Shown here piece by piece: positions 1 through 64,000 of a DNA stretch of 64,000 nt. The position numbers were made by a program, and so were the translations under genes. The DNA comes from Bacteroidia bacterium (GTDB taxonomy: Bacteria; Bacteroidota; Bacteroidia; B-17B0; Aurantibacillaceae): NCBI GenBank assembly GCA_021740825.1, contig JAIOZA010000005.1, forward strand, positions 1 to 64,000, given 5' to 3'. The notes beneath the pieces are model-generated. The model ran no database searches and had not been told where the DNA came from. It saw only the letters and a program-made list of their open reading frames with translations. The stretch's first letter is position 1. Every line of letters starts with the position of its first letter.

Positions 1-657
1 AATTTGGTAAAAAAAGTAGTATCTGATTTAATTGAATTTGGAGCAGTTCAGCGTGCATTTATTGGATTAAGCATACAAGACATTGATTCGCGTTTTGCCG
101 AAGAAAAAAATATTAAACAATTAAAAGGGGCATATATTAATGGATTAACAGAAAACGGAGCAGGGGAAGAAGCAGGAATTAAAATTGGCGATATAGTAAC
201 TAAAGTTGAAAACGTCACTGTAAAGAGCACTTCAGAATTATTGGAGCAAATTGGAAAATTTAGACCAAGTGATAAAATTAATGTAACTGTTATTAGAAAT
301 GACGAAGAACTTATTTTGCCTGTTGTTTTAAAGAACAAAGCAAACACATTGGGAATGATAAAAAAAGCGGAGGTGTTTAGAACTACTTCCAATTCATTAG
401 GAGCTGTATTTGAAGAATTAAATGCGGAAGATTTATCTAAATATAATATTAAAGGAGGAGTAAAAATTGCTCAACTTCAGCCTGGGAAATTAGCCAATGC
501 TGGCATAAAGGAAGGTTTTATTGTTTTATCAGTTGATAAAAAGAAAGTTGCAAATATTAAAGATATTCAAACACTGCTCGAAAATAAAACTGGTGGTGTT
601 TTAATTGAGGGAATGTATCCAAACGGAATGAAAGCTTACTATGGTTTCGGTTTATAA
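1..657 (+). CDS. HtrA/Deg-family serine protease, C-terminal part (two PDZ domains), cut by window edge
   Basis: The reading frame is open from base 1, so the gene begins upstream and its catalytic His-Asp-Ser domain lies outside the window. The first visible residues (NLVKKVVSDLIEFGAVQRAF) match the linker after the trypsin-like domain of DegP/DegQ proteins. PDZ1 follows at about residues 20-110, with the GAYINGLTENGAGEEAG ligand-binding loop. PDZ2 covers about 140-218. HtrA proteins degrade or refold damaged envelope proteins in the periplasm. The TTG at base 4 is an internal codon, not the start. The next gene, rpoD, has its own promoter. Family assignment is strong; the exact Deg subtype cannot be decided without the protease domain. 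Confidence 0.88.
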   Translation, partial: NLVKKVVSDLIEFGAVQRAFIGLSIQDIDSRFAEEKNIKQLKGAYINGLTENGAGEEAGIKIGDIVTKVENVTVKSTSELLEQIGKFRPSDKINVTVIRNDEELILPVVLKNKANTLGMIKKAEVFRTTSNSLGAVFEELNAEDLSKYNIKGGVKIAQLQPGKLANAGIKEGFIVLSVDKKKVANIKDIQTLLENKTGGVLIEGMYPNGMKAYYGFGL

Positions 658-789
658 AATATATTTATCGACAGCAATTAGTTTAATATAAAAGTATTTT
701 TTGTTAAATAAGTAATTGCTTAAATCGCTAGATTTTAACGTATTAAAAAAATAAAAAACTTAATCAATTAATAATCAAGGTAATACATA

Positions 790-821
790 ATTGGAAAAAC
801 GCTCTTTTTTTCATATATTTG
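790..821 (+). promoter_or_regulatory. Predicted Bacteroidota-type promoter of rpoD
   Basis: ATTG at 790-793 (-33 element), a 20-bp spacer and TATATTTG at 814-821 (-7 element) match the Bacteroidota consensus TTTG/TAnnTTTG. The -7 box ends 28 bases before the rpoD start codon. The match is by eye only. Confidence 0.6.
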
Positions 822-849
822 TTGGCTTATAAAACCTATCAAAAAAAAC

Positions 850-1713
850 ATGAGACAGCTAAAAATAACCAAATCAATTACCAATCGCGAAAGTGCATCT
901 CTAGATAAATATCTTCAAGAGATTGGTAGAGAAGAATTAATTACAGCAGAAGAAGAAGTTGTTTTAGCAAAAAAAATTAGAGATGGGGACCAGGAAGCAT
1001 TAGAAAAATTGACTCGTGCAAATTTACGTTTCGTTGTATCGGTTGCAAAACAATATCAAAATCAAGGTTTAAGTTTGCCAGATTTAATTAACGAAGGAAA
1101 TTTAGGTTTAATTAAAGCTGCTCGTCGTTTTGATGAAACTCGTGGTTTTAAATTTATTTCTTATGCCGTTTGGTGGATTCGTCAATCTATTTTACAAGCT
1201 TTAGCTGAACAATCTCGTATTGTGCGTTTACCTTTAAATCAAGTAGGTTCATTAAATAAAATTAACAAAGCTTATTCTAAGTTAGAACAAGAATTTGAGC
1301 GCGAACCAACAGCTGACGAAATTGCAACTTTATTGGATTTACCAATTGATAAAGTTTCTGATACAATGAAAGTTTCTGGTCGTCATGTAAGTATGGACGC
1401 GCCATTTGCTAACGGTGAAGAAAGTTCTTTATTAGATGTATTGGTAAATCATGATTCATTAAAAGCTGATGCAGGTTTAATTATGGAATCTTTATCAAAA
1501 GAAATTGATAGAGCCTTGTCAACTTTAACAGAAAGAGAAAGAGATGTCGTAAAATTATTTTTTGGAATTGGTTTAAACCACGGTTTAACTTTAGAAGAAA
1601 TTGGTGATAAATTTGATTTAACTCGCGAACGTGTTCGTCAGATTAAAGAAAAAGCAATTCGTCGTTTACGTCATAGCTCACGCAGTAAATTACTTCAGCA
1701 ATATTTAGGATAA
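850..1713 (+). CDS. rpoD: Primary RNA polymerase sigma factor RpoD/SigA (short Bacteroidota form)
   Basis: This is the housekeeping sigma-70 factor that directs RNA polymerase to TTG/TAnnTTTG promoters. At 287 residues it lacks the long region 1.1 and the non-conserved insert of proteobacterial RpoD, as is usual in Bacteroidota. Region 1.2 ([12 protein letters not shown]) starts near residue 16. Region 2 contains [16 protein letters not shown] and the -10-binding stretch [19 protein letters not shown] at about 93-115. Region 3 follows, then region 4 with the helix-turn-helix [19 protein letters not shown] near the C-terminus. It is a single-gene transcript: a promoter lies just upstream and a strong terminator directly downstream. 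The identification is secure. Confidence 0.97.
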
Positions 1714-1740
1714 TCTTAACAAATTCTCATTTAAAATTAA

Positions 1741-1772
1741 AGCAAACATCATTTAGATGTTTGCTTTTTTTT
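1741..1772 (+). terminator. Intrinsic terminator after rpoD
   Basis: A perfect 10-bp stem AGCAAACATC/GATGTTTGCT (1741-1750 with 1756-1765) and a 5-base loop are followed by an unbroken run of seven T. It lies 28 bases after the rpoD stop. Confidence 0.93.
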
Positions 1773-1919
1773 ATGGAGTTAATCTTACCATCCCTTTAGA
1801 AAAAGTTTGAATTATCTGTGTAAATTTTGTATAATTATTGTAGAATGGCAGATTTATCCTCTTTATTAATTAAGTTTAAGATTAATAATTTATATTTATC
1901 ATGAACTAAATTAAACTAC

Positions 1920-4900
1920 ATGAAATTTATTACTTATATGTTATTAGGATTATTGTCCTGCATTCAAATAAATACTAATGCACAAGGGCAACTTTCTAAG
2001 CCATTAAAGGCTAGAAAACAATTCGTTATGCCAGCTAATCTATCTGCAAACGATTATTCAACAAAAACTATTGTATTTAAAGTAAAATCGCAGTACAGAA
2101 ATATTACTAGCACTACTAAAATCAATAATGCATTATTAGATCAAGTTCTATCCTATTTGGGAGTAAACACGTTTAGTAAAAAATTTCCAAAGCATAATCC
2201 TCCTGAAAGGGCCTTTAATGAATTAGGTCAAGCATACGCAGATTTATCACTAATCTATGAATTAAAGTATTCCAATAATATTGGTATGGAGGATGCAGTT
2301 AATCAAGTTTTAGCCACCAATATTATGGAATTTGCGGAGCCACATTATATTTATAAAATGCATAATTTTATACCTAACGATCCTGCAGCAAATTCAACTT
2401 CAAATACTACAGGACAAAATGCATTTTTTTCGCGAATCAGAGCTTATGCAGCATGGGATTTAGCTTTAGGTGGATCTCAAGGAAATTCAAATGTTGTTAT
2501 TGGAATTGTTGATTCAGGAACTGATACCGATCATCCAGATTTAGTAACGCAATTTAAGAACAATACAGCCGATCCTATAAATGGAATTGATGATGATTTA
2601 GATGGTTACATTGACAATTATACTGGTTACGATTTAGCGGGCGCTGATTATAACACAGTTGTTGGAGATAACAATACAAACATCATGGGCGCTAATAATA
2701 ACCATGGTTCCCACGTTTCTGGTTGTGCAAGTGCAGCTACAAATAATAGCATTGGAGTGGCAGGTATAGGATTTAACTGTAAATTACTTCCTGTAAAATG
2801 TTCGGCAGATAATGATACAAGAGCATCAGGATCTGGTTATATCATTACAGGATACGAAGGAATTACTTATGCAGCAGATCATGGTGCAAAAATAATTAAT
2901 TGTTCGTGGGGCGGAACCTCAGGTGGATCATTTGGTCAAACGGTAGTGGATTATGCAACAATCAATAAAAACTGCTTAGTTGTTGCGTCCGCTGGAAATT
3001 CTAATCTTGATGAAAAAAATTATCCTGGTTCATTTAATTATGTGCTTTCTGTAGCTGCGACCAATTCAACATCAGATACAAAAGCAACATTTTCAACTTA
3101 TAATTATGATGTAGATATTAGTACACCTGGAAATAATATTTATACTACACTCTACAATAATTCATATGGTTTAAAGAGTGGAACTTCTATGTCATCTCCT
3201 ATTACTGCAGGTGGTGCAGGATTAGTGCAATCCAAGTTTAATTATACTAACGCTTTGCAAATTGGGCAGCGCTTAAAACAAACGTCTGATTTTCATTATT
3301 CTACTGGCACAAACATTACAGGTCCAGGTAATACAGGTGCGGCATTTCAGAATAAACTTGGAAAAGGTCGAATGAATTTACAGAGAGCACTTACCGATCC
3401 TAACACGCCATCCGTTGTTTTTGCAAATAGAGTAATTGTTGATAACAATGATAATGCAATTGTAATTGGCGATAGTTTATTTATAACCGGTGATTTTATA
3501 AATTATTTATCTCCAACTTCAAATTTAACTGCAAGTATTACAGCCGTTGTTGGTACTGCATATGTATCAACTATCGATAATAATACTAGTTTAGGCTTTA
3601 TCAATACACTTGCTACTGCCAATAATAATGCAGATCCTTTTAAATTTAAAATTAATACAGGTACGCCTGATAATGCTTTAATTACCTTCCAGGTTACTCT
3701 AAAAGATGGAACTTACACTGATAAGTACTTTTTTGATGTAATTGTCAATGTAGATTATGTTAACATAGCCATTAATGATGTAGCGACAACCATTACTAGT
3801 AAAGGCAAAATTGGATATAATGCAGATGGTCAATTGCAAGGTTTAGGATTTTCATATATGGGAACTGATTTGTTGTATGAAGCGGGGTTGATGATTGGCT
3901 CATCTAGCAGTAAGGTTTCAGATTGCTTTAGAGGAGCAACGGCTGGGGCTTCTGATGCGGATTTTCAAACATCTATAAAAGCATATAAAGTGCTTCCAAG
4001 TACATTTTCGGAATTTGATGTTCGCGGTCGTTTTAATGATGTTCCAGCGGTGCCAACACAAAGTTTATTGGTAACTCATAATGCATATGCGTGGTCAACA
4101 GCAGGAAACAGAAAATATGTTATAGTAGAATATAGTATAAAAAATACAGGTTCAACTGCCTTAACTAATTTATATGCTGGTATTGCTGCCGATTGGGATA
4201 TTGATGCAACCACATCAGCCCAGAATAAATCGGACTATGTTGCTTCTAAAAAAATGGGATACGTCTATTCAACAGTTGCTGGTGGCAAATTTGCAGGAAT
4301 TAAATTGCTTACGAATACAGCACCAGCAGTTTGTTATAATATCGATAATACTGCTGGTGGCGGCGGAGGTGTTGATATTAACGATGCAGCAAATTACTAC
4401 GGAACTGCTGATAAGTATACAACTTTATCTACTAATAGATATCAGGCCGGTTTAACAGGAACAACTGGTGGAGATGTGATTGAAGTCATGAGTTCGGGTC
4501 CTTTCAATATTATTGCAGGAGATAGCGTTAAAGTGGCTTTTGCACTAATTGCAGGAGATAATTTAATAGATATTACAAAAAGTGCAGATAGTGCTCAAGC
4601 TCATTATGCATTACCAGTGCCGACTGCAAATTTTGCCACTGCTGCAACAAAATGTGTTGGAAGTGCTATTTCTATTTCTGATGCTTCAACAAATTCTCCA
4701 ACAAGTTATAATTGGTCTTTCCCAGGCGGATCTCCAGCTACTGCAACTACTCAAAGTGCTTCAGTAACTTATACAGCTGCTGGCACCTACACAATAACAC
4801 ATACCTCAACAAATGCTTCAGGAACAAGTGTACCTGTTACGCAAACAATTTCTGTTAGTGCAAATCCAAATATAACTGCAAACAGCGTTTCGGTATGCCC

Positions 4901-6194
4901 GGGAGTAGCAGCGGTTATTAGCGCCAGTGGTGCTACCAGCTATCAATGGAACACAGGGGCAACTAGTTCATCTATTTCAGTTACGCCAACTATTGCAACA
5001 AATTATACGGTTACTGGAACTAATGCTGCAGGTTGTGCTAATACTAAAACGCTATCAGTATCTTTAAATCCACTACCTAATTTAATAGCCACATCTTCAA
5101 CTATTTGCGCAGGTTTGTCGGGAGTTTTATCTGCAAGTGGCGCAAATACGTATACTTGGAGTAATGGAGCTACCACTTCAACGGTTTCAGTAAACCCTGC
5201 TATTTCAACTAATTATACTGTAACTGGAGCTAGTAATTTAGGATGTGCAACCTCTAAAACATTAGCAATCATTGTTAATGCATTGCCTAATGTGTCATCA
5301 ACATCAGCAACTATTTGCGCTGGTGCTAGTGGAACGCTATCTGCAAGTGGAGCTTCCACGTATGTGTGGAGCACGGGAGCAACAGGAGTAGACTTAATTA
5401 TTAATCCTACAACGTCATCAAATTATACAGTTACAGGAACATCTGTAGATGGCTGTGTAAACAGTTCAACTGCTTCTATTTCTGTTGGAAATGCTCCATC
5501 AATATCAGTTAACTCTTCAACTATTTGTTCTGGTTCTTCGGCAACTTTATCAGCACTTGGAGTTACAACTTATACATGGAATACAAATTCTAATACTTCA
5601 AATATTGTGGTTAATCCTTCAAGCACTACCATTTATACGGTAACCGGAAATCTTGCGGGTTGTGCAATTGCAGCGGTTCAAACGGCAACAGTTAATGTAA
5701 ATTCTTTACCTGTTGTTTCCTTATCCTCCGTTTCAGTACCAATATGTGTTAACAGTGCTACTGTGGCATTATCTGGAAATCCTGCAGGAGGTGTGTTTTC
5801 TGGTACAGGAGTTTCAGGATCAATTTTTGACCCCGCTGTTTCTGGTGCTGGTGCATTTGTAGTGAGTTATGATTATACCGATTTGAATTCATGTACTGCA
5901 ACAGCTTCAAATACCATAAGCGTTAGTTTATGTACAAGCATTGAAGAACTAAACCCTACTTATGTTTTAATTTATCCGAATCCGGTTACAAATGAAATTA
6001 ATATTACCATTAATGCTGCTTTCAGTAACCAAACACAAATAGAATTATATGATGCAATTGGTAAATTGATAGTGACCGAAAATACAGTAAGTAATAATGC
6101 AGTTATAGATATGCATTTGCTATCTTCTGGTTTATATACCGTTAGATTAATTTCGAACGGTAATGCGGTATCTCAGCGAATTATAAAAAATTAA
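1920..6194 (+). CDS. Secreted subtilisin-like (S8) serine protease with PKD domain, Ig-like repeats and T9SS sorting domain
   Basis: A 1424-residue extracellular protease. A signal peptide (MKFITYMLLGLLSCIQINTNAQ) is followed by a propeptide-like region to about 150 and a subtilase domain at about 165-490. Its catalytic triad is visible: Asp198 in GIVDSGTDTDHPDL, His262 in NNHGSHVSG and Ser423 in SGTSMSSP. A beta-rich middle region without a clear family runs to about 900. A PKD domain follows at about 905-980, then four Ig-like repeats of about 70 residues (pattern ICxG...LSASG...Y.W..G....NYTVTG...GC) and one diverged unit. The end (YPNPVTNEINI ... LSSGLYTVRLI) is a type A T9SS sorting domain, so the protein should cross the outer membrane by T9SS and be attached to the surface or released. 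Its substrate is unknown. It stands alone between two terminators. Confidence 0.93.
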   Translation: MKFITYMLLGLLSCIQINTNAQGQLSKPLKARKQFVMPANLSANDYSTKTIVFKVKSQYRNITSTTKINNALLDQVLSYLGVNTFSKKFPKHNPPERAFNELGQAYADLSLIYELKYSNNIGMEDAVNQVLATNIMEFAEPHYIYKMHNFIPNDPAANSTSNTTGQNAFFSRIRAYAAWDLALGGSQGNSNVVIGIVDSGTDTDHPDLVTQFKNNTADPINGIDDDLDGYIDNYTGYDLAGADYNTVVGDNNTNIMGANNNHGSHVSGCASAATNNSIGVAGIGFNCKLLPVKCSADNDTRASGSGYIITGYEGITYAADHGAKIINCSWGGTSGGSFGQTVVDYATINKNCLVVASAGNSNLDEKNYPGSFNYVLSVAATNSTSDTKATFSTYNYDVDISTPGNNIYTTLYNNSYGLKSGTSMSSPITAGGAGLVQSKFNYTNALQIGQRLKQTSDFHYSTGTNITGPGNTGAAFQNKLGKGRMNLQRALTDPNTPSVVFANRVIVDNNDNAIVIGDSLFITGDFINYLSPTSNLTASITAVVGTAYVSTIDNNTSLGFINTLATANNNADPFKFKINTGTPDNALITFQVTLKDGTYTDKYFFDVIVNVDYVNIAINDVATTITSKGKIGYNADGQLQGLGFSYMGTDLLYEAGLMIGSSSSKVSDCFRGATAGASDADFQTSIKAYKVLPSTFSEFDVRGRFNDVPAVPTQSLLVTHNAYAWSTAGNRKYVIVEYSIKNTGSTALTNLYAGIAADWDIDATTSAQNKSDYVASKKMGYVYSTVAGGKFAGIKLLTNTAPAVCYNIDNTAGGGGGVDINDAANYYGTADKYTTLSTNRYQAGLTGTTGGDVIEVMSSGPFNIIAGDSVKVAFALIAGDNLIDITKSADSAQAHYALPVPTANFATAATKCVGSAISISDASTNSPTSYNWSFPGGSPATATTQSASVTYTAAGTYTITHTSTNASGTSVPVTQTISVSANPNITANSVSVCPGVAAVISASGATSYQWNTGATSSSISVTPTIATNYTVTGTNAAGCANTKTLSVSLNPLPNLIATSSTICAGLSGVLSASGANTYTWSNGATTSTVSVNPAISTNYTVTGASNLGCATSKTLAIIVNALPNVSSTSATICAGASGTLSASGASTYVWSTGATGVDLIINPTTSSNYTVTGTSVDGCVNSSTASISVGNAPSISVNSSTICSGSSATLSALGVTTYTWNTNSNTSNIVVNPSSTTIYTVTGNLAGCAIAAVQTATVNVNSLPVVSLSSVSVPICVNSATVALSGNPAGGVFSGTGVSGSIFDPAVSGAGAFVVSYDYTDLNSCTATASNTISVSLCTSIEELNPTYVLIYPNPVTNEINITINAAFSNQTQIELYDAIGKLIVTENTVSNNAVIDMHLLSSGLYTVRLISNGNAVSQRIIKN

Positions 6195-6214
6195 TTCAGA
6201 TAGAAAGTTCTTAA

Positions 6215-6257
6215 TAAAAAAATCCCGATTAATTTAAATTAATCGGGATTTTTTTTA
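6215..6257. terminator. Bidirectional intrinsic terminator (30-bp perfect palindrome)
   Basis: AATCCCGATTAATTT (6221-6235) is followed at once by its exact reverse complement (6236-6250), flanked by an A run before and a T run after. It can end both the plus-strand protease gene and the minus-strand gene at 6289-6495. Confidence 0.92.
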
Positions 6258-6288
6258 AGAAAATGAGTTTTTAAACTCAATTGACTAA

Positions 6289-6495
6289 CTACTGCATGTC
6301 GATTACAATTGGAGGATTATTATCACTAAAAGTAACCAATGTGTACTGTACATTTGTTCCCACAGGAAAATCCCTATCTACACCTAAGCGGTAAAAATAA
6401 TAACATCTACTAGTTAACTCATCTTTAATAAGGACGAAATCGTCATTAGAAAAACTCTTTTTTAAAATTGCACCTGAAAATGTTTGTCGATTCAT
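6289..6495 (-). CDS. Small hypothetical protein (68 aa)
   Basis: I do not recognise this family. The 68 residues carry no signal peptide, membrane segment or cysteine pair. The composition is soluble, with a likely small beta-barrel pattern (alternating hydrophobics in FVLIKDELTSRCYYFYRLG and VQYTLVTF). It begins at ATG and is divergent from the SpoIIE phosphatase gene, 41 bases away. It ends 32 bases from the bidirectional terminator, which supports it being a real transcribed gene and not a chance frame. A small OB-fold or cold-shock-like fold is conceivable, but no RNP motif is visible. Confidence 0.6.
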   Translation of the reverse strand: MNRQTFSGAILKKSFSNDDFVLIKDELTSRCYYFYRLGVDRDFPVGTNVQYTLVTFSDNNPPIVIDMQ

Positions 6496-6536
6496 AATAT
6501 TTAAATTTTTATATTTACCATAAAATTAAAAAAAAA

Positions 6537-8510
6537 ATGAAAAAAAACATTTTTATTCTTTATTTATTTCTTTCTTTTAATTTTTATGGAAATAGTGGTC
6601 TTTCTAAAGACTCATTATTGCTTTCTCTTGAAAATGCTAAAAATGACAGCAATAAAGTAAATCTATTGCACAATTTGTTTACATTAACTCAGAATAATAG
6701 TTCGCAAGAGGCGCTCAAATATGCGCAAGAAGCATTAGCGTTAAGCCAAAAGTTAAATTTCAAACTCCTAAAAAGTTACGATAACCTGGCCTGGATTTAT
6801 AAGAATTTATCGGAGTTTGAGAATAGTTTAGAAATGTATTGTAAAGTTGAAACTTTAGCATTAAAATATCAATCTCCCAGTAAAGAAATTTATTTAGGGA
6901 AAGTAAACAGAGGACTTGCCAGTGTTTATGCATCTCTCAAGAATTATGAATTAGCGATCAGTAAAATTCAAAAATCAATAAAATATTACACCATTTTAAA
7001 TGATAAATCTGGTATAGCTATTAGCTATCTAAATATGGGTAATTATTATTATTATAAAACTGATTATAATGCGGCAATTACTAATTATAAAATATCAGAA
7101 GATTATTTCAGTCAAATAAATGATACATTGAGGTTGCCTAATTGTTATAATAGTATTGGCAGTGTTTTATTTCAGGTTAAAAATTATCAATCGGCTTTAG
7201 AGTATTTTACTAAATTTTATAACCTCACTATAAAAAATAATGCTAATGATTTTAATAGTATTGCTGTTGCAAAACAAAATATAGGCCAGGTTTACTATGA
7301 ATTAGGCGATACTAAAAAAGCCATTGATTTTAGCTTAGAAGCTGCTGCATTGTTCAAAAAACTAAATGATTTTTCAAATTTATATACTACTTACGAAAAC
7401 ATCGCCAAGTATTACTCTAAATTAGGCGATTTTGAAGTGTCAAATAAGTACTATACCATGTACGCTCATATAAAAGATTCGGTATTTAATGAAGATATGC
7501 AAAATACCATTCATGAAATGTCTATTAAATACGAGAGCGAAAAAAAGGAAACTGAAAATCAATTATTGACTTTAGAAAATGAAAATAAAAATCAATTAAT
7601 TTACTTTGCTCTTGGAGGCTGCGTTCTATTAATCGTTTTACTCTTTTTTATTTTCAGAGGTTATCGCTTAAAGCAAAAAGCTAATATTAGTCTTGAAGAA
7701 AAAAATAAGATTATTAATACGCAAAAGAAAATTGTTGACGAACAACATAAAGATATAAAAGATAGTATTACCTATTCGCAACGAATACAAAATGCCATAT
7801 TACCGCCTAAAAATTTCTGGGAAAATTTATTACCTAATTCATTTATACTCTACTTACCAAAAGATATTTTGAGTGGTGATTTTTATTGGATTGCTGAAAC
7901 AACTGACTATACTTATGTTGCAGCGGCAGATTGCACAGGGCATGGCGTTCCGGGAGCGTTAATTTCTGTAGTAAATTACAATTTATTAAATAAAGCCGTT
8001 TTAGAGAAAAATTTGGTAACACCTTCAGAAATTTTAGATGCTGTTAATATTTGGTTAACTGAAAGCTTACATCAATCTTACGGAGAAAGCGATGTAAAAG
8101 ATGGAATGGATGTTACCCTAATTGCAATCAGCAAACATTCAAATGAAATGCAGTTTGCAGGCGCCAACAACCCTATTTATATTGTTTCTGATGGAGAACT
8201 TAAGCGCATAAAAGGAGATAAATTTCCGGTTGGCGCATTTTTAGAAGATCAGATTCAAAAATTTACAACGCACAAAATTCAAATTAAAAGCGGTGATTGT
8301 ATTTATCTTTTTTCGGATGGTTTTGCTGATCAGTTTGGTGGTAAAGCAGGTAAAAAATATAAATATGCTCAGTTTCAAGAAAAACTAGTAAAGATTTCTA
8401 AAATGGCTATCAAGGAGCAAAAAGAAGTTATTGGAAACGAATTTAATGACTGGAAAGGTTCGCACGAACAAGTGGATGATGTTTTGCTAGTTGGTATTAA
8501 AATTAGTTAA
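6537..8510 (+). CDS. TPR-transmembrane-SpoIIE (PP2C-like) phosphatase
   Basis: A 657-residue signalling protein. An N-terminal signal sequence or anchor is followed by a periplasmic array of TPR repeats (about 30-330, for example AISYLNMGNYYYYKTDYNAAI). One membrane helix (about 354-375) and a cytoplasmic coiled coil (about 376-420) come next. The SpoIIE-type PP2C domain starts at ITYSQRIQNAILPP. Metal-binding acidic motifs are present: SGDFYW, AADCTGHGVPGAL, DGMDVTL and SDGFADQFGG. Such proteins usually dephosphorylate an anti-sigma-factor antagonist or a similar partner in response to a signal sensed by the TPR region. No partner-switching kinase or STAS protein is next to it. Its stop codon interlocks with that of the convergent glycosyltransferase gene (shared TTAA at 8507-8510). 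Confidence 0.9.
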   Translation: MKKNIFILYLFLSFNFYGNSGLSKDSLLLSLENAKNDSNKVNLLHNLFTLTQNNSSQEALKYAQEALALSQKLNFKLLKSYDNLAWIYKNLSEFENSLEMYCKVETLALKYQSPSKEIYLGKVNRGLASVYASLKNYELAISKIQKSIKYYTILNDKSGIAISYLNMGNYYYYKTDYNAAITNYKISEDYFSQINDTLRLPNCYNSIGSVLFQVKNYQSALEYFTKFYNLTIKNNANDFNSIAVAKQNIGQVYYELGDTKKAIDFSLEAAALFKKLNDFSNLYTTYENIAKYYSKLGDFEVSNKYYTMYAHIKDSVFNEDMQNTIHEMSIKYESEKKETENQLLTLENENKNQLIYFALGGCVLLIVLLFFIFRGYRLKQKANISLEEKNKIINTQKKIVDEQHKDIKDSITYSQRIQNAILPPKNFWENLLPNSFILYLPKDILSGDFYWIAETTDYTYVAAADCTGHGVPGALISVVNYNLLNKAVLEKNLVTPSEILDAVNIWLTESLHQSYGESDVKDGMDVTLIAISKHSNEMQFAGANNPIYIVSDGELKRIKGDKFPVGAFLEDQIQKFTTHKIQIKSGDCIYLFSDGFADQFGGKAGKKYKYAQFQEKLVKISKMAIKEQKEVIGNEFNDWKGSHEQVDDVLLVGIKIS

Positions 8511-9682
8511 ACGTTTCGTTTAGGTGGTTCCCAAGCACTTTCGTTGGTGGCAGAAATGAATTTTAAGTACCCAATCAATAGTGCAAAATTCATTAAGATA
8601 AAGTGCCCTAGAGAATTTACAAACGGAATTTTTAAATTTATTTTTTCGAGGTAAATAGTTAAAGCTGGTAAAATCAGCAGCAGACTATAGCTCAAACTTA
8701 CTATTATAAAAATTGAAAAATAGTAGCTAACGGCATAAGATAAAAAGAAAGAAATTACTAAGGCAAAAGGTGTAATCCAACGTAATACTTTGTGCGATAA
8801 AAAAGCAAAGCCCAAACCTTTATGAATAGGAAATAGTAAATGTTTATAAAACTTTAAATTTCTAAAATTGCCTAATGAAATTCTGATTTTACGTTTAAAT
8901 TCAATCATTGGATCATCGTTTACATCTTCGTAACAAAATGCTTCTGGTTCAAACAAAACCTTTCCTTCTTTTTCAATGACATCAAGTGTAATAAAAAAAT
9001 CATCCATCAAAAAGCCATCAGGTACTTTTACAAAACTGCTTTTGATGATTGCGTAGCAACCACCTTCAACCCCTAAGCAAAACTCATATCTTAAACTCTC
9101 ATGATATTTTAATTGATTTTCGAAATTCATATAAAAAATTTCTTGGTCGGAAATGCCTTTATTTTTAGGAGAAAATTTTAAAATATTTCCGCAAACCATT
9201 TTAGCATCTTTAGCAATTAAATTATAAACTAGTGCTTTTAAGGTTATTGGCTCAAAAAACACGTTGGCATCAGTCAGCACTAAATGTTCAGTTTTTGTTA
9301 AATCAACTAATTCATTAATAATTTTTAATTTACCGTGACGAGATTCTTTTTTTATTAATGCAATATTTTTATTTTGAGTAATAAACTCTTCTATAATTTG
9401 ATGCGTTAAGTCTGTTGAATTATCAGAACCTATTAAAATCTGTAATTTGTCTTTTGGATAATCTGAATTTAAAATCGATTCTAATTTTCTTTTAATAACT
9501 TTTTCTTCGTTAAATACAGAAAAAACAATTGTTACTGCGGGCCATTCGCTAATTGATTGGTAATCGTTTTTTACGCGTGCAACATTCATAGTTGATACTT
9601 TCATATACCACGGAAAAATAACGTAGCTGAATATGGGAATCAACAAACAGAGTAAAAATAGTATTAGAAAAAAATATGACAT
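8507..9682 (-). CDS. Membrane-bound family 2 glycosyltransferase
   Basis: A 391-residue GT-A glycosyltransferase. One N-terminal membrane helix (about 2-24) precedes the GT2 domain at about 50-280. Visible motifs are VTIVFSVFNEEKVI, GSDNSTD, the TDANVFF metal-binding motif and MDDFFITLDV, the acceptor/base region. Three or so C-terminal membrane helices follow at about 295-380. The topology resembles the processive or single-step GT2 enzymes that build polysaccharides or glycolipids at the inner membrane. The QxxRW motif of cellulose synthases is not evident (KRKIRISLGN lies at that place), so a non-processive role is possible. It follows mqnE on the same strand, 66 bases away, with a small hairpin between. 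Confidence 0.87.
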   Translation of the reverse strand: MSYFFLILFLLCLLIPIFSYVIFPWYMKVSTMNVARVKNDYQSISEWPAVTIVFSVFNEEKVIKRKLESILNSDYPKDKLQILIGSDNSTDLTHQIIEEFITQNKNIALIKKESRHGKLKIINELVDLTKTEHLVLTDANVFFEPITLKALVYNLIAKDAKMVCGNILKFSPKNKGISDQEIFYMNFENQLKYHESLRYEFCLGVEGGCYAIIKSSFVKVPDGFLMDDFFITLDVIEKEGKVLFEPEAFCYEDVNDDPMIEFKRKIRISLGNFRNLKFYKHLLFPIHKGLGFAFLSHKVLRWITPFALVISFFLSYAVSYYFSIFIIVSLSYSLLLILPALTIYLEKINLKIPFVNSLGHFILMNFALLIGYLKFISATNESAWEPPKRNV

Positions 9683-9710
9683 AATTTACTTTAAATTTAC
9701 GCACTCCTTC

Positions 9711-9738
9711 ATCCCCTCATTTTAAAGGGGAAATAGAA
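9711..9738. repeat. Small GC-clamped hairpin between mqnE and the glycosyltransferase gene
   Basis: CCCCT (9715-9719) pairs with AGGGG across an 8-base AT-rich loop in an otherwise AT-rich gap. It could be a weak terminator or mRNA-processing hairpin, or the remnant of a dispersed intergenic repeat. There is no good T run on the minus strand. Confidence 0.4.
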
Positions 9739-9748
9739 CAAAGTAAAA

Positions 9749-10891
9749 TTAATTCATTGAATAATCTTTTACAATGTTATATAACGTATCTCTTTCAACT
9801 GGAGTTCGTTTAACCTGAACAATTAAATCTACTAATTCCTGAGTGGTTAATTTTGGCGTTTGCTCTTCGGCTCCAGCCATACTATAAATTTTGGTAGTGT
9901 CATCTATTGTTCCATCAATATCATCTACACCAAAATTTAAAGATAATTGAGCGGTGCTTCTGCCAATCATTGCCCAATAAGCTTTTATGTGATCAAAATT
10001 ATCTAAGTAAATTCTACTAATGGCGTAATTTCTTAAATCTTCAATAACGCTAACTTCAGGCACATCCGACATATCATTGTTACCATTCCTAAACTTTAAT
10101 GGTATAAATGCATTAAAGCCTTTTGTTTTGTCTTGTAATTGTCGTAATCTTTCTAAATGATCTACTCTGTTTGCAAATGTTTCTATATGGCCGTATAGCA
10201 TCGTTGCGTTAGATTGCATTCCTAGCTTATGCCAAATTTCGTGAATACTTAACCATTCTTCGGCACTGCATTTACCTCCGGCAATTTTATCTCTAATTTC
10301 TTTATCAAAAATTTCGGCTCCACCACCCGGCATCGAATCTAAACCGGATTCTTTCAATAGCTTCATTCCTTCCTCGTACGTTACTTTTGCTTTTTTAAAA
10401 ATATAATGACATTCTACCGGCGTTAAAGCTTTCACATGTAAATTTGGTCTGTGTGCTTTAATGGTTTTAAATAACGTAGTATAAAAAGTTAAATCTTGTT
10501 TTGGAATTACACCGCCTGTAATATGAACTTCGGTAACTTCTTGTGTGTCATATTTTTTTATAATATCCATCATTTGATCAATAGATAATTCCCAACCTTC
10601 TTCGCGTTGTTTAATTAAACGTGAGTAGGCACAAAATGAACATGTGTAAACACAAATATTGGTTGGCTCAACATGAAAATTGCGATTAAAAAATACAAAA
10701 TTTTGATTCTTTTTTTCTCGAACAAAATTTGCTAACGTACCTAAGTAGGATAAATTGGCGTGTTCAAATAGATAAACACCATCATCAAAAGTAATACGTT
10801 CATTATTAAATATTTTTTTAGCAATGTTTTTTAATTCATTACTTAACAGAGTGGATTGAAAAATTAACTCTTGTGGGTTTTCTAAAATCAT
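9749..10891 (-). CDS. mqnE: Aminofutalosine synthase MqnE (radical SAM)
   Basis: MqnE joins a radical SAM-generated adenosyl radical to a carboxyvinyloxybenzoate to make aminofutalosine, the first committed step toward menaquinone in the futalosine pathway. The 380-residue protein has the radical SAM cluster Cys80-x3-Cys84-x2-Cys87 (CVYTCSFC) and the glycine-rich motif ITGGVIP. Family stretches SMPGGGAEIFDKEIRDKI, NATMLYGHIET and FGVDDIDGTIDDTTKIYSMAG separate MqnE from the paralogue MqnC. It probably forms a short transcript with the glycosyltransferase behind it. Other mqn genes (mqnA, B, C, D) are not in this window, so the pathway genes are scattered. The call is firm. Confidence 0.93.
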   Translation of the reverse strand: MILENPQELIFQSTLLSNELKNIAKKIFNNERITFDDGVYLFEHANLSYLGTLANFVREKKNQNFVFFNRNFHVEPTNICVYTCSFCAYSRLIKQREEGWELSIDQMMDIIKKYDTQEVTEVHITGGVIPKQDLTFYTTLFKTIKAHRPNLHVKALTPVECHYIFKKAKVTYEEGMKLLKESGLDSMPGGGAEIFDKEIRDKIAGGKCSAEEWLSIHEIWHKLGMQSNATMLYGHIETFANRVDHLERLRQLQDKTKGFNAFIPLKFRNGNNDMSDVPEVSVIEDLRNYAISRIYLDNFDHIKAYWAMIGRSTAQLSLNFGVDDIDGTIDDTTKIYSMAGAEEQTPKLTTQELVDLIVQVKRTPVERDTLYNIVKDYSMN

Positions 10892-10924
10892 GGAGTAAAG
10901 TTACAATTATTAAAATTTATCTAC

Positions 10925-11959
10925 TTAATAATTCGCCTTTTTTCCTATTTTTTTATAATAATCAACTATCTCTTTATAAGGTCCATACTTATGTTGAGCT
11001 TCAGAAAAAGAATCTAAATAAGGTCCTTTATCATAATCAATTGGTTTATGAGGTAAACTAGCATAGTCACTTTTTGTAACTGGTTGAGGGCGTTTATGAA
11101 TAGTATCATTATTTATAAAAGCTACAACGTCATAAGCTTCTTCAATTGTTAATTTTGGATTTTCATAAGTGGCAATTTTATTTGGCATATTAGCATAAAC
11201 AAAAGGTGCCATTTTAATTAAACGATGCACACTACTTCCCGATTGATAACTTTTAGGTCCCCATAATGGCGGATATTCGTAACACACATTATCAGCTCGC
11301 ATTTTACCCTCTCCGTTTATTCCATGACAACTTAAACATTCATTTTTATATACTAATTCTCCATTTTTAGGATCAGCTGATCTGCTAGGAAAATCAATTT
11401 TAATGGGTCCATCTCCCAGCACATGACCGTTTACTGGAACACTTTCGCCTAACCATTTCATATAACTAATAATGGCAATCATTTCTTTATTATTAAGTGG
11501 CATATGCTTTCCGTTATGCGGACGCTCAATGCAATTATTAACTCTATCAGCTAACGATAGTATTTTATTTTCGCGTGCACGGTATTGTGGGTAACGAGCA
11601 TGAGTGCTATAAAAATTAAACGCATAAGGTTTTGTTCCGGCGTCTAAATGACAGTTGGTGCAATTCATTTTATTCCCTAAAAACTTGCCGGCCTTTCCTT
11701 CGGGTCCAATATAATAAGCGGTATTTACAATCAGTTCTCTGCCATATCTTACCATCTCACCAAATTCATCATGAGGAATCGAGCTAGTATCCGGAACTGT
11801 CCATAATTCTTGGTTTACTGCAACTGAATCATTTTTTGTTTGTTTATTCGCAAGTTCGGTAGTTTCTTTGTATTCATTATATTTTGAATCATTACATGAA
11901 TAAAATAAAACTAACAAAATGGAAAGACTAAAAAATAAATATGTTTTGTTTTTCTTCAT
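10925..11959 (-). CDS. Dihaem c-type cytochrome lipoprotein, thiosulfate dehydrogenase (TsdA)-like
   Basis: Two CXXCH haem sites are present (CTNCH and CLSCH, at about residues 104-108 and 212-216 counted from the upstream ATG at 11971). A lipoprotein signal ends in LFYSC. The family pattern YIGPEGKAG...CxxCHLDAGTKP, ADRVNNCIERPHNGK and YPPLWGPKSY matches TsdA cytochromes, which join two thiosulfates to tetrathionate or run the reverse. The Cys in VNNCIER may be the unusual distal haem ligand known in TsdA; that is inference. It should sit in the periplasm, anchored to a membrane. I prefer the ATG at 11959 (MKKNKTYLFFSLSILL) because it gives a compact lipoprotein signal; 11971 is possible. 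The gene is divergent from the arylsulfotransferase-like gene and their 5' ends overlap. A generic cytochrome role is the alternative. Confidence 0.85.
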   Translation of the reverse strand: MKKNKTYLFFSLSILLVLFYSCNDSKYNEYKETTELANKQTKNDSVAVNQELWTVPDTSSIPHDEFGEMVRYGRELIVNTAYYIGPEGKAGKFLGNKMNCTNCHLDAGTKPYAFNFYSTHARYPQYRARENKILSLADRVNNCIERPHNGKHMPLNNKEMIAIISYMKWLGESVPVNGHVLGDGPIKIDFPSRSADPKNGELVYKNECLSCHGINGEGKMRADNVCYEYPPLWGPKSYQSGSSVHRLIKMAPFVYANMPNKIATYENPKLTIEEAYDVVAFINNDTIHKRPQPVTKSDYASLPHKPIDYDKGPYLDSFSEAQHKYGPYKEIVDYYKKIGKKANY

Positions 11960-13580
11960 GATTAATTTCATTGTTACCAGCCGTGCTCAATTTTTGCCCA
12001 AAGATGACGCAAAACTAAATTATAATCAAATTTATTTTGAATATCCTTACAATGAAAATGCTAAGTTTTATACAGTTTATATTACGTACGATTCAATCGT
12101 AAATCCAACCGATAAAGACTTCATAGTAAAGCAACAAGAAAAATCACCTCTGCTACTTGTAAAAAACTTAAAGCTTGGTGAAAAATATAAGTGGTTTATT
12201 GAAACTACACTCCGTGGTAATGTGAAAATAAAATCAAACTATTTTCATTTTTCTATTTTAAATACAAACATGGCTAATCCAAAATTCTATAAAGCCATTC
12301 AGCACTATAATAAAAAAAGTAAAATCTTAGATGGTATTATATGGTGCGACCAATATAGATGCGCAGTTGATAGAAAAGGTAATATTGTATGGTTTATGGC
12401 TACTGAACATTTAGATTTAATAAATGCAAAAGTTGTGCGAGACATTAAATTATACCCTGACGGAAGTATGACTTTTATTCATCAGCCTAATGCTAGTCGC
12501 ACAGATATAAATCTTAATTCGATTTGGAAAGCACCATATAAAGGAACTATTTCTGAATCTGAGAAAGAAGATTATCATCATGCTTTTACTGTTTTGCCAA
12601 ATGGGAATTATATGATTTTAGGAAATGAAAAAGTAAAGTTCTCAAATGATACAGTAACTAGCGACGCTGTAAATTTTTGCAACATCATTGAATTTGATAC
12701 AACAGGGAATATAGTTTGGTCTTGGAGAATGAAGGATTATTTCCCTTACGACTATTTAATAAGCAGTATGATTCAAACAGAAAATGGCATTGCAGATCCT
12801 CATGCTAATTCGTTTACAATTGACGAAAAAAATAATGCTATTTATTTAAGTTTCCGTGACATTAGCAGAATTATAAAAATTGACAAAAGAACAAAAAAAA
12901 TAATTGCATCGTACGGCGTTAAACTTAAGGATGAGGATGATGTTATTGAAACTAATTTATTTAGATTACAACACGATATTCAATTATTAGAGAATAATGA
13001 TATGCTAATTTTTAATAACAATGATATTGATAACGGCAAAACATCATGCGTTGAAATTCTTCATTTCCCGATTTCAAGAGAAGACTCATTTCAATTAAAG
13101 TGGAAATTTGATTTAAATTATGACAAAGAAAGTGTTGGGAAAATCCAAAGAATGGGAGGTGTAAAAATAATGCCTAACGGGAATTATTTAATTTGTGAAG
13201 GGAGTAATAATAGAGTGGTAGAAGTAAATAAAAATAAAGAAATTTTATGGGATTTTGCATTACGACAAGTTGATTCCTCCGGTAAAGTTAATGACAAATT
13301 TGCGCTATACAGAGCAAATTATTCTCCTTGCTTATACCCCTATTATTTTGGAGCAATATTAGACGATAATGAATTAACCATTTACAATAAAGGATGTGAA
13401 AAAGATACATATAAAATTGAATTATTGCTTAAAAATAATTCAAAACAAGAAATAATAACAAAAACAATCAAAAACAATCAATCGTTAAAAATAAAGCTAC
13501 TAGTTTCTTTTTCAGATATTGGTAAAGTGATAGTAAATTCTTTAAAATCAGGGAAACAAAAAGTAGTCTATTTTAAATAA
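11919..13580 (+). CDS. Secreted arylsulfotransferase (ASST)-like protein
   Basis: A 553-residue protein with a signal peptide (KNKYVLFFFMINFIVTSRAQ) and a repeated beta-propeller pattern of ASST type. Markers are LPNGNYMILG, EFDTTGNIVWSW, DPHANSFTID, RLQHDIQLLENNDMLIF and MPNGNYLICEGSNNRVVE. PAPS-independent arylsulfotransferases move sulfate between phenols in the periplasm using a histidine nucleophile; candidates here are the His residues in YHHAF, DPHANS and LQHDI. The C-terminus has no T9SS sorting domain of the usual form, ending instead in a small beta domain. If translation starts at ATG 11919, it overlaps the divergent cytochrome gene by 41 bases; ATG 11958 would leave a poor signal peptide. 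The substrate is unknown, and many ASST-like proteins in this phylum are uncharacterised. Confidence 0.82.
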   Translation: MERLKNKYVLFFFMINFIVTSRAQFLPKDDAKLNYNQIYFEYPYNENAKFYTVYITYDSIVNPTDKDFIVKQQEKSPLLLVKNLKLGEKYKWFIETTLRGNVKIKSNYFHFSILNTNMANPKFYKAIQHYNKKSKILDGIIWCDQYRCAVDRKGNIVWFMATEHLDLINAKVVRDIKLYPDGSMTFIHQPNASRTDINLNSIWKAPYKGTISESEKEDYHHAFTVLPNGNYMILGNEKVKFSNDTVTSDAVNFCNIIEFDTTGNIVWSWRMKDYFPYDYLISSMIQTENGIADPHANSFTIDEKNNAIYLSFRDISRIIKIDKRTKKIIASYGVKLKDEDDVIETNLFRLQHDIQLLENNDMLIFNNNDIDNGKTSCVEILHFPISREDSFQLKWKFDLNYDKESVGKIQRMGGVKIMPNGNYLICEGSNNRVVEVNKNKEILWDFALRQVDSSGKVNDKFALYRANYSPCLYPYYFGAILDDNELTIYNKGCEKDTYKIELLLKNNSKQEIITKTIKNNQSLKIKLLVSFSDIGKVIVNSLKSGKQKVVYFK

Positions 13581-13694
13581 AATAACTAACTGATTATCAA
13601 GATTATAAATCAATTATTAATCTCGTATATGACCGAGACGTTGCTGAATTGTTTTATAATTGTTATTTTTACGGAATAATTTAAAAAAAAAAAT

Positions 13695-15425
13695 ATGAAA
13701 AAAATCTATTTAATGGGTTTAACTTCTTTTTTTGCTTTAGCAGCTATTGCTCAAACAACATTGAAAGTTAACAAACCTTTGCAAAGTGGCAAAAACGCTA
13801 TGATTAGCGAGTCAAAAATTAAAAAAGGGGCTTCAGCAGCTAAGGGCGGAGGTTCAAACTCTACAATGGCAATTGCTGCAAACATGGTTGTCAGTACTTC
13901 TTATACGGCTGGTTCTGTGCAAAACATTGACATGGTATTAACTTTAACAAATACTGATTCAGAATATGGTGATAAATTAGAAATTACTTTCCCGGCTGGT
14001 ATTACAGTTAACAGTACAACAAATACTCCAACTCTAGGACCAGATGATGGTGGAGCTTCATCTGATGGTCCTGAGGCATTCAATGGCATTACCGGTCAAA
14101 CAATATCTTGGGGTAATGATGATAACTATTATGGTGGTATTAGTACTTCAGGTGCTGCACCTGGTAGCTATCCAATTCAAATCAATATTACTGTGCCTGC
14201 TGGAACAACTGGTAACATTGTTTGTACATACAGTGTAAGTGGTGATGGCTTTGGAGCTGCTCCTGCTGATTACACTGGCACATTTAATATCGTTAATTCT
14301 GCTGTTCCAGCTGTAAATATGAAAACGATTTTTGTTCAACCCTATAATTTAGCTAGTTTATCAAACTGTAATTATGGTTTAGATACTTTAGTTGCTCAAA
14401 TTACTAATATTGGTTCAACAACTGAATCAAACATCAATGTTTCTTATAATGTTAATGGTGGTGCTGCAATGATGACTGTTGTTCCTGGTCCTTTAGCACC
14501 TGGCGACTCAGCTTTTGTTTTTTGGTTACCTGCATATGACTTTTCTGCAACTAATACTTATGATGTAAAAGCTTGGGTTGCTCAAGCAGCTGATATTAAC
14601 TTAGTAAATGATACAGCTTCTTTGTCATTTTCAAATAATGTATCAATAGCTTTAAGCACTACAAGTTACTCGAATGGTATTGAGGGAGCACAAGTTGCAG
14701 ATATTGCAGTACAAGGAACTGCTGCAAACTTTACAGGTTTATCTGGAGCTACTGTTCATTCTGGTGCTCAGGCATTATTTACTACTGTAAATACAACTAC
14801 AGTTACTGCTAATCAAGGTGTTTACGATGTATTTATTAGTTTACCTTGTATGGATGTTGTTAATGGTGAAACATATAGAATTTCTTATTGGAAAAAAGTA
14901 AACAATGCTCCTGCTACGCATCAAGGTTCAGGAGGTATTTTTTCTGGCTTATCTAATGACGCCACTACTATGACCGCTTTAAAACCATTTTCTCCAATCA
15001 CGCCAACTGGTGCAGGTGCAGTAAATTGGTCTAAAGATTCAGTTGATTATGTTGCTGTTGCTAATGAAACTCGTTATTTTGCAGTTGCAGGTCAAGGGAC
15101 AGTTAACAGTACTACCTCTTTCAATTTCCGTGTGGATGACATTAAAATTGCCAAAGTTGTTTCAGTTCCTACAGGTATTAAAACAAATTCAAATAATACA
15201 TTAGCAATATTCCCTAATCCAACAGCTGGTATTTTAAATATAAATGCTATTGAGGCTAACGGTACTATTGAAGTTTATAATGTAATTGGTGATAAAGTAT
15301 ATTCTAATTCTGTTGTAAAAGGAAACAATAGTATTGATTTATCTGGTTTAGCAAATGGAGCTTATTTCTTAAAAGTAAACTCTAATAACCAAATCATTAG
15401 TAAAAAAGTTGTGTTAAGCAAATAA
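13695..15425 (+). CDS. Secreted T9SS cargo protein with CARDB-like domain, function unknown
   Basis: A 576-residue exported protein. The signal peptide is MKKIYLMGLTSFFALAAIAQ. Residues about 50-210 form a Ser/Thr/Gly-rich beta domain. A CARDB-like adhesion domain follows at about 215-315 (pattern AQITNIGSTTESNINVSY...PLAPGDSAF). A beta-sandwich region at about 320-490 precedes a type A T9SS sorting domain (IFPNPTAGILNIN...GLANGAYFLKV). The domains suggest a surface or extracellular binding protein; no catalytic motif is visible. Codons are noticeably uniform and T-rich (GGT, GCT), which often marks highly expressed genes in such genomes. A very strong terminator follows. The transport route is well supported; the role is not known. 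Confidence 0.88.
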   Translation: MKKIYLMGLTSFFALAAIAQTTLKVNKPLQSGKNAMISESKIKKGASAAKGGGSNSTMAIAANMVVSTSYTAGSVQNIDMVLTLTNTDSEYGDKLEITFPAGITVNSTTNTPTLGPDDGGASSDGPEAFNGITGQTISWGNDDNYYGGISTSGAAPGSYPIQINITVPAGTTGNIVCTYSVSGDGFGAAPADYTGTFNIVNSAVPAVNMKTIFVQPYNLASLSNCNYGLDTLVAQITNIGSTTESNINVSYNVNGGAAMMTVVPGPLAPGDSAFVFWLPAYDFSATNTYDVKAWVAQAADINLVNDTASLSFSNNVSIALSTTSYSNGIEGAQVADIAVQGTAANFTGLSGATVHSGAQALFTTVNTTTVTANQGVYDVFISLPCMDVVNGETYRISYWKKVNNAPATHQGSGGIFSGLSNDATTMTALKPFSPITPTGAGAVNWSKDSVDYVAVANETRYFAVAGQGTVNSTTSFNFRVDDIKIAKVVSVPTGIKTNSNNTLAIFPNPTAGILNINAIEANGTIEVYNVIGDKVYSNSVVKGNNSIDLSGLANGAYFLKVNSNNQIISKKVVLSK

Positions 15426-15447
15426 TTTTATTTCTTAACTTTATTTT

Positions 15448-15482
15448 AAAGGGGCTGCAACTTTGTTGCAGCCCCTTTTTTT
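15448..15482 (+). terminator. Strong intrinsic terminator after the CARDB-like T9SS cargo gene
   Basis: GGGGCTGCAAC (15451-15461), a TTT loop and GTTGCAGCCCC (15465-15475) form a perfect 11-bp GC-rich stem. It is extended by AAA/TTT and followed by a T run. It is the most stable hairpin I see in the window. Confidence 0.95.
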
Positions 15483-15609
15483 ATATAATATGAGCAAAAT
15501 CATTTTAACATGCGAATTTGCACAAAATCAATTTTTTATAAAAAATAGTATGCAAATTATTACTAATTAGCATCTTTATACCAAATTATTTATACTATTT
15601 TAGGTAAAT

Positions 15610-18600
15610 TTGTTATCAAATCTGAATCAGCGTAGTTACATATTTTGTTTGAGTAAAATACGTTTTAGCTATTTACTTATTTTTTTGGCATTCACCAATT
15701 ACTCTTATTTGTGTGCTCAAATAAAAAACGAAATTGAATTAAAAAAAGAAGCTGAAAAACTTTTTGAAGCCGAAGATTATACTTCTGCTTATAAATTATA
15801 TGCGCAACTAGTATCCTTGTATCCCAAAGATCCTAATTACAATTATAAGCTGGGTGTTTGTATGCTACTTACTGAACCGGATAAAAAGAAGCCTTATTCC
15901 TATTTACAAATTGCAGCAAATAGCAAGACAGATGCTCCAAAAGACGCCACATTTTATTTAGCTAAAACCTATCATGTTAATTATAAATTTGATGAAGCCA
16001 TAAAGCTTTATAACGAATATAAGCAAATTGGCAGTGCAGCATCTATTAAGAAATTCCAAGTAGATAGAGAAATTCAAGCATGTAAAAACGGTAAACGATT
16101 GCTTTCTAATTTTAAGGATTTAGTAGTTATGACAAAAAAGCTACTAAACGAGGCTGATTACTTTAAAGCATACGACATAAAAGATATTGGTGGGAAATTA
16201 TTAGTGAAGCCAGACGATTACAAATCAACTTATGATAAAAAGAAAAAAGATAAATCTGTAGTTTATCTTCCGAAAACTAATGACAGGCTTTATTATTCTA
16301 GTTATGGTGAAGGAGGAAATACTGGCAGAGATATTTATGTTGTAAATAAATTATCCGATGGAACTTGGAGCAAAGGTGAAATACTTCCAAATACTATTAA
16401 TTCGGAGTATGATGAAGATTATCCTTTTTTACATCCTAATGGAAAAACTCTTTACTTTAGTTCGAAAGGACATAATAGTATGGGTGGATATGATGTTTTT
16501 AAAACTACGTATGATGAATCAACTCAATCGTGGAGTGAACCCATTAATTTAGAATTTCCTATTAATTCGCCAGATGATGACATTTTATTTGTTACTGATT
16601 CGCTTGAAAAGACAGCGTTTTTTAGCACAGGTAGATACAGCCCCATTGGAAAATTAGATGTTTTAAAGATCAATACGGAGCGCGTACCAATGAATTTTGC
16701 TGTGCTAAAAGGTTCGGTGCTTAAAGAAGAAGCATCGCAAAGTTTGAAATCAAAAGTGACAGTTAAAAATATGTCTAACGGCGAGATTGTTGGTACTTTT
16801 CAAGCTCAAGATAATGGTGATTACAATATGCAATTACCTAATGGTGGAAAATTTATTTTTACAGTGGAAACGCCTGGTATTGAAACACAATCAAGCGAGG
16901 TACAAATACCGGTTGCGTATACTTTAAAACCATATAAGCAAGTTATTTCATATGATAATAAAATACTTAAAATTATTAATTATTTTGATGGTGCAATTGA
17001 TGATGAAAGTTACGCGATGATGCTTGACCTTATTGAGAAAAAAGCAAAATTAGAAGTTAATGAAAACGATCCTGCAATTGTAAGCGCGTCAAAAGACGAT
17101 TTAAAAAATAATGCTGCAACCCCAGATGCTGCCAAGAATTTAAAATCAGTAAACACTTCAAACCCTACCATAGTTGTAGATAAAAGTGATGCTGCCATTC
17201 GGAACAAAAATAAAAATGCTACAAATGAGCAGTTATTAGCTATAGCTAAATTAGATGCAATAGAGGCTACAGACGAAGCCAAAAAGTTAAAGCAAGAAGC
17301 TATTGATGCCTTTGGATTAGCAACTCAAAAAAATGCAGAGGCGATAGAAAAGCAAAAGCAAGCCGATCAAGCATTAGAAGTTGCAAATAATATTGTTGAT
17401 GTTGCTAAGAAAAATGAAGAATTTACAAAAGTAAGTCTGTTGCAAGAAGAAGCTAAAATGGCAACAGTGGTTTCAAATATTGCAACCAATATAGCTAAGA
17501 AGTTAGAAGTAGATGCTGCCATTCAGCAAAAAGAAGCTGACTTAACAAATCAATACATTAATCAATTAGGTGTTATTATAAAAAATAAAAATAATAAAGA
17601 AGCACTTGAAAAATTAGAAAATATACAAAAAGAGTTAGAGGATTTATCAAAACAAAAGAATCAATCAGATGAATTATATACATCTTTAAAAGCTGAGTCT
17701 GAATTAAAAAAACAAGAATTACAAAACTCCGAAAACAAAAGCAATAGTATTGCTGCTGAAGTCACAGCTTTAAAAAATGAATCAGAAAGTTTAGAAAACG
17801 ATTTTGCAAATGAATCAGATAAATCCATTAAAGAAAATATAGCTGCTCAAATACGAGAGTTGAAAATTGAAATTGACAGTAAGAATATCGATTTAGCAAC
17901 GAATAATCAAAAAATAGATAATCTCAAAAGTGAAGTACAGGGCTTAAGCCAAGAGTTGCAAATTGCAGCAAAAATATTAAATGAAAAAGCAGATGAACTT
18001 GCAATAAATAATGAGATTGGAAATACAGGATTTGAAAATAAGCAAAATATAAATACAGATGAATCTATTGCAAATACTTCTAAGTCTAATACAATTACAA
18101 ATGAAAGTAGTATTAGTGAACCAAACCTAACCTATCAAGAAGTTTTAAATAAGTATGATTCGAAAATAAATTCAAAAAATATTGATACTAATAATCCAGA
18201 AGAAATAAGCAACAAGAATGATATTTTAATGTCGTATAATCGAGATATTAATAGTATACTAACGATTGACAAAAATGCGCTAGCAAAAGCAAAAAATTCT
18301 GGCGAAAAGAAAGTTTTAACTGATGAAATAAAGAACTTAGAAAAAATAAAGTCCGAAAATGAAAAATCTATTACTTCAAATAATGCAATTATAAAACAAC
18401 TTACAGCAAATGCATTAGCTGATAATTCTTCAAACTTGCAAAATACCGCATCAACAAGTATTAATTCGAATAATTTAAATAAAAATGCAGATGGAAATGC
18501 AATCATAAATGATAATGACAGCAATAAACTAGCAGCATTAAATAATTTCAATAATTCATCTGAAAGCAAAACAGCAGATAAGCAAACGCCTACTACCACT

Positions 18601-21600
18601 GTTACAAAAAGTAGTAGCGAGGTTTTAAAATCAATTAATTTAAGCGCCGCAAACAACAAAAGTGCTTTCTTAGATGAGTTAAATAAATTAAAGAAAGAAC
18701 TAGCATCGAACGCCGATATTGCTTTGCAGGTTTTTAATTATAACCCATATTTAGAAAATTCTTCATCTGTACTCAAAAAAGTAGCGGACCAAAAATATCA
18801 GGACGCTAAACTAAATGAGCAGAACTTAAATAATCTAATTACTAAAACTGAAACTGCTATTAATATTAGTAGTGTTGCTAGTTCAGAGGAATTAATAAAT
18901 CAAGCTGAAAAATTAAGTAATACGGCTTTTGAGCAAAGAAGAGAATCTGCAACTAAAGCAGGTGCCGAAAAAGATGTTTTAGTAAAACAAGCTAATGAAA
19001 ATGAAAAATTAGCCACTATTAAAAAATTAGAAGCAGCAACTATTGCGCAAAAAGAAAATAAAGCACAATTTGAAATTAATACTGCGAATTTAACAGAACT
19101 GCAAAAATTAACAGGTAGTAAAACTAGTGATGAGATTTCGCAAGCAAATATGCTTTTTGATGAAGCTGCTATTAATTTTAAACAAGCTCAAAACATGCGA
19201 GCGGAGGCAGATTCTTACCCGTCAGGCGCAGCTAAATTAGGCGGATTAAGTAATGCTGAAGAAAAAGAAAATGAAGCTTTAACAAAACAGCAAAAAGCTA
19301 TTAATTCTTTATTAAAGACAAGCTCTAGCTATCAATTAAAACAATTAGATAAAGGAGATAATCCATCAGAGGCAATTACAAGTCTTAATAATGAAATTTT
19401 AAAAATAGCACAAGCACAGTTAGATGCATGTTTAGCATTGAGTAAAACCAACCAAAATGAATTTAAATTGCAGAATGATAAATTGATTAAAAATCAGGCA
19501 TTTAAAAATTCTAACAATAATCAATTGCGAGATTTAAAAACTAAAGCTGATAATTTAAATAGCGAGGCAAAAGCATTCATTGGGCAATCTTTAATTGCTA
19601 AAACGACTTCCGAAAAGGCAGATCTTTTATTAAAAGCAAATCAAAAAGAAATAGAGGCAATTAAGACTTTGGCAGAATCTACAAATTTAATGTTGGAAAA
19701 AACAGATGTTGTCGCTGCTAATAAAACTGAAGTTAATACTACTTCTAAAAATAATAATGTTCAAGCCACTGAAGGAAAAACAAATAATGAAAAGCAAAGT
19801 GGTAATCAAGAAAATCCTGAAAAGATTCAGAAAGAAACTGGAGTTATTACAAATTCTTTAACTACAAATAATGAAGACCAAACTAAGGAGAAAGCAGATG
19901 TCGGAAAAGTAGAAAAAGAAAATGGAACAATTACAAATACTGTAGTTGCAAATAATGAAAATCAAAATAAAGAAAATTCTGAAACATTGTCTGTTTTGGC
20001 AACTGAAAGTAGCACGATAAATGGTATTAGTGATGAAGTTGTTAAATTAAAAAGTAACTTAAAAAGTAATAGTAAGGTTGCAGATTTGGTAAAGTATAAC
20101 AACTATAAAACGAGTGATGCCATATCACTAAAAAATAATGCTGATGACAAAATAAATACTGCTTTAAATGAAGATAAACAAATTGAATTAGCATTAGAAA
20201 ATATTTCTGAATTAGCAGCAAAAACAGAAACGTCAAGTAATTTAGATCAAAACACTATTTCTTCTATACTTTTGGAAGCTGACAAGCTAAATGCAGATGC
20301 TGCTGCAATAAGAAAATCGGCTGCAGCAAAAAGTGGAACTGAAAGAGCTGAAGAAATAAGTAAAGCAATAAGTATAGAAGAATTGGCAGTAACAAAAAAA
20401 ATAGATGCGGCTAGCAAACAGCAACAATTAAATAGCGCCACATACGAAGCAAATAAGCAAAGTTTGCAAGAGTTAGCTGAAATGGCTAAAGGAAAAAATA
20501 GTTCAACTTTAAGCTCAGCCAATATGGTAATGAATGAAGCTCAACAGTTTTTTAATCAATCACAAAAAATAAGAGAAGAGGCAGATTCGTATCCAAATAA
20601 CGCAGCTAAACTTGGCGGCTACAGTAATGCTGAAGAAAAAGAATTTCAAGCATTATTTAAACAACAAGCACTATTAGATAGTTATAAAAAAGAGTTTCCA
20701 AATTATGTACCTAAAAAACAAAGCGTAGCATCCGAAAACAATGAGGTGTTATCAAAATTAAATGAAACTAAAGTTAGTTTAAATAATAATAATCAACTTC
20801 ATATTGATGGTTTAAATTTATTGGTTCAAGCAAATGAAAAAGAATACAAGAATCGTTTTATGTCGTTGCCTGAAAATTTAATCCCTGAGCAGTTAAACTT
20901 AAAAAAGCAAGCGCAGGAAAATTATAAAAATAACCAAGAAACACTATCACGAGCTAATCAAAGTACTGATTTAGCAGCTAAAACGAATTTACTGATTGAA
21001 GCAACTAAATCAGGTCAAGAAGCCATTAATTTATTAAATCAAATAACAGATTCTAATGCTGTTAGCGAAGATTCTTTAGGTGTTGCAGACGTAAATACCA
21101 ATAACAGCAATGAAAATAATAAGGCTTCTGAAAATGAGAATTTCAAAAACAAGGATAATCTTAATGCTGTAAGCACCAATACAACTGCTGCAGTTAGCGT
21201 TATAAAAAACGCAACTGAAACAGCAACCACTACTACAACCACAAAAATTATAACCTCAACAACTACTTCAAATTCCAATGCTATAACTGTTGCCGATAGT
21301 CCATCAAATGAAAAAGCAAATGTGCCAGTTGTCAATATTAAAATAGAAGGACTTGAGGTTAAAAATACCAATGCATATTCAGCTAATAATCCAATTCCTA
21401 TTGACGAAAAATTACCCGATGGCTTAGTATTTAAAGTTCAAATTGGCGCATTTAAAGCAGCATTGCCAAATAATACATTTAAAGGTTTAAGTCCGGTAAT
21501 TGCTCAAACAACTGCAAGTGGATATATAAGATATATGGCTGGTAATTTTAAACAATTTACAAGTGCTAATGCTGTAAAAAATGATTTGAGGAATCTTGGA

Positions 21601-22575
21601 TATTCAGATGCTTTTGTAGTTGCCTATCTTGATGGCAAACGAATTAATTTAAATGAAGCTACAGATAAAGCGAAAACTGCTGGACAAACTATTGATGTTA
21701 CTTCTAATGAAAGTGCTGGTTTAACAGGTAATGCAAATGTTCCAAAAAATACAACTGTAATTTCTAACAATACTACTGCAATAAATAATAATGCGGATAA
21801 TCAGCTCATAGAAATTACTGACGAATTAGAAAGAATGAATGGGTTGTTATTTACTGTTCAAATCGGTGTATACTCAAAGCAAGCAACACGAGGACAATTA
21901 TTTAATTTAAAGCCAATTTATACCGAGAAATTACCAAACGGCTTATATCGTTATACAGCAGGTATTTACAATCAAGCAAATAAATTATTAGATGATAAGC
22001 GTAAAGTAGTTGATTTAGGTGTTAAAGATGCCTTTGTATCTGCTTATTATAATTCTAAGCGTATTGCATTTGCTGAGGGACAAAAATTACAGCTAGAAAA
22101 TAGTAATTTAAAAATGGAAGTAGAAAATCCTATCATTTTCAATGGGACTGATAACGGTAAAATTACAGCGCCTGCTTCACTAACAGTAACTGCTAACAAT
22201 AATCAACCGGCTAACAACATGCCGCCAGCAATTGCTTTTTCAAATAGTGTATCCGTTGGACCTGCTCCTACAGCCGAGAATGGTGTCAAACTTGATGATG
22301 CGGGCATTTCATATAAAGTACAAATTGGGGCTTACAAAAATCAAGTACCAAACGATGTTGCCAACAAATTTTTAAATATAAAAACTTGGCCGGTTAAAAA
22401 TGTAGTAATTAATAATTTATATATATATACAATTGGTGGTTTTAATGCTTTTGTTTTTGCTAAAAAATTAAAAGATGAAGCTGTTTCTGTTGGTATTACA
22501 GATGCCTTTATAACTGTCTATAAAGATGGCAAAAAATTATATGGCTCAGAAGCATCGCAATATTTGTCGCAATAA
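15610..22575 (+). CDS. Giant TPR/PD40/coiled-coil protein with three C-terminal SPOR-like repeats
   Basis: A 2321-residue envelope protein. There is no ATG near the start: the frame opens after a TAG at 15601, and the usable starts are TTG 15610 and TTG 15649. The latter gives a clean signal peptide (SKIRFSYLLIFLAFTNYSYL, then CAQ), so I favour 15649. In order: TPR repeats (about 45-160), a PD40 beta-propeller part (about 215-360, YYSSYGEGG, LYFSSKGHNSMGGYD), a CRD-like beta sandwich (about 362-437), and some 1400 residues of Lys/Glu/Asn/Ala-rich coiled coil. The coiled coil contains a duplicated module. Three related units follow (about 1936-2017, 2076-2157, 2232-2317), each starting like VFKVQIGAFK and ending like DAFVVAYLDGKRI, resembling SPOR peptidoglycan-binding domains. 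The head resembles PorE-type proteins of T9SS, but SPOR-like units replace OmpA. A structural role at peptidoglycan is inferred. Confidence 0.85.
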   Translation: MLSNLNQRSYIFCLSKIRFSYLLIFLAFTNYSYLCAQIKNEIELKKEAEKLFEAEDYTSAYKLYAQLVSLYPKDPNYNYKLGVCMLLTEPDKKKPYSYLQIAANSKTDAPKDATFYLAKTYHVNYKFDEAIKLYNEYKQIGSAASIKKFQVDREIQACKNGKRLLSNFKDLVVMTKKLLNEADYFKAYDIKDIGGKLLVKPDDYKSTYDKKKKDKSVVYLPKTNDRLYYSSYGEGGNTGRDIYVVNKLSDGTWSKGEILPNTINSEYDEDYPFLHPNGKTLYFSSKGHNSMGGYDVFKTTYDESTQSWSEPINLEFPINSPDDDILFVTDSLEKTAFFSTGRYSPIGKLDVLKINTERVPMNFAVLKGSVLKEEASQSLKSKVTVKNMSNGEIVGTFQAQDNGDYNMQLPNGGKFIFTVETPGIETQSSEVQIPVAYTLKPYKQVISYDNKILKIINYFDGAIDDESYAMMLDLIEKKAKLEVNENDPAIVSASKDDLKNNAATPDAAKNLKSVNTSNPTIVVDKSDAAIRNKNKNATNEQLLAIAKLDAIEATDEAKKLKQEAIDAFGLATQKNAEAIEKQKQADQALEVANNIVDVAKKNEEFTKVSLLQEEAKMATVVSNIATNIAKKLEVDAAIQQKEADLTNQYINQLGVIIKNKNNKEALEKLENIQKELEDLSKQKNQSDELYTSLKAESELKKQELQNSENKSNSIAAEVTALKNESESLENDFANESDKSIKENIAAQIRELKIEIDSKNIDLATNNQKIDNLKSEVQGLSQELQIAAKILNEKADELAINNEIGNTGFENKQNINTDESIANTSKSNTITNESSISEPNLTYQEVLNKYDSKINSKNIDTNNPEEISNKNDILMSYNRDINSILTIDKNALAKAKNSGEKKVLTDEIKNLEKIKSENEKSITSNNAIIKQLTANALADNSSNLQNTASTSINSNNLNKNADGNAIINDNDSNKLAALNNFNNSSESKTADKQTPTTTVTKSSSEVLKSINLSAANNKSAFLDELNKLKKELASNADIALQVFNYNPYLENSSSVLKKVADQKYQDAKLNEQNLNNLITKTETAINISSVASSEELINQAEKLSNTAFEQRRESATKAGAEKDVLVKQANENEKLATIKKLEAATIAQKENKAQFEINTANLTELQKLTGSKTSDEISQANMLFDEAAINFKQAQNMRAEADSYPSGAAKLGGLSNAEEKENEALTKQQKAINSLLKTSSSYQLKQLDKGDNPSEAITSLNNEILKIAQAQLDACLALSKTNQNEFKLQNDKLIKNQAFKNSNNNQLRDLKTKADNLNSEAKAFIGQSLIAKTTSEKADLLLKANQKEIEAIKTLAESTNLMLEKTDVVAANKTEVNTTSKNNNVQATEGKTNNEKQSGNQENPEKIQKETGVITNSLTTNNEDQTKEKADVGKVEKENGTITNTVVANNENQNKENSETLSVLATESSTINGISDEVVKLKSNLKSNSKVADLVKYNNYKTSDAISLKNNADDKINTALNEDKQIELALENISELAAKTETSSNLDQNTISSILLEADKLNADAAAIRKSAAAKSGTERAEEISKAISIEELAVTKKIDAASKQQQLNSATYEANKQSLQELAEMAKGKNSSTLSSANMVMNEAQQFFNQSQKIREEADSYPNNAAKLGGYSNAEEKEFQALFKQQALLDSYKKEFPNYVPKKQSVASENNEVLSKLNETKVSLNNNNQLHIDGLNLLVQANEKEYKNRFMSLPENLIPEQLNLKKQAQENYKNNQETLSRANQSTDLAAKTNLLIEATKSGQEAINLLNQITDSNAVSEDSLGVADVNTNNSNENNKASENENFKNKDNLNAVSTNTTAAVSVIKNATETATTTTTTKIITSTTTSNSNAITVADSPSNEKANVPVVNIKIEGLEVKNTNAYSANNPIPIDEKLPDGLVFKVQIGAFKAALPNNTFKGLSPVIAQTTASGYIRYMAGNFKQFTSANAVKNDLRNLGYSDAFVVAYLDGKRINLNEATDKAKTAGQTIDVTSNESAGLTGNANVPKNTTVISNNTTAINNNADNQLIEITDELERMNGLLFTVQIGVYSKQATRGQLFNLKPIYTEKLPNGLYRYTAGIYNQANKLLDDKRKVVDLGVKDAFVSAYYNSKRIAFAEGQKLQLENSNLKMEVENPIIFNGTDNGKITAPASLTVTANNNQPANNMPPAIAFSNSVSVGPAPTAENGVKLDDAGISYKVQIGAYKNQVPNDVANKFLNIKTWPVKNVVINNLYIYTIGGFNAFVFAKKLKDEAVSVGITDAFITVYKDGKKLYGSEASQYLSQ

Positions 22576-22680
22576 TCAAATTATTAAAAAAATTTAAAGT
22601 ACATAATACCATACTTTCATAATTGAATTAAAAAGTAATCTCAGTGATAGAAATAATTTTATATTTATTAATTTTATAAT

Positions 22681-22965
22681 ATGATTTATAACACTACTAA
22701 AACCCAAGAATTTGCAGAACTAGATGTTGTAACAGAAGATAGTAAGTTGTATACTATTACTTTGTATAATGACGATGTTAACACTTTTGAGTGGGTTATT
22801 GAATGTTTAACAAAATATTGCGGTCACGATTTTATTCAGGCTGAACAGTGCGCTACATTGGTTCATTATAAAGGTAAGTGTATTGTAAAATCGGGAAGTA
22901 TAGATAAATTAAAACCAATCTGCGAAGTCCTCTTAGAAAAAGGATTAAGTGCCGAAATTAATTAG
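22681..22965 (+). CDS. clpS: ATP-dependent Clp protease adaptor ClpS
   Basis: ClpS is a small cytoplasmic adaptor that hands N-degron substrates, and perhaps others, to the ClpAP/ClpCP protease. The 94-residue protein shows the core LYNDDVNTFEWVIECL, in which the Asn-Asp-Asp and Thr line the N-end-rule pocket. It also has the family pattern QAEQCATLVHYKGKC and the C-terminal strand CEVLLEKGLSAEI. Length and motifs match the family. It is followed by the M48 protease gene after 9 bases, suggesting co-transcription. Confidence 0.93.
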   Translation: MIYNTTKTQEFAELDVVTEDSKLYTITLYNDDVNTFEWVIECLTKYCGHDFIQAEQCATLVHYKGKCIVKSGSIDKLKPICEVLLEKGLSAEIN

Positions 22966-22974
22966 AGAATTTTT

Positions 22975-23778
22975 ATGAAGAAAATAATTTTTTGCTCAAT
23001 TGTATTAGGATGTTTAATTACTTCTTGTAATAAAAATGCTATTACAGGCCGACGTTCAATTAGTTTAATGCCCGAATCAGAATTGATCGGTATGAGCCTA
23101 ACTGAGTATGATAAATTTTTACTAGAGCATAAACCTTTGGATGCTAGTGACAGAAGAAGTATAATGGTAAAAAGTGTTGGAATTAAAATTCAGAAAGCAG
23201 TTGAAGAATATTATGCTAGTAAAGGTTTGAGTTCTCAGTTATCTGGCTTTAAATGGGATTTTAATGTGGTGGATGAAAATGTTGTAAATGCATGGTGCAT
23301 GCCTGGTGGAAAAGTTGTTGTTTATACGGGCTTATTACCAGTAACAAAAGATGAAACAAGTTTAGCAATAGTAATGGGTCATGAAATTGCACATGCAATT
23401 GCTTATCATGGTAATGAACGAATGAGCCAGGCATTGATAGTGCAATTTGGTGGGGCAGTTTTGGCAACGGCAATGCAGCAAAAACCTGCTGTAACCCAAG
23501 CTATTTTTCAGCAAGCATATGGTGTTACTACAACTTTAGGTGTTTTAAAATATAGCCGCACGCACGAAACAGAAGCTGATAAGATGGGTTTAGTATTTGC
23601 AGCCATGGGTGGTTATAATCCAGAAGCAGCCGTTGGATTTTGGGAACGAATGGCAGCATCTAGTAATGGAGCAAAACCAATGGAGTTATTAAGCACGCAT
23701 CCAAGCGATGCAAGGCGCATCGCTGATTTAAAAGCATTTATGCCTGAAGCAAAAAAATATTACAAAATAGGGAACTGA
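22975..23778 (+). CDS. M48-family zinc metalloprotease lipoprotein (LoiP/YcaL-like)
   Basis: A 267-residue periplasmic protease. A lipoprotein signal (MKKIIFCSIVLGCLITSC) is followed by the M48 N-terminal signature AITGRRSISLMPESE. The zinc site HEIAH has His136, Glu137 and His140; the third ligand is Glu200 in THETEADKMG. The C-terminal LSTHPSDARRIADLK is typical of the Oma1/LoiP group, which performs quality control of outer membrane or exported proteins. It lies 9 bases behind clpS, so both genes of this pair deal with proteolysis, one in the cytoplasm and one in the envelope. The zinc site is complete and no damage is seen. Confidence 0.92.
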   Translation: MKKIIFCSIVLGCLITSCNKNAITGRRSISLMPESELIGMSLTEYDKFLLEHKPLDASDRRSIMVKSVGIKIQKAVEEYYASKGLSSQLSGFKWDFNVVDENVVNAWCMPGGKVVVYTGLLPVTKDETSLAIVMGHEIAHAIAYHGNERMSQALIVQFGGAVLATAMQQKPAVTQAIFQQAYGVTTTLGVLKYSRTHETEADKMGLVFAAMGGYNPEAAVGFWERMAASSNGAKPMELLSTHPSDARRIADLKAFMPEAKKYYKIGN

Positions 23779-23824
23779 TTTTTAAGCTATCAACAGCTGC
23801 TAAAATTAGTTAAGTTTGGCTCTG

Positions 23825-26110
23825 TTATTTTTTAGGAATAATTTTCAATTCAACTCGTCGGTTTTCTCGCATACCTTTAATGTTAGGTTTACCATTAGGC
23901 AATTTATTAGTGGCAATTGGCCTCGTTTTCCCGAAACCTTTTGATACTAAACGTGCTTTATTTATTCCTTTCTTTCTAATAGCATTAACTACTGCGTTCG
24001 CTCTTAATTTGGATAACTTTAAGTTTGCTGCTGCAGGTCCTTTACTATCGGTATGGCCAGAAACTTCAATTAATAATGCGGGATTTTCTATCATCAATTT
24101 TACAATCTTATCAATTTCAAAATTTGATTCTTTACGAAGTAGTGATTTATTAAAATCGAAGAAGATATTATTTAAAATAATTTTTGAACCTATTTCTATT
24201 TTTTCCAAAACCACTTCTTTTTGTATTGGCGTAGTATCATTTTGCGCAATATTTATATTTTCTGAATTAAATAAATATCCTTTTGCATCATAGGAAATAG
24301 TGTAGTTGTGATTTTTAATTAAGTTAAATAAAAATGAACCATTGGCACTAGTATTAAAAGTTTCTACTATAGTGCCAGATAAATTGTCTGTAATACTAAC
24401 AGTAGCACCTTGTATCAGCTGTTCGTCTTTATTTTTTATTTTACCTTTAAATTCTAAAGTTCCAAGTGTTAGTTTCTCGAGATTAATCATTTGAAGTAAA
24501 AATTCCTTTTCAATTTCTTGATAGGAAGCATTTGGAGGTATAACAAGTGAAGTTGAAGCAGTTTTATATCCATCTGCTTCAAAGGTAATGTTGTATGTTA
24601 TTCCCTTGCTACCAGGAGCTAAAATCATCATAAATTTCCCAGTAATTTCATTCGGTTTAATTTCCTGAATTAATTGATTACTTGCTGAGTCGGTTACAGT
24701 TATTCGAGCATTTGATGGAACGTTTGTGATACTATCAAATTTCAAAATACCTTTCAATAAAACTAAAGGCTGAGTAATTGATTGCTCAAAATCAATTCTG
24801 TAAATATCTTTATCTTTATTACTTCCAATTCTGCTTGAAGATAGATAACCGCGTTTGCCATCAACAGATTGAACATAAAACATATCATCATCTGGCGTAT
24901 TTATGTGCGCTCTTAAATTTTCGGGTTCGTTCCACTTTCCATCAGCAGATTTAGTTGATTTAAATATGTCAAATCCCCCCATATTTTTATGACCTTTTGA
25001 ACTAAAAAATAAAGTTACTCCATCAGGATGTATAAACGGAGCAGCTTCATCTGCTACTGTATTAATTGCTGAGCCTAAATTAGTAGGTAAACTCCATTGA
25101 CCATCAGGTAATTTTGTACAACTCCATATATCAAGACCGCCAAAACCGCCAATTTTCCTATTACTAACAAAATAAAGCGTTTTGCCATCTAATGAAATGC
25201 TAGCATAATTTTCACAAAAGGGTGAGTTGATTGCTGCACTAAGTGGTGATAAACTGCTCCAGGTATCGCCTATTAAATTACTGTAATAAATATCACCACC
25301 ATTAGATTCTTTGTATACAAATAACTGCCTGCCATCTGGCGATAACCCAATGCAAGTTTCGTTTAAAATAGTATTTATATTTATACCGATTGATTTTGCG
25401 GTGGTATAAGTACCATCATTTTTTTTGTAAGAAACATAAATATCCTCTAAAAACTGATCATCATCTGTTTTTTCTTCGCCAGTACCCCCACTTCTTCTTG
25501 ATGTAAAAATTAAAGTAGATTCATCTGCGGAAATTAAAGGGTTATAGTCTGGAAATATTGAATTTACCTTATCTCCCAAATTTGTAACAACAACTTTAGC
25601 AGTATCTTTAGTAAATTCATCTGCATTTATATTGATGTTTAACTCCTTTTCAATTTCAGTTGTTAGTTCACTATTTTTTTTTCCTACTAATTCTTTAAAT
25701 TTATTAAAGTAGAAATTAGATGCTGTAAAATTATAGTTTAAGCGGTATGCTTCTGCTAAGGAATAGAAAGCAAAATCAGAAGCTCTTTGCTCAGTTACAT
25801 CTTCTGGCAAGTAGTTGTGCGTAACTTTTTTTACTGCTTTTTCTAAATGATATACAGCTTTGTTTTTTTCAGACGATGATTGCAAGTAACATAAACCCAA
25901 TTTATAATTTATATTGGCTGTTGTAGAATCAATTTGGTAGGCTTCTTTAAAAGATCTTAAAGCAAGAACATAGTTGTTTTCTAGCATTAGATAATTTCCT
26001 TGAGTAAATTTTTCGCGGTATATTGCCTTACTTTTTTGACTATAACTTGAAGAGAAAATAAAAAGAAAAAAAAGTAATAAGCTGATTTGCTTTAAATTTT
26101 TGGCGGACAT
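23825..26110 (-). CDS. PorE-like TPR-PD40-CRD-OmpA protein
   Basis: The architecture is that of PorE, a T9SS component that anchors the machinery to peptidoglycan. It has a signal peptide (MSAKNLKQISLLLFFLFIFS, then SSYSQ), a TPR region (about 40-160) and a PD40 beta-propeller (about 190-430, with ISADESTLIFTSRR, LSPDGRQLFVYK, ISLDGKTLYFVSNR). Two carboxypeptidase-regulatory-like domains follow at about 455-640. The C-terminal OmpA domain carries the diaminopimelate-binding Asp and Arg in VSGHTDSKGP and MRENRRVELK. I prefer the ATG at 26110; an upstream in-frame ATG at 26140 would spoil the signal peptide. A paralogue lies upstream on the same strand. Several such paralogues often exist per genome, so whether this one is the T9SS subunit itself is open. 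Confidence 0.87.
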   Translation of the reverse strand: MSAKNLKQISLLLFFLFIFSSSYSQKSKAIYREKFTQGNYLMLENNYVLALRSFKEAYQIDSTTANINYKLGLCYLQSSSEKNKAVYHLEKAVKKVTHNYLPEDVTEQRASDFAFYSLAEAYRLNYNFTASNFYFNKFKELVGKKNSELTTEIEKELNININADEFTKDTAKVVVTNLGDKVNSIFPDYNPLISADESTLIFTSRRSGGTGEEKTDDDQFLEDIYVSYKKNDGTYTTAKSIGININTILNETCIGLSPDGRQLFVYKESNGGDIYYSNLIGDTWSSLSPLSAAINSPFCENYASISLDGKTLYFVSNRKIGGFGGLDIWSCTKLPDGQWSLPTNLGSAINTVADEAAPFIHPDGVTLFFSSKGHKNMGGFDIFKSTKSADGKWNEPENLRAHINTPDDDMFYVQSVDGKRGYLSSSRIGSNKDKDIYRIDFEQSITQPLVLLKGILKFDSITNVPSNARITVTDSASNQLIQEIKPNEITGKFMMILAPGSKGITYNITFEADGYKTASTSLVIPPNASYQEIEKEFLLQMINLEKLTLGTLEFKGKIKNKDEQLIQGATVSITDNLSGTIVETFNTSANGSFLFNLIKNHNYTISYDAKGYLFNSENINIAQNDTTPIQKEVVLEKIEIGSKIILNNIFFDFNKSLLRKESNFEIDKIVKLMIENPALLIEVSGHTDSKGPAAANLKLSKLRANAVVNAIRKKGINKARLVSKGFGKTRPIATNKLPNGKPNIKGMRENRRVELKIIPKK

Positions 26111-26589
26111 TTTATATGTCATATAATTTAAATTACCCACTTAATCGTAAGACTAATTATTATAATTATTGATTAAAAGTATCAAATATAATGTTTTTTG
26201 TAAGAGAAAAAAATAATGTTATAAACGAAAATAGAGGATTTAGAAAGTTGTGGCTAAATCAAAACTCATTACAGCTCTTGTACTTTAACTAAGCTCATTT
26301 AGCGGACTGATCTAGATAGAGAAATTTCTGAGCAATTTTTTAGATGAATACTGAAAATAAACATCCCGAAAATGGCATAACAAATTCTTCGAGCAATCCT
26401 ATTGTTTATGGTCACACTATTTCATAGTCGAATTGCTGCTCGGAATTATAGTCAAATAATACAATTATTTTTTTATTTAAAACGCCAATTACATTTTGAA
26501 CCAAGTAAAAAATAGGATAGTTTAGAATAATTATTTAGTAATTAGTAATATCGAATTAAATTTCATAAAAGAAACTAATTTATAAATAG
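26111..26589. other. Long intergenic region between the PorE-like paralogues
   Basis: I see no convincing gene here. A perfect TATATTTG (minus strand, 26183-26190) could be the -7 box of the downstream PorE-like gene, but no -33 box is at the right distance. An interrupted inverted repeat (CGAGCA at 26390 and TGCTCG at 26437) lies near the middle. The rest is AT-rich without homology to either paralogue that I can see. Confidence 0.5.
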
Positions 26590-28974
26590 CTAACGCTTAA
26601 AATCAATTTTCATTTCAACTCGTCTGTTTTTTTGACGGCCAATTTCTATTGTATTATCTGCAATGGGAACAGTTTGACCAAACCACTCTACAGTTATCAT
26701 ATCTTGCTTTACGCCTTTACTTATAAGATATTTTTTAATTGCTTTTGCTCGTTTTTCTGATAATAACAGGTTTTTCTCAGGATCCCCCTGGTTATCTGTA
26801 TGCCCTGACAATTTTAATATCCAATCAGATGCATGTTCTTGCATTAAAACTGCCAGTTCATTCAATGAAGGCAATGACGAGGCCTTAATAACTTCTTTAC
26901 CAGCGGCAAATTCCAAACTCGAAAAAGCAGTTTGTAAAATTTCAATTTCTTCAAGCTTCATTTCTGGAATAGGAGGACAACCCTGCAATTCCGCTAAACC
27001 TGAATTTGTTGGACACTTATCGTCTTTGTCTATAACTCCATCTTTATCTGTATCAGGCCAATTACAACCTTTTAATTCTTTTAGACCGGGAGTTGTAGGA
27101 CAATTGTCATCTTTATCTAGAACTCCATCTTTATCTGTATCAAGCCAAGTACAACCTTTCAACTCTTTTAAACCAGCAATTGTAGGGCAGTTATCGTCTT
27201 TATCAAGCACTCCGTCTTTATCCGTATCCAACCAAGGACAACCTTTATTTTCAACTATACCTGAAATGTCAGGACAAAGGTCATCTACATCTAAAACAGA
27301 ATCACCATCCTTATCCAGTGAACCTTTAATTTCAATTTTTCCAAATGTATTATTTTCAAGAGTAAGCATTTGCAATAAAAACTCTTTCTCAATTTCTTTA
27401 TACGAAGAGTTAGGTGGAATAACTAGCGAAATTTTAGAAGATTTAAACCCCTCTGCTTCGATGCTAATATTATAGGTTTTACCAGTACTTCCCGGATTCA
27501 AAATTATTGAATATTTACCAGTTAATTCATTGGGATTAATTACTTGAACCAATTCATTATTTGCAGAATCAATGACTGTTATTCGAGCATTTGAAGTTGT
27601 TTTATTAATACTATCAAATTTTAAAATCCCTTTTAATAAAACTAATGACTGAGTAATTGATTGCTCAAAATCAATTCTGTAAATATCTTTATCTTTTACA
27701 CTCCCAATTCTGCTTGATGATAGATACCCACGTTTGCCATCTACAGATTGAACATAAAATAAATCATCATCAGTAGTATTTATTGGTGCCCTTAAATTTT
27801 CGGGCTCGATCCACTTTCCATCACTAGTTTTGGTAGTTTTAAATACATCAAAGCTTCCCATACTTTTATGTCCATTTGAACTAAAAAATAACGTTACACC
27901 ATCCGCATGAATAAATGGCGCATCTTCATCAGCAGCTGTATTTATGTTAGGACCTAAATTTGTTGGCAAACTCCATTCACCAGTTGGCGATTTAACACTA
28001 CTCCATATATCACGACCTCCAAAACCACCAACCTTTCTATTGCTTACAAAATAAAGTGTATTACCATCTAAAGAAATACTAGCATGATTCTCAGTGGCTG
28101 GTGAGTTAATACTTGCGCCAAAAGGAGTTAAACTGCTCCAAGACTCTCCAATTAATTTACTGTAATAAATATCTCCACCATTAATGTCTTTATAAACAAA
28201 TAATTGTCTGCCATCTGGTGCCAATCCAACGCTAGCTTCGTTTAATATTGTATTTATATTTACTCCTATTGATTTTGCAGCAGTATACGAACCGTCATTT
28301 TTTTTATATGAAACGTAAATATCTTCTAAGAACTGATCGTCATCTGTTTTTTCTTCTCCCGTTCCTCCATTTCTTCTTGAAGTGAAAATTAATGTAGATT
28401 CATCTGCTGAAATAACTGGGTAATAATCGGGGAAGTGCGAATTAATAGTGTCGCTGAGGTTACTGATTTTTACATTAGCTGTATCTCTTGCATATACTTC
28501 AGCGTTTTTATTAATTATGAGTTGTTTGTCAATATCAGAGGCAAGTTCATTATTTCGTTTTCCTACTACTTCTTTAAATTTATTAAAATATAAATTAGAA
28601 GCTGTAAAATTATAGTTTAGCCTATATGCTAAGCCTAGTGAATAATAAGCAAAAATAGGAGCTTTTTTCTCAGTGACATCTTCGGGTGAATAATTGCGTA
28701 TTACATGTTTTACCGCTTTTTCCAAGTGATATACAGCTTTGTTTTTTTCTGTAGATGATTGTAAGTAACATAAACCTAATTTATAGTTTATATTAGCAGA
28801 TGTAGAATCAATTAAATATGCCTCTTTAAAAGATCTTAAAGCACGGACATAATTATTTTCTAACATGAGATAATTTCCTTGCGTAAATTTTTCTTTATAT
28901 GATAACTTTTTTGTTTGACAATAACTATGAGAGCGAAAACAAAACAAAATAAATAATAAATAAATTTGTTTCAT
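26590..28974 (-). CDS. PorE-like TPR-PD40-CRD protein with thrombospondin type 3 repeats and OmpA domain
   Basis: A 794-residue paralogue of the neighbour at 23825-26110; long stretches of the TPR and PD40 parts are nearly identical (for example TQGNYLMLENNYV, RNGGTGEEKTDDDQFLEDIY). The order is signal peptide, TPR (about 22-150), PD40 (about 180-415) and one CRD (about 440-545). Four thrombospondin type 3 calcium-binding units (about 551-666, repeating DTDKDGVLDKDDNCP) lead to the OmpA domain with SGHTDNQGD and KNRRVEMK. The second CRD of the neighbour is thus replaced by a calcium-stabilised stalk. It should be periplasmic and bound to peptidoglycan through OmpA. The gene is intact with its own upstream region. 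A T9SS-linked or general wall-anchoring role is inferred. Confidence 0.88.
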   Translation of the reverse strand: MKQIYLLFILFCFRSHSYCQTKKLSYKEKFTQGNYLMLENNYVRALRSFKEAYLIDSTSANINYKLGLCYLQSSTEKNKAVYHLEKAVKHVIRNYSPEDVTEKKAPIFAYYSLGLAYRLNYNFTASNLYFNKFKEVVGKRNNELASDIDKQLIINKNAEVYARDTANVKISNLSDTINSHFPDYYPVISADESTLIFTSRRNGGTGEEKTDDDQFLEDIYVSYKKNDGSYTAAKSIGVNINTILNEASVGLAPDGRQLFVYKDINGGDIYYSKLIGESWSSLTPFGASINSPATENHASISLDGNTLYFVSNRKVGGFGGRDIWSSVKSPTGEWSLPTNLGPNINTAADEDAPFIHADGVTLFFSSNGHKSMGSFDVFKTTKTSDGKWIEPENLRAPINTTDDDLFYVQSVDGKRGYLSSSRIGSVKDKDIYRIDFEQSITQSLVLLKGILKFDSINKTTSNARITVIDSANNELVQVINPNELTGKYSIILNPGSTGKTYNISIEAEGFKSSKISLVIPPNSSYKEIEKEFLLQMLTLENNTFGKIEIKGSLDKDGDSVLDVDDLCPDISGIVENKGCPWLDTDKDGVLDKDDNCPTIAGLKELKGCTWLDTDKDGVLDKDDNCPTTPGLKELKGCNWPDTDKDGVIDKDDKCPTNSGLAELQGCPPIPEMKLEEIEILQTAFSSLEFAAGKEVIKASSLPSLNELAVLMQEHASDWILKLSGHTDNQGDPEKNLLLSEKRAKAIKKYLISKGVKQDMITVEWFGQTVPIADNTIEIGRQKNRRVEMKIDFKR

Positions 28975-29224
28975 TATTAAGTTATAAAAAATAAATTTTT
29001 AAAAAGCAACTAACACATCCATTCAAAGCGATATGTTAAAATTATAATTATTCCTACAAAAATATACATTTTTTTTTAATCTAAAAAAGTGATTTAAAAT
29101 GTAAAGACATGAAGATGTAAAAATTAAATAATGTATTGCATTAGAATTTAGATTAGACTAAAATCAATTACGAATCTTGAAAAAGATTGTTTAATCAATA
29201 AATGTTTCAGAAGTAAAATAGAAA

Positions 29225-30568
29225 TTATGCATTATTATAATCCCAAGTTTCCATAAACTTGGTAGTATAATTGCCAGCTTTAAAATCTTCGTTTTGCATC
29301 AATTTAATGTGAAAAGGAATGGTTGTTTTCACACCTTCAATAACATATTCACTTAAGGCACGCAGCATTTTCGCGATAGCTTCTTCTCGTGTTTGCGCAA
29401 CTGTTATTAATTTACCAACCATACTATCGTAATTTGGAGGAATAGTGTAACCGCTATAAACATGAGAGTCTACGCGTATACCATGCCCACCGGGTGTATG
29501 TAAGGTTGTAATTTTACCTGGAGAAGGCGTAAAGTTTTTAAAAGGATCTTCAGCATTAATACGGCATTCGATAGCGTGTAATTGAGGATAATAGTTTTTA
29601 CCGGAAATAGGCACACCAGCTGCTACTAAAATTTGTTCACGTATTAAATCGTAATTAATGACTTCTTCTGTTATTGGGTGCTCTACCTGAATACGCGTAT
29701 TCATTTCCATAAAATAAAAATTACGGTGTTTGTCAACCAAAAACTCTACCGTACCAACGCCTTCGTACCCAATAGATAATGCTGCTTTTACCGCTGCATC
29801 ACCCATTAACTCACGTAACTCAGGAGTCATAAATGGAGAAGGCGTTTCTTCCACTAGTTTTTGGTGACGACGTTGCACTGAACAATCTCTTTCACTTAAA
29901 TGACAAGCTTTTCCGTGAGCGTCACCCACAATTTGAATTTCAATATGACGAGGTTCCTCGATATATTTTTCCATATACATGGCCCCATTTCCAAAAGCAG
30001 CTGTTGCTTCGTGAGTAGCACTATCCCATGCATTTTGAAAATCTTCTTCTTTCCAAATTATACGCATTCCTTTTCCACCACCACCAGCAGTAGCTTTAAT
30101 AATTACAGGATATACAATTGATTTGGCTAATTCAATGCCTTGTGCAACATTGTCAAGTAACCCAACAGAACCAGGAACACAGGGCACACCAGCAGCTATC
30201 ATTGTTGCTTTAGCATTACTTTTGTCTCCCATTTGATTAATCATTTCGGGAGAGGCGCCAATAAATTTAATTTTATTTTGGCGACAGATCTCTGAAAACT
30301 TTGCGTTCTCGCTCAAAAAACCATAACCTGGGTGTATAGCGTCTGCATTAGTAATTTCGGCAGCAGCTATAATGTTTGCCATGTTCAAGTAACTATCTTT
30401 ACTTGGCGGCGGACCAATACACACTGCCTCATCGGCAAATTTAACGTGTAATGATTCTTTATCAGCAGTTGAATAAACAGCTACAGTTTTTATTCCCATT
30501 TCTTTACAAGTTCTTATCACACGTAAAGCAATTTCGCCTCGATTGGCAATTAATATTTTTTTAAACAT
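29225..30568 (-). CDS. accC: Biotin carboxylase subunit of acetyl-CoA carboxylase (AccC)
   Basis: AccC carboxylates the biotin on AccB using ATP and bicarbonate, the first half-reaction of malonyl-CoA synthesis for fatty acids. The 447-residue protein begins with [19 protein letters not shown] and has the [13 protein letters not shown] motif, the ATP-grasp glycine loop [13 protein letters not shown] and the catalytic [15 protein letters not shown]. Length and order match stand-alone AccC, with no BCCP fusion. It lies 72 bases behind accB on the same strand, forming an accBC operon. Biotin carboxylases of propionyl-CoA or other acyl-CoA carboxylases are similar, but they usually sit next to a carboxyltransferase gene. 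Confidence 0.95.
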
Positions 30569-30640
30569 CTGTTTTGATTTAAAGTTTAACGCTTAAAATT
30601 TCAGATAATTAATATCTTAGTAATTCTAAACTTGCAATAC

Positions 30641-31132
30641 TTATGAAGGATCAACTAGGAATAATGGTTGGTCATATTCAACAGGAGTAGCATCATCAAT
30701 TAATACTTTAACGATTTTCCCTTTTATTTCGCTTTCTATTTCGTTGAATAATTTCATTGCTTCAATAATGCAAACAGGTTTACCTACTGCAATTTCATCT
30801 CCTACATTAACAAATGGACCTTTATCTGGACCAGAAGATCGGTAGAAGGTACCTATCATTGGTGATTTTATGGTAATGTATTTTGAATCGATAGATGGCG
30901 TCGCAACCGGAGCTGCAGGCTCTTGGGCAGGAGCAGCAGCTGATATTTGCTGCGGTGCAAGAGTCTGCATTGGGGCTTGAGTAAACGGAGCTGGAGCATT
31001 TTGATAAACAACTGGTGCTGCTTGTTTACCTGTTTTTATAACAATTTTTATTTCTTTTGTTTCTAATTCAACTTCATTCACTCCGCTTTTTGAAACAAAT
31101 TTAATTAAATCTTGAATTTCAGATAATTTCAT
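30641..31132 (-). CDS. accB: Biotin carboxyl carrier protein of acetyl-CoA carboxylase (AccB)
   Basis: A 163-residue carrier of the biotin arm in acetyl-CoA carboxylase. The N-terminal dimerisation region starts MKLSEIQDLIKFVSKSGVNE. An Ala/Pro/Gln-rich flexible linker (about 40-80) leads to the biotinyl domain, whose target lysine sits in CIIEAMKLFNEIES. The thumb-like insert (GTFYRSSGPDKGPFV) seen in acetyl-CoA carboxylase BCCPs is present. It is first in the accBC operon. A CAAAAATA at 31158-31165 (TATTTTTG on the coding strand) could be the -7 box of its promoter. Confidence 0.95.
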   Translation of the reverse strand: MKLSEIQDLIKFVSKSGVNEVELETKEIKIVIKTGKQAAPVVYQNAPAPFTQAPMQTLAPQQISAAAPAQEPAAPVATPSIDSKYITIKSPMIGTFYRSSGPDKGPFVNVGDEIAVGKPVCIIEAMKLFNEIESEIKGKIVKVLIDDATPVEYDQPLFLVDPS

Positions 31133-31351
31133 TTTTTAATGTTTTAGTTAGTGAGTGCAAAAATACCATTTTTTCGCAAAAAGAACAGAAAATCAACTTT
31201 TTTTGGTCGAAATAAGGCTAAATGTTCAAAAAAGACCTGTTTGTCAACAAAATAGAATTAAAAAACGAGAGTATTTTTTTAATTAATATTGAAAATTATC
31301 AAAGATTAAAATTTTAATCAAACAGTCTTTATAAAAATATTACAAAAGATT

Positions 31352-31798
31352 TTATCTGATTCTATCAGCGCTTCTTACCAATAGTTCATCTTTTTTAATA
31401 AAATGAGCCGCAAAAAATGCAAAAATAGCGCTAAAGGTTGGTAAAAATGCACCAAATTGATAATTTACAGAACCCACAAAACCATCATTAGCAAATGATA
31501 AAAGGAAAAAGAAACCAATCATAAAAAGATTAAATAAAACACTGAGATTTGCTAATTTATATTGAAATACGCGATTTTTGTATAAAAAAATGGTTACAAC
31601 CGTTAAAATGACAATTAATAAATTAAAAATCATCGGTATATATATAGTTGTTCCAATAACATCTGAACTGCAACCTGGCAGTAAACATACAAACCAAGTT
31701 TTTTCGGCTGAGATAAATGTTTGAAACGGTAAAAAAAACTGTATAATGGCTAATATAAAAACCATCAATAAAAAGATAGATTGTTTACGCTGAATCAT
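31352..31798 (-). CDS. DUF4293-family membrane protein
   Basis: A 148-residue integral membrane protein that starts with MIQRKQSIFLLMVFILAIIQF, the typical beginning of the Bacteroidota DUF4293 family. Four membrane helices can be drawn (about 6-25, 48-70, 77-97, 103-128), with a Cys-containing loop (CLLPGCSS) after the first. The function is not known. Its nearest same-strand neighbour is the beta-helix lipoprotein gene 41 bases upstream; accB lies downstream after more than 200 bases. Confidence 0.75.
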   Translation of the reverse strand: MIQRKQSIFLLMVFILAIIQFFLPFQTFISAEKTWFVCLLPGCSSDVIGTTIYIPMIFNLLIVILTVVTIFLYKNRVFQYKLANLSVLFNLFMIGFFFLLSFANDGFVGSVNYQFGAFLPTFSAIFAFFAAHFIKKDELLVRSADRIR

Positions 31799-31839
31799 GG
31801 TGTAAAATTAAGATTTTGTTTTAATTAATACTGCAATAA

Positions 31840-33330
31840 TTACTGATTATTATAGGCTCCGGCATCTATTGGTCCAATTGGAAAACTTCTTGGATTTCCC
31901 TTAATATCTGAAAGTATAATTGAATTTGCGGGAATTAAAGCATCTCCTATACCTTTTGCAGACGAACTAGTTTTGATACCAAAATTGTACGCTGCGGGAT
32001 CATTAAAAGCAGGATTTCCATTATAAACAATTGATGAGGTTGTAATTAACGTGTTAGTTATGGTAGAAGTTCGTAATAAAGAATTACTTATTTTACACAA
32101 TTGTCCTGAATTTGCTTTTATTTCTTGCTCAAATTCATTTCCCTGACTTCCTTCAATAATGCAGTTCGCAAAATAAAGGCTATCCATTGGGAATGTTTGA
32201 GAACCATCAAAATTATCAATATGCACGCAAGGTTGTCCGCCTCTGCCGCCATCTTGTGAAAAATAATTAGCGAAGGTAGTGTGCAAAAATGTATAATTTC
32301 CGCCCCAAGTTAAAGCAGCACAATACTCTTTACAATTTGTAATCACATTATTTGCTCCCCAAATGTCAAAATACTGCGAGTATAAACCCCATTTAGAGCA
32401 GTTTTTAATAATAGTATTCGTTAGTTTTAATTTTCGAGGTTGATTGAAACTTGATAAGATACTTGCTTGAATTCCAATAAAACTATTTTTTATAATGGCA
32501 TAATTAATATAATTGTCAGTATTTCCTTCATTTATCCAAATGCGATCCCATTGCCCTGGTAAATCTGCATAATCAGCTTCGCGCCTGTCTCCCTGAAAAA
32601 CCACTTCATTATTAAGTGAACCATTTACTTGGATAGTACCATATCTATAAACCCATAAGCCCGCATTTTGATGAAAGTAAACTTGAACACCAGGATTTAT
32701 AATCAATTTTTGTAATGAATCTACAACCAACCAACCATATATAACATGCGGTCGGTTATCGTCTTGTTGACCTAAAGCGCCTCCCCCCCAATTAACAGTT
32801 ATGCCAGTTGTGACGCTTGAAACAGTGGAATAAGGTAAAAATCCGTTTTTATATTGAATGGCTTTATTTGGCAAATGATAATGTGCATTTTGCCCCCAAG
32901 CCTCAAGTGTAACGCTGAGTTGGTTGCCATTAACATCAAATAAAATTTTATCTTGAATAATTAACGGACTTAGTGCAATATTTGTTGGATTGACATTAAC
33001 CTGAACAAAAATGTAAATACTGTCATTAGCTAAAATTTCAATATCTGTTACTTCTTTACCAGGAACTCCATCCACATTTAAAAAAAAACTAGATGATGCG
33101 CCTTTCTCCAAACGAATTGATGAAATATTAATTTTTTGATTATTATTATTTATAACTCTAATATTTCTGGTAGTTGAGCCAATAGTTGTAAAAACAGTGT
33201 CAAATAAAATAGAATCTTGAGAGAATGCGATGGTTGCAGAAGAGTCTGTGAGTAATTTATCTTTTTTACAAGAGATAAAACTAATTGATAAACAAATAGT
33301 TATAATTAAAAAAGTACTAAAACGATTCAT
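31840..33330 (-). CDS. Lipoprotein with right-handed beta-helix region
   Basis: A 496-residue surface or periplasmic lipoprotein with signal MNRFSTFLIITICLSISFISC. An N-terminal Ig-like domain (about 35-150; DSILFDTVFTTIGSTTRNI) resembles the choice-of-anchor type found in Bacteroidota. From about 190 onward a beta-helix-like pattern appears, with repeated short strands ending in Asn (NYAIIKNSFIGI, LTNTIIKNC, NNVITNCKEY). No active-site set of a known polysaccharide lyase is visible. Similar genes are widespread in the phylum but unassigned. A TAAATTTG box ends four bases before the ATG (33335-33342), hinting at a leaderless transcript; its -33 box is not clear. Confidence 0.75.
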   Translation of the reverse strand: MNRFSTFLIITICLSISFISCKKDKLLTDSSATIAFSQDSILFDTVFTTIGSTTRNIRVINNNNQKINISSIRLEKGASSSFFLNVDGVPGKEVTDIEILANDSIYIFVQVNVNPTNIALSPLIIQDKILFDVNGNQLSVTLEAWGQNAHYHLPNKAIQYKNGFLPYSTVSSVTTGITVNWGGGALGQQDDNRPHVIYGWLVVDSLQKLIINPGVQVYFHQNAGLWVYRYGTIQVNGSLNNEVVFQGDRREADYADLPGQWDRIWINEGNTDNYINYAIIKNSFIGIQASILSSFNQPRKLKLTNTIIKNCSKWGLYSQYFDIWGANNVITNCKEYCAALTWGGNYTFLHTTFANYFSQDGGRGGQPCVHIDNFDGSQTFPMDSLYFANCIIEGSQGNEFEQEIKANSGQLCKISNSLLRTSTITNTLITTSSIVYNGNPAFNDPAAYNFGIKTSSSAKGIGDALIPANSIILSDIKGNPRSFPIGPIDAGAYNNQ

Positions 33331-33394
33331 ACTGCAAATTTATACTTTTAATAACGATAAAGCATGAAATATATTTTATTTTGTAAAAAAAAAC

Positions 33395-33424
33395 CTTGCA
33401 GATTGAAGATTATTAGTATATTTG
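33395..33424 (+). promoter_or_regulatory. Predicted promoter of rpmE2
   Basis: CTTG at 33395-33398, an 18-bp spacer and a perfect TATATTTG at 33417-33424 fit the Bacteroidota promoter consensus. The start codon is 38 bases downstream, as expected for a ribosomal protein gene. Confidence 0.62.
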
Positions 33425-33462
33425 CACTCCAAATTTTTTTGAAATAAATAATTGACCATACT

Positions 33463-33714
33463 ATGAAAGCAGAAATTCACCCAGAAAATTACAGATTAGT
33501 TGTATTTAAAGATATGTCTAATGGCTATACTTTTTTAACTAAATCTTGTGCAGATACTAAAGATACAATTACTCACGAAGACGGAAATGAATATCCATTA
33601 ATTAAATTAGATATTTCTATGACTTCTCATCCTTTCTATACAGGAAAACAAATGTTAGTAGATACAGCTGGTCGTATTGATAAATTTAAAACTCGTTACG
33701 CTAAAAAAGCATAA
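33463..33714 (+). CDS. rpmE2: 50S ribosomal protein L31 type B
   Basis: An 83-residue ribosomal protein that bridges the two subunits. It starts [20 protein letters not shown] and contains [19 protein letters not shown] and [14 protein letters not shown]. The zinc-binding CxxC pairs of the type A form are absent, which defines the type B (zinc-independent) form. Being the form without zinc, it often serves under zinc shortage in other bacteria, but in Bacteroidota it is commonly the main L31. It has its own promoter and terminator. Confidence 0.96.
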
Positions 33715-33733
33715 GATAGTAAACTATTTTTTT

Positions 33734-33768
33734 AAAATCCATCTTCCAGCAGGTTGATGGATTTTTTT
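33734..33768 (+). terminator. Intrinsic terminator after rpmE2
   Basis: AAAATCCATC (33734-33743) pairs with GATGGATTTT (33756-33765), and the 12-base loop holds a further small hairpin. A T-rich tract follows. It separates rpmE2 from the glycosyltransferase gene. Confidence 0.88.
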
Positions 33769-33789
33769 ATTTAGTACTTTAGTGCACCA

Positions 33790-34833
33790 ATGACTTTTCT
33801 TTTTTTATATACCGAAATAGCAGACTATTTTTTAGCTTGCTGCAATCAATTATCAGTAAACGGAGAAGTTCATATTGTACGCTGGCCAGTTAATAAAGAA
33901 GCGCCATTTCAATTTCAAGAAAATAAAACACTAAAAATATATTCTAAAGCAGATTATAGTTACACTCAGTTGCATGAATTAGTAACTTCTATAAATCCGG
34001 ATGTGATCATTTGTAGCGGCTGGATTGATAAAGATTATTTAAAAATCACAAAAACTTATTTCAGAAAAATTCCAACGATTATGTCCTGCGATACTCATTG
34101 GCGAGGTGACTTAAAACAGCGTCTTGCAATGATTATTAGTAGGTTTACATTACTAAAAACATTTTCGCATGCGTGGGTACCTGGAAAAGTTCAAAAACAA
34201 TATGTTTTAAATTTAGGTTTTAAAGAAAAGAATATTGAAACTGGTTTTTACAGTTGCGATTTAATGCGCTTTGAAGAAATTTATCAAAATCAGAAAATTC
34301 AAAAGCAAACTCATTTTCCGAAGCGTTTTTTATATGTTGGTAGGTATTATGATTTTAAAGGAATAAAAGAGCTATGGCAAGCATTTATAGAATTACAAAG
34401 CGAAGAACCAAATGAATGGGAATTATGGTGTTTAGGAATTGGCGATATAGAAGCTGTTGAACATCCAAAAATTAAACATTTTGGTTTTGTGCAGCCTAAA
34501 GATTTATCTGCTGTCACATTGCAGTGCGGAGTTTTTGTATTGCCTAGTCGTTTTGAACCATGGGGAGTTGTGGTGCATGAGTTTGCAGCATCAGGTTTTC
34601 CATTATTATTAAGTAGTGAAGTAGGAGCAAAGGAGCAATTTTTGCAGCTAGGAAAAAATGGATTTGAATTTGAAGCTCAGAGTGTTTCAGGAATTAAACT
34701 CGCATTAAAAAAAATAATTAATACTTCTGACAGTAATTTAGTTGAGATGAGTATGCAATCAAATAGTATTGCAAAATCTATAACTCCACAAATTTGGGTT
34801 ATTAGTTTAATGAAAATGGCAAAGGCATTTTAA
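33790..34833 (+). CDS. Family 4 (GT-B) glycosyltransferase
   Basis: A 347-residue retaining glycosyltransferase of the GT1/GT4 type. The N-terminal Rossmann half is short and ends in NPDVIICSGWIDKDYL. The C-terminal donor-binding half has FLYVGRYYDFKGIKEL, the EWELWCLGIG strand, HFGFVQPKDL and the nucleotide-sugar motif LPSRFEPWGVVVHEFAASG (E-x7-E type). It probably adds a sugar in cell-surface polysaccharide or glycoprotein synthesis. No other genes of a polysaccharide cluster are adjacent, so the acceptor is unknown. The start codon lies 22 bases behind the rpmE2 terminator. Confidence 0.88.
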   Translation: MTFLFLYTEIADYFLACCNQLSVNGEVHIVRWPVNKEAPFQFQENKTLKIYSKADYSYTQLHELVTSINPDVIICSGWIDKDYLKITKTYFRKIPTIMSCDTHWRGDLKQRLAMIISRFTLLKTFSHAWVPGKVQKQYVLNLGFKEKNIETGFYSCDLMRFEEIYQNQKIQKQTHFPKRFLYVGRYYDFKGIKELWQAFIELQSEEPNEWELWCLGIGDIEAVEHPKIKHFGFVQPKDLSAVTLQCGVFVLPSRFEPWGVVVHEFAASGFPLLLSSEVGAKEQFLQLGKNGFEFEAQSVSGIKLALKKIINTSDSNLVEMSMQSNSIAKSITPQIWVISLMKMAKAF

Positions 34834-34893
34834 TTATCTAAGAATTATTTAGTGTTGTGTTTTTAACAATATAAACATCGTTTAAAACAAAAT

Positions 34894-36078
34894 TTACATA
34901 TTCATTAACTTTTCTAAATAATGAAATTCAATTCCAAAATACAATTTTGTGTCTTCAATTTTTTTCAATATTTCTTGTTTTTGAAAATCTGCTTTACTTT
35001 TTTTTTCGGCAACTATCATCACATTTTTTGGCGTGTGCGCCTCCGAAATAAATTCGAATACCTTTGTTGAATAACCAAAATACTCAAGAATCAATGACCT
35101 AATGCCATCAGTAAGCATTTCGGATTGACGTTCTAAAAAGATGCCATGTTTTAATAAAAAATCTAAATCATTTTTTGTTTTATGTTTCTCTAATTCACGT
35201 CTTATTTGTTTATGGCAACAGGGTGCAACTACAATTAAATTTGCGTTAGCAGTAATACCTTTATATATAGCATCATCTGTGGCGGTATCGCAGGCATGCA
35301 AAGCAATTAGCACATTGATAGTGTTAATTTCATAATCTTTTATGGTGCCTTGTGCAAATGCTAACCCACTAAAATTTGATTTTTTTGAAATACTATTACA
35401 TAATTCAACTAAATCTTTTCTGTATTCAACACCTGTAACTTGCGATTTTAAATTCAAGACATTAGTTAGATAATCATACAAGGCAAAAGTCAAATATCCT
35501 TTACCAGCACCCATATCAGCTACTTTAAGCAACTCATGATTCGGCAAATTTTTAATTAACGGACTTAATAATTCCACGTAATGATTGATTTGCTTATACT
35601 TATCTTGCGAACTACTTATTACTTTTCCTTTATCATCTGTTATTTTGAGTTGATGTAAATAAGATTTTCCTTCTGCATGTATCAATCTTTTTTTTTGAAC
35701 ATTATGCTCCAAGGTTGGCAATTGCATTTGTGTTGCTTTATTTTTTTTAAACGTTGTTTTATCTTTATTTACATATTCAAACAAAGCATCAAAATCAATG
35801 GTAAAAAGGGTTGCGTGTCTAAACGCTCCTTCCTGAATAAAATTAGTAATAATCCCTATTCCTTCTTCAATACTATAATTTTTAAAGATGTCTTTAGTTT
35901 GATATCTGTATGTAATACTTAATTTATCTTCTTGCTTTATTTGAATTTTCTTTACATAACAGTTTTTTAAACCTTCAATTGTTCCTTTATAATTGCCGAG
36001 AGCTACTTTTACAAAAGTATGATCTGACAAGGATTGATTTAATAAAGCGATATATTGTTGTTGATTAGTCATGGTCAT
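34894..36078 (-). CDS. SAM-dependent methyltransferase (PF13679/Trm13-like)
   Basis: A 394-residue class I methyltransferase. The first 150 residues form an N-terminal domain without a clear family. The SAM-binding motif VADMGAGKGYLTFALYD starts near residue 188. The later motifs LIALHACDTATDDAI and VVAPCCHKQIRRELEK are shared with the PF13679 group, which includes relatives of eukaryotic tRNA methyltransferase Trm13. Substrate binding by the Cys-Cys-His stretch is plausible, so RNA or a small molecule could be the target; I cannot decide. It is a lone gene, convergent with the glycosyltransferase and divergent from the LRR protein. Confidence 0.8.
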   Translation of the reverse strand: MTMTNQQQYIALLNQSLSDHTFVKVALGNYKGTIEGLKNCYVKKIQIKQEDKLSITYRYQTKDIFKNYSIEEGIGIITNFIQEGAFRHATLFTIDFDALFEYVNKDKTTFKKNKATQMQLPTLEHNVQKKRLIHAEGKSYLHQLKITDDKGKVISSSQDKYKQINHYVELLSPLIKNLPNHELLKVADMGAGKGYLTFALYDYLTNVLNLKSQVTGVEYRKDLVELCNSISKKSNFSGLAFAQGTIKDYEINTINVLIALHACDTATDDAIYKGITANANLIVVAPCCHKQIRRELEKHKTKNDLDFLLKHGIFLERQSEMLTDGIRSLILEYFGYSTKVFEFISEAHTPKNVMIVAEKKSKADFQKQEILKKIEDTKLYFGIEFHYLEKLMNM

Positions 36079-36152
36079 GAAAATGAATTATTTATTTTGT
36101 AAAGATACATTAATCGCTAATTAAAAAAGTTTGTATATTCGTTTATAACCAA

Positions 36153-37007
36153 ATGCATAAACTACTTCCCATATTTCTGCTTTTAACTACAATTTGTGAT
36201 GCTCAACAAAATGAATTTGATAAATATGGCCCTTTTGGATCTAAAGTATTTACAGACTTAAAAGTAGCCTTAGAAGTTGAAAAGAACGTTTATAAATTGG
36301 ATTTAAGTTATATAAAACTGGAACCAAAAATATATGCTAAAATTGGGAAATTAAAAGATTTACAAGCGCTAAAATTAAGCGGAAATGAAATAAATACATA
36401 CCCTACAAATTTTGGTGACTTATATAACTTAGTATATTTTGCTAGTTATAACAACGAATTTAAGAGTTTTCCGAATGATTTAAAAAAACTTATAAATTTA
36501 AATTACTTAGAATTTTTTGGAAGTAAAATTGATAGCATTCCGGCAGATATTGCATATTTAACCAAACTTAAAACTTTAAAAATATCCTCTACAAACGACA
36601 CCTTAAAATTACCAACCACGTTAAAGTATTTAAAAAATTTAAAAGAGGTTACTTTTGAAAACTGCATATTAGATAGCTTTCCAAAAGAACTATTTAAAAT
36701 ACCAAACTTAAATTATTTGAATTTAACCAACGCAAATATATTTTATATGACTAAACATTTTGAACGCTTTGTAAATTTAGAAGTGCTAGTGCTTGACGCA
36801 AATCAACTACAAACTTTACCATTTGATATTTATAAAGCTAAAAAATTACGTTTTCTTTCTGTAAAAAATAATCATCTGCAAAAAATGCCTGATACAATTT
36901 GTCAGTTAGAAAACCTAACCACATTAGATGTAAAAGGAAATGGTTTTAGCAAAGAATATATTGAGGAACTAAAAGCATTATTACCCGGTTGCGAGATTAG
37001 GTTTTAA
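36153..37007 (+). CDS. Exported leucine-rich repeat protein
   Basis: A 284-residue protein with a signal peptide (MHKLLPIFLLLTTICDAQ) and about nine leucine-rich repeats of roughly 23 residues (for example LQALKLSGNEINTYPTNFG and LTTLDVKGNGFSKEYIEE). There is no catalytic domain, membrane anchor or T9SS sorting domain, so it is likely a periplasmic or outer-membrane-associated binding protein. The repeats resemble those of the LRR-kinase at 58124-59425, though it lacks the kinase part. Its stop codon lies inside an 18-bp perfect palindrome (36997-37014). The partner is unknown. Confidence 0.8.
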   Translation: MHKLLPIFLLLTTICDAQQNEFDKYGPFGSKVFTDLKVALEVEKNVYKLDLSYIKLEPKIYAKIGKLKDLQALKLSGNEINTYPTNFGDLYNLVYFASYNNEFKSFPNDLKKLINLNYLEFFGSKIDSIPADIAYLTKLKTLKISSTNDTLKLPTTLKYLKNLKEVTFENCILDSFPKELFKIPNLNYLNLTNANIFYMTKHFERFVNLEVLVLDANQLQTLPFDIYKAKKLRFLSVKNNHLQKMPDTICQLENLTTLDVKGNGFSKEYIEELKALLPGCEIRF

Positions 37008-37110
37008 AACCTAACCGCAAAGAATTCAAAGTTTTAGCGCAGAGATCGCAAAAATAATTCAAATATTTCTCAGCGCACTTTGCGCAAAATCTCCGCCTCT
37101 CTGCGTTTAG
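36997..37110. repeat. REP-like intergenic palindromic element
   Basis: A perfect palindrome TTAGGTTTTAAAACCTAA (36997-37014) leads into a larger imperfect inverted repeat. The stretch CTAACCGCAAAG...GCGCAGAGATCGCAAA (37011-37052) pairs with the reverse complement of CTCAGCGCACTTTGCGC...CTCTGCGTTTAG (about 37069-37110). The GC-rich core differs from its AT-rich surroundings. The right arm reaches into the stop codon of the thioesterase gene. The sequence resembles the CTCTGCG/CTTTGCG intergenic repeats common in Bacteroidota genomes. Confidence 0.7.
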
Positions 37111-37517
37111 ACAACAAACTTTTTCATAAAACCATCCATAAACCATTGAGGTGGTTGCATAGGTTTATTTTTTTGTTTATCAATAAATACAAGCTTAACC
37201 GAGCCTGTGTTTAACAAAACATCTTTTTGATTATAGCATTCGTAATCAAATGTAATTCGTAAACCAGGAATTTCTTTTACCATAGTTACAATGCGCACTT
37301 CATCATCATATAAAGCGGGTTTTTTATAATTAACTGTTAAATTTATAACAGGCATCAACACACCACTTTCTTCCATTTCTTTATAACTAAAACCTAAACT
37401 GCGCATACATTCAACTCTGCCAACTTCGTAATATTGAGCGTACACGCCATAATACACAAAGCCCATTTGATCTGTTTCTCCGTAACGTACTCTTAACGTT
37501 GTTTCTGTTTTAATCAT
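37107..37517 (-). CDS. Acyl-CoA thioesterase, YbgC/4HBT hot-dog family
   Basis: A 136-residue hot-dog-fold thioesterase that would cleave acyl-CoA or 4-hydroxybenzoyl-CoA-type substrates. The signature RVRYGETDQMGFVYYGVYAQYYEVGR holds the catalytic Asp in ETDQMG and the conserved Tyr residues. The second conserved half, VINLTVNYKKPALYDDEVRI, is also present. Length matches the family. In proteobacteria YbgC belongs to the Tol-Pal operon, but no tol genes are here, so the substrate is open. It is convergent with the LRR gene. Confidence 0.88.
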   Translation of the reverse strand: MIKTETTLRVRYGETDQMGFVYYGVYAQYYEVGRVECMRSLGFSYKEMEESGVLMPVINLTVNYKKPALYDDEVRIVTMVKEIPGLRITFDYECYNQKDVLLNTGSVKLVFIDKQKNKPMQPPQWFMDGFMKKFVV

Positions 37518-37563
37518 ACAATTAATATACTATATTTAAGACATCTAATTTAACTTTCTGTTT

Positions 37564-38316
37564 ATGCAATTTCTAATAAAAGTAATTTTTTTTTCCGCAT
37601 TCCTTAGTTTAGTCGGATGTTCTCATAAAACAAGCGTTGCTAAAATTTCAGAATCGCATGTTATAATTAATAATTCAAAAATAGACAGTGCTATTTTTAA
37701 ATCAATTTTACCTTATAAAAAAACACACGACGAACAAATGTATGCTGTAATTGCAAAAAGCGAAGACGCTTTAGTAAAAGCAGATGTGGAGAGCACATTA
37801 GGCAACTTTTTTTGTGATGCCGTTATTTACGAAACAAAAAAACTGTTGGGTAAAGATTCTTCCATGTTAGACGTTGCAATTTTTAATAAAGGTGGATTAA
37901 GAAATTCATTACCAAAAGGAAATATTACCATAGGTAATGTATTTGAATTAATGCCATTTGAAAACGAAGTTGTTTTATTAAAATTAAGTGGTGCGCAGTT
38001 TAAAGATATGTGTTTTAAAATTGTTGAAAAAGGTGGAATTCCTATTGGAGGTATGAGATTAATAATGAAAGGAACACAACCAACTGATATTTTTGTTAAT
38101 GGAAAACCATTTGATGAAACAAAAGATTATTGGGTAGTAACCTCTGATTATCTTGCAAATGGTGGTGATAGCTATAATTTTTTTAAAAATGCGAAAGAAA
38201 GAAAAGTGATGAATGTACTTTTAAGAACGATGATTATTAATTATTGTGAAGATATAACGAAACTAGATCAAACTATAAAACCAAAACTCGATGGCCGAAT
38301 TCAATTATCAAAATAG
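37564..38316 (+). CDS. Lipoprotein with 5'-nucleotidase C-terminal (substrate-binding) domain
   Basis: A 250-residue protein corresponding to only the C-terminal half of UshA-type 5'-nucleotidases. A lipoprotein signal (FFSAFLSLVGC) is followed by the domain with LGNFFCDAVIYETKK, NKGGLRNSLPKGNIT, MPFENEVVLLKLSG and the nucleotide-binding LANGGDSYNF. By itself it cannot hydrolyse phosphate, since the metal centre lies in the other half, encoded by the next gene. The stop codon lies 26 bases inside that gene, so the two are translationally coupled. Together they very likely form a two-piece periplasmic nucleotidase. Domain order is reversed relative to the fused enzyme. Confidence 0.9.
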   Translation: MQFLIKVIFFSAFLSLVGCSHKTSVAKISESHVIINNSKIDSAIFKSILPYKKTHDEQMYAVIAKSEDALVKADVESTLGNFFCDAVIYETKKLLGKDSSMLDVAIFNKGGLRNSLPKGNITIGNVFELMPFENEVVLLKLSGAQFKDMCFKIVEKGGIPIGGMRLIMKGTQPTDIFVNGKPFDETKDYWVVTSDYLANGGDSYNFFKNAKERKVMNVLLRTMIINYCEDITKLDQTIKPKLDGRIQLSK

Positions 38317-39223
38317 ACGCGATTTTTTGAAATATTTTGTAGGAACATCAGCCGTTTTAGCTGGATTTCCTGCCTTATCCAAAGAAGTATTATTAAGTAA
38401 AGATTTATCTCAATTAACTATTTTATATACAAATGATATTCATAGTCGCATTGAGCCTTTTCCGGACAATGATCCTAAATATGCAAACAAAGGTGGCTTT
38501 GCAAAGCGAGCTGCAGTAATAGATGAATTAAAAAAAGAAAACGACAATATTTTATTGTTAGATGCCGGTGATATTTTTCAAGGTACTCCTTATTTTAATT
38601 TGTTTAGTGGTGAATTAGAATACAAGTTAATGAGTATGATGGGCTATGATGCCACAACGATTGGTAACCATGATTTTGATTTAGGAATTGATAACATTAC
38701 TAAACAAATGCCTCATGCTAATTTTGCTTTTATTAATTGTAATTATGATTTTTCGAACACTAGCTTGCACGATAAAATTGTTCCCTATAAAATATTTAAT
38801 AAAAAAGGAATTAAAATTGGAGTGTTAGGTTACGGAATTGAATTGGAAGGTTTAGTTGACAAAAAAACATATAAAGAAACCATTTATCAAAATCCAATAG
38901 CGATTGCTAATGCAACAGCAAAATTATTAAAAAAAGATTTAGAATGTGATTATGTAATTGCATTATCGCATTTAGGTTTTTCTTATAATGATAAAAAAAT
39001 AAGCGATATGATTATGGCTCCACAAACAGAAAATATTGATTTAATTATTGGTGGGCATTCGCATACTTTTCTTGAACATCCTGTAAAATTAGCTAATAGA
39101 GTTGGTAAAGAAATTTATGTTACTCAAGTTGGTTGGGCTGGTATTTGGTTAGGTAAGTTAGATGTGTTTTTTTCTCGTAATACGAAAAAAAAGTCACATA
39201 ATTCAAATAATAGAAAAATTTAA
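38291..39223 (+). CDS. Tat-exported metallophosphatase (N-terminal half of 5'-nucleotidase)
   Basis: A 310-residue calcineurin-like phosphoesterase. The start has a twin-arginine signal (NRRDFLKYFVGTSAVLAG). Metal ligands are visible in YTNDIHSRIEP, LLDAGDIFQGTP, TIGNHDFDLG and IIGGHSHTFLE. The catalytic dyad His/Asp is in NHDFD. The enzyme should remove phosphate from nucleotides or related compounds in the periplasm. The substrate-binding C-terminal domain of the usual fused enzyme is missing here and is supplied by the preceding lipoprotein gene, which overlaps by 26 bases. Tat export suggests it folds with metals in the cytoplasm, while its partner goes by Sec. Confidence 0.92.
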   Translation: MAEFNYQNRRDFLKYFVGTSAVLAGFPALSKEVLLSKDLSQLTILYTNDIHSRIEPFPDNDPKYANKGGFAKRAAVIDELKKENDNILLLDAGDIFQGTPYFNLFSGELEYKLMSMMGYDATTIGNHDFDLGIDNITKQMPHANFAFINCNYDFSNTSLHDKIVPYKIFNKKGIKIGVLGYGIELEGLVDKKTYKETIYQNPIAIANATAKLLKKDLECDYVIALSHLGFSYNDKKISDMIMAPQTENIDLIIGGHSHTFLEHPVKLANRVGKEIYVTQVGWAGIWLGKLDVFFSRNTKKKSHNSNNRKI

Positions 39224-39274
39224 AAAAGCAAGTGTAAATTGAAAATTTATTTAAATTTATTTTAGCTTTTTTTC

Positions 39275-39304
39275 TTGCGAGATTAAATAATCAGTATATA
39301 TTTA
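39275..39304 (+). promoter_or_regulatory. Possible promoter of dnaA
   Basis: TTG (39275-39277), a 19-bp spacer and TATATTTA (39297-39304) match the Bacteroidota consensus except for the last base. A second weaker candidate box, TATATTTT, lies at 39336-39343. No DnaA box (TTATNCACA) is seen nearby. Confidence 0.4.
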
Positions 39305-39362
39305 CAAACTCAAACTTGTTAATAACACTAAACATTATATTTTTAATAACTTATTTACTACT

Positions 39363-40793
39363 ATGAAGGAAAAGACAGCTGAAACGGTGTGGAAGAATTG
39401 CTTAAGAGTAATTCAGGATAATGTAAGCCCTCAAAATTTTGCAACTTGGTTTGAACCAATTAAAGCAATTAAAATTCAAGATAACGTATTAAATATTCAA
39501 GTGCCTTCTCAATTTTTTTACGAATGGTTAGAAGAACACTATATCACAATTATAAAAAAAGTAATTCGTAAAGAGCTAGGTTCAGAAGGAAGAATTGAAT
39601 ATAGTATTGTAATGGATAATGGAACTGGTAAGTCGGAGAAAGCCGTTATGCTAAAAGTACCAAACATTAATACCAACTTAAGAAACAATCCAGTTTCTAT
39701 GCCAATTGATAGCGGTTCTATCCGAAATCCATTTATTATCCCAGGTCTTAAAAAAGTATCTGTAGAATCTCAATTAAACCCTAATTATTGTTTTGATAAT
39801 TTTGTTGAAGGCGATTGTAATCGTTTAGCTCGTTCTGCGGGTTATGCTGTTTCTCAAAAACCGGGCGGTACTGCTTTTAACCCATTATTATTATATGGTG
39901 GAGTAGGGTTAGGTAAAACTCACTTAGCTCAAGCTATCGGTATAGATATTAAAAAGAACTTTCCAAACAAAACGGTTCTTTATGTTCAATCAGAAAAATT
40001 TATTTCTCAATTTATTGATTCTATAAAAAACAATAACCAAAATGATTTCGTTCATTTTTACCAAATGATTGATACTTTGATTATTGATGATATTCAATAT
40101 TTAGCAGGAAAAGAAAAAACGCAAGATGTATTCTTCCATATTTTCAATCATTTACATCAACTAGGAAAACAAATCATCTTAACTGCTGATAGAGCGCCTG
40201 TTGAAATGCAAGGAATTGAACAACGTTTATTGTCACGTTTCAAATGGGGCTTAAGTGCTGATTTACAAACGCCAGGTTTAGAAACTCGTATCGCTATTTT
40301 AGAGAAAAAAGTTTACAACGAAGGAATTCAATTACCAAAAGAAGTTTGCGAATATTTAGCATATAGCATTACTTCAAACGTGCGTGAATTAGAAGGGGCA
40401 TTAATTTCATTATTAGCTCAATCTTCATTAAACAAAAAAGTAATTACTTTAGAATTAGCTAAGCAAATGATTGACAAGTTTGTTAAATCAACTGCTCGTG
40501 AAGTTTCTATTGATTACATACAAAAAGTGGTTTGCGATTATTTTGATTTAAATATTGATTTAATGAAATCTAAAACCCGCAAACGTGAAGTTGTTCAAGC
40601 TCGTCAAATTGCCATGTACTTTGCTAAGTGTATGACTAAATCTTCTTTAGCTACAATAGGAATGCATTGTGGTGGTAAAGATCACGCAACAGTTTTACAC
40701 GCTTGTCGTACAGTAAATAATTTAATGGATACTGATAAACGCTTTAAAGCTTATATTGAAGAATTAGATAAAAAAATTAGTATCAATAACTAA
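39363..40793 (+). CDS. dnaA: Chromosomal replication initiator DnaA
   Basis: DnaA binds and opens the replication origin. The 476-residue protein has all four domains. The N-terminal oligomerisation domain is VWKNCLRVIQDNVSPQNFATW, followed by a linker to about 140. The AAA+ domain has Walker A GGVGLGKTH, Walker B LIIDDIQYLAGKEKTQ and the arginine-finger region. The C-terminal DNA-binding helix-turn-helix carries the family signature GGKDHATVLHACRTV. Length is normal. dnaN or recF do not follow, unlike in many other phyla. It forms a single-gene unit ended by a strong bidirectional terminator. Codons are uniform, as in a well-expressed gene. Confidence 0.98.
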   Translation: MKEKTAETVWKNCLRVIQDNVSPQNFATWFEPIKAIKIQDNVLNIQVPSQFFYEWLEEHYITIIKKVIRKELGSEGRIEYSIVMDNGTGKSEKAVMLKVPNINTNLRNNPVSMPIDSGSIRNPFIIPGLKKVSVESQLNPNYCFDNFVEGDCNRLARSAGYAVSQKPGGTAFNPLLLYGGVGLGKTHLAQAIGIDIKKNFPNKTVLYVQSEKFISQFIDSIKNNNQNDFVHFYQMIDTLIIDDIQYLAGKEKTQDVFFHIFNHLHQLGKQIILTADRAPVEMQGIEQRLLSRFKWGLSADLQTPGLETRIAILEKKVYNEGIQLPKEVCEYLAYSITSNVRELEGALISLLAQSSLNKKVITLELAKQMIDKFVKSTAREVSIDYIQKVVCDYFDLNIDLMKSKTRKREVVQARQIAMYFAKCMTKSSLATIGMHCGGKDHATVLHACRTVNNLMDTDKRFKAYIEELDKKISINN

Positions 40794-40812
40794 TCTTTAA
40801 ATTACACAAAAT

Positions 40813-40849
40813 AAAAAATCCTTAGTTATATACTAAGGATTTTTTTTTA
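40813..40849. terminator. Bidirectional intrinsic terminator after dnaA
   Basis: AAAAAATCCTTAGT (40813-40826) and ACTAAGGATTTTTT (40832-40845) form a 14-bp stem with a 5-base loop, with an A run before and a T run after. It serves dnaA and probably also the convergent minus-strand gene at 40912-41616. Confidence 0.93.
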
Positions 40850-40911
40850 ATTTGTTTTTTGTAACTTATGTATTACAATAATTTCTTTATTAACTCATAA
40901 GATTCTATTAG

Positions 40912-41616
40912 TTAAATGTACAAGTTACTATCATCTTCTGAACTTGTTCCATAGCCTAGTCGCTTACCTGTTCTTAAATTGATGCTACTTACTTTTTCTT
41001 GAATTTCATTCACGGATACTTCTCTAATCTGCTCAATAGGAGGTGTAAACAAGTCGAAGGTAATTGCCGAAATAATTAATTCGTTTATGATTTCATGTAA
41101 TTCTTCAATTTTTATTGCTTCATTTGAAAAGGAGGAATATTTAATACCAATAGCACCTCTGGCTTCAATAAAAAAGTGCATTTCTCTATTAATAAAAATT
41201 CTGCAAACCAAATAGCCTAAATCATTCAACCGATTGAACTTAAACGAATCGGCTAAAAAATTATAAACATTAATAATTCCGCAATATGAATTGTATTCGT
41301 TTTGTTTGATGTAACCAGTTTTGTACATCGCATGCGATTTATCAAATTCAAAAACATTGGTATGCATAAAAAACTCTAACATATCACCAGCCACTTTTAA
41401 TTGAGTGGCATATGCCGTTGTTTCTGATGTTGACACAACAATACGCTTGTCTATTTCTTGCGTTTCTTTATTTAAATCGGTAGCAATTTGTTCAACTGTT
41501 TTTTTTAGCATTTCAAAAGCAGCAATCGTGTTTCGAAACACATCTTGTTTCATCACTGATTTTTCCTTTAACAACTTAAGAATTTCGTTCTTTTGATTTT
41601 GTATGGCCTCGCTCAT
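40912..41616 (-). CDS. Hypothetical protein (234 aa)
   Basis: I do not recognise the family. It is a soluble protein without signal peptide or membrane helix. The first 80 residues look like a long amphipathic helix or coiled coil (NEILKLLKEKSVMKQDVFRN, QIATDLNKETQEIDKR). The rest mixes alpha and beta with an aromatic-rich part (MHFFIEARGAIGIKYSS). The C-terminus is polar (GYGTSSEDDSN). It is convergent with dnaA, separated by the bidirectional terminator, and has a plausible ATG start. A cytoplasmic regulatory or structural role is possible, but there is no evidence for a specific one. Confidence 0.7.
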   Translation of the reverse strand: MSEAIQNQKNEILKLLKEKSVMKQDVFRNTIAAFEMLKKTVEQIATDLNKETQEIDKRIVVSTSETTAYATQLKVAGDMLEFFMHTNVFEFDKSHAMYKTGYIKQNEYNSYCGIINVYNFLADSFKFNRLNDLGYLVCRIFINREMHFFIEARGAIGIKYSSFSNEAIKIEELHEIINELIISAITFDLFTPPIEQIREVSVNEIQEKVSSINLRTGKRLGYGTSSEDDSNLYI

Positions 41617-41684
41617 TTTAAACTGAAAATTTAATTACAATTATAAAAGTAGCTATAAAATACTAAAATTAAAAGCACTATGCT

Positions 41685-44630
41685 TTACTTCACTGCTTCA
41701 TATAAGGTTTTATGAATTTTACTTCTTATTCCCAGTTTAGCCAATTTATTTTCATCCGCACTTGGGTAAACTCTATTAGATAGAAATACGAATATTAATC
41801 CGTTTTCAGGATCTGCCCAAGCAAATGTGCCCGTAAAACCGCTATGTCCAAAGCTTTGTAAACTGCATTCTTTTGTAACCGGGCTTTCTTTTTTCGCATC
41901 AAATTCGGGTTTATCAAAGCATAATCCTCTTCTGTTATCCGAAAAATGTGTTCTAGTAAATTGTTTAATGATTGAGCTATCTAAAACTTGTTGATTAGCA
42001 TACTGTCCATTGTTTAAAAGCATTTGCATAATTATTGCAACATCATTGGCATTGCCAAACAAGCCTGCATGCCCTCCAACTCCTCCCATCAAAGCAGCTC
42101 CCTGATCATGCACATAACCTCTAACTAATTGCTTCCTGAATTTTAAATCATTTTCAGTTGGCGCAATTTGTTGAGGAGAAAAAATAGAAAGTGGCTGATA
42201 CATCAATCCTAAATTTAGAGGTTTATAAAATTGAGATTGTACATATTTATCTAAAGTTGTTTTTGTTAAGCGTTCAATTACTATTTTTGAAAAATAATAA
42301 CCAATGTCGCTGTAAACATATTTACAAGTTTCTTCCATTTTGCAACTCATAATTTGATTATAAATGGAATCATTAAAATCCTTAACGACATATAGATTTT
42401 TAGCAACTTTTACAGGGAATTTTTCGGAATATTCATCGCTATAATACCCAGATTTGTATCCATTTTTTTTATCTACCGTTTTTTGCCAAAAGGGTAACCA
42501 AGCTGGCAAACCTGATTGGTGTGTTAACATATCTTTATAATGAATATTCGATTTATTGGTTCCTTGTAGCTCAGGAAAATAATAATCTAAATGTTGATCA
42601 TAATCAAATTGCTTTTGCTCATTCAATTTCATTAAAGCTAAAGAGGATGATAAAATTTTAGTTAAGGATGCTAAATCATAAATCGTATGATCATTTACTT
42701 TTTCGGAAGAAGATTCGTAGGTTTGCTTTCCAAAATTTTTCTGATAAAATACTTTTCCATTTTTAATAGCTATGATTTGACATCCGGGATAAGCATTTTC
42801 TTTTATTCCAATCTTTGCAATTGAATCAACTTGCAATAATTTATTACTATTAATTCCTACTTGCTCAGGAGTAACATATTGCACTCTTATTGAGTTTTTT
42901 ATTTCAATTCCTGTTCCTGCTTTAAATAAATTTGTAGATACTGGCAAACTTCCATTAATAGCAATGGCTCCCATAATAGCATCAGCGGCAGCTTTTTGAC
43001 TAAATTGATTGTTTTCATAAACCTCTATAATAGCTTGTGAATTATTGATGTTTGTTAACTTATTTATTAAATAAGGATTAGAAAATAAACAAGCAATTGT
43101 ATTTTTTTGCTCACAGATTTTAGAAATGACATCCATACTTCCAGCAGAACAGCCAAAATCTTTTTCAGGCTTATAAGATGTTTTATTAATTTGTAGAATA
43201 ACTAAATTATAGTTTTTTATTTTTGATAGTAATGAATCTCTTTCTTTTTTAGAAGCATCGTGCTCAATTCCTAAATGGTCAATTTTTGAATATTTATTTA
43301 ACGTTGATGAGAATAAATTTTCATTTGAATCGCCTATTGATACTTCAATAATTTTTAAAGTATCCAAACGTTTTAATGGTAATATTGAATTTTCATTTTT
43401 CAATAAAGTAACAGATGCTTCTGCTAAGTTTGTGTTCATTACAAAAGATGCTTTTGTGTTTAAGTCTTCATATAAATTTTTATAATTAATAAATTGCTTT
43501 TTATTTAAGCCGCACCAAAATTTCGCTTTCAATATTTTTTTACAACGAGCATCAATTTCATCTTGAGTAATTTGTCCGTTGCTTACAGCTAATTTTATTT
43601 GTTCCATGGCTTTAGGAACATTTTCTGCAAACAATAAAACATCGTTACCTGCCAATAAAGCTTTTACATCAACCATTCCTGGCTCATAAAAACTTGCAAC
43701 ACCTTTCATGTTTAAGGCATCTGTAAAAATTAAACCTTGAAAGCCCAATTGCTTTTTTAATAAATCCTGAATAATGTATGGAGATAAAGTTGAAGCTGTA
43801 TTTTTAGTGGTATCATAACAAGGCACAAATAAATGCGCTACCATAATGCTTGACAATCCTTGGTCAAATAATTGTTTAAAAGGATACAACTCTAAAGTAT
43901 CCATGCGTTCTTTGCAAGCACTAATTATTGGTAATGTTTTATGAGAATCACTATCCGTGTCACCATGTCCAGGAAAATGTTTGCCGTTTGCCATAACACC
44001 TTCGGCTTGTAAGCCTTTCATATACATCACTGCTTTATTAGCAACATTATATTTATTTTCTCCAAAACTACGCATCCCAATTACCGGATTTAATGGATTG
44101 TTATTTACGTCGGCTACTGGAGCAAAATTTACATGAATCCCCATGCGTTTGCATTCGCGGGCAATTTGCTTACCCATATAAAATAGTAAGGAATCATTTT
44201 TTATTGCTCCTAATGTCATTTGACGAGGATATTTTGGCGTACTATCTAATCGCATAGCAAGGCCCCACTCGCCATCAATAGAAATCAATAAAGGTGTTTT
44301 AGCTTTGCTTTGGTAATAATTATTTAATTTGGCTTCACGCTTTGGCCCGCCTTGCATAAATATTAATCCACCAATATTATATTTTTCTACTAATTCTCGT
44401 ATTTCGGCAACATGCTTCATGTCTTTATTGCTATAAGCTGCCACCATAAATAGTTGAGCTAATCGTTGATCTGCATTTAAAGAAGCAAATACAGAATCTA
44501 CCCAACGTGATTCTGTATTTAAAAAGGCAGGATCAATTTTAATTGGATTAGGTAAAGATTTTTTAATAGCAAAAGCCATTGTTATTAAAACAGAAAAAGC
44601 GAAAAGCGTTTTATACAGAAATTTAATCAT
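41685..44630 (-). CDS. GH3 N-acetylhexosaminidase-like domain fused to a beta-lactamase-family serine hydrolase
   Basis: A 981-residue exported enzyme with two catalytic halves. After an N-terminal signal or anchor (LYKTLFAFSVLITMAFA), a GH3 domain (about 40-380) shows NagZ features: GGLIFMQGGP, the KHFPGHGDTDSDSH loop and the nucleophile Asp304 in FTDALNMKGV. A GH3 C-terminal-like sandwich (about 390-600) follows. The serine hydrolase half (about 610-981) has Ser655 and Lys658 in the SxxK motif ASLTKI, a YSD motif in place of YxN (YVYSDIGYY) and the HSG box in FGHSGFTGTF. GH3 NagZ enzymes cut N-acetylglucosamine from muropeptides, and beta-lactamase-fold partners often hydrolyse D-amino acid peptides or esters. 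A bifunctional wall-recycling enzyme is therefore the best guess. The fusion recurs in Bacteroidota. Confidence 0.9.
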   Translation of the reverse strand: MIKFLYKTLFAFSVLITMAFAIKKSLPNPIKIDPAFLNTESRWVDSVFASLNADQRLAQLFMVAAYSNKDMKHVAEIRELVEKYNIGGLIFMQGGPKREAKLNNYYQSKAKTPLLISIDGEWGLAMRLDSTPKYPRQMTLGAIKNDSLLFYMGKQIARECKRMGIHVNFAPVADVNNNPLNPVIGMRSFGENKYNVANKAVMYMKGLQAEGVMANGKHFPGHGDTDSDSHKTLPIISACKERMDTLELYPFKQLFDQGLSSIMVAHLFVPCYDTTKNTASTLSPYIIQDLLKKQLGFQGLIFTDALNMKGVASFYEPGMVDVKALLAGNDVLLFAENVPKAMEQIKLAVSNGQITQDEIDARCKKILKAKFWCGLNKKQFINYKNLYEDLNTKASFVMNTNLAEASVTLLKNENSILPLKRLDTLKIIEVSIGDSNENLFSSTLNKYSKIDHLGIEHDASKKERDSLLSKIKNYNLVILQINKTSYKPEKDFGCSAGSMDVISKICEQKNTIACLFSNPYLINKLTNINNSQAIIEVYENNQFSQKAAADAIMGAIAINGSLPVSTNLFKAGTGIEIKNSIRVQYVTPEQVGINSNKLLQVDSIAKIGIKENAYPGCQIIAIKNGKVFYQKNFGKQTYESSSEKVNDHTIYDLASLTKILSSSLALMKLNEQKQFDYDQHLDYYFPELQGTNKSNIHYKDMLTHQSGLPAWLPFWQKTVDKKNGYKSGYYSDEYSEKFPVKVAKNLYVVKDFNDSIYNQIMSCKMEETCKYVYSDIGYYFSKIVIERLTKTTLDKYVQSQFYKPLNLGLMYQPLSIFSPQQIAPTENDLKFRKQLVRGYVHDQGAALMGGVGGHAGLFGNANDVAIIMQMLLNNGQYANQQVLDSSIIKQFTRTHFSDNRRGLCFDKPEFDAKKESPVTKECSLQSFGHSGFTGTFAWADPENGLIFVFLSNRVYPSADENKLAKLGIRSKIHKTLYEAVK

Positions 44631-44729
44631 GTTGTTAAGTTACAATCAATAGTGCTTTTTTAAATTAACAAAGGAGATTGTTTTTAACAGATGGTTTTTG
44701 ATAGAATACCGTTTAATATTTTAAAATAA

Positions 44730-45935
44730 TCAATGATTAATGATTAGTTTTTTTTGACTGTTTCCGTGTTTTGTTTTAAAAGTTAAAAAGTAAATCCCAT
44801 CAGCAAATAAACTGGTATTTATCTCTATGTTTTTATAGTTGCTATCTATCGTGTACACCATTTCTCCAATTTGATTATGCAGCTGAATATTTACATTAGA
44901 AGCAGTATTTATTTTCAAGAATAATTTTTCATTTGTCGGATTAGGAAATATAGTAACATCTAATTGCGAGGAGTTTTCTTTTAAGCCAACAAAATCAGTA
45001 TTCTTCCAAGTTTCTTTGATTCTATTTTGAGTTTCCTCCAATCCTGTAGTAATGTAAATGACATCATTTAATGAAAAGGTCATTGTTCCTTTTCTGCCAA
45101 TTGTTGGGATGCCTTGATAGGTTATTAAACTTGTATCTTCTGCATTAAATTGTATGATATCATTGGTAATCAAATTCAATGAATCTTGACCACCATACAA
45201 ATAAGCTTTTTTATTTGCGACGGCACAACCTATATAATTCCTAGCAGGTAAGGTAATATTTGGTAAAATAGACCACACATCGTTTGTATGATTGTATTTA
45301 AATAGATGATGATTAAAGGTGCTCGAAGTTGTATTACTTATGCCATAGCAAATATAGCCAACTGTATCAATTGCAAATGCAGCTCCGCGCCACATTCCTA
45401 AAACTGGTAAATTGTTTTTTTGCGTCCAGTTATTTGAAGTAAAATTATATTCCCAAACTTCATTAATGGTTGAATTATCAGTCAACCGACCTCCAACAAC
45501 ATATAATTTATTGTTGATCATAAAATTACTCATACCTTGCCTACCTTGTCCTGGGAAGTCATTTAGTGCAGTCCAATTATTTGTTGAAACTGAATATTGC
45601 CAAAAATCTTTTAAGCAAATTCCACTACAATTCACACCTCCAAGTATATAGCCAAATCCGTTATATGAAAATCCTGTGGCGTATTGTCGTTCTTTTCCGT
45701 TTGGTAATGGCGCTATAGGCGACCATACTTCTGAAAATCCATCAAACGAATAACCATTACCAGTGCATTGCCAACCAACTTCTAGTCCACTTATACAATA
45801 AGCTTTGTTATTAATGGTAAAAGCAATTCCATCATCTCTTGCAGTACCTGGAAAATCGAGCAATTGAGTCCAAGATTGACAATAAATAAATGAAAGTTGA
45901 GAATAAAATAAAAAAGTAAGGAAAATTTTATTCAT
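44730..45935 (-). CDS. Secreted Kelch-repeat T9SS cargo protein
   Basis: A 401-residue exported protein with a signal peptide (MNKIFLTFLFYSQLSFIYCQ) and about six Kelch repeats forming one beta-propeller (about 22-310). The repeat pattern is W..L.DFPG..R....F...N..Y..GG. A type A T9SS sorting domain forms the end (VTIFPNPTNEKLFLKIN...ADGIYFLTFK). Kelch propellers bind proteins or glycans; no catalytic residues such as those of galactose oxidase are seen. It would be moved across the outer membrane by T9SS. Nothing adjacent tells its ligand. Confidence 0.9.
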   Translation of the reverse strand: MNKIFLTFLFYSQLSFIYCQSWTQLLDFPGTARDDGIAFTINNKAYCISGLEVGWQCTGNGYSFDGFSEVWSPIAPLPNGKERQYATGFSYNGFGYILGGVNCSGICLKDFWQYSVSTNNWTALNDFPGQGRQGMSNFMINNKLYVVGGRLTDNSTINEVWEYNFTSNNWTQKNNLPVLGMWRGAAFAIDTVGYICYGISNTTSSTFNHHLFKYNHTNDVWSILPNITLPARNYIGCAVANKKAYLYGGQDSLNLITNDIIQFNAEDTSLITYQGIPTIGRKGTMTFSLNDVIYITTGLEETQNRIKETWKNTDFVGLKENSSQLDVTIFPNPTNEKLFLKINTASNVNIQLHNQIGEMVYTIDSNYKNIEINTSLFADGIYFLTFKTKHGNSQKKLIINH

Positions 45936-46004
45936 GATGATTGAAATTAAAATGCTTTGAACTTAGATAACAGTAACTACATTTATTACATTTTATTGTA
46001 TTTA

Positions 46005-46108
46005 ATACCATTAGCTTTTAAAGTTTAGTTTTTTTGTTCTCGACTCCGCTCGAACTGACAAACAAGCCTTAATGTTTTTTTAGTCTATTTTATATGAGCT
46101 AATGGTAT
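46005..46108. repeat. Small inverted-repeat-bounded element with TCGA-rich core
   Basis: ATACCATTAGCT (46005-46016) and its exact reverse complement AGCTAATGGTAT (46097-46108) bound about 80 bases. The interior contains TTCTCGACTCCGCTCGAACT followed by GACA, a GC-rich core also seen, in near-identical form, at 53637-53664. The right boundary lies two bases before the stop codon of the NlpC gene. It could be a miniature mobile or REP-type element, or a long hairpin acting as a terminator. Confidence 0.6.
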
Positions 46109-46110
46109 AA

Positions 46111-46650
46111 TTACTTTACTCTTCCAGAACTCACATAGTTTTTTTTAAAATAGGGTTCATTTAAATCGCTAACCATCACACCTTTTGATGAGGATGTATG
46201 CACAAACTTATCATTCTGTAAATACACACCTACATGAGAAATACTTTTGCCATTGGTATTAAAAAAAACTAAATCACCTTCTTTTAAATCCGATTCTTTA
46301 ATTTTTTTCACTTCATCTACCAAAGCTTTGGTGGAAGGTGAAATAGTTTTATGATAGACGTTTAAATATAAAATAGAAGTTAAGCCAGAGCAATCAATGC
46401 CTTTTTTATCTTTTCCCCCATATTTATAGATAACTCCATACCAATCATTTATAAATTTATATAAAGTTTCATTTTTTATATCTGATGCAGATACACCCAA
46501 TTTTTCAGCATATTTTTGTTTTAGAGAGACATTTATATTTTCTGATTTACCTTTAGATTCGTTAGATTTGGAGACTTTTTGCTTATGTTTACACGACACA
46601 AGATAAAATGCGAGACAATTTATCAATAGGTATTTTAATGTAATTTTCAC
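46111..46650 (-). CDS. NlpC/P60 (C40) cell-wall peptidase lipoprotein
   Basis: A 179-residue cysteine peptidase that would cut peptidoglycan stem peptides. The lipoprotein signal ends at Cys20 (CLAFYLVSC). The catalytic Cys87 lies in GIDCSGLTSILY, His139 in SISHVGVYL and the third polar residue His151 in FVHTSSSKGV. The usual FxYxWGG motif is IYKYGGKDKKG here. A charged region (about 21-60) serves as linker. It sits in a run of minus-strand envelope genes but has its own spacing of 68 bases from the PAP2-like gene upstream. Confidence 0.92.
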   Translation of the reverse strand: MKITLKYLLINCLAFYLVSCKHKQKVSKSNESKGKSENINVSLKQKYAEKLGVSASDIKNETLYKFINDWYGVIYKYGGKDKKGIDCSGLTSILYLNVYHKTISPSTKALVDEVKKIKESDLKEGDLVFFNTNGKSISHVGVYLQNDKFVHTSSSKGVMVSDLNEPYFKKNYVSSGRVK

Positions 46651-46718
46651 AACGTAAAATTAATTCAAAAAAAAGACTTAGAAATTAGTAGCAAAATTTG
46701 TTTTAGACAGTGCCTTGT

Positions 46719-47357
46719 TTAAACAGCAGGTGCATCATTTTGATAATGCTTCGAGAATTTTGTAATAACACGATACGCAATGTATGCAAATATAGGAGCG
46801 GCAATAACATCATAACTATAATGCACATGCTGTACCATAACTCCCAAAGAAACTGCAATAGCAGCTACTAAGAATGCAACTTTTAGTACTCTGTTTTGAG
46901 TGAAATAAAAAAACAAAAACAACGTTGCCGCGTGACCACTAAAAAACAAATCTTTTAAATGAAGGCTACCTGCATAAAACGTATGATTCAAAAATTCATC
47001 CCTCAATGGAATAATAGCTGTTGGGGGCTCTAATGGAATAAAAAATAAAGTAATGACTCTTAATAAAGTTAATGAACCATACATTTGCATAAAATGCAAA
47101 AATTTATACGGTGATGTAATGGCATAAATAAAACCAACGATGGCGGCTGAATAAGTAACAAAAAAAATAAAATCAGAAACATCTCTTGGTTTAATAAAAT
47201 TTAAGATTGGATCGTAAAACACGTGGCCTTGCCTAGTTTCAATGTAAGCTAGTAAATATGCAAAAACTACTAATACAAGTAATAATAAAAAAACAGAGAT
47301 AAAGAATCTATTTCTAAAATAAGCACTCGAGAACGCAATTTTCCAGTTGTATAACAT
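46719..47357 (-). CDS. PAP2/sphingomyelin-synthase-like membrane phosphatase
   Basis: A 212-residue membrane protein with about six helices. The conserved C-terminal motifs of the PAP2_C (sphingomyelin synthase-like) family are visible: FFSGHAATLFLF and HVHYSYDVIAAP, whose two His and Asp form the catalytic triad for phosphate or phospho-headgroup transfer. Such enzymes act on lipid phosphates at the membrane. Bacteroidota make sphingolipids, so transfer to or from ceramide-type lipids is possible but only inferred. The first helix and a His/Tyr-rich loop (YIETRQGHVFYDPIL) precede the core. Confidence 0.83.
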   Translation of the reverse strand: MLYNWKIAFSSAYFRNRFFISVFLLLLVLVVFAYLLAYIETRQGHVFYDPILNFIKPRDVSDFIFFVTYSAAIVGFIYAITSPYKFLHFMQMYGSLTLLRVITLFFIPLEPPTAIIPLRDEFLNHTFYAGSLHLKDLFFSGHAATLFLFFYFTQNRVLKVAFLVAAIAVSLGVMVQHVHYSYDVIAAPIFAYIAYRVITKFSKHYQNDAPAV

Positions 47358-47433
47358 TGTAATACAATATTAGTAATTTATATTGCTATTGAAATTTAAT
47401 TAGAGCTTAAAAATTTACCTTGTTATGAACAAA

Positions 47434-47466
47434 AAAGGCTGAGGAAATCCCCAACCTTTTATTCAT
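47434..47466 (-). terminator. Intrinsic terminator after the lipoprotein gene at 47480-48331
   Basis: Read on the minus strand, AAAGGTTGGGGA and TTTCCTCAGCCTTT form a stem of about 12 pairs with two G-U wobbles and a tight loop, followed by a T run (47431-47436). It lies about 15 bases beyond the stop codon. Confidence 0.75.
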
Positions 47467-47479
47467 TTAAGTGATTTAT

Positions 47480-48331
47480 TTAAGGTAAAGTGATCGTATA
47501 AGAAGTTCCGTTGATAGTTACAACAGCTTGATCATCGCAAGCACCATTTCCAAAATAAATATATCTTGCGGCTTTTCCGCTAGGGACATGAACTAAGGAA
47601 CCCTGCGTAAAATGACGGCGACATCCAATTGCCATATTTCTAATTAAAGGCGAGGTAATTGTTGATGTAAAAGAAGTGCCACTTGCAGAAGTTCCAATAG
47701 CGTTGCCAGTAATTGAATATAAGTCATCTATCCAAGTAGTTGTGGCTTCGCCTGCAATCCATTCTCTTTGTCGCACACTTTGCCATGAAATTGTTCCTGC
47801 ACCATTTGCTTTAATAATTTGAATATTAGCATTTACTTCATAAACTAAATGATGCGCAGTATTATGACCTTTATTAGTAATAGTTTTAGAACCAATTACC
47901 TGATTATCATTTGCAAAATAATTTTGTGACGTAACTGTAATCACAGTTAATGAATCTTTATACCTTCCAGTAAACGACATTATTAAAGATCCTCTTCTAG
48001 TTCTGCCATCCAAACAAACGCAATTTGTTGCTCCAAAATTTACAGTAATGGTTTTAGCGGCTGCCATGGTATCTATGGAAAGTGTTGCACAAGAAGCGCT
48101 CAATAATCCTTCGGTATTTTCTGTTTTAAAACTCGATAGCGCATATAATTTTCCTGCCTCGTCCGAAATACTTGTCATATCATTAACAGTTGTTGATGCT
48201 AACGATTGGTCTGATGCCGAACTCGTATCCTTATCTTGCTCTTCTGTATTTTTCTTTTTGCAAGAATAGAAAACGCTAGAACCTACTAAAGCTGCTAAAG
48301 CAAGTCCAAATGTTAATTGCTTGATTTTCAT
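47480..48331 (-). CDS. Conserved Bacteroidota lipoprotein, function unknown (283 aa)
   Basis: A lipoprotein signal (FGLALAALVGSSVFYSC) is followed by a Lys/Glu/Asp/Ser-rich linker (about 25-60) and a beta-rich domain. The domain has repeated strand patterns and several Cys (SASCATLS, GATNCVCLDGRTRRG, AIGCRRHFTQGS, GNGACDDQAVV). The end GKAARYIYFGNGACDDQAVVT resembles a family found in many Bacteroidota without assigned role. The spaced cysteines may form disulfides in the periplasm. Three exact copies of an 8-base unit (seven A and one T) lie directly before the ATG. Confidence 0.72.
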   Translation of the reverse strand: MKIKQLTFGLALAALVGSSVFYSCKKKNTEEQDKDTSSASDQSLASTTVNDMTSISDEAGKLYALSSFKTENTEGLLSASCATLSIDTMAAAKTITVNFGATNCVCLDGRTRRGSLIMSFTGRYKDSLTVITVTSQNYFANDNQVIGSKTITNKGHNTAHHLVYEVNANIQIIKANGAGTISWQSVRQREWIAGEATTTWIDDLYSITGNAIGTSASGTSFTSTITSPLIRNMAIGCRRHFTQGSLVHVPSGKAARYIYFGNGACDDQAVVTINGTSYTITLP

Positions 48332-48354
48332 TTTTTTATTTTTTTATTTTTTTA
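48331..48354 (-). repeat. Three tandem TTTTTTTA octamers directly upstream of a lipoprotein start
   Basis: On the plus strand, TTTTTTTA is repeated exactly three times (48331-48354). On the coding strand this is an A-rich leader that runs straight into the ATG at 48331. Such A tracts favour translation start in Bacteroidota and can vary in length. Confidence 0.8.
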
Positions 48355-48402
48355 TGTTGTTGATTAGCTCATTATAGTTAAATGAATGAATTACGGACAC
48401 TA

Positions 48403-48888
48403 CTAATGTAAAAAACTCCCACAACCTTTATAAAGTATTTTTTTGTAGGTGACAGAAACCGCCCTTGATTTTTTATCCCCGTTTTTATTAATCATACATG
48501 GATTGTTTTCAATAGTAAGTGTCACATTATTGTTGGGATTTTTATCCCCCTTCACTTCAAAAAGAAATCCTTTTGGATTGTCCATTCCTTCAAATTTAGA
48601 TTCTAAAACTAAACTATCCGCGCCATTATTGACTAATAAACGTAATTTATTTTCGTAAATTTCAACAAACCAAAATGGCTCAATGCCGCTCGCCTTAAAT
48701 TTTAATAATGCAGCTTCTGGTTCCTCTATTTCTGCTAGACTCATTAAAGCATCAATTTTTGACGTAGATATTTCTACACTTGATATCGTATCACCACCTT
48801 TAGTAATTGTTTTTTCCCCAGCAGAATTAACTTCCGTGCAAGAAACTAAACCGACAATAACTAAAGAAAATAAAATTGATTTCTTCAT
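48403..48888 (-). CDS. Lipoprotein of the COG3650 type (161 aa)
   Basis: A small periplasmic lipoprotein with signal MKKSILFSLVIVGLVSC. The domain (about 60-161) has the marker GIEPFWFVEIYENKLRLL and a conserved Cys pair (ENNPCMINK and YKGCGSFLH), as in the COG3650 family of uncharacterised outer-membrane lipoproteins, whose GxEPFW motif is distinctive. A disulfide between the two Cys is likely. It lies 72 bases upstream of the other lipoprotein gene on the same strand; both may be co-transcribed. The function is unknown. Confidence 0.78.
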   Translation of the reverse strand: MKKSILFSLVIVGLVSCTEVNSAGEKTITKGGDTISSVEISTSKIDALMSLAEIEEPEAALLKFKASGIEPFWFVEIYENKLRLLVNNGADSLVLESKFEGMDNPKGFLFEVKGDKNPNNNVTLTIENNPCMINKNGDKKSRAVSVTYKKILYKGCGSFLH

Positions 48889-49089
48889 TATATAAATTTA
48901 CAAAATATTTTTTATTGTTTTAATCTAAATAATTACGACTACAGAAATAAATTTGCTAAAAATGATTAAAATTGGTTTATAATAAATAGCATTTTGACTT
49001 TACGGTTGCTATTATTCTTATTCTTGACAAATAGATTTTAATGAAACGATTTAATTACTTTTTTATTTTCTACATGTTGATGCTTGAAA

Positions 49090-49512
49090 TTAGAAAATCC
49101 TATTTACTAATAAATCTAGTTTATAGTGCATATCTAAAGAGTAGGTGAGTGTTGCCTGTTCTTTTAAAAATAAATAAATAACATATGATTTTTTATAGCA
49201 ATTTATACCCTTTAATTTTAACTCTGAATTTTGTTGGGAATTGATGTAATAGTCTGCTTTTTCAAATAGTAAATCAGCGAGTATTTTTAATTGTTCATCA
49301 TTTAATTTTTTTTCGCTGGTAAGAATGTCAATTAATTGTTCATCTATTAATGATTCAATGTAATCTATTTCGGTAGAAGTATATTTTTTTACAGATTCAC
49401 TTATTAATTCTGATAGTTTGGGGTAGTTTTCATCTCTTTTTAATCCCAATAAAATAGACATTACTTTAGCAAACTCTTCAATTTGTTTAACTAAATAATC
49501 ACGCTTATGCAT
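49090..49512 (-). CDS. Hypothetical protein at the end of the coaE gene run (140 aa)
   Basis: A soluble helical protein without signal or membrane segment and with no family that I recognise. The helices are Lys/Glu/Leu-rich (KLNDEQLKILADLLFEKADYY), and the last part looks like a single TPR-like helix pair (GINCYKKSYVIYLFLKEQ). Its start codon overlaps coaE by 8 bases, so it is very likely translated from the same message. The position at the operon end suggests a non-essential accessory role. Confidence 0.7.
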   Translation of the reverse strand: MHKRDYLVKQIEEFAKVMSILLGLKRDENYPKLSELISESVKKYTSTEIDYIESLIDEQLIDILTSEKKLNDEQLKILADLLFEKADYYINSQQNSELKLKGINCYKKSYVIYLFLKEQATLTYSLDMHYKLDLLVNRIF

Positions 49513-50089
49513 GTTGTTTTAGTTTTTTAATAATTTGTAAAACTTGTGGAATTAAAGCTTGAGTATTATCATTTACAATTATAAAATTTGCAAGTGGTGA
49601 TTTTCGTTCATCAGTCCATTGAGTTAAAATGCGTTTTTCAACGTCTTCCTTTGTCACGTTACTTCGCTTTATTACACGGGCAATTTTTATGAATACAGGA
49701 GCTGTTACTAAAATACTATAATCTAATTCTTTATAAATTCCAGTTTCAAATAATAACGCGGTTTCTTTTATAATTAATGTTTCGGGAGAGAATTTAGATT
49801 GAAAATTAGTAAAATCTTCTTTTACAGCCGGATGAATGATTTTATTCAATTGGTGTAATAATTGTGTATCAGAAAATACCTTTTTCGAAATATAATCTTT
49901 ATTTATTTCATCATCGCTTAAATAACTTTCATTACCTAATAAACCTATGACTTGTGCTTTTACAGAAGTATTGAAATATAATTCTTTAGCTTTTTCGTCA
50001 GAGTTATAAATAGCACAGCCCATTGTTTCAAATAATTTTGCAACGGTTGTTTTTCCGCTTCCAATGCCACCTGTTAAACCTATAATCAT
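49505..50089 (-). CDS. coaE: Dephospho-CoA kinase CoaE
   Basis: CoaE phosphorylates the ribose 3'-OH of dephospho-CoA, the last step of coenzyme A synthesis. The 194-residue protein has the P-loop GLTGGIGSGKTTVAKLF at its N-terminus and the CoA-domain motifs YNSDEKAKELY and IHPAV. The lid region WTDERKSPLANFIIVND closes the fold. Length is normal. It overlaps ybbR by one base at its start and the small unknown gene by 8 bases at its end, so all three belong to one transcript. Confidence 0.95.
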   Translation of the reverse strand: MIIGLTGGIGSGKTTVAKLFETMGCAIYNSDEKAKELYFNTSVKAQVIGLLGNESYLSDDEINKDYISKKVFSDTQLLHQLNKIIHPAVKEDFTNFQSKFSPETLIIKETALLFETGIYKELDYSILVTAPVFIKIARVIKRSNVTKEDVEKRILTQWTDERKSPLANFIIVNDNTQALIPQVLQIIKKLKQHA

Positions 50090-51054
50090 TATTTATATAT
50101 TAAATATGAAATTGAGTTTGGTTCTGTTTTTGTAATTTTAACATCTGATGGTGCTCTAATTATTTCTACCGGCAAATTTTTTCTTTTTTCTTTAATGTAC
50201 TGGTAATTTACAATAGCCTTAAATGAATTTGTATTAATTGATTCATATTCTTTCATGGATACTAAATATTTTATTGTAACTAAGTTTGGTAATAATTTAA
50301 TAGTTTCTTTCGCATCATTATTCATTATTTGAATCGGTACCTTAATGCTAACTTCGATAAGTTTATCAACATTAAAGCTTAATTGTACATCTTTTAAATT
50401 GTAATTTATAGACGAATAAGGTTTTTTTAATTGAATTGATGAGGTAAAATTTTCGTGTACATCTTTTAAATTTAAAAAATAAGTATAGACCGAATCCATT
50501 TTTAGCAAATCCAAACTATCACCAGTTGCTGTAATGTATGCAGGATTGACAACTATTTTTGAAACGATAGAGTATCCGGATGAACAATCTACTTTTAGGT
50601 TTGCTTTTATAGGCAGCAGTTTGGTTCTTCCTTTATTAGATGAAAAAAACAACGTGTCTGGTCTAATTTTTAAAATTTCTACATCAAAATTAATAGCAGA
50701 TTGCAAATTAATATTTCCATTTTTAATTGAATAAGCCTGAGCTTTAGCATTATTTTTTAGCAAATTAAAATCAATAACGACTGGATTAATTTTATTTTTA
50801 ATCGTAATAAAAAATAACTTTAGTCCACTAGCTTTAATTTCTATATCAAGTACTTCTGGTAATTCTCCTACAAGAACTTTGTTACTTGGTAGATTTAAAA
50901 ATGTTACAGGAACATGAATAGTGTATTTATAATTAATATTTAAAGCATGCACCATCCAAAGTAACGATGCAATGCTCAAACAAATTAAAAATGTGACAAT
51001 TTTCTTGCTTAATAGTAAACGCCGAATGCGAGTTATGGCATTTGACGATTTCAT
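50089..51054 (-). CDS. YbbR-like domain protein (CdaR-related)
   Basis: A 321-residue membrane-anchored protein. One N-terminal helix (about 16-36: KIVTFLICLSIASLLWMVHAL) is followed by YbbR-type beta domains in the periplasm. These carry the pattern VPVTFLNLPSNKVLVGELPEVLDIEI. In Firmicutes, YbbR/CdaR proteins regulate the diadenylate cyclase CdaA, but no cdaA is adjacent here. The place between yajC and coaE is the usual one in Bacteroidota, where the role is not established. It starts 3 bases after yajC. Confidence 0.85.
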   Translation of the reverse strand: MKSSNAITRIRRLLLSKKIVTFLICLSIASLLWMVHALNINYKYTIHVPVTFLNLPSNKVLVGELPEVLDIEIKASGLKLFFITIKNKINPVVIDFNLLKNNAKAQAYSIKNGNINLQSAINFDVEILKIRPDTLFFSSNKGRTKLLPIKANLKVDCSSGYSIVSKIVVNPAYITATGDSLDLLKMDSVYTYFLNLKDVHENFTSSIQLKKPYSSINYNLKDVQLSFNVDKLIEVSIKVPIQIMNNDAKETIKLLPNLVTIKYLVSMKEYESINTNSFKAIVNYQYIKEKRKNLPVEIIRAPSDVKITKTEPNSISYLIYK

Positions 51055-51057
51055 TGA

Positions 51058-51381
51058 TTAGGTAGTTTGATTTAAAGATAAAGTTGCATCTTGAGAAACA
51101 GCATTTTTCGAAATCTTCATTTTCGATCCATCTTCAACTGAAATAATAATCGTTCCATCTTCGTTCATTTTACTGATAGTTCCGTAAATACCACCGATAG
51201 TTAAAATTTTATCGTTCACTTTTAATGCCTCAATATATTTTTTTGTTTCTTTTGCTTTTTTCATTTGAGGACGAATCATAAAAAAATAAAATACAACTAC
51301 AATTAATACTAAAGGTACTATTTGAGTTATTGGATTTCCTCCAGCTGCGCCGCCACCCATTAAGATTACTAAATTGTTCAT
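51058..51381 (-). CDS. yajC: Preprotein translocase subunit YajC
   Basis: YajC is a small inner membrane protein attached to SecDF in Sec-dependent export. The 107-residue protein has a single helix (IVPLVLIVVVFYFFMIRPQ) followed by the family motif KKAKETKKYIEALKVNDKI and a small SH3-like beta domain (LTIGGIYGTISKM, IISVEDGSKMKISK). Its length matches the family. It is followed by ybbR after 3 bases and preceded by the DUF1573 gene 44 bases upstream. Confidence 0.94.
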   Translation of the reverse strand: MNNLVILMGGGAAGGNPITQIVPLVLIVVVFYFFMIRPQMKKAKETKKYIEALKVNDKILTIGGIYGTISKMNEDGTIIISVEDGSKMKISKNAVSQDATLSLNQTT

Positions 51382-51425
51382 GTTTTTTTTGGTTATATTA
51401 TTTGTTATTGGTTGATTTTTATTTG

Positions 51426-51905
51426 TTAGTGCGCCGTAGGCAATTCGCTTGGATTAGCGCTTGTAGGCACAATAATGTTTGCTTTAATGTAAATGATTCG
51501 AGTACTTGGTTCACAATTAGTAACTATAGTTACTGATTTTTCTACAACACCTGATTTACCTTCACTTGCAAAAACAACATTTATGATTGCTTCTTCACCG
51601 GGTAAAATTGGTTTTTTAGGATATTCAGGAATAGTACAGCCGCAGCTGCCATTGGCAGATGAAATAATTAAATTTGATCCCCCTGTGTTTTTTAATTTAA
51701 AACCATATGCAACTTTTTCACCTTGAGTTATACGCCCAAAATCATGAGTTTCTTCTTCAAATTTAATTTCAGGTAAGTCTGCATTTGTAGTTCCATCAGC
51801 AGATTTTGTGTTCATGACATCATTTGTAGTAATTTCTGAGTTTTGTTCCTTACACGAACTCGTAATAATTAAAACGGATGCTACTAAAATATAAATTGCT
51901 TTCAT
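51426..51905 (-). CDS. DUF1573-family lipoprotein
   Basis: A 159-residue lipoprotein (signal ILVASVLIITSSC) with one Ig-like DUF1573 domain (about 50-150). Its signature lines are EETHDFGRITQGEKVAYGF, NTGGSNLIISSANGSCGCT and PEYPKKPILPGEEAIINVVF. The CGCT motif is characteristic of the family, which is very common in Bacteroidota and of unknown function. Its position before yajC and behind nusB is conserved in the phylum to my knowledge. A TAAATTTG (minus strand, 51924-51931) 19 bases upstream of the ATG may be its promoter's -7 box. Confidence 0.9.
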   Translation of the reverse strand: MKAIYILVASVLIITSSCKEQNSEITTNDVMNTKSADGTTNADLPEIKFEEETHDFGRITQGEKVAYGFKLKNTGGSNLIISSANGSCGCTIPEYPKKPILPGEEAIINVVFASEGKSGVVEKSVTIVTNCEPSTRIIYIKANIIVPTSANPSELPTAH

Positions 51906-52006
51906 TTTTATTTAAATTGGAAGCAAATTTAGGATTTTAAAACGTTTTATTCATAAAAATTATAATTTTTTATAATTCAAAATAATGTTTGATTTCGGCA
52001 TTTAAA

Positions 52007-52573
52007 TCATGATTCAAGCCAATTTTTAATCATTACTTCTCCAAATTCGGATAGAATAGACTCTGGATGAAATTGTACACCCCGAACATCGTAAGTATCG
52101 TGTTTTATAGCCATTATGTTTCCATCAAAATCAGTTGCTGTAATTTTTAAGCATGCTGGTAATTGATTTTTATGAATGACCCATGAGTGATAGCGTCCAA
52201 CTGTAAAGGTTGTTGGACAATTTTTAAAAATTAAATCTTCTTTAATAATATTTATTGGAGTTGCAATTCCATGAAATACAGTATCCAAGTTTTTAAGAGT
52301 TGCTCCAAAACATTCGCCAATGGCTTGCAAACCCAAGCATACTCCAAAAATACTTTTTGAAGCACTATATTTTTTTAATAACTCAGGCATAATGCCTGCA
52401 TTTTTAGGAAGTCCTGGCCCAGGTGAAAGCAAAATTTTATTGTAACTTGAAACTTCACTTAAAGTAATTTTATTATTTCTAATCACATCAAAATCAATAG
52501 CGCTTACCTTTTCGATTAAATGAACCAAATTATAGGTAAAACTATCGTAATTATCTAACACTAATAATTTCAA
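52007..52573 (-). CDS. Class I glutamine amidotransferase, anthranilate/aminodeoxychorismate synthase component II
   Basis: A 188-residue glutaminase that releases ammonia for the chorismate-converting partner, either anthranilate synthase (tryptophan) or aminodeoxychorismate synthase (folate). The start LLVLDNYDSFTYNLVHLIEK, the oxyanion motif LSPGPGLPKNAG, the nucleophile Cys in FGVCLGLQAIGE and the His-Glu pair in GVQFHPESIL are all present. No trpE/pabB or other trp genes are adjacent. This lone position favours the PabA (folate) role, but sequence alone does not decide. It lies 27 bases behind nusB. Confidence 0.92.
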   Translation of the reverse strand: MKLLVLDNYDSFTYNLVHLIEKVSAIDFDVIRNNKITLSEVSSYNKILLSPGPGLPKNAGIMPELLKKYSASKSIFGVCLGLQAIGECFGATLKNLDTVFHGIATPINIIKEDLIFKNCPTTFTVGRYHSWVIHKNQLPACLKITATDFDGNIMAIKHDTYDVRGVQFHPESILSEFGEVMIKNWLES

Positions 52574-52600
52574 CTGATTTAGTTTTAATTTACATGAAAA

Positions 52601-53542
52601 TTATTTCCCTTCCATTAAACCTCTTCCGGTTTTTTGAATTTTGTTATCGTGTTTTAAATCCGCAATAATTTTATCTAAAACTCCGTTAATAAAAGTTTTA
52701 CTATTTGGTGTGCTATATTCTTTAGAAATGTCAATGTATTCATTTAACGAAACTTTTACTGGTACATTATTTACATGCAAAAATTCAGCAATTGCCATTT
52801 TCATTAATAGCACATCCATTGCGGCAATTCTCTCTAATTCCCAGTTTTTAGTTTTATCGTCTATGATTTTGTCATATTCTTTATCGCCAGCAATTGTTTT
52901 ACGAAATAACGTGGAAATAAATTGAGTATCATCTTCAGCATCTTTATATAATGGCACCAGTTTTAATGATCCTGTAAAGTTTTCAAACGTTCTTGATACC
53001 ATTGAAAATGCTCCGTAAGTATCATCAGCCCAATGAATATTTTTTTCTTCAAATAAATGATTTAATAAGTCGTGCTCATATAAAAATTCAGTAGCTACTG
53101 ATATTAAAAATTGCTTATCTTCTTTGGCTGATGGGTTTGTTGACGCCATATAATTTTTATATAAATCAGTTGTTCTTAATTCTGCATATAATTTACGCAC
53201 TAAATCAAAATCACTTTGCCACGAAATTTTTCGGTTAAGCACTTCTGTTTTTAGTTCAGAACTATGAGTTAAATGAGTTAAAACAACATTATCAATGAAT
53301 CTTAAATTTGGATCTAAGTCTTCTTTAGTTGGTAGTCGTTTGTTTTTATTTTCTTCAGTTACCAATAATGCAGTATGATGCATATCGGTAAATAAAACTA
53401 AAACGTAAATATATAAATCATAAATTTTATCTAAACTCTTGAATAATTCTTTTTCATAAAATGCAATATCTGGTTTGTCTTGTTGAAAATAAGAATACAA
53501 AGTTTGCATTGTTTTTATTCGTAGGTAGCGTCTGTTTAGCAT
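52601..53542 (-). CDS. nusB: Transcription antitermination factor NusB, long Bacteroidota form
   Basis: NusB with NusE/S10 binds boxA on rRNA transcripts to prevent early termination. At 313 residues this form is about twice the usual 140. The first 190 residues add a helical extension (starting MLNRRYLRIKTMQTLYSYFQ), and the classical NusB fold occupies the C-terminal part. That part ends in the family motifs RIAAMDVLLMKMAIAEFLH, VPVKVSLNEYIDISKEYS and TFINGVLDKI. The long form is normal in Bacteroidota. It heads the run with the amidotransferase gene and DUF1573. Confidence 0.93.
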   Translation of the reverse strand: MLNRRYLRIKTMQTLYSYFQQDKPDIAFYEKELFKSLDKIYDLYIYVLVLFTDMHHTALLVTEENKNKRLPTKEDLDPNLRFIDNVVLTHLTHSSELKTEVLNRKISWQSDFDLVRKLYAELRTTDLYKNYMASTNPSAKEDKQFLISVATEFLYEHDLLNHLFEEKNIHWADDTYGAFSMVSRTFENFTGSLKLVPLYKDAEDDTQFISTLFRKTIAGDKEYDKIIDDKTKNWELERIAAMDVLLMKMAIAEFLHVNNVPVKVSLNEYIDISKEYSTPNSKTFINGVLDKIIADLKHDNKIQKTGRGLMEGK

Positions 53543-53604
53543 AAAGAACGATTTTTAGTTTGGTTGTTGGGTTTTGTGTTATATTTTTTGTACTTGATTT
53601 TAGT

Positions 53605-53667
53605 TCTGTCACATCTAGCGCAGTCGAGCTACGATGTGTGTTCTCGACTGCGCTCGAACTGACATTA
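53605..53667. repeat. TCGA/GCGC-rich inverted repeat abutting the amino acid dehydrogenase stop codon
   Basis: TGTCACATCTAGCGCAGTCGAG (left arm, 53609-53630) and CTCGACTGCGCTCGAACT followed by GACA (right arm, 53643-53664) are near-perfect reverse complements around a short centre. The right arm ends directly before the TTA stop codon of the dehydrogenase gene. The right arm matches the core of the element at 46005-46108 almost exactly, so this is a dispersed repeat family; it may also act as a terminator hairpin. Confidence 0.75.
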
Positions 53668-54768
53668 GATCACTGCATTAATTCTTGCAATACTTTCTAT
53701 GCGTTGTTCAGCTATTTTATTAGCAGCGGCATAAGTTGGTATATTTTGAGCTTTAGCTGTCTGAATAATGTTCCAAGTTGTATCATATATTTTTTCAGCA
53801 TGAGCTAAAGCACGTTCTCTGTTATAGCCTTCTAATTCATAATATACATTTATAATACCGCCGGCATTAACCACAAAATCAGGAGCGTACAAAATACCTT
53901 TTGATAATACTAATTCACCGTGCTTTTTCTCATCAGCTAATTGATTATTAGCTGCACCGCAAATTACTTTACATTTTAATTTCGATAAAGTTTCATCATT
54001 AACAGTTGCTCCTAAAGCGCAAGGGGCATAAATGTCAATATCTAAATCAAACATTTTATCTGCGGTTACAAATTCAGCTTTAAATTTATCTACTGATGCT
54101 TTAATGCGCTCTTCGCTAATATCATTAATATAAACTTTAGCACCTTCTTTGGTTAAGTAATCTACTAATGTTTCTCCAACATGACCAATGCCTTGTACTA
54201 ATACTTTTTTACCACTTAAACTATCGCTTCCAAATGCTTCTTTGGTGCTAGCTTTCATACTAACGTAAACGCCATAAGCAGTAACTGGAGATGGATCACC
54301 ACTTCCCCCCATATTTTCGGGTAGGCCGCTAACATGGTCAGTTTCCATTTTAATTATTTCCATGTCACGGCTAGTCATTGCAACATCTTCGGCAGTTATA
54401 TATTTTCCACCAAGACTATTCACAAATTTTCCAAAACGACGTAGCAACGCTTCTGTTTTTATTTTTTTTGAATCTCCAATAATAACTGCTTTTCCGCCAC
54501 CTAAATTTAAACCAGCAACGGATGATTTATAGGTCATTCCTCTCGATAAACGCAAAACATCCGTTAATGCTTCCATTTCGTTATTATAATTCCACATTCG
54601 AGTACCACCTAAAGATGGACCTAACACAGTGTTATGAATAGCAATAATAGCTTTTAATCCGGTTGCATTATCATTACAAAAAAGTATTTGTTCATGATTA
54701 TTGGCTAACATTTGTCCAATTACAGGATTTTGCGCTAAGCTCGAATCTTTGATATCTTTTACTTCCAT
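53665..54768 (-). CDS. Leucine/Glu/Phe/Val-family amino acid dehydrogenase
   Basis: A 367-residue NAD-dependent oxidative deaminase. The glycine-rich active-site segment GMTYKSSVAGLNLGGGKAVI holds the catalytic lysines. The nucleotide-binding motif is VLVQGIGHVGETLVDYL, followed by an Asp in YINDIS that fits NAD preference. The overall length and the C-terminal motif CGAANNQLAD and PDFVVNAGGIINVYYE resemble leucine dehydrogenases more than the roughly 430-450-residue glutamate dehydrogenases. It would interconvert branched-chain amino acids and their keto acids, feeding iso-branched fatty acids in Bacteroidota; that link is inferred. Confidence 0.88.
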   Translation of the reverse strand: MEVKDIKDSSLAQNPVIGQMLANNHEQILFCNDNATGLKAIIAIHNTVLGPSLGGTRMWNYNNEMEALTDVLRLSRGMTYKSSVAGLNLGGGKAVIIGDSKKIKTEALLRRFGKFVNSLGGKYITAEDVAMTSRDMEIIKMETDHVSGLPENMGGSGDPSPVTAYGVYVSMKASTKEAFGSDSLSGKKVLVQGIGHVGETLVDYLTKEGAKVYINDISEERIKASVDKFKAEFVTADKMFDLDIDIYAPCALGATVNDETLSKLKCKVICGAANNQLADEKKHGELVLSKGILYAPDFVVNAGGIINVYYELEGYNRERALAHAEKIYDTTWNIIQTAKAQNIPTYAAANKIAEQRIESIARINAVI

Positions 54769-54870
54769 AGTGGAGTGCTTTAAATTCGCCGCTAATTTAT
54801 GATTTATTTGGGTAGAAAATAATTTTTATAAATAAGATTTAAAAAGCATTGATTAAATTTGTAAAGCATT

Positions 54871-55998
54871 TTGAAATATATTGTCACATATTTTTTGTTT
54901 TTATCAACTTTTGTTGGGCTAGCTCAAAAAAGGATGTGTGGCACAAAAGACTTTTATATTAAAGTTGCTCCCACCTATGGATTTATTTTTGAGCACAAAA
55001 GTACCATAGGTCATTTGGTTCGTGGCTATATTCCAGGTTTGGAAATTGATTTTGTTAAACCTACCACAGGATGTAAACGCTGGCATCGCGAAAATAATTT
55101 TTTAGAGGTTGGTATGTCATTTAATTACATATCATTTTCTAACCCAAAACAATTAGGAGCTTGTTTTGCACTTTCTCCTTTTGTAGAAATTCCTTTGAAT
55201 AAAAAAGTGCGAGCAATACGACCTGTACTCCGCGTATGTTGGGGAGTATCGTACCTCACTAAAAAATTTGATATTAACGAAAATCCAAAAAATATTGCTA
55301 TTGCGAGTCACTGGAACACCTTCGTACAATGGAAAGTTTTATGGCATATGGATTTAAATAAAAAAATTCGACTCGAACCGGGCTTGTCATTTGCACATGC
55401 ATCAAACGGCCGTTCGCAAGTCCCAAATTTAGGATTAAATGTGGTGTCGTTAAATATGGGAATTAATTTTAAAATTAATGGCGAAACTGTTAAATGTGAT
55501 TTAATTGATTCGTCATCGGTTTGGCCTAGCAAGCATGAAATTGTTATTTGGGATGCTGTTGGTTTTAATGAACATGAACCGCCGGGCGGTCCAAAATATT
55601 TTGCAAATACATTTGGTGCAAATTATTATTATAATGTTAGAAATACTCATAAATGGGGTGGTGGAGTAGATGTATGTTATGATACTCAAAATGAATACCA
55701 TTTAAAAACGTCTGGGAATCCGGCAAATAATTGGACTGACGTTATGCAATTAGGGGTAAAAGTTTGTTATGCTTATAATATTGGTCGTATTAGTTTACCC
55801 ATAGAAATGGGATATTATGCTATCTCTAAACCTAAAGAAGATGGACCTATTTTTCATCGAATTGGTATAAGGCATTATTGTAAAAATGGTTTAATGTTTA
55901 ATTTTACAATGAAATCACACTGGGCCGTGGCTGCTCATTTTGACTATGGTATTGGATATAGATTTAACTTAAAGAAGAAGAAAATTAATGCGCTTTAA
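54871..55998 (+). CDS. PagL-like lipid A 3-O-deacylase / acyloxyacyl hydrolase
   Basis: A 375-residue outer membrane protein. The start codon is TTG: the frame's first ATG lies after the signal peptide (KYIVTYFLFLSTFVGLAQ), so TTG 54871 is the only start that keeps it. The N-terminal 200 residues form a beta-barrel with the PagL catalytic site His-x-Ser-Asn in FAHASNGRSQVPNLGLN. The C-terminal half repeats a similar barrel-like pattern (GANYYYNVRNTHKWGGGVD) without that motif. Such enzymes remove an acyl chain from lipid A in the outer membrane. TAAATTTG ends 9 bases before the start (54854-54861), suggesting a very short leader. The next gene overlaps by 11 bases. Confidence 0.85.
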   Translation: MKYIVTYFLFLSTFVGLAQKRMCGTKDFYIKVAPTYGFIFEHKSTIGHLVRGYIPGLEIDFVKPTTGCKRWHRENNFLEVGMSFNYISFSNPKQLGACFALSPFVEIPLNKKVRAIRPVLRVCWGVSYLTKKFDINENPKNIAIASHWNTFVQWKVLWHMDLNKKIRLEPGLSFAHASNGRSQVPNLGLNVVSLNMGINFKINGETVKCDLIDSSSVWPSKHEIVIWDAVGFNEHEPPGGPKYFANTFGANYYYNVRNTHKWGGGVDVCYDTQNEYHLKTSGNPANNWTDVMQLGVKVCYAYNIGRISLPIEMGYYAISKPKEDGPIFHRIGIRHYCKNGLMFNFTMKSHWAVAAHFDYGIGYRFNLKKKKINAL

Positions 55999-56725
55999 AT
56001 TTGTCATATTAATTTGCTGTTTGCTCATCTTTACTTTCTGTAAAAATGAAAATAGATGTGATTGCTTAAAGTCTTCTGGAAAAATAAATAGTATAAACCA
56101 CAATGTAAGTAATTTTAATAGTATTTATTTAACCGATAAAATGGATTTGTTTCTTACTCAAGGACCTACTTTTGAGGTAAGAGTAGAAGCAGGTGCTAAT
56201 TTGCAAAAATTGATTAAAACAGAATTAGATGGAGAAACATTAAAAGTAGTTAATAATAACAAATGCAATTGGGTGAGAGGTTACAAACAGAAGATAAAAA
56301 TATTTATCACAGCGCCCCATTTTAAATATATTAAGCATGGAGGTTTAGGTACAATTGAGAGCACTAATACAATAGTTCAAGATCAAATTAATTTAAGAGT
56401 TGAAAATTCTGGGGATTTAAAATTGGATTTAAATACTGCCAAAATAATGGCCAGCGCACACGGTAATGGAAACATGTATTTAACAGGAAGAACAGATAGA
56501 TTAGAAAGTGATTATACAGGCACAAATTATTTATATGCGGATGGTTTAATAATTAAGGATTATGTTTATCTGCATAGCGTTACAATTGGACACACATACA
56601 TAAATGCTCCAGAAAATGGATTGATGGATATTATTATAGATAAGGCAGGAAATATATATTATAAGGGAAATCCATCGCAAGTTAATTTGGTGAAAAATAG
56701 CTCAGGGAATTTAATTAAAGAATAA
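55988..56725 (+). CDS. GIN-domain (DUF2807) lipoprotein
   Basis: A 245-residue lipoprotein (signal FVILICCLLIFTFC) with the GIN (DUF2807) beta-helix-like domain. The pattern is NFNSIYLTDKMDLFLTQG, VRVEAGANLQKLIKTELDG, then repeated strands (INLRVENSGDLKLDLN, MASAHGNGNMYLTGR). These domains are common in Bacteroidota and unassigned, perhaps binding other envelope parts. It overlaps the PagL-like gene by 11 bases and is therefore translationally coupled to it, suggesting a shared outer-membrane function. Confidence 0.88.
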   Translation: MRFKFVILICCLLIFTFCKNENRCDCLKSSGKINSINHNVSNFNSIYLTDKMDLFLTQGPTFEVRVEAGANLQKLIKTELDGETLKVVNNNKCNWVRGYKQKIKIFITAPHFKYIKHGGLGTIESTNTIVQDQINLRVENSGDLKLDLNTAKIMASAHGNGNMYLTGRTDRLESDYTGTNYLYADGLIIKDYVYLHSVTIGHTYINAPENGLMDIIIDKAGNIYYKGNPSQVNLVKNSSGNLIKE

Positions 56726-56835
56726 GCCTTCTATTTTTAGCTGATATAAAAATAAGTAATCGTTACACTATATTTTATTTCGTTTTTTTAACTTTAATCA
56801 CTGTGTTTAAAAGTGTATTTTTACATGGAATTACT

Positions 56836-58134
56836 ATGGTATTTAATAAAATTTATTTCTGTTTACTTTTTTTAATTATTACTTTAAAAATTGTTTCGCA
56901 AGATGATTATGTAAATGATAATCAATTGCGTTATGAAGATTGGAGCTACAAATCATATATAAAAACAGTACAACTTCATGAAGCATCATTTGATGCTAAT
57001 CCAGCCATTTTGCAATTTAACACTGAAGAGCAATTAGAGTTAAGCTTTGATGACTTGGAAGCCGATAAAAAAATGTATTCTATTAGTTTTATTCATTGTG
57101 ATGCAAATTGGCAACCGTCAAATTTGGTTAGTGCCGAATATATGAATGGATTTTTTGAAGCTAATATTTTGAATTTTAATTTTTCTACAAATACGATTCA
57201 GAAGTATACGCACTATTCCATTTTATTTCCGCAAAGCAACATGCAATTTTCGAAAACTGGAAATTACATTGCTTATGTATATGAAGACAACGACAAAGAA
57301 AAAATTATTTTGACAAAACGTTTCATGATTTATGAAAACAAAATAACAGTGATTGCAAATGTGCGCCAGGCAATTGGAAATGATGAGCAGTATGAAAAAC
57401 AGCACATTGACTTTAATTTAATTAATAGTCAATACGAATTAACCAATCCTTTTACAGATTTAAAGGTTGTCATCACTCAAAATAACCGCTGGGATAATTC
57501 TGTCAGTGATATTAAACCAACTTTTGTTGAACCAAGGCAGTTAACGTATTCGCTAGATGACAAATCTACTTTTAATGGAGGTAATGAATTTAGGTATTTT
57601 GATTCTAGATCTTTAAGAACTTATACAGAACGAGTTTATGATATTTATAGAGACAGCGCTTACAAATACCATTTGGTTTTAAAATTAGATGAGTTAAAGA
57701 CGTTTAAAAATTACAGTTTTTATAACGACTTAAATGGTGGCTTTTTGATTAAAAATAAAGACATGGTTGGAACTCCAGATACTGAAGGAGATTATGCTTG
57801 GATTCATTTTTTTTTACCTTATGATATTGCTCAAGGCGAAGGTAATTTTTATATGCTCGGTAAGTTAACAGAATGGAGATTGAATAAATCAAATCGTATG
57901 ACTTATAATTATAAAAAAAATGGTTACGAATGCAGTTTGTATATCAAGCAAGGTTATTATAATTATACGTATGTTTATTTAAAAGATGAGAAAAAAGGTG
58001 GAGATGAAACGCTCACAGAAGGTAACCATTGGGAAACAGAAAACGATTATACCATTTATGTTTATCATCGCCAAAGATCAACGTATTATGATCAGCTGGT
58101 AGCAGTTAAACGATTTAATTCGTTTAAGAGATAG
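56836..58134 (+). CDS. Type IX secretion system plug protein (DUF5103 family)
   Basis: A 432-residue exported protein with signal peptide MVFNKIYFCLLFLIITLKIVSQ. I take the ATG at 56836; the frame also offers GTG 56803, which would add 11 residues before the signal. Family markers are IKTVQLHEASFDANPAIL, LELSFDDLEADKKMYSI, the FIHCDANWQPSNL motif, YTHYSILFPQSNMQFSKTGNY, FNGGNEFRYFDSRSLR and the C-terminal AWIHFFLPYDIAQGEGNFY. In Flavobacterium johnsoniae a protein of this family plugs the periplasmic side of the SprA translocon of T9SS. That fits the T9SS cargo genes in this window. The other T9SS core genes are not here. Confidence 0.88.
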   Translation: MVFNKIYFCLLFLIITLKIVSQDDYVNDNQLRYEDWSYKSYIKTVQLHEASFDANPAILQFNTEEQLELSFDDLEADKKMYSISFIHCDANWQPSNLVSAEYMNGFFEANILNFNFSTNTIQKYTHYSILFPQSNMQFSKTGNYIAYVYEDNDKEKIILTKRFMIYENKITVIANVRQAIGNDEQYEKQHIDFNLINSQYELTNPFTDLKVVITQNNRWDNSVSDIKPTFVEPRQLTYSLDDKSTFNGGNEFRYFDSRSLRTYTERVYDIYRDSAYKYHLVLKLDELKTFKNYSFYNDLNGGFLIKNKDMVGTPDTEGDYAWIHFFLPYDIAQGEGNFYMLGKLTEWRLNKSNRMTYNYKKNGYECSLYIKQGYYNYTYVYLKDEKKGGDETLTEGNHWETENDYTIYVYHRQRSTYYDQLVAVKRFNSFKR

Positions 58135-59425
58135 AATTTAAGCGTTGATTAATTTCTTCAAAAATAGGCCGCTTTAAAATAGAATTCTGCATGCAATCAT
58201 TTTTTAATTGAATCAAAGATTGTTTTAAAGAATTTTCTTGTTCGAAATTTTGATTTAGTAAATCGTCTATGAAGCAACCAAAAGCTCTTACATCTATTCT
58301 TTCAAAATAAGTGGATGTTTTATTTGTGATTTCATAGACTGTTGCTGCACCAAAATCTCCAAAAATTGTATTTGCATGTTCATCAATTAGTGTATTATGC
58401 GCGTACAAATCGCCATGCATTATTCCTTTTGAATGAAGATGGCGCATGGCATTTGCAATAGCTTTAGTGATATTAAAGATAGTTGATATAGAAAAATTTA
58501 CACCTAATGGAAATGTATCTCTTGTGCAAGTATCAAAACTTGGTGGACCAGCTAAATTTTTAAAGTTTGATAGAATTAATTCTAAAACCAATCCCATTTT
58601 TTGTTCGGGATGATTTTCTATTTTGCCTATTACAGTAACTAAGTTTTTATGTTTCCCCGCTAATATGCAAGCATTCATTTCATCTTTCGGAAAGCCATCG
58701 CTAGTTACTTCGCCTTTAAATACTTTTACGGCTATCTCTTTTTTTGCAGATTCATTTGTCCATTCTGCTTTTGAAATAATACCGGATGCACCCTCTCCCA
58801 ATGTTTCTTTTACGTTTAATTCATTCCATGAAATGATTGGCAATTCATTTTTTAAATTAATTATTTTAGTGCAAGGATTTCCTGAAAATGCTAACCAAGA
58901 TAAACGAGGTAATTCAAATAACCATTCAGGAAATTCGGAAATTTGATTAGCAGAAATACGAAGTAATTCGATATTTTTGCATTGAGACATTTCGTTTGGT
59001 AAACCATTTAGATTATTTCCTGCTAAAGCTACCTTTTGAAGTTTAATACAATTACCAATACTTTTCGGAAGTTTTTTTATGCAATTGTTGGTTAAAATTA
59101 ACCATTGTAAATTTATTGGAAAAGCATTCTCTGAAATGAAATCGATTTTGTTAGATTTGAATCCAATCATGGTTAAATTGGAGCATTTTGCTAATACTTC
59201 CGGAAATGTTTTAAAAACATTATCTGAAAAAAAAGCAATTTTTAGGTTCTTTAAATCACTAAAATTTTCGGGTAAATGCGATAATTGATTTCCTGATAAA
59301 TCTAATAGTTCTAATGTTTCAGATAAATCAAAAATTTCGTTCGGAAATTCTTTTAACTCGCATGAAAGTTTAAGTGTTTTTGTTCCCTTTAATTCGCCCG
59401 AAAGAAGCTGAGTTAATGTTTGCAT
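58124..59425 (-). CDS. Leucine-rich-repeat Ser/Thr-like protein kinase
   Basis: A 433-residue cytoplasmic protein with an N-terminal LRR array (about 15-190, six to seven units such as LELLDLSGNQLSHLPENF) directly joined to a eukaryotic-like protein kinase domain (about 205-433). The glycine loop is GEGASGIISKAEW, the ATP-binding lysine is Lys234 in IAVKVFK and the catalytic loop is MHGDLYAHN (Asp339, Asn344; Gly replaces the usual Arg of HRD). The metal-binding DFG is at 357-359 (IFGDFGAAT). All catalytic residues are present, so activity is likely. There is no signal peptide or membrane helix, unlike receptor kinases. The stop overlaps that of the convergent T9SS plug gene by 11 bases. Neighbours give no substrate. 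Confidence 0.88.
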   Translation of the reverse strand: MQTLTQLLSGELKGTKTLKLSCELKEFPNEIFDLSETLELLDLSGNQLSHLPENFSDLKNLKIAFFSDNVFKTFPEVLAKCSNLTMIGFKSNKIDFISENAFPINLQWLILTNNCIKKLPKSIGNCIKLQKVALAGNNLNGLPNEMSQCKNIELLRISANQISEFPEWLFELPRLSWLAFSGNPCTKIINLKNELPIISWNELNVKETLGEGASGIISKAEWTNESAKKEIAVKVFKGEVTSDGFPKDEMNACILAGKHKNLVTVIGKIENHPEQKMGLVLELILSNFKNLAGPPSFDTCTRDTFPLGVNFSISTIFNITKAIANAMRHLHSKGIMHGDLYAHNTLIDEHANTIFGDFGAATVYEITNKTSTYFERIDVRAFGCFIDDLLNQNFEQENSLKQSLIQLKNDCMQNSILKRPIFEEINQRLNSIS

Positions 59426-59426
59426 T

Positions 59427-60782
59427 TTAAAAAATACTATACAATAAACGCCCCACTAAAAAGTAAATAGAAATACCAATAATGTCATTTAAGGTAGTAA
59501 CAAAAGGTCCGGTAGCTAATGCAGGATTTATTTTAAAACGATTCATCATTAATGGAACAAATGTTCCTAAAAATGAAGCACATAATATGACTGTAATTAG
59601 TGCTACACTTACTGTAGCAGCTAAAGCCCAAGATTCACTAATTAATAGATTATATCCTAAAATTAAACTTGAACATATTAATCCATTGATTAATCCTACA
59701 CCTAATTCTTTTAATAATTTTGGAGCAATTTTGTCGGTAATTAAGGTGTTATTTGCTAAACCCTGCACAATAATAGCAGAAGACTGCACGCCGACATTAC
59801 CGCCCATGGCGCCAATTAAAGGAATAAAAAATGCCATTTCAGGTCGCAATTGAATTTGGTTTTCGTAATTTCCAATAATTCGTGACCCAACAATTCCGCC
59901 GCACATTCCAACTAATAGCCATGGAATGCGCGCTCGTGACAAGCGCCATAGGCTATCATTACTATCAACGTCATCTGTAATACCACTCATTAACTGAATT
60001 TCCTTTTCAGCTTCTTCACGCATCACATCAACAACGTCATCAATAGTTATTCTACCCACTAGTCTGCCAAGCTGGTCAACAACCGGTAAAACAACTAAGT
60101 CATATTTTTGAATTATTTCGGCCACATCTTCGCTGGCTGCAGATGTTTTTACCGAAATAACATCCGCATCATAAATTTCTTCAACAAGTGCTAAAGGATG
60201 TGAGATTATTAATTTTTTTAGGGAGAGCATCCCAATTAGCTTTTCATTTTCATCAACTACGTATACGGCATACATTACATCAACGCTTTCGGCTTGAAGG
60301 CGAATTTCATCTATACATGCGCTTACTGTTTCATGAGCAAATACACTCACTAGTTCTTTTGCCATTAACGAGCCAGCAGTTCCTTCTTCAAAACTCATTA
60401 AATTGGCAATATCACTTGCTTGATCTATATCTTCAATTTGTGATAAAACTTCTTCTTGAATATTTTCAGGTAATTCATTGATAACATCTGCAGCATCATC
60501 CGACTCCATGTTATCTAGCTGTTCAGCAATTTCTTTGGTGGAAAACGTAGCCAATAAAGCTTCACGTTTTTCATCTTCCATTTCTAGTAAACAATCAGCC
60601 GCTAATTCTTCGTTTAATAAGTCATAAAGATAGTTTGCTTCATCAATGTCTAATCGATTTAAAATTAAGGCAATATCAACTGCATACAAATCTTCGATTT
60701 GCGCATTAATAAAACTATCGTCTTTTATAGAGATAGCATTTTTTAATTGATCTAAAAAGTCTAAGCTTAGCTCAAATTGCAT
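59427..60782 (-). CDS. mgtE: Magnesium transporter MgtE
   Basis: A 451-residue Mg2+ channel/transporter. The N-terminal cytoplasmic superhelix (about 1-130, LNRLDIDEANYLYDLLNEE) is followed by a CBS pair (about 135-255) with VDVMYAVYVVDENEKLIG and RITIDDVVDVMREE. A connecting helix leads to five membrane helices (about 285-450), with the pore signature PLIGAMGGNVGVQSSAI. The acidic N and CBS domains sense cytoplasmic Mg2+ and close the pore. Length and order are standard. It lies one base behind the LRR-kinase stop-to-start boundary on the same strand, so co-transcription with the kinase gene is likely. Confidence 0.95.
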   Translation of the reverse strand: MQFELSLDFLDQLKNAISIKDDSFINAQIEDLYAVDIALILNRLDIDEANYLYDLLNEELAADCLLEMEDEKREALLATFSTKEIAEQLDNMESDDAADVINELPENIQEEVLSQIEDIDQASDIANLMSFEEGTAGSLMAKELVSVFAHETVSACIDEIRLQAESVDVMYAVYVVDENEKLIGMLSLKKLIISHPLALVEEIYDADVISVKTSAASEDVAEIIQKYDLVVLPVVDQLGRLVGRITIDDVVDVMREEAEKEIQLMSGITDDVDSNDSLWRLSRARIPWLLVGMCGGIVGSRIIGNYENQIQLRPEMAFFIPLIGAMGGNVGVQSSAIIVQGLANNTLITDKIAPKLLKELGVGLINGLICSSLILGYNLLISESWALAATVSVALITVILCASFLGTFVPLMMNRFKINPALATGPFVTTLNDIIGISIYFLVGRLLYSIF

Positions 60783-60984
60783 AATCTTAATTTTACGCTG
60801 CTAAAGTAATGTTTTTATGTTTTAAAAAGGGTTTGAGTGTTTAAATTTAACTTAAAATAATATGATAGTATTCTAAATTAATAATAGGTGTATAATGCAT
60901 TAAATTAAAGATAGTGAGGCGTAAAAAAAGATTCAGGAAGATACTTTTAAAAAAATAGCGCTTTAACTACAAAAAAAGTGGTAT

Positions 60985-61878
60985 TTATTTTTTAATAGAT
61001 TTTTGCTTCAACAAAGCATTCAAGAAAATTACAGATAATATGATGCCAAATCCTACATAAAAAGTAATTGATAAATCCTTATTTTCATGAAAGATAAGTC
61101 CAGCTAAAATAATACCATACACACCTTCTAAATTAACGGTAAGGTTTATGGTGTAAGGCGAAAGATATTTCATTAAATTAACTGCAGCAATAAATGGATA
61201 AACAGTGCAAACTGCTGCTAATATGCCAATTAATAAATAATCTTGATTTGAAATCGTGAGAAATTGAACAGAAAAACTGCCGTTGCATATTAAATAAATA
61301 CTTAGTGCAATAAATGCCATTGATAACTCAATAAATGAGATTACGGGCGATGATATAGGATTTTTGTGGTCTTGAATTAAAACCCCATTTAAAATACCAA
61401 ATATAGATGAAGTTAAAGCCGCTATTATTCCCAGTAAAATTCCTAAGCCATATTTAATTTCTACTGAAAAAATAAGGCCAACAGCTGCTATAATTATCAA
61501 ACCAATTACTATTTCATACCAAATGAATTTTCGTTTGTATATGAGAGGTTCAAAAATAGCAGTGAAGAGCGTTCCTGTGCTAAAAGCAGCCATAGTTACA
61601 GAGACATTAGAAACTTTAATAGCGCCATAAAAACTTAACCAATGTATGCAAATAATAATGCCAATTACGGTGAGTTGCCAAATTGTTTTTAACGAAACTC
61701 TTAAATTAGCTTTAATATAAACTAAATAAAAGCTCATTAAAAAAATAGTAATGGCAATTCTAAACCACACAAGTTGAAGCGCATCTGCCGTAATGCCTTT
61801 TCCAAGTATAGGCGACCAGCCCCAAAGAAAGACAATAAAATGTAAAATAAAATGATGCTTATTAATGTTTTTTAGCAC
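60985..61878 (-). CDS. EamA/DMT-family transporter
   Basis: A 297-residue inner membrane protein with ten predicted helices arranged as two EamA repeats (about 10-140 and 150-290). Markers are IVFLWGWSPILGKGI in the first repeat and AVCTVYPFIAAVNLMKYLSPYT in the second. EamA/DMT proteins export metabolites such as amino acids; the substrate cannot be read from sequence. It is separated from mgtE by about 200 bases in which I see no further gene. Confidence 0.88.
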   Translation of the reverse strand: MLKNINKHHFILHFIVFLWGWSPILGKGITADALQLVWFRIAITIFLMSFYLVYIKANLRVSLKTIWQLTVIGIIICIHWLSFYGAIKVSNVSVTMAAFSTGTLFTAIFEPLIYKRKFIWYEIVIGLIIIAAVGLIFSVEIKYGLGILLGIIAALTSSIFGILNGVLIQDHKNPISSPVISFIELSMAFIALSIYLICNGSFSVQFLTISNQDYLLIGILAAVCTVYPFIAAVNLMKYLSPYTINLTVNLEGVYGIILAGLIFHENKDLSITFYVGFGIILSVIFLNALLKQKSIKK

Positions 61879-61965
61879 GATAGCAGAATTAGGTTTGCTT
61901 TTCCTTGATTAATAATACCATTATCGGTATATTTAGTTTCATCAGTAATTATAAAATACAAATAA

Positions 61966-62349
61966 TTAAAATTTAATTTCTTGCAATTGCAATATTGTCT
62001 TTCTTAGGACTTCAATAAGTTTAGCAAATGTTTCATTAAATACTGGAGATTTATTTTCTGATAAACTATCTTGTTCAATAAAAACAACCATCTCCTTGGT
62101 ACTTGCAATGCAAATAATATCTACTGATGACTTTAATTTATGGGCTAACACTTTTACCTTTTCAAAATCACTTTTTTGCTGCGCAGCTTCAATTTGATCA
62201 AGCATTATGGAAGTATTTTCAATAAATAAGTTAACCATTCTTATAACAAATTCATTATTGTTGTTAGACATTTTGATTAATCTACTCAAGTCAAATAATT
62301 TATTGTCCTCGTTAGATAAACTATTACTAGTTAATTCATTCATCTGCAT
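61966..62349 (-). CDS. Hpt (histidine phosphotransfer) domain protein
   Basis: A 127-residue stand-alone Hpt protein that would carry a phosphoryl group in a multistep phosphorelay. The phosphorylatable His is in LAHKLKSSVDI (about residue 71), inside a four-helix bundle typical of the family. No histidine kinase or response regulator is adjacent, so its partners must be encoded elsewhere. The gene starts with MQMNELTSN; an ATG two codons further is an equal alternative start. Confidence 0.85.
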   Translation of the reverse strand: MQMNELTSNSLSNEDNKLFDLSRLIKMSNNNNEFVIRMVNLFIENTSIMLDQIEAAQQKSDFEKVKVLAHKLKSSVDIICIASTKEMVVFIEQDSLSENKSPVFNETFAKLIEVLRKTILQLQEIKF

Positions 62350-62591
62350 TACTATTTTTTTACTATGTAATTCGGTTATAGTTTTTGTTTTTTAGTCACT
62401 AGTTTATCAATTTAAAAATATTAGTTTTATAACTTGCTTTTTTGTGCTAAAAATTGATACTAGTTTTTTTAAAAATGCATGCTAATATACTTTTTTTTAA
62501 ACGATATAGAGTAAATGGAATATTAAATTAAAATAATATTAAAATATCTAGTATTTTAGCATTCGCCATAACAACTTTAACAAGAAAATAG
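62350..62591. other. Intergenic region between Hpt and cysD
   Basis: About 240 AT-rich bases, divergent between two genes. I see no clear terminator, riboswitch or full promoter; a SAM or other sulfur-linked riboswitch is not recognisable. Confidence 0.4.
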
Positions 62592-63500
62592 ATGAGTAAA
62601 ACATTGAATTACTTAGACGAATTAGAGTCAGAGGCAATCTATATTTTGCGAGAAGTAGCTGGGCAATTTGATAAACCAGTTTTATTATTCAGTGGCGGAA
62701 AAGATAGCATTTGTTTGGTTCACTTGGCCTTAAAAGCATTTCGTCCTGGTAAGTTTCCTTTTCCTTTATTACATATTGATACGGGGCATAATTTTAAAGA
62801 AACAATTAGTTATAGGGATCAGTTAGTTAATACAATTAATGAAGATTTAATTATACGCTTTGTAGCTGACACAATTAAATCTAAACATCTACAAGATGGT
62901 AAAGGTAAATTTCCAAGTCGTAATGCTTTACAAACTTATACGTTGTTAGATGCCATTTATGAATTTCAATTTGATGCTTGTATTGGTGGTGCGCGACGTG
63001 ATGAAGAAAAAGCGAGAGCCAAGGAAAGAATATTTTCAGTGCGCGATGAATTTGGTCAGTGGAATCCCAAATTGCAAAGGCCTGAATTATGGAATATGTA
63101 TAATGGAAAAATAAATAAGGGAGAAAATGTGAGAGTTTTTCCAATTAGTAATTGGACAGAGTTAGATGTTTGGAATTACATAAAACGTGAAAAAATTGAG
63201 TTGCCTTCTATCTATTTTTCGCATGAAAGAGAATGTATCGTAACTGAAAGCGGTCAGTTAATGGCCAATAATGAATTTATACAATTAGATGATAAGCAAT
63301 TAATGGTTACTAAAAAAGTACGCTATCGTACAGTTGGTGATATGACTTGCACCGCAGCCATTGAAAGTGATGCTCATACAGTAGATGAAATAATTAATGA
63401 ACTATTAGAAACTAAAATTAGTGAGCGTGGCGCTACGCGAATGGATGATCGAATTAGTGAAGCGGCCATGGAAGATCGAAAAAAAGATGGTTATTTTTAA
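62592..63500 (+). CDS. cysD: Sulfate adenylyltransferase subunit 2 (CysD)
   Basis: CysD is the catalytic subunit that, driven by the GTPase CysN, makes adenosine 5'-phosphosulfate from ATP and sulfate. The 302-residue protein has the PP-loop LFSGGKDSICLVHLA, the LLHIDTGHNFKETI and IGGARRDEEKARAKERIFS motifs, and the C-terminal TRMDDRISEAAMEDRKKDGYF. Length and ends are normal. CysN, which nearly always follows, is absent: the next gene is on the opposite strand. Confidence 0.96.
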   Translation: MSKTLNYLDELESEAIYILREVAGQFDKPVLLFSGGKDSICLVHLALKAFRPGKFPFPLLHIDTGHNFKETISYRDQLVNTINEDLIIRFVADTIKSKHLQDGKGKFPSRNALQTYTLLDAIYEFQFDACIGGARRDEEKARAKERIFSVRDEFGQWNPKLQRPELWNMYNGKINKGENVRVFPISNWTELDVWNYIKREKIELPSIYFSHERECIVTESGQLMANNEFIQLDDKQLMVTKKVRYRTVGDMTCTAAIESDAHTVDEIINELLETKISERGATRMDDRISEAAMEDRKKDGYF

Positions 63501-63697
63501 AGGATAGAAATAATGTGTAAGCAAGATTAGCACCTGTCTAAAACAAGGTTTGCTTTCAGTAATATTTTAGCGCTTTTTAAAATGCCAAAAAAGTGCTCCA
63601 ACCGAGTTGGTATTTAAGATTAATTTTAATTATAATAACAATGATAATACTTTCATGTAAAAAAGTGGACAATAATTAATTCTTTCTTATTTTAACT

Positions 63698-64000
63698 TTA
63701 TATAGTTTCTAATAATTCGTGCCTGTATTTATCAAGGATACTTGATTTAGATAAAAATCCAATATAGATTTCATTTTCTACTACTGGCAAGTTCCATTGC
63801 CCTGATTCTTCAAACTTACGCATAATGGTAAAAATATCTTCGTTCGTATCAATTACCATTGATGGTTTTCGCATTACTTCTTTTGCAGTTACCTTATCGT
63901 AAAGTTCTGGATTAAACATTTCTTCTCTAATATTATCTAAATAAATAATCCCCAATAATTTATTATTTTTTTTTACTACAGGAAACGTATTGCGTTTAGA
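63698..64000 (-). CDS. C-terminal CBS pair of a ClC-type chloride channel/transporter, cut by window edge
   Basis: The frame is open to the window end, reading on the minus strand ...SKRNTFPVVKKNNKLLGIIY. It shows the second half of a CBS pair (NEDIFTIMRKFEESGQWNLP, EIYIGFLSKSSILDKYRHEL). These CBS sequences, with the spacing LLGIIYLDNIREEMFNPELY, are typical of the C-terminal regulatory part of ClC chloride transporters in Bacteroidota. The membrane part lies beyond the window. A TTG at 63955 is an internal codon, not the start. Another CBS-containing protein is possible. Confidence 0.75.
   Translation of the reverse strand, partial: SKRNTFPVVKKNNKLLGIIYLDNIREEMFNPELYDKVTAKEVMRKPSMVIDTNEDIFTIMRKFEESGQWNLPVVENEIYIGFLSKSSILDKYRHELLETI

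Follow-up and report, generated by a model that had tools for sequence, protein, structure and literature searches.

A giant Bacteroidota envelope protein with a PorE/CHU_0125-type head and three SPOR domains

What is the very large protein encoded at this locus, and what could it attach to? The 64-kb stretch of DNA analysed here (the window) was earlier described from its letters alone. This sequence-only reading saw one giant open frame with a TPR/PD40/CRD head and three C-terminal units. That description is confirmed, and the coordinates given for the frame are exact:

15448..15478, + strand, strong intrinsic-terminator-like hairpin with a 14 bp stem and T tail (sequence)
15610..22575, + strand, giant protein, a single open frame of 2321 aa with a TTG start (ortholog alignment)
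15610..15717, + strand, signal peptide, aa 1-36, by inspection of the signal peptidase I type

The TTG start is supported because orthologs from the same genus align from their first residues. The hairpin sits between an upstream T9SS type A CTD gene and the giant. Read by inspection, the protein is probably Sec-exported and not a lipoprotein. Its Sec signal peptide has no lipobox Cys, nor do those of the orthologs that were inspected, which end in ..SYSQ or ..NAQ. It must be considered whether such a long frame is an assembly artefact or a chimera. We reject this because GC content is continuous across the giant gene with no break, no tandem DNA array was found in it, and close relatives (tail identity 69-77%) have the frame uninterrupted. 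A recent fusion is rejected too, given the wide conservation and the single head clade described below.

At the C-terminal end are three units:

21421..21645, + strand, SPOR unit 1, aa 1938-2012, glycan positions Q, A, F and R kept (profile, AF2, Foldseek, alignment)
21841..22065, + strand, SPOR unit 2, aa 2078-2152, Q and R kept (AF2 model, alignment)
22303..22539, + strand, SPOR unit 3, aa 2232-2310, basic-patch R replaced by I/V (AF2 model, alignment)

These three units are genuine SPOR domains by profile, by a profile match in the PDB, by predicted fold and by Foldseek. Aligned in pairs with one another they score 98-121, whereas none of 500 shuffles exceeds 52. PF05036 matches 27 of 27 ortholog tails (all E <= 0.01, best 1e-16). 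The giant's own tail scores 22.0 bits, above the gathering cut-off of 21, and the full-length giant only 13.3 bits. A tail profile run against PDB sequences finds the CwlC SPOR (E 2e-5). CwlC was also the only credible hit when the PDB was searched with a unit profile; matches to designed repeats and a lipoprotein were taken as chance. The AF2 tail model (mean pLDDT 80) consists of units with a beta-alpha-beta-beta-alpha-beta (RNP) fold. Its top Foldseek match is the CwlC SPOR (prob 1.00, TMt 0.73). Also matched are RlpA SPOR, in its free form (prob 0.94) and in complex with denuded glycan (0.89), and, lower down, FtsN and DedD; the E-values are modest, 0.0086 at best, as a single unit makes up little of the model. 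A viral structure library returned nothing useful except phage SPOR-like proteins. Profile search and structure prediction thus bear out the earlier description of the units as SPOR-like. The claim that a triple SPOR end replaces OmpA also stands, as profile scans find no OmpA domain in the giant or in five distant orthologs.

The ligands of SPOR domains are bare glycan strands, enriched at the septum, and the specificity of the domains for denuded glycans has been described as strict (PMC6895207). In RlpA the glycan contacts are Q270, A273 and F274 plus a basic patch of R302, R309 and R311 (PMC6895207). We counted the equivalent residues in 89 three-unit proteins, drawn from two collections that share some contigs. 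The correspondence to RlpA is our own and uses the conserved QxGxF and RxxxG motifs. Unit 1 has the Q, the A and the F in 89/89 and the R309-equivalent R in 87/89. Unit 2 keeps the Q (89/89) and the R (86/89), while its A position is mostly V and its F position is Y or F. In unit 3 the Q is present in 75/89 and I or V takes the place of the R309-equivalent R. The R311 position is not basic. Of the three RlpA arginines, units 1 and 2 keep a single one and unit 3 keeps none. Because the key Q and one basic-patch R are retained, denuded-glycan binding by units 1 and 2 is plausible from the alignment.

The PF05036 proteins FtsN, DamX, DedD, RlpA and CwlC share the SPOR fold and most of the glycan-contact residues with units 1 and 2. 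Known SPOR proteins are much smaller, usually with one or two SPOR domains, and to our knowledge none of them has the giant's head or middle. The source genome holds another protein with the same SPOR subtype and three C-terminal units (L005:1-1761, G000:C52). It appears to be an outer-membrane-barrel and TSP3-like protein, so its head looks like a membrane barrel (read from sequence) where the giant has TPR, PD40 and CRD. It would be another case of SPOR at a place where one would expect OmpA. A 316-aa SPOR protein of the giant's subtype (L004:471-2424, G000:C33) adjoins a gene that by eye is PorP/SprF-like.

The head is made of three parts:

15730..16104, + strand, TPR domain, aa ~41-165 (profile, AF2, Foldseek to CHIP TPR with TMt 0.73)
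16123..16683, + strand, PD40 beta-propeller-like region, aa ~172-358, shorter than in PorE (profiles, AF2)
16696..16980, + strand, CRD-like beta-sandwich, aa ~363-457 (profile, AF2, Foldseek to CnaB fold with TMt 0.60)

A profile scan places PD40 above its Pfam cut-off and TPR beneath its own. The AF2 head model (aa 37-805, 30 orthologs, mean pLDDT 82) has TPR helical hairpins, then a beta domain of ~185 residues at aa ~172-355, then an eight-stranded CRD-like sandwich; the TPR and CRD parts are well modelled. Foldseek matches were allotted to parts of the model by the fold and length of the matches, which gives CHIP TPR for the first part and CnaB domains for the last. The beta region has no convincing PDB match by Foldseek, where helical and weak matches dominate. 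The propeller of PorE is ~267 aa with five predicted blades (PMC5053529). The giant's region is about one third shorter, so its propeller is probably shortened or atypical.

Is the giant a PorE? The PorE-family profile (NCBIfam NF052230) matches aa 224-432 at 86.5 bits (E 1e-24), far below the family cut-off of 600 bits. PorE (PG1058) has the same order of TPR, PD40 propeller and CRD in its head. Both proteins are exported to the periplasm, and both end in a peptidoglycan-binding type of domain. However, PorE is a T9SS outer-membrane lipoprotein with an OmpA end, whereas the giant has no lipobox (by inspection), a shorter propeller region, no OmpA, a middle of ~1450 aa followed by three SPOR units, and a head clade of its own. 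PorE has been placed on the periplasmic face of the outer membrane (PMC5053529). In P. gingivalis it is predicted to be a lipoprotein (PMC5053529), and the F. johnsoniae homologs are without a lipid signal (PMC7192894). Its OmpA end has been crystallised with a peptidoglycan fragment (PMC5053529, PMC7192894). The CHU_0125 family (NF053607) shares the TPR and PD40 head too, but CHU_0125 is 656 aa and has an OmpA end. Its loss gives leaky cells, a weakened outer membrane and six-fold more vesicles (PMC5891637). NF053607 is the best-scoring named family for the heads of some orthologs, yet two giant orthologs reach only 83 and 97 bits against its cut-off of 620.

A maximum likelihood tree built from 61 heads puts all 29 heads of giants into a single clade (100/100), separate from that of PorE. 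The head of the giants thus appears to have one origin. The genome carries 25 PorE-profile matches, of which G000:C22 (468 bits) and G000:C15 (421 bits) are best, both outside the window. G000:C22 groups with the other top PorE matches in the tree. We place the giant outside the PorE family, as a SPOR protein with a PorE/CHU_0125-type head. Of the PorE-type head that was first proposed, the domain order survives, but the beta region is shorter and the clade is separate. Two genes downstream had also been called true PorE-like proteins:

23825-26140 and 26590-28974, - strand, two adjacent TPR-PD40-OmpA proteins, mutual recent duplicates (profiles, head tree)

This does not hold. They score far under the PorE and CHU_0125 equivalog cut-offs, with NF053607 the best-scoring named family for both, and form a separate recent duplicate pair outside the PorE clade. 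The genome has better PorE matches at other loci.

Between head and tail is a middle of ~1400-1450 aa:

17224..17982, + strand, long-helix region, aa ~539-791 (AF2 model)
18901..19311, + strand, helical module copy 1, aa 1098-1234 (repeat analysis)
19321..19692, + strand, helical module copy 2, aa 1238-1361 (repeat analysis)
20275..20685, + strand, helical module copy 3, aa 1556-1692, in the duplicated block (repeat analysis)
20710..21054, + strand, helical module copy 4, aa 1701-1815 (repeat analysis)

The middle had been read as a coiled coil of about 1400 residues that forms a rod long enough to span the periplasm. It is indeed long and mostly helical, but it is not uniform. In the AF2 model the long-helix region holds five helices, four of them 50-61 residues in length and the fifth 18. 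The four copies of a ~130-aa helical module make up a duplicated block (37% identity, E 2e-32), and linkers of low complexity, rich in N, S and T, lie between the long helices and the module copies. A single long coiled coil is rejected on these grounds. Across orthologs the middle ranges from 963 to 2091 residues (CV 0.19), so a fixed-length molecular ruler is rejected as well. Since the middle is modular and so variable in length, a rigid rod of set length that spans the periplasm is not supported. The middle is better described as modular and probably partly flexible.

The layout is conserved. The first set has 31 proteins: the giant, 28 more full-length orthologs from 15 families, and two (L050, L052) with the head missing or in a separate frame. 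All 31 have exactly three SPOR units, and the 28 other full-length orthologs all have the head as well. A second collection has 80 loci on named genome contigs, nearly all Bacteroidota MAGs, and of its 66 complete frames, 57 combine the head with exactly three units. The remaining nine are four with two units, one with four, one headless with three, and three that are unrelated. The layout is no quirk of one genome, because head and triple SPOR are kept across the 15 families and in these 57 frames. We regard the architecture of the giant as firm.

The giant is not everywhere, though. The profile match table places it in 27 of 70 sampled genomes of the class (mostly one genome per family), versus strong full matches in only two of 118 genomes drawn phylum-wide, the source genome included. 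On these counts the giant is frequent in certain families and missing from others. Because many families in the class do without it, any role is lineage-specific or replaceable. No Pfam or NCBIfam family model covers the whole protein. A literature search with most subscription literature and preprints outside its reach found no paper with this layout, and the earlier reading likewise knew of no described protein that has it.

Two genes follow directly downstream:

22681..22965, + strand, clpS, conserved downstream neighbour (40/70 non-redundant loci with enough downstream sequence)
22975..23778, + strand, M48 metalloprotease, BepA/LoiP-like putative lipoprotein with lipobox ITSC by inspection (profiles; neighbour count)

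The M48 protease gene is downstream of the giant in 32/70 such loci, and plsY is upstream in 21/79 loci. Distant families show the gene order tpiA-prmA-(~1500 aa protein)-plsY-giant-M48-NfeD-FloA, as seen with a 150-aa cut-off for which clpS is too short. ClpS is a cytosolic adaptor, so its linkage is weak functional evidence. The upstream ~1500-aa protein is found in 62/70 class genomes, and its association with the giant (p 0.02) ignores relatedness, so it is a weak candidate for a functional partner. This protein has a signal peptide and 57% mean column identity over six families (L063:1637-6205 (+), L061:12776-17284 (-) and, in the source genome, G000:C30:7588-12057). The one member scanned has no Pfam or NCBIfam match.

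The window also encodes three T9SS cargo proteins with a CTD, among them a subtilase/PKD protein and another that has Kelch repeats, as well as a T9SS plug-domain protein (1920-6194, 13695-15425, 44730-45935, 56803-58134). A glycoside hydrolase family 3 fused to a beta-lactamase-like domain is at 41685-44630 (-), and a 496-aa frame at 31840-33330 (-) has no Pfam match at E <= 1e-4.

What could such a protein do? The export signal (read by inspection), the folds, the conserved architecture and the retained contact residues come directly from computation. From them we infer a function, which covers partner binding by the head, glycan binding, a septal location and a physiological role. We argue that the giant is most likely a soluble periplasmic tether between outer-membrane-side partners and the amidase-processed wall, possibly at the division site, and we give this reading an even chance. 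The head, which is of the same type as those of PorE and CHU_0125, both outer-membrane-associated, would engage a partner on the outer-membrane side. The long, modular and partly flexible helical middle would give reach. The tail would bind glycan strands stripped of stem peptides through its three SPOR domains, chiefly the first two. Strands of this kind are concentrated at sites of septum splitting by amidases, so the link between outer membrane and wall would be made at or near the division site, and the tether may help the outer membrane follow the constricting wall. In its favour, PorE and CHU_0125, the two characterised proteins with this head, are both outer-membrane associated. Against it, one of three RlpA arginines is conserved and none in unit 3, and the head is without a lipid anchor or known partner. 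The neighbours clpS, M48 and sometimes plsY do not point to division. The earlier proposal of a spacer or anchor from outer-membrane machinery to the wall survives as far as the SPOR ends and the contact residues of units 1 and 2 carry it, but a specific link to T9SS is not supported.

One can imagine instead that the giant serves T9SS or gliding as an accessory, with a PorE-like scaffold holding the translocon or track to the wall by SPOR and not OmpA. Its head is in the PorE superfamily, the window has T9SS cargo genes and a plug-domain gene, and all 27 giant-bearing genomes have SprA, GldL and full-length GldJ. However, SprA is in 68 and GldL in 69 of the 70 sampled class genomes. Since both are near universal in the sample, their co-occurrence with the giant is uninformative (p 0.52 and p 1.0), and SprA is present even in 41 of the 43 genomes that lack the giant. 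Full-length GldJ does differ (27/27 giant-bearing versus 29/43 other genomes, p 0.0005), but this statistic ignores relatedness and is confounded by lineage. Co-occurrence is thus rejected as an argument for T9SS membership. The head is outside the PorE clade, better PorE matches exist in the genome, and the terminator-like hairpin parts the giant from the upstream cargo gene. A T9SS role is possible but not supported, and we consider this accessory unlikely.

We consider it similarly unlikely that the giant is a general tether of outer membrane to wall along the whole cell, with SPOR as a multivalent, low-specificity peptidoglycan contact and not a septal targeting domain. This would fit the role of CHU_0125, with the same kind of head, in outer-membrane integrity (PMC5891637), the incomplete set of glycan-contact arginines, and the other SPOR-ended envelope proteins in the source genome. 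It fits poorly with the strict specificity reported for SPOR (PMC6895207) and with the almost invariant Q/A/F/R of unit 1. It is more improbable still that the units are diverged SPOR folds that bind protein or another glycan, so that the giant is no peptidoglycan tether but, for example, an M48-protease/outer-membrane-biogenesis assembly scaffold. The M48 gene in 32/70 loci and the lack of a contact arginine in unit 3 could be read this way, but units 1 and 2 retain the glycan-contact set, and the commonest neighbour, clpS, is cytosolic, which suggests plain gene-order conservation.

A bolder form of the soluble tether would make the giant a dedicated septal tether of Bacteroidota, in which the triple SPOR couples the outer membrane to amidase-processed peptidoglycan at the division site and does part of the job of Tol-Pal elsewhere in Gram-negatives. 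This we hold to be doubtful. In any case, there is an orthologous family of envelope proteins of ~1700-3000 residues across many families of one Bacteroidota class. It means that a PorE/CHU_0125-type head can be joined to SPOR in place of OmpA. SPOR instead of OmpA implies a different wall target, the bare glycan and not the stem peptide. The giant is a testable handle on how the outer membrane is attached to the wall in these bacteria, possibly during division.
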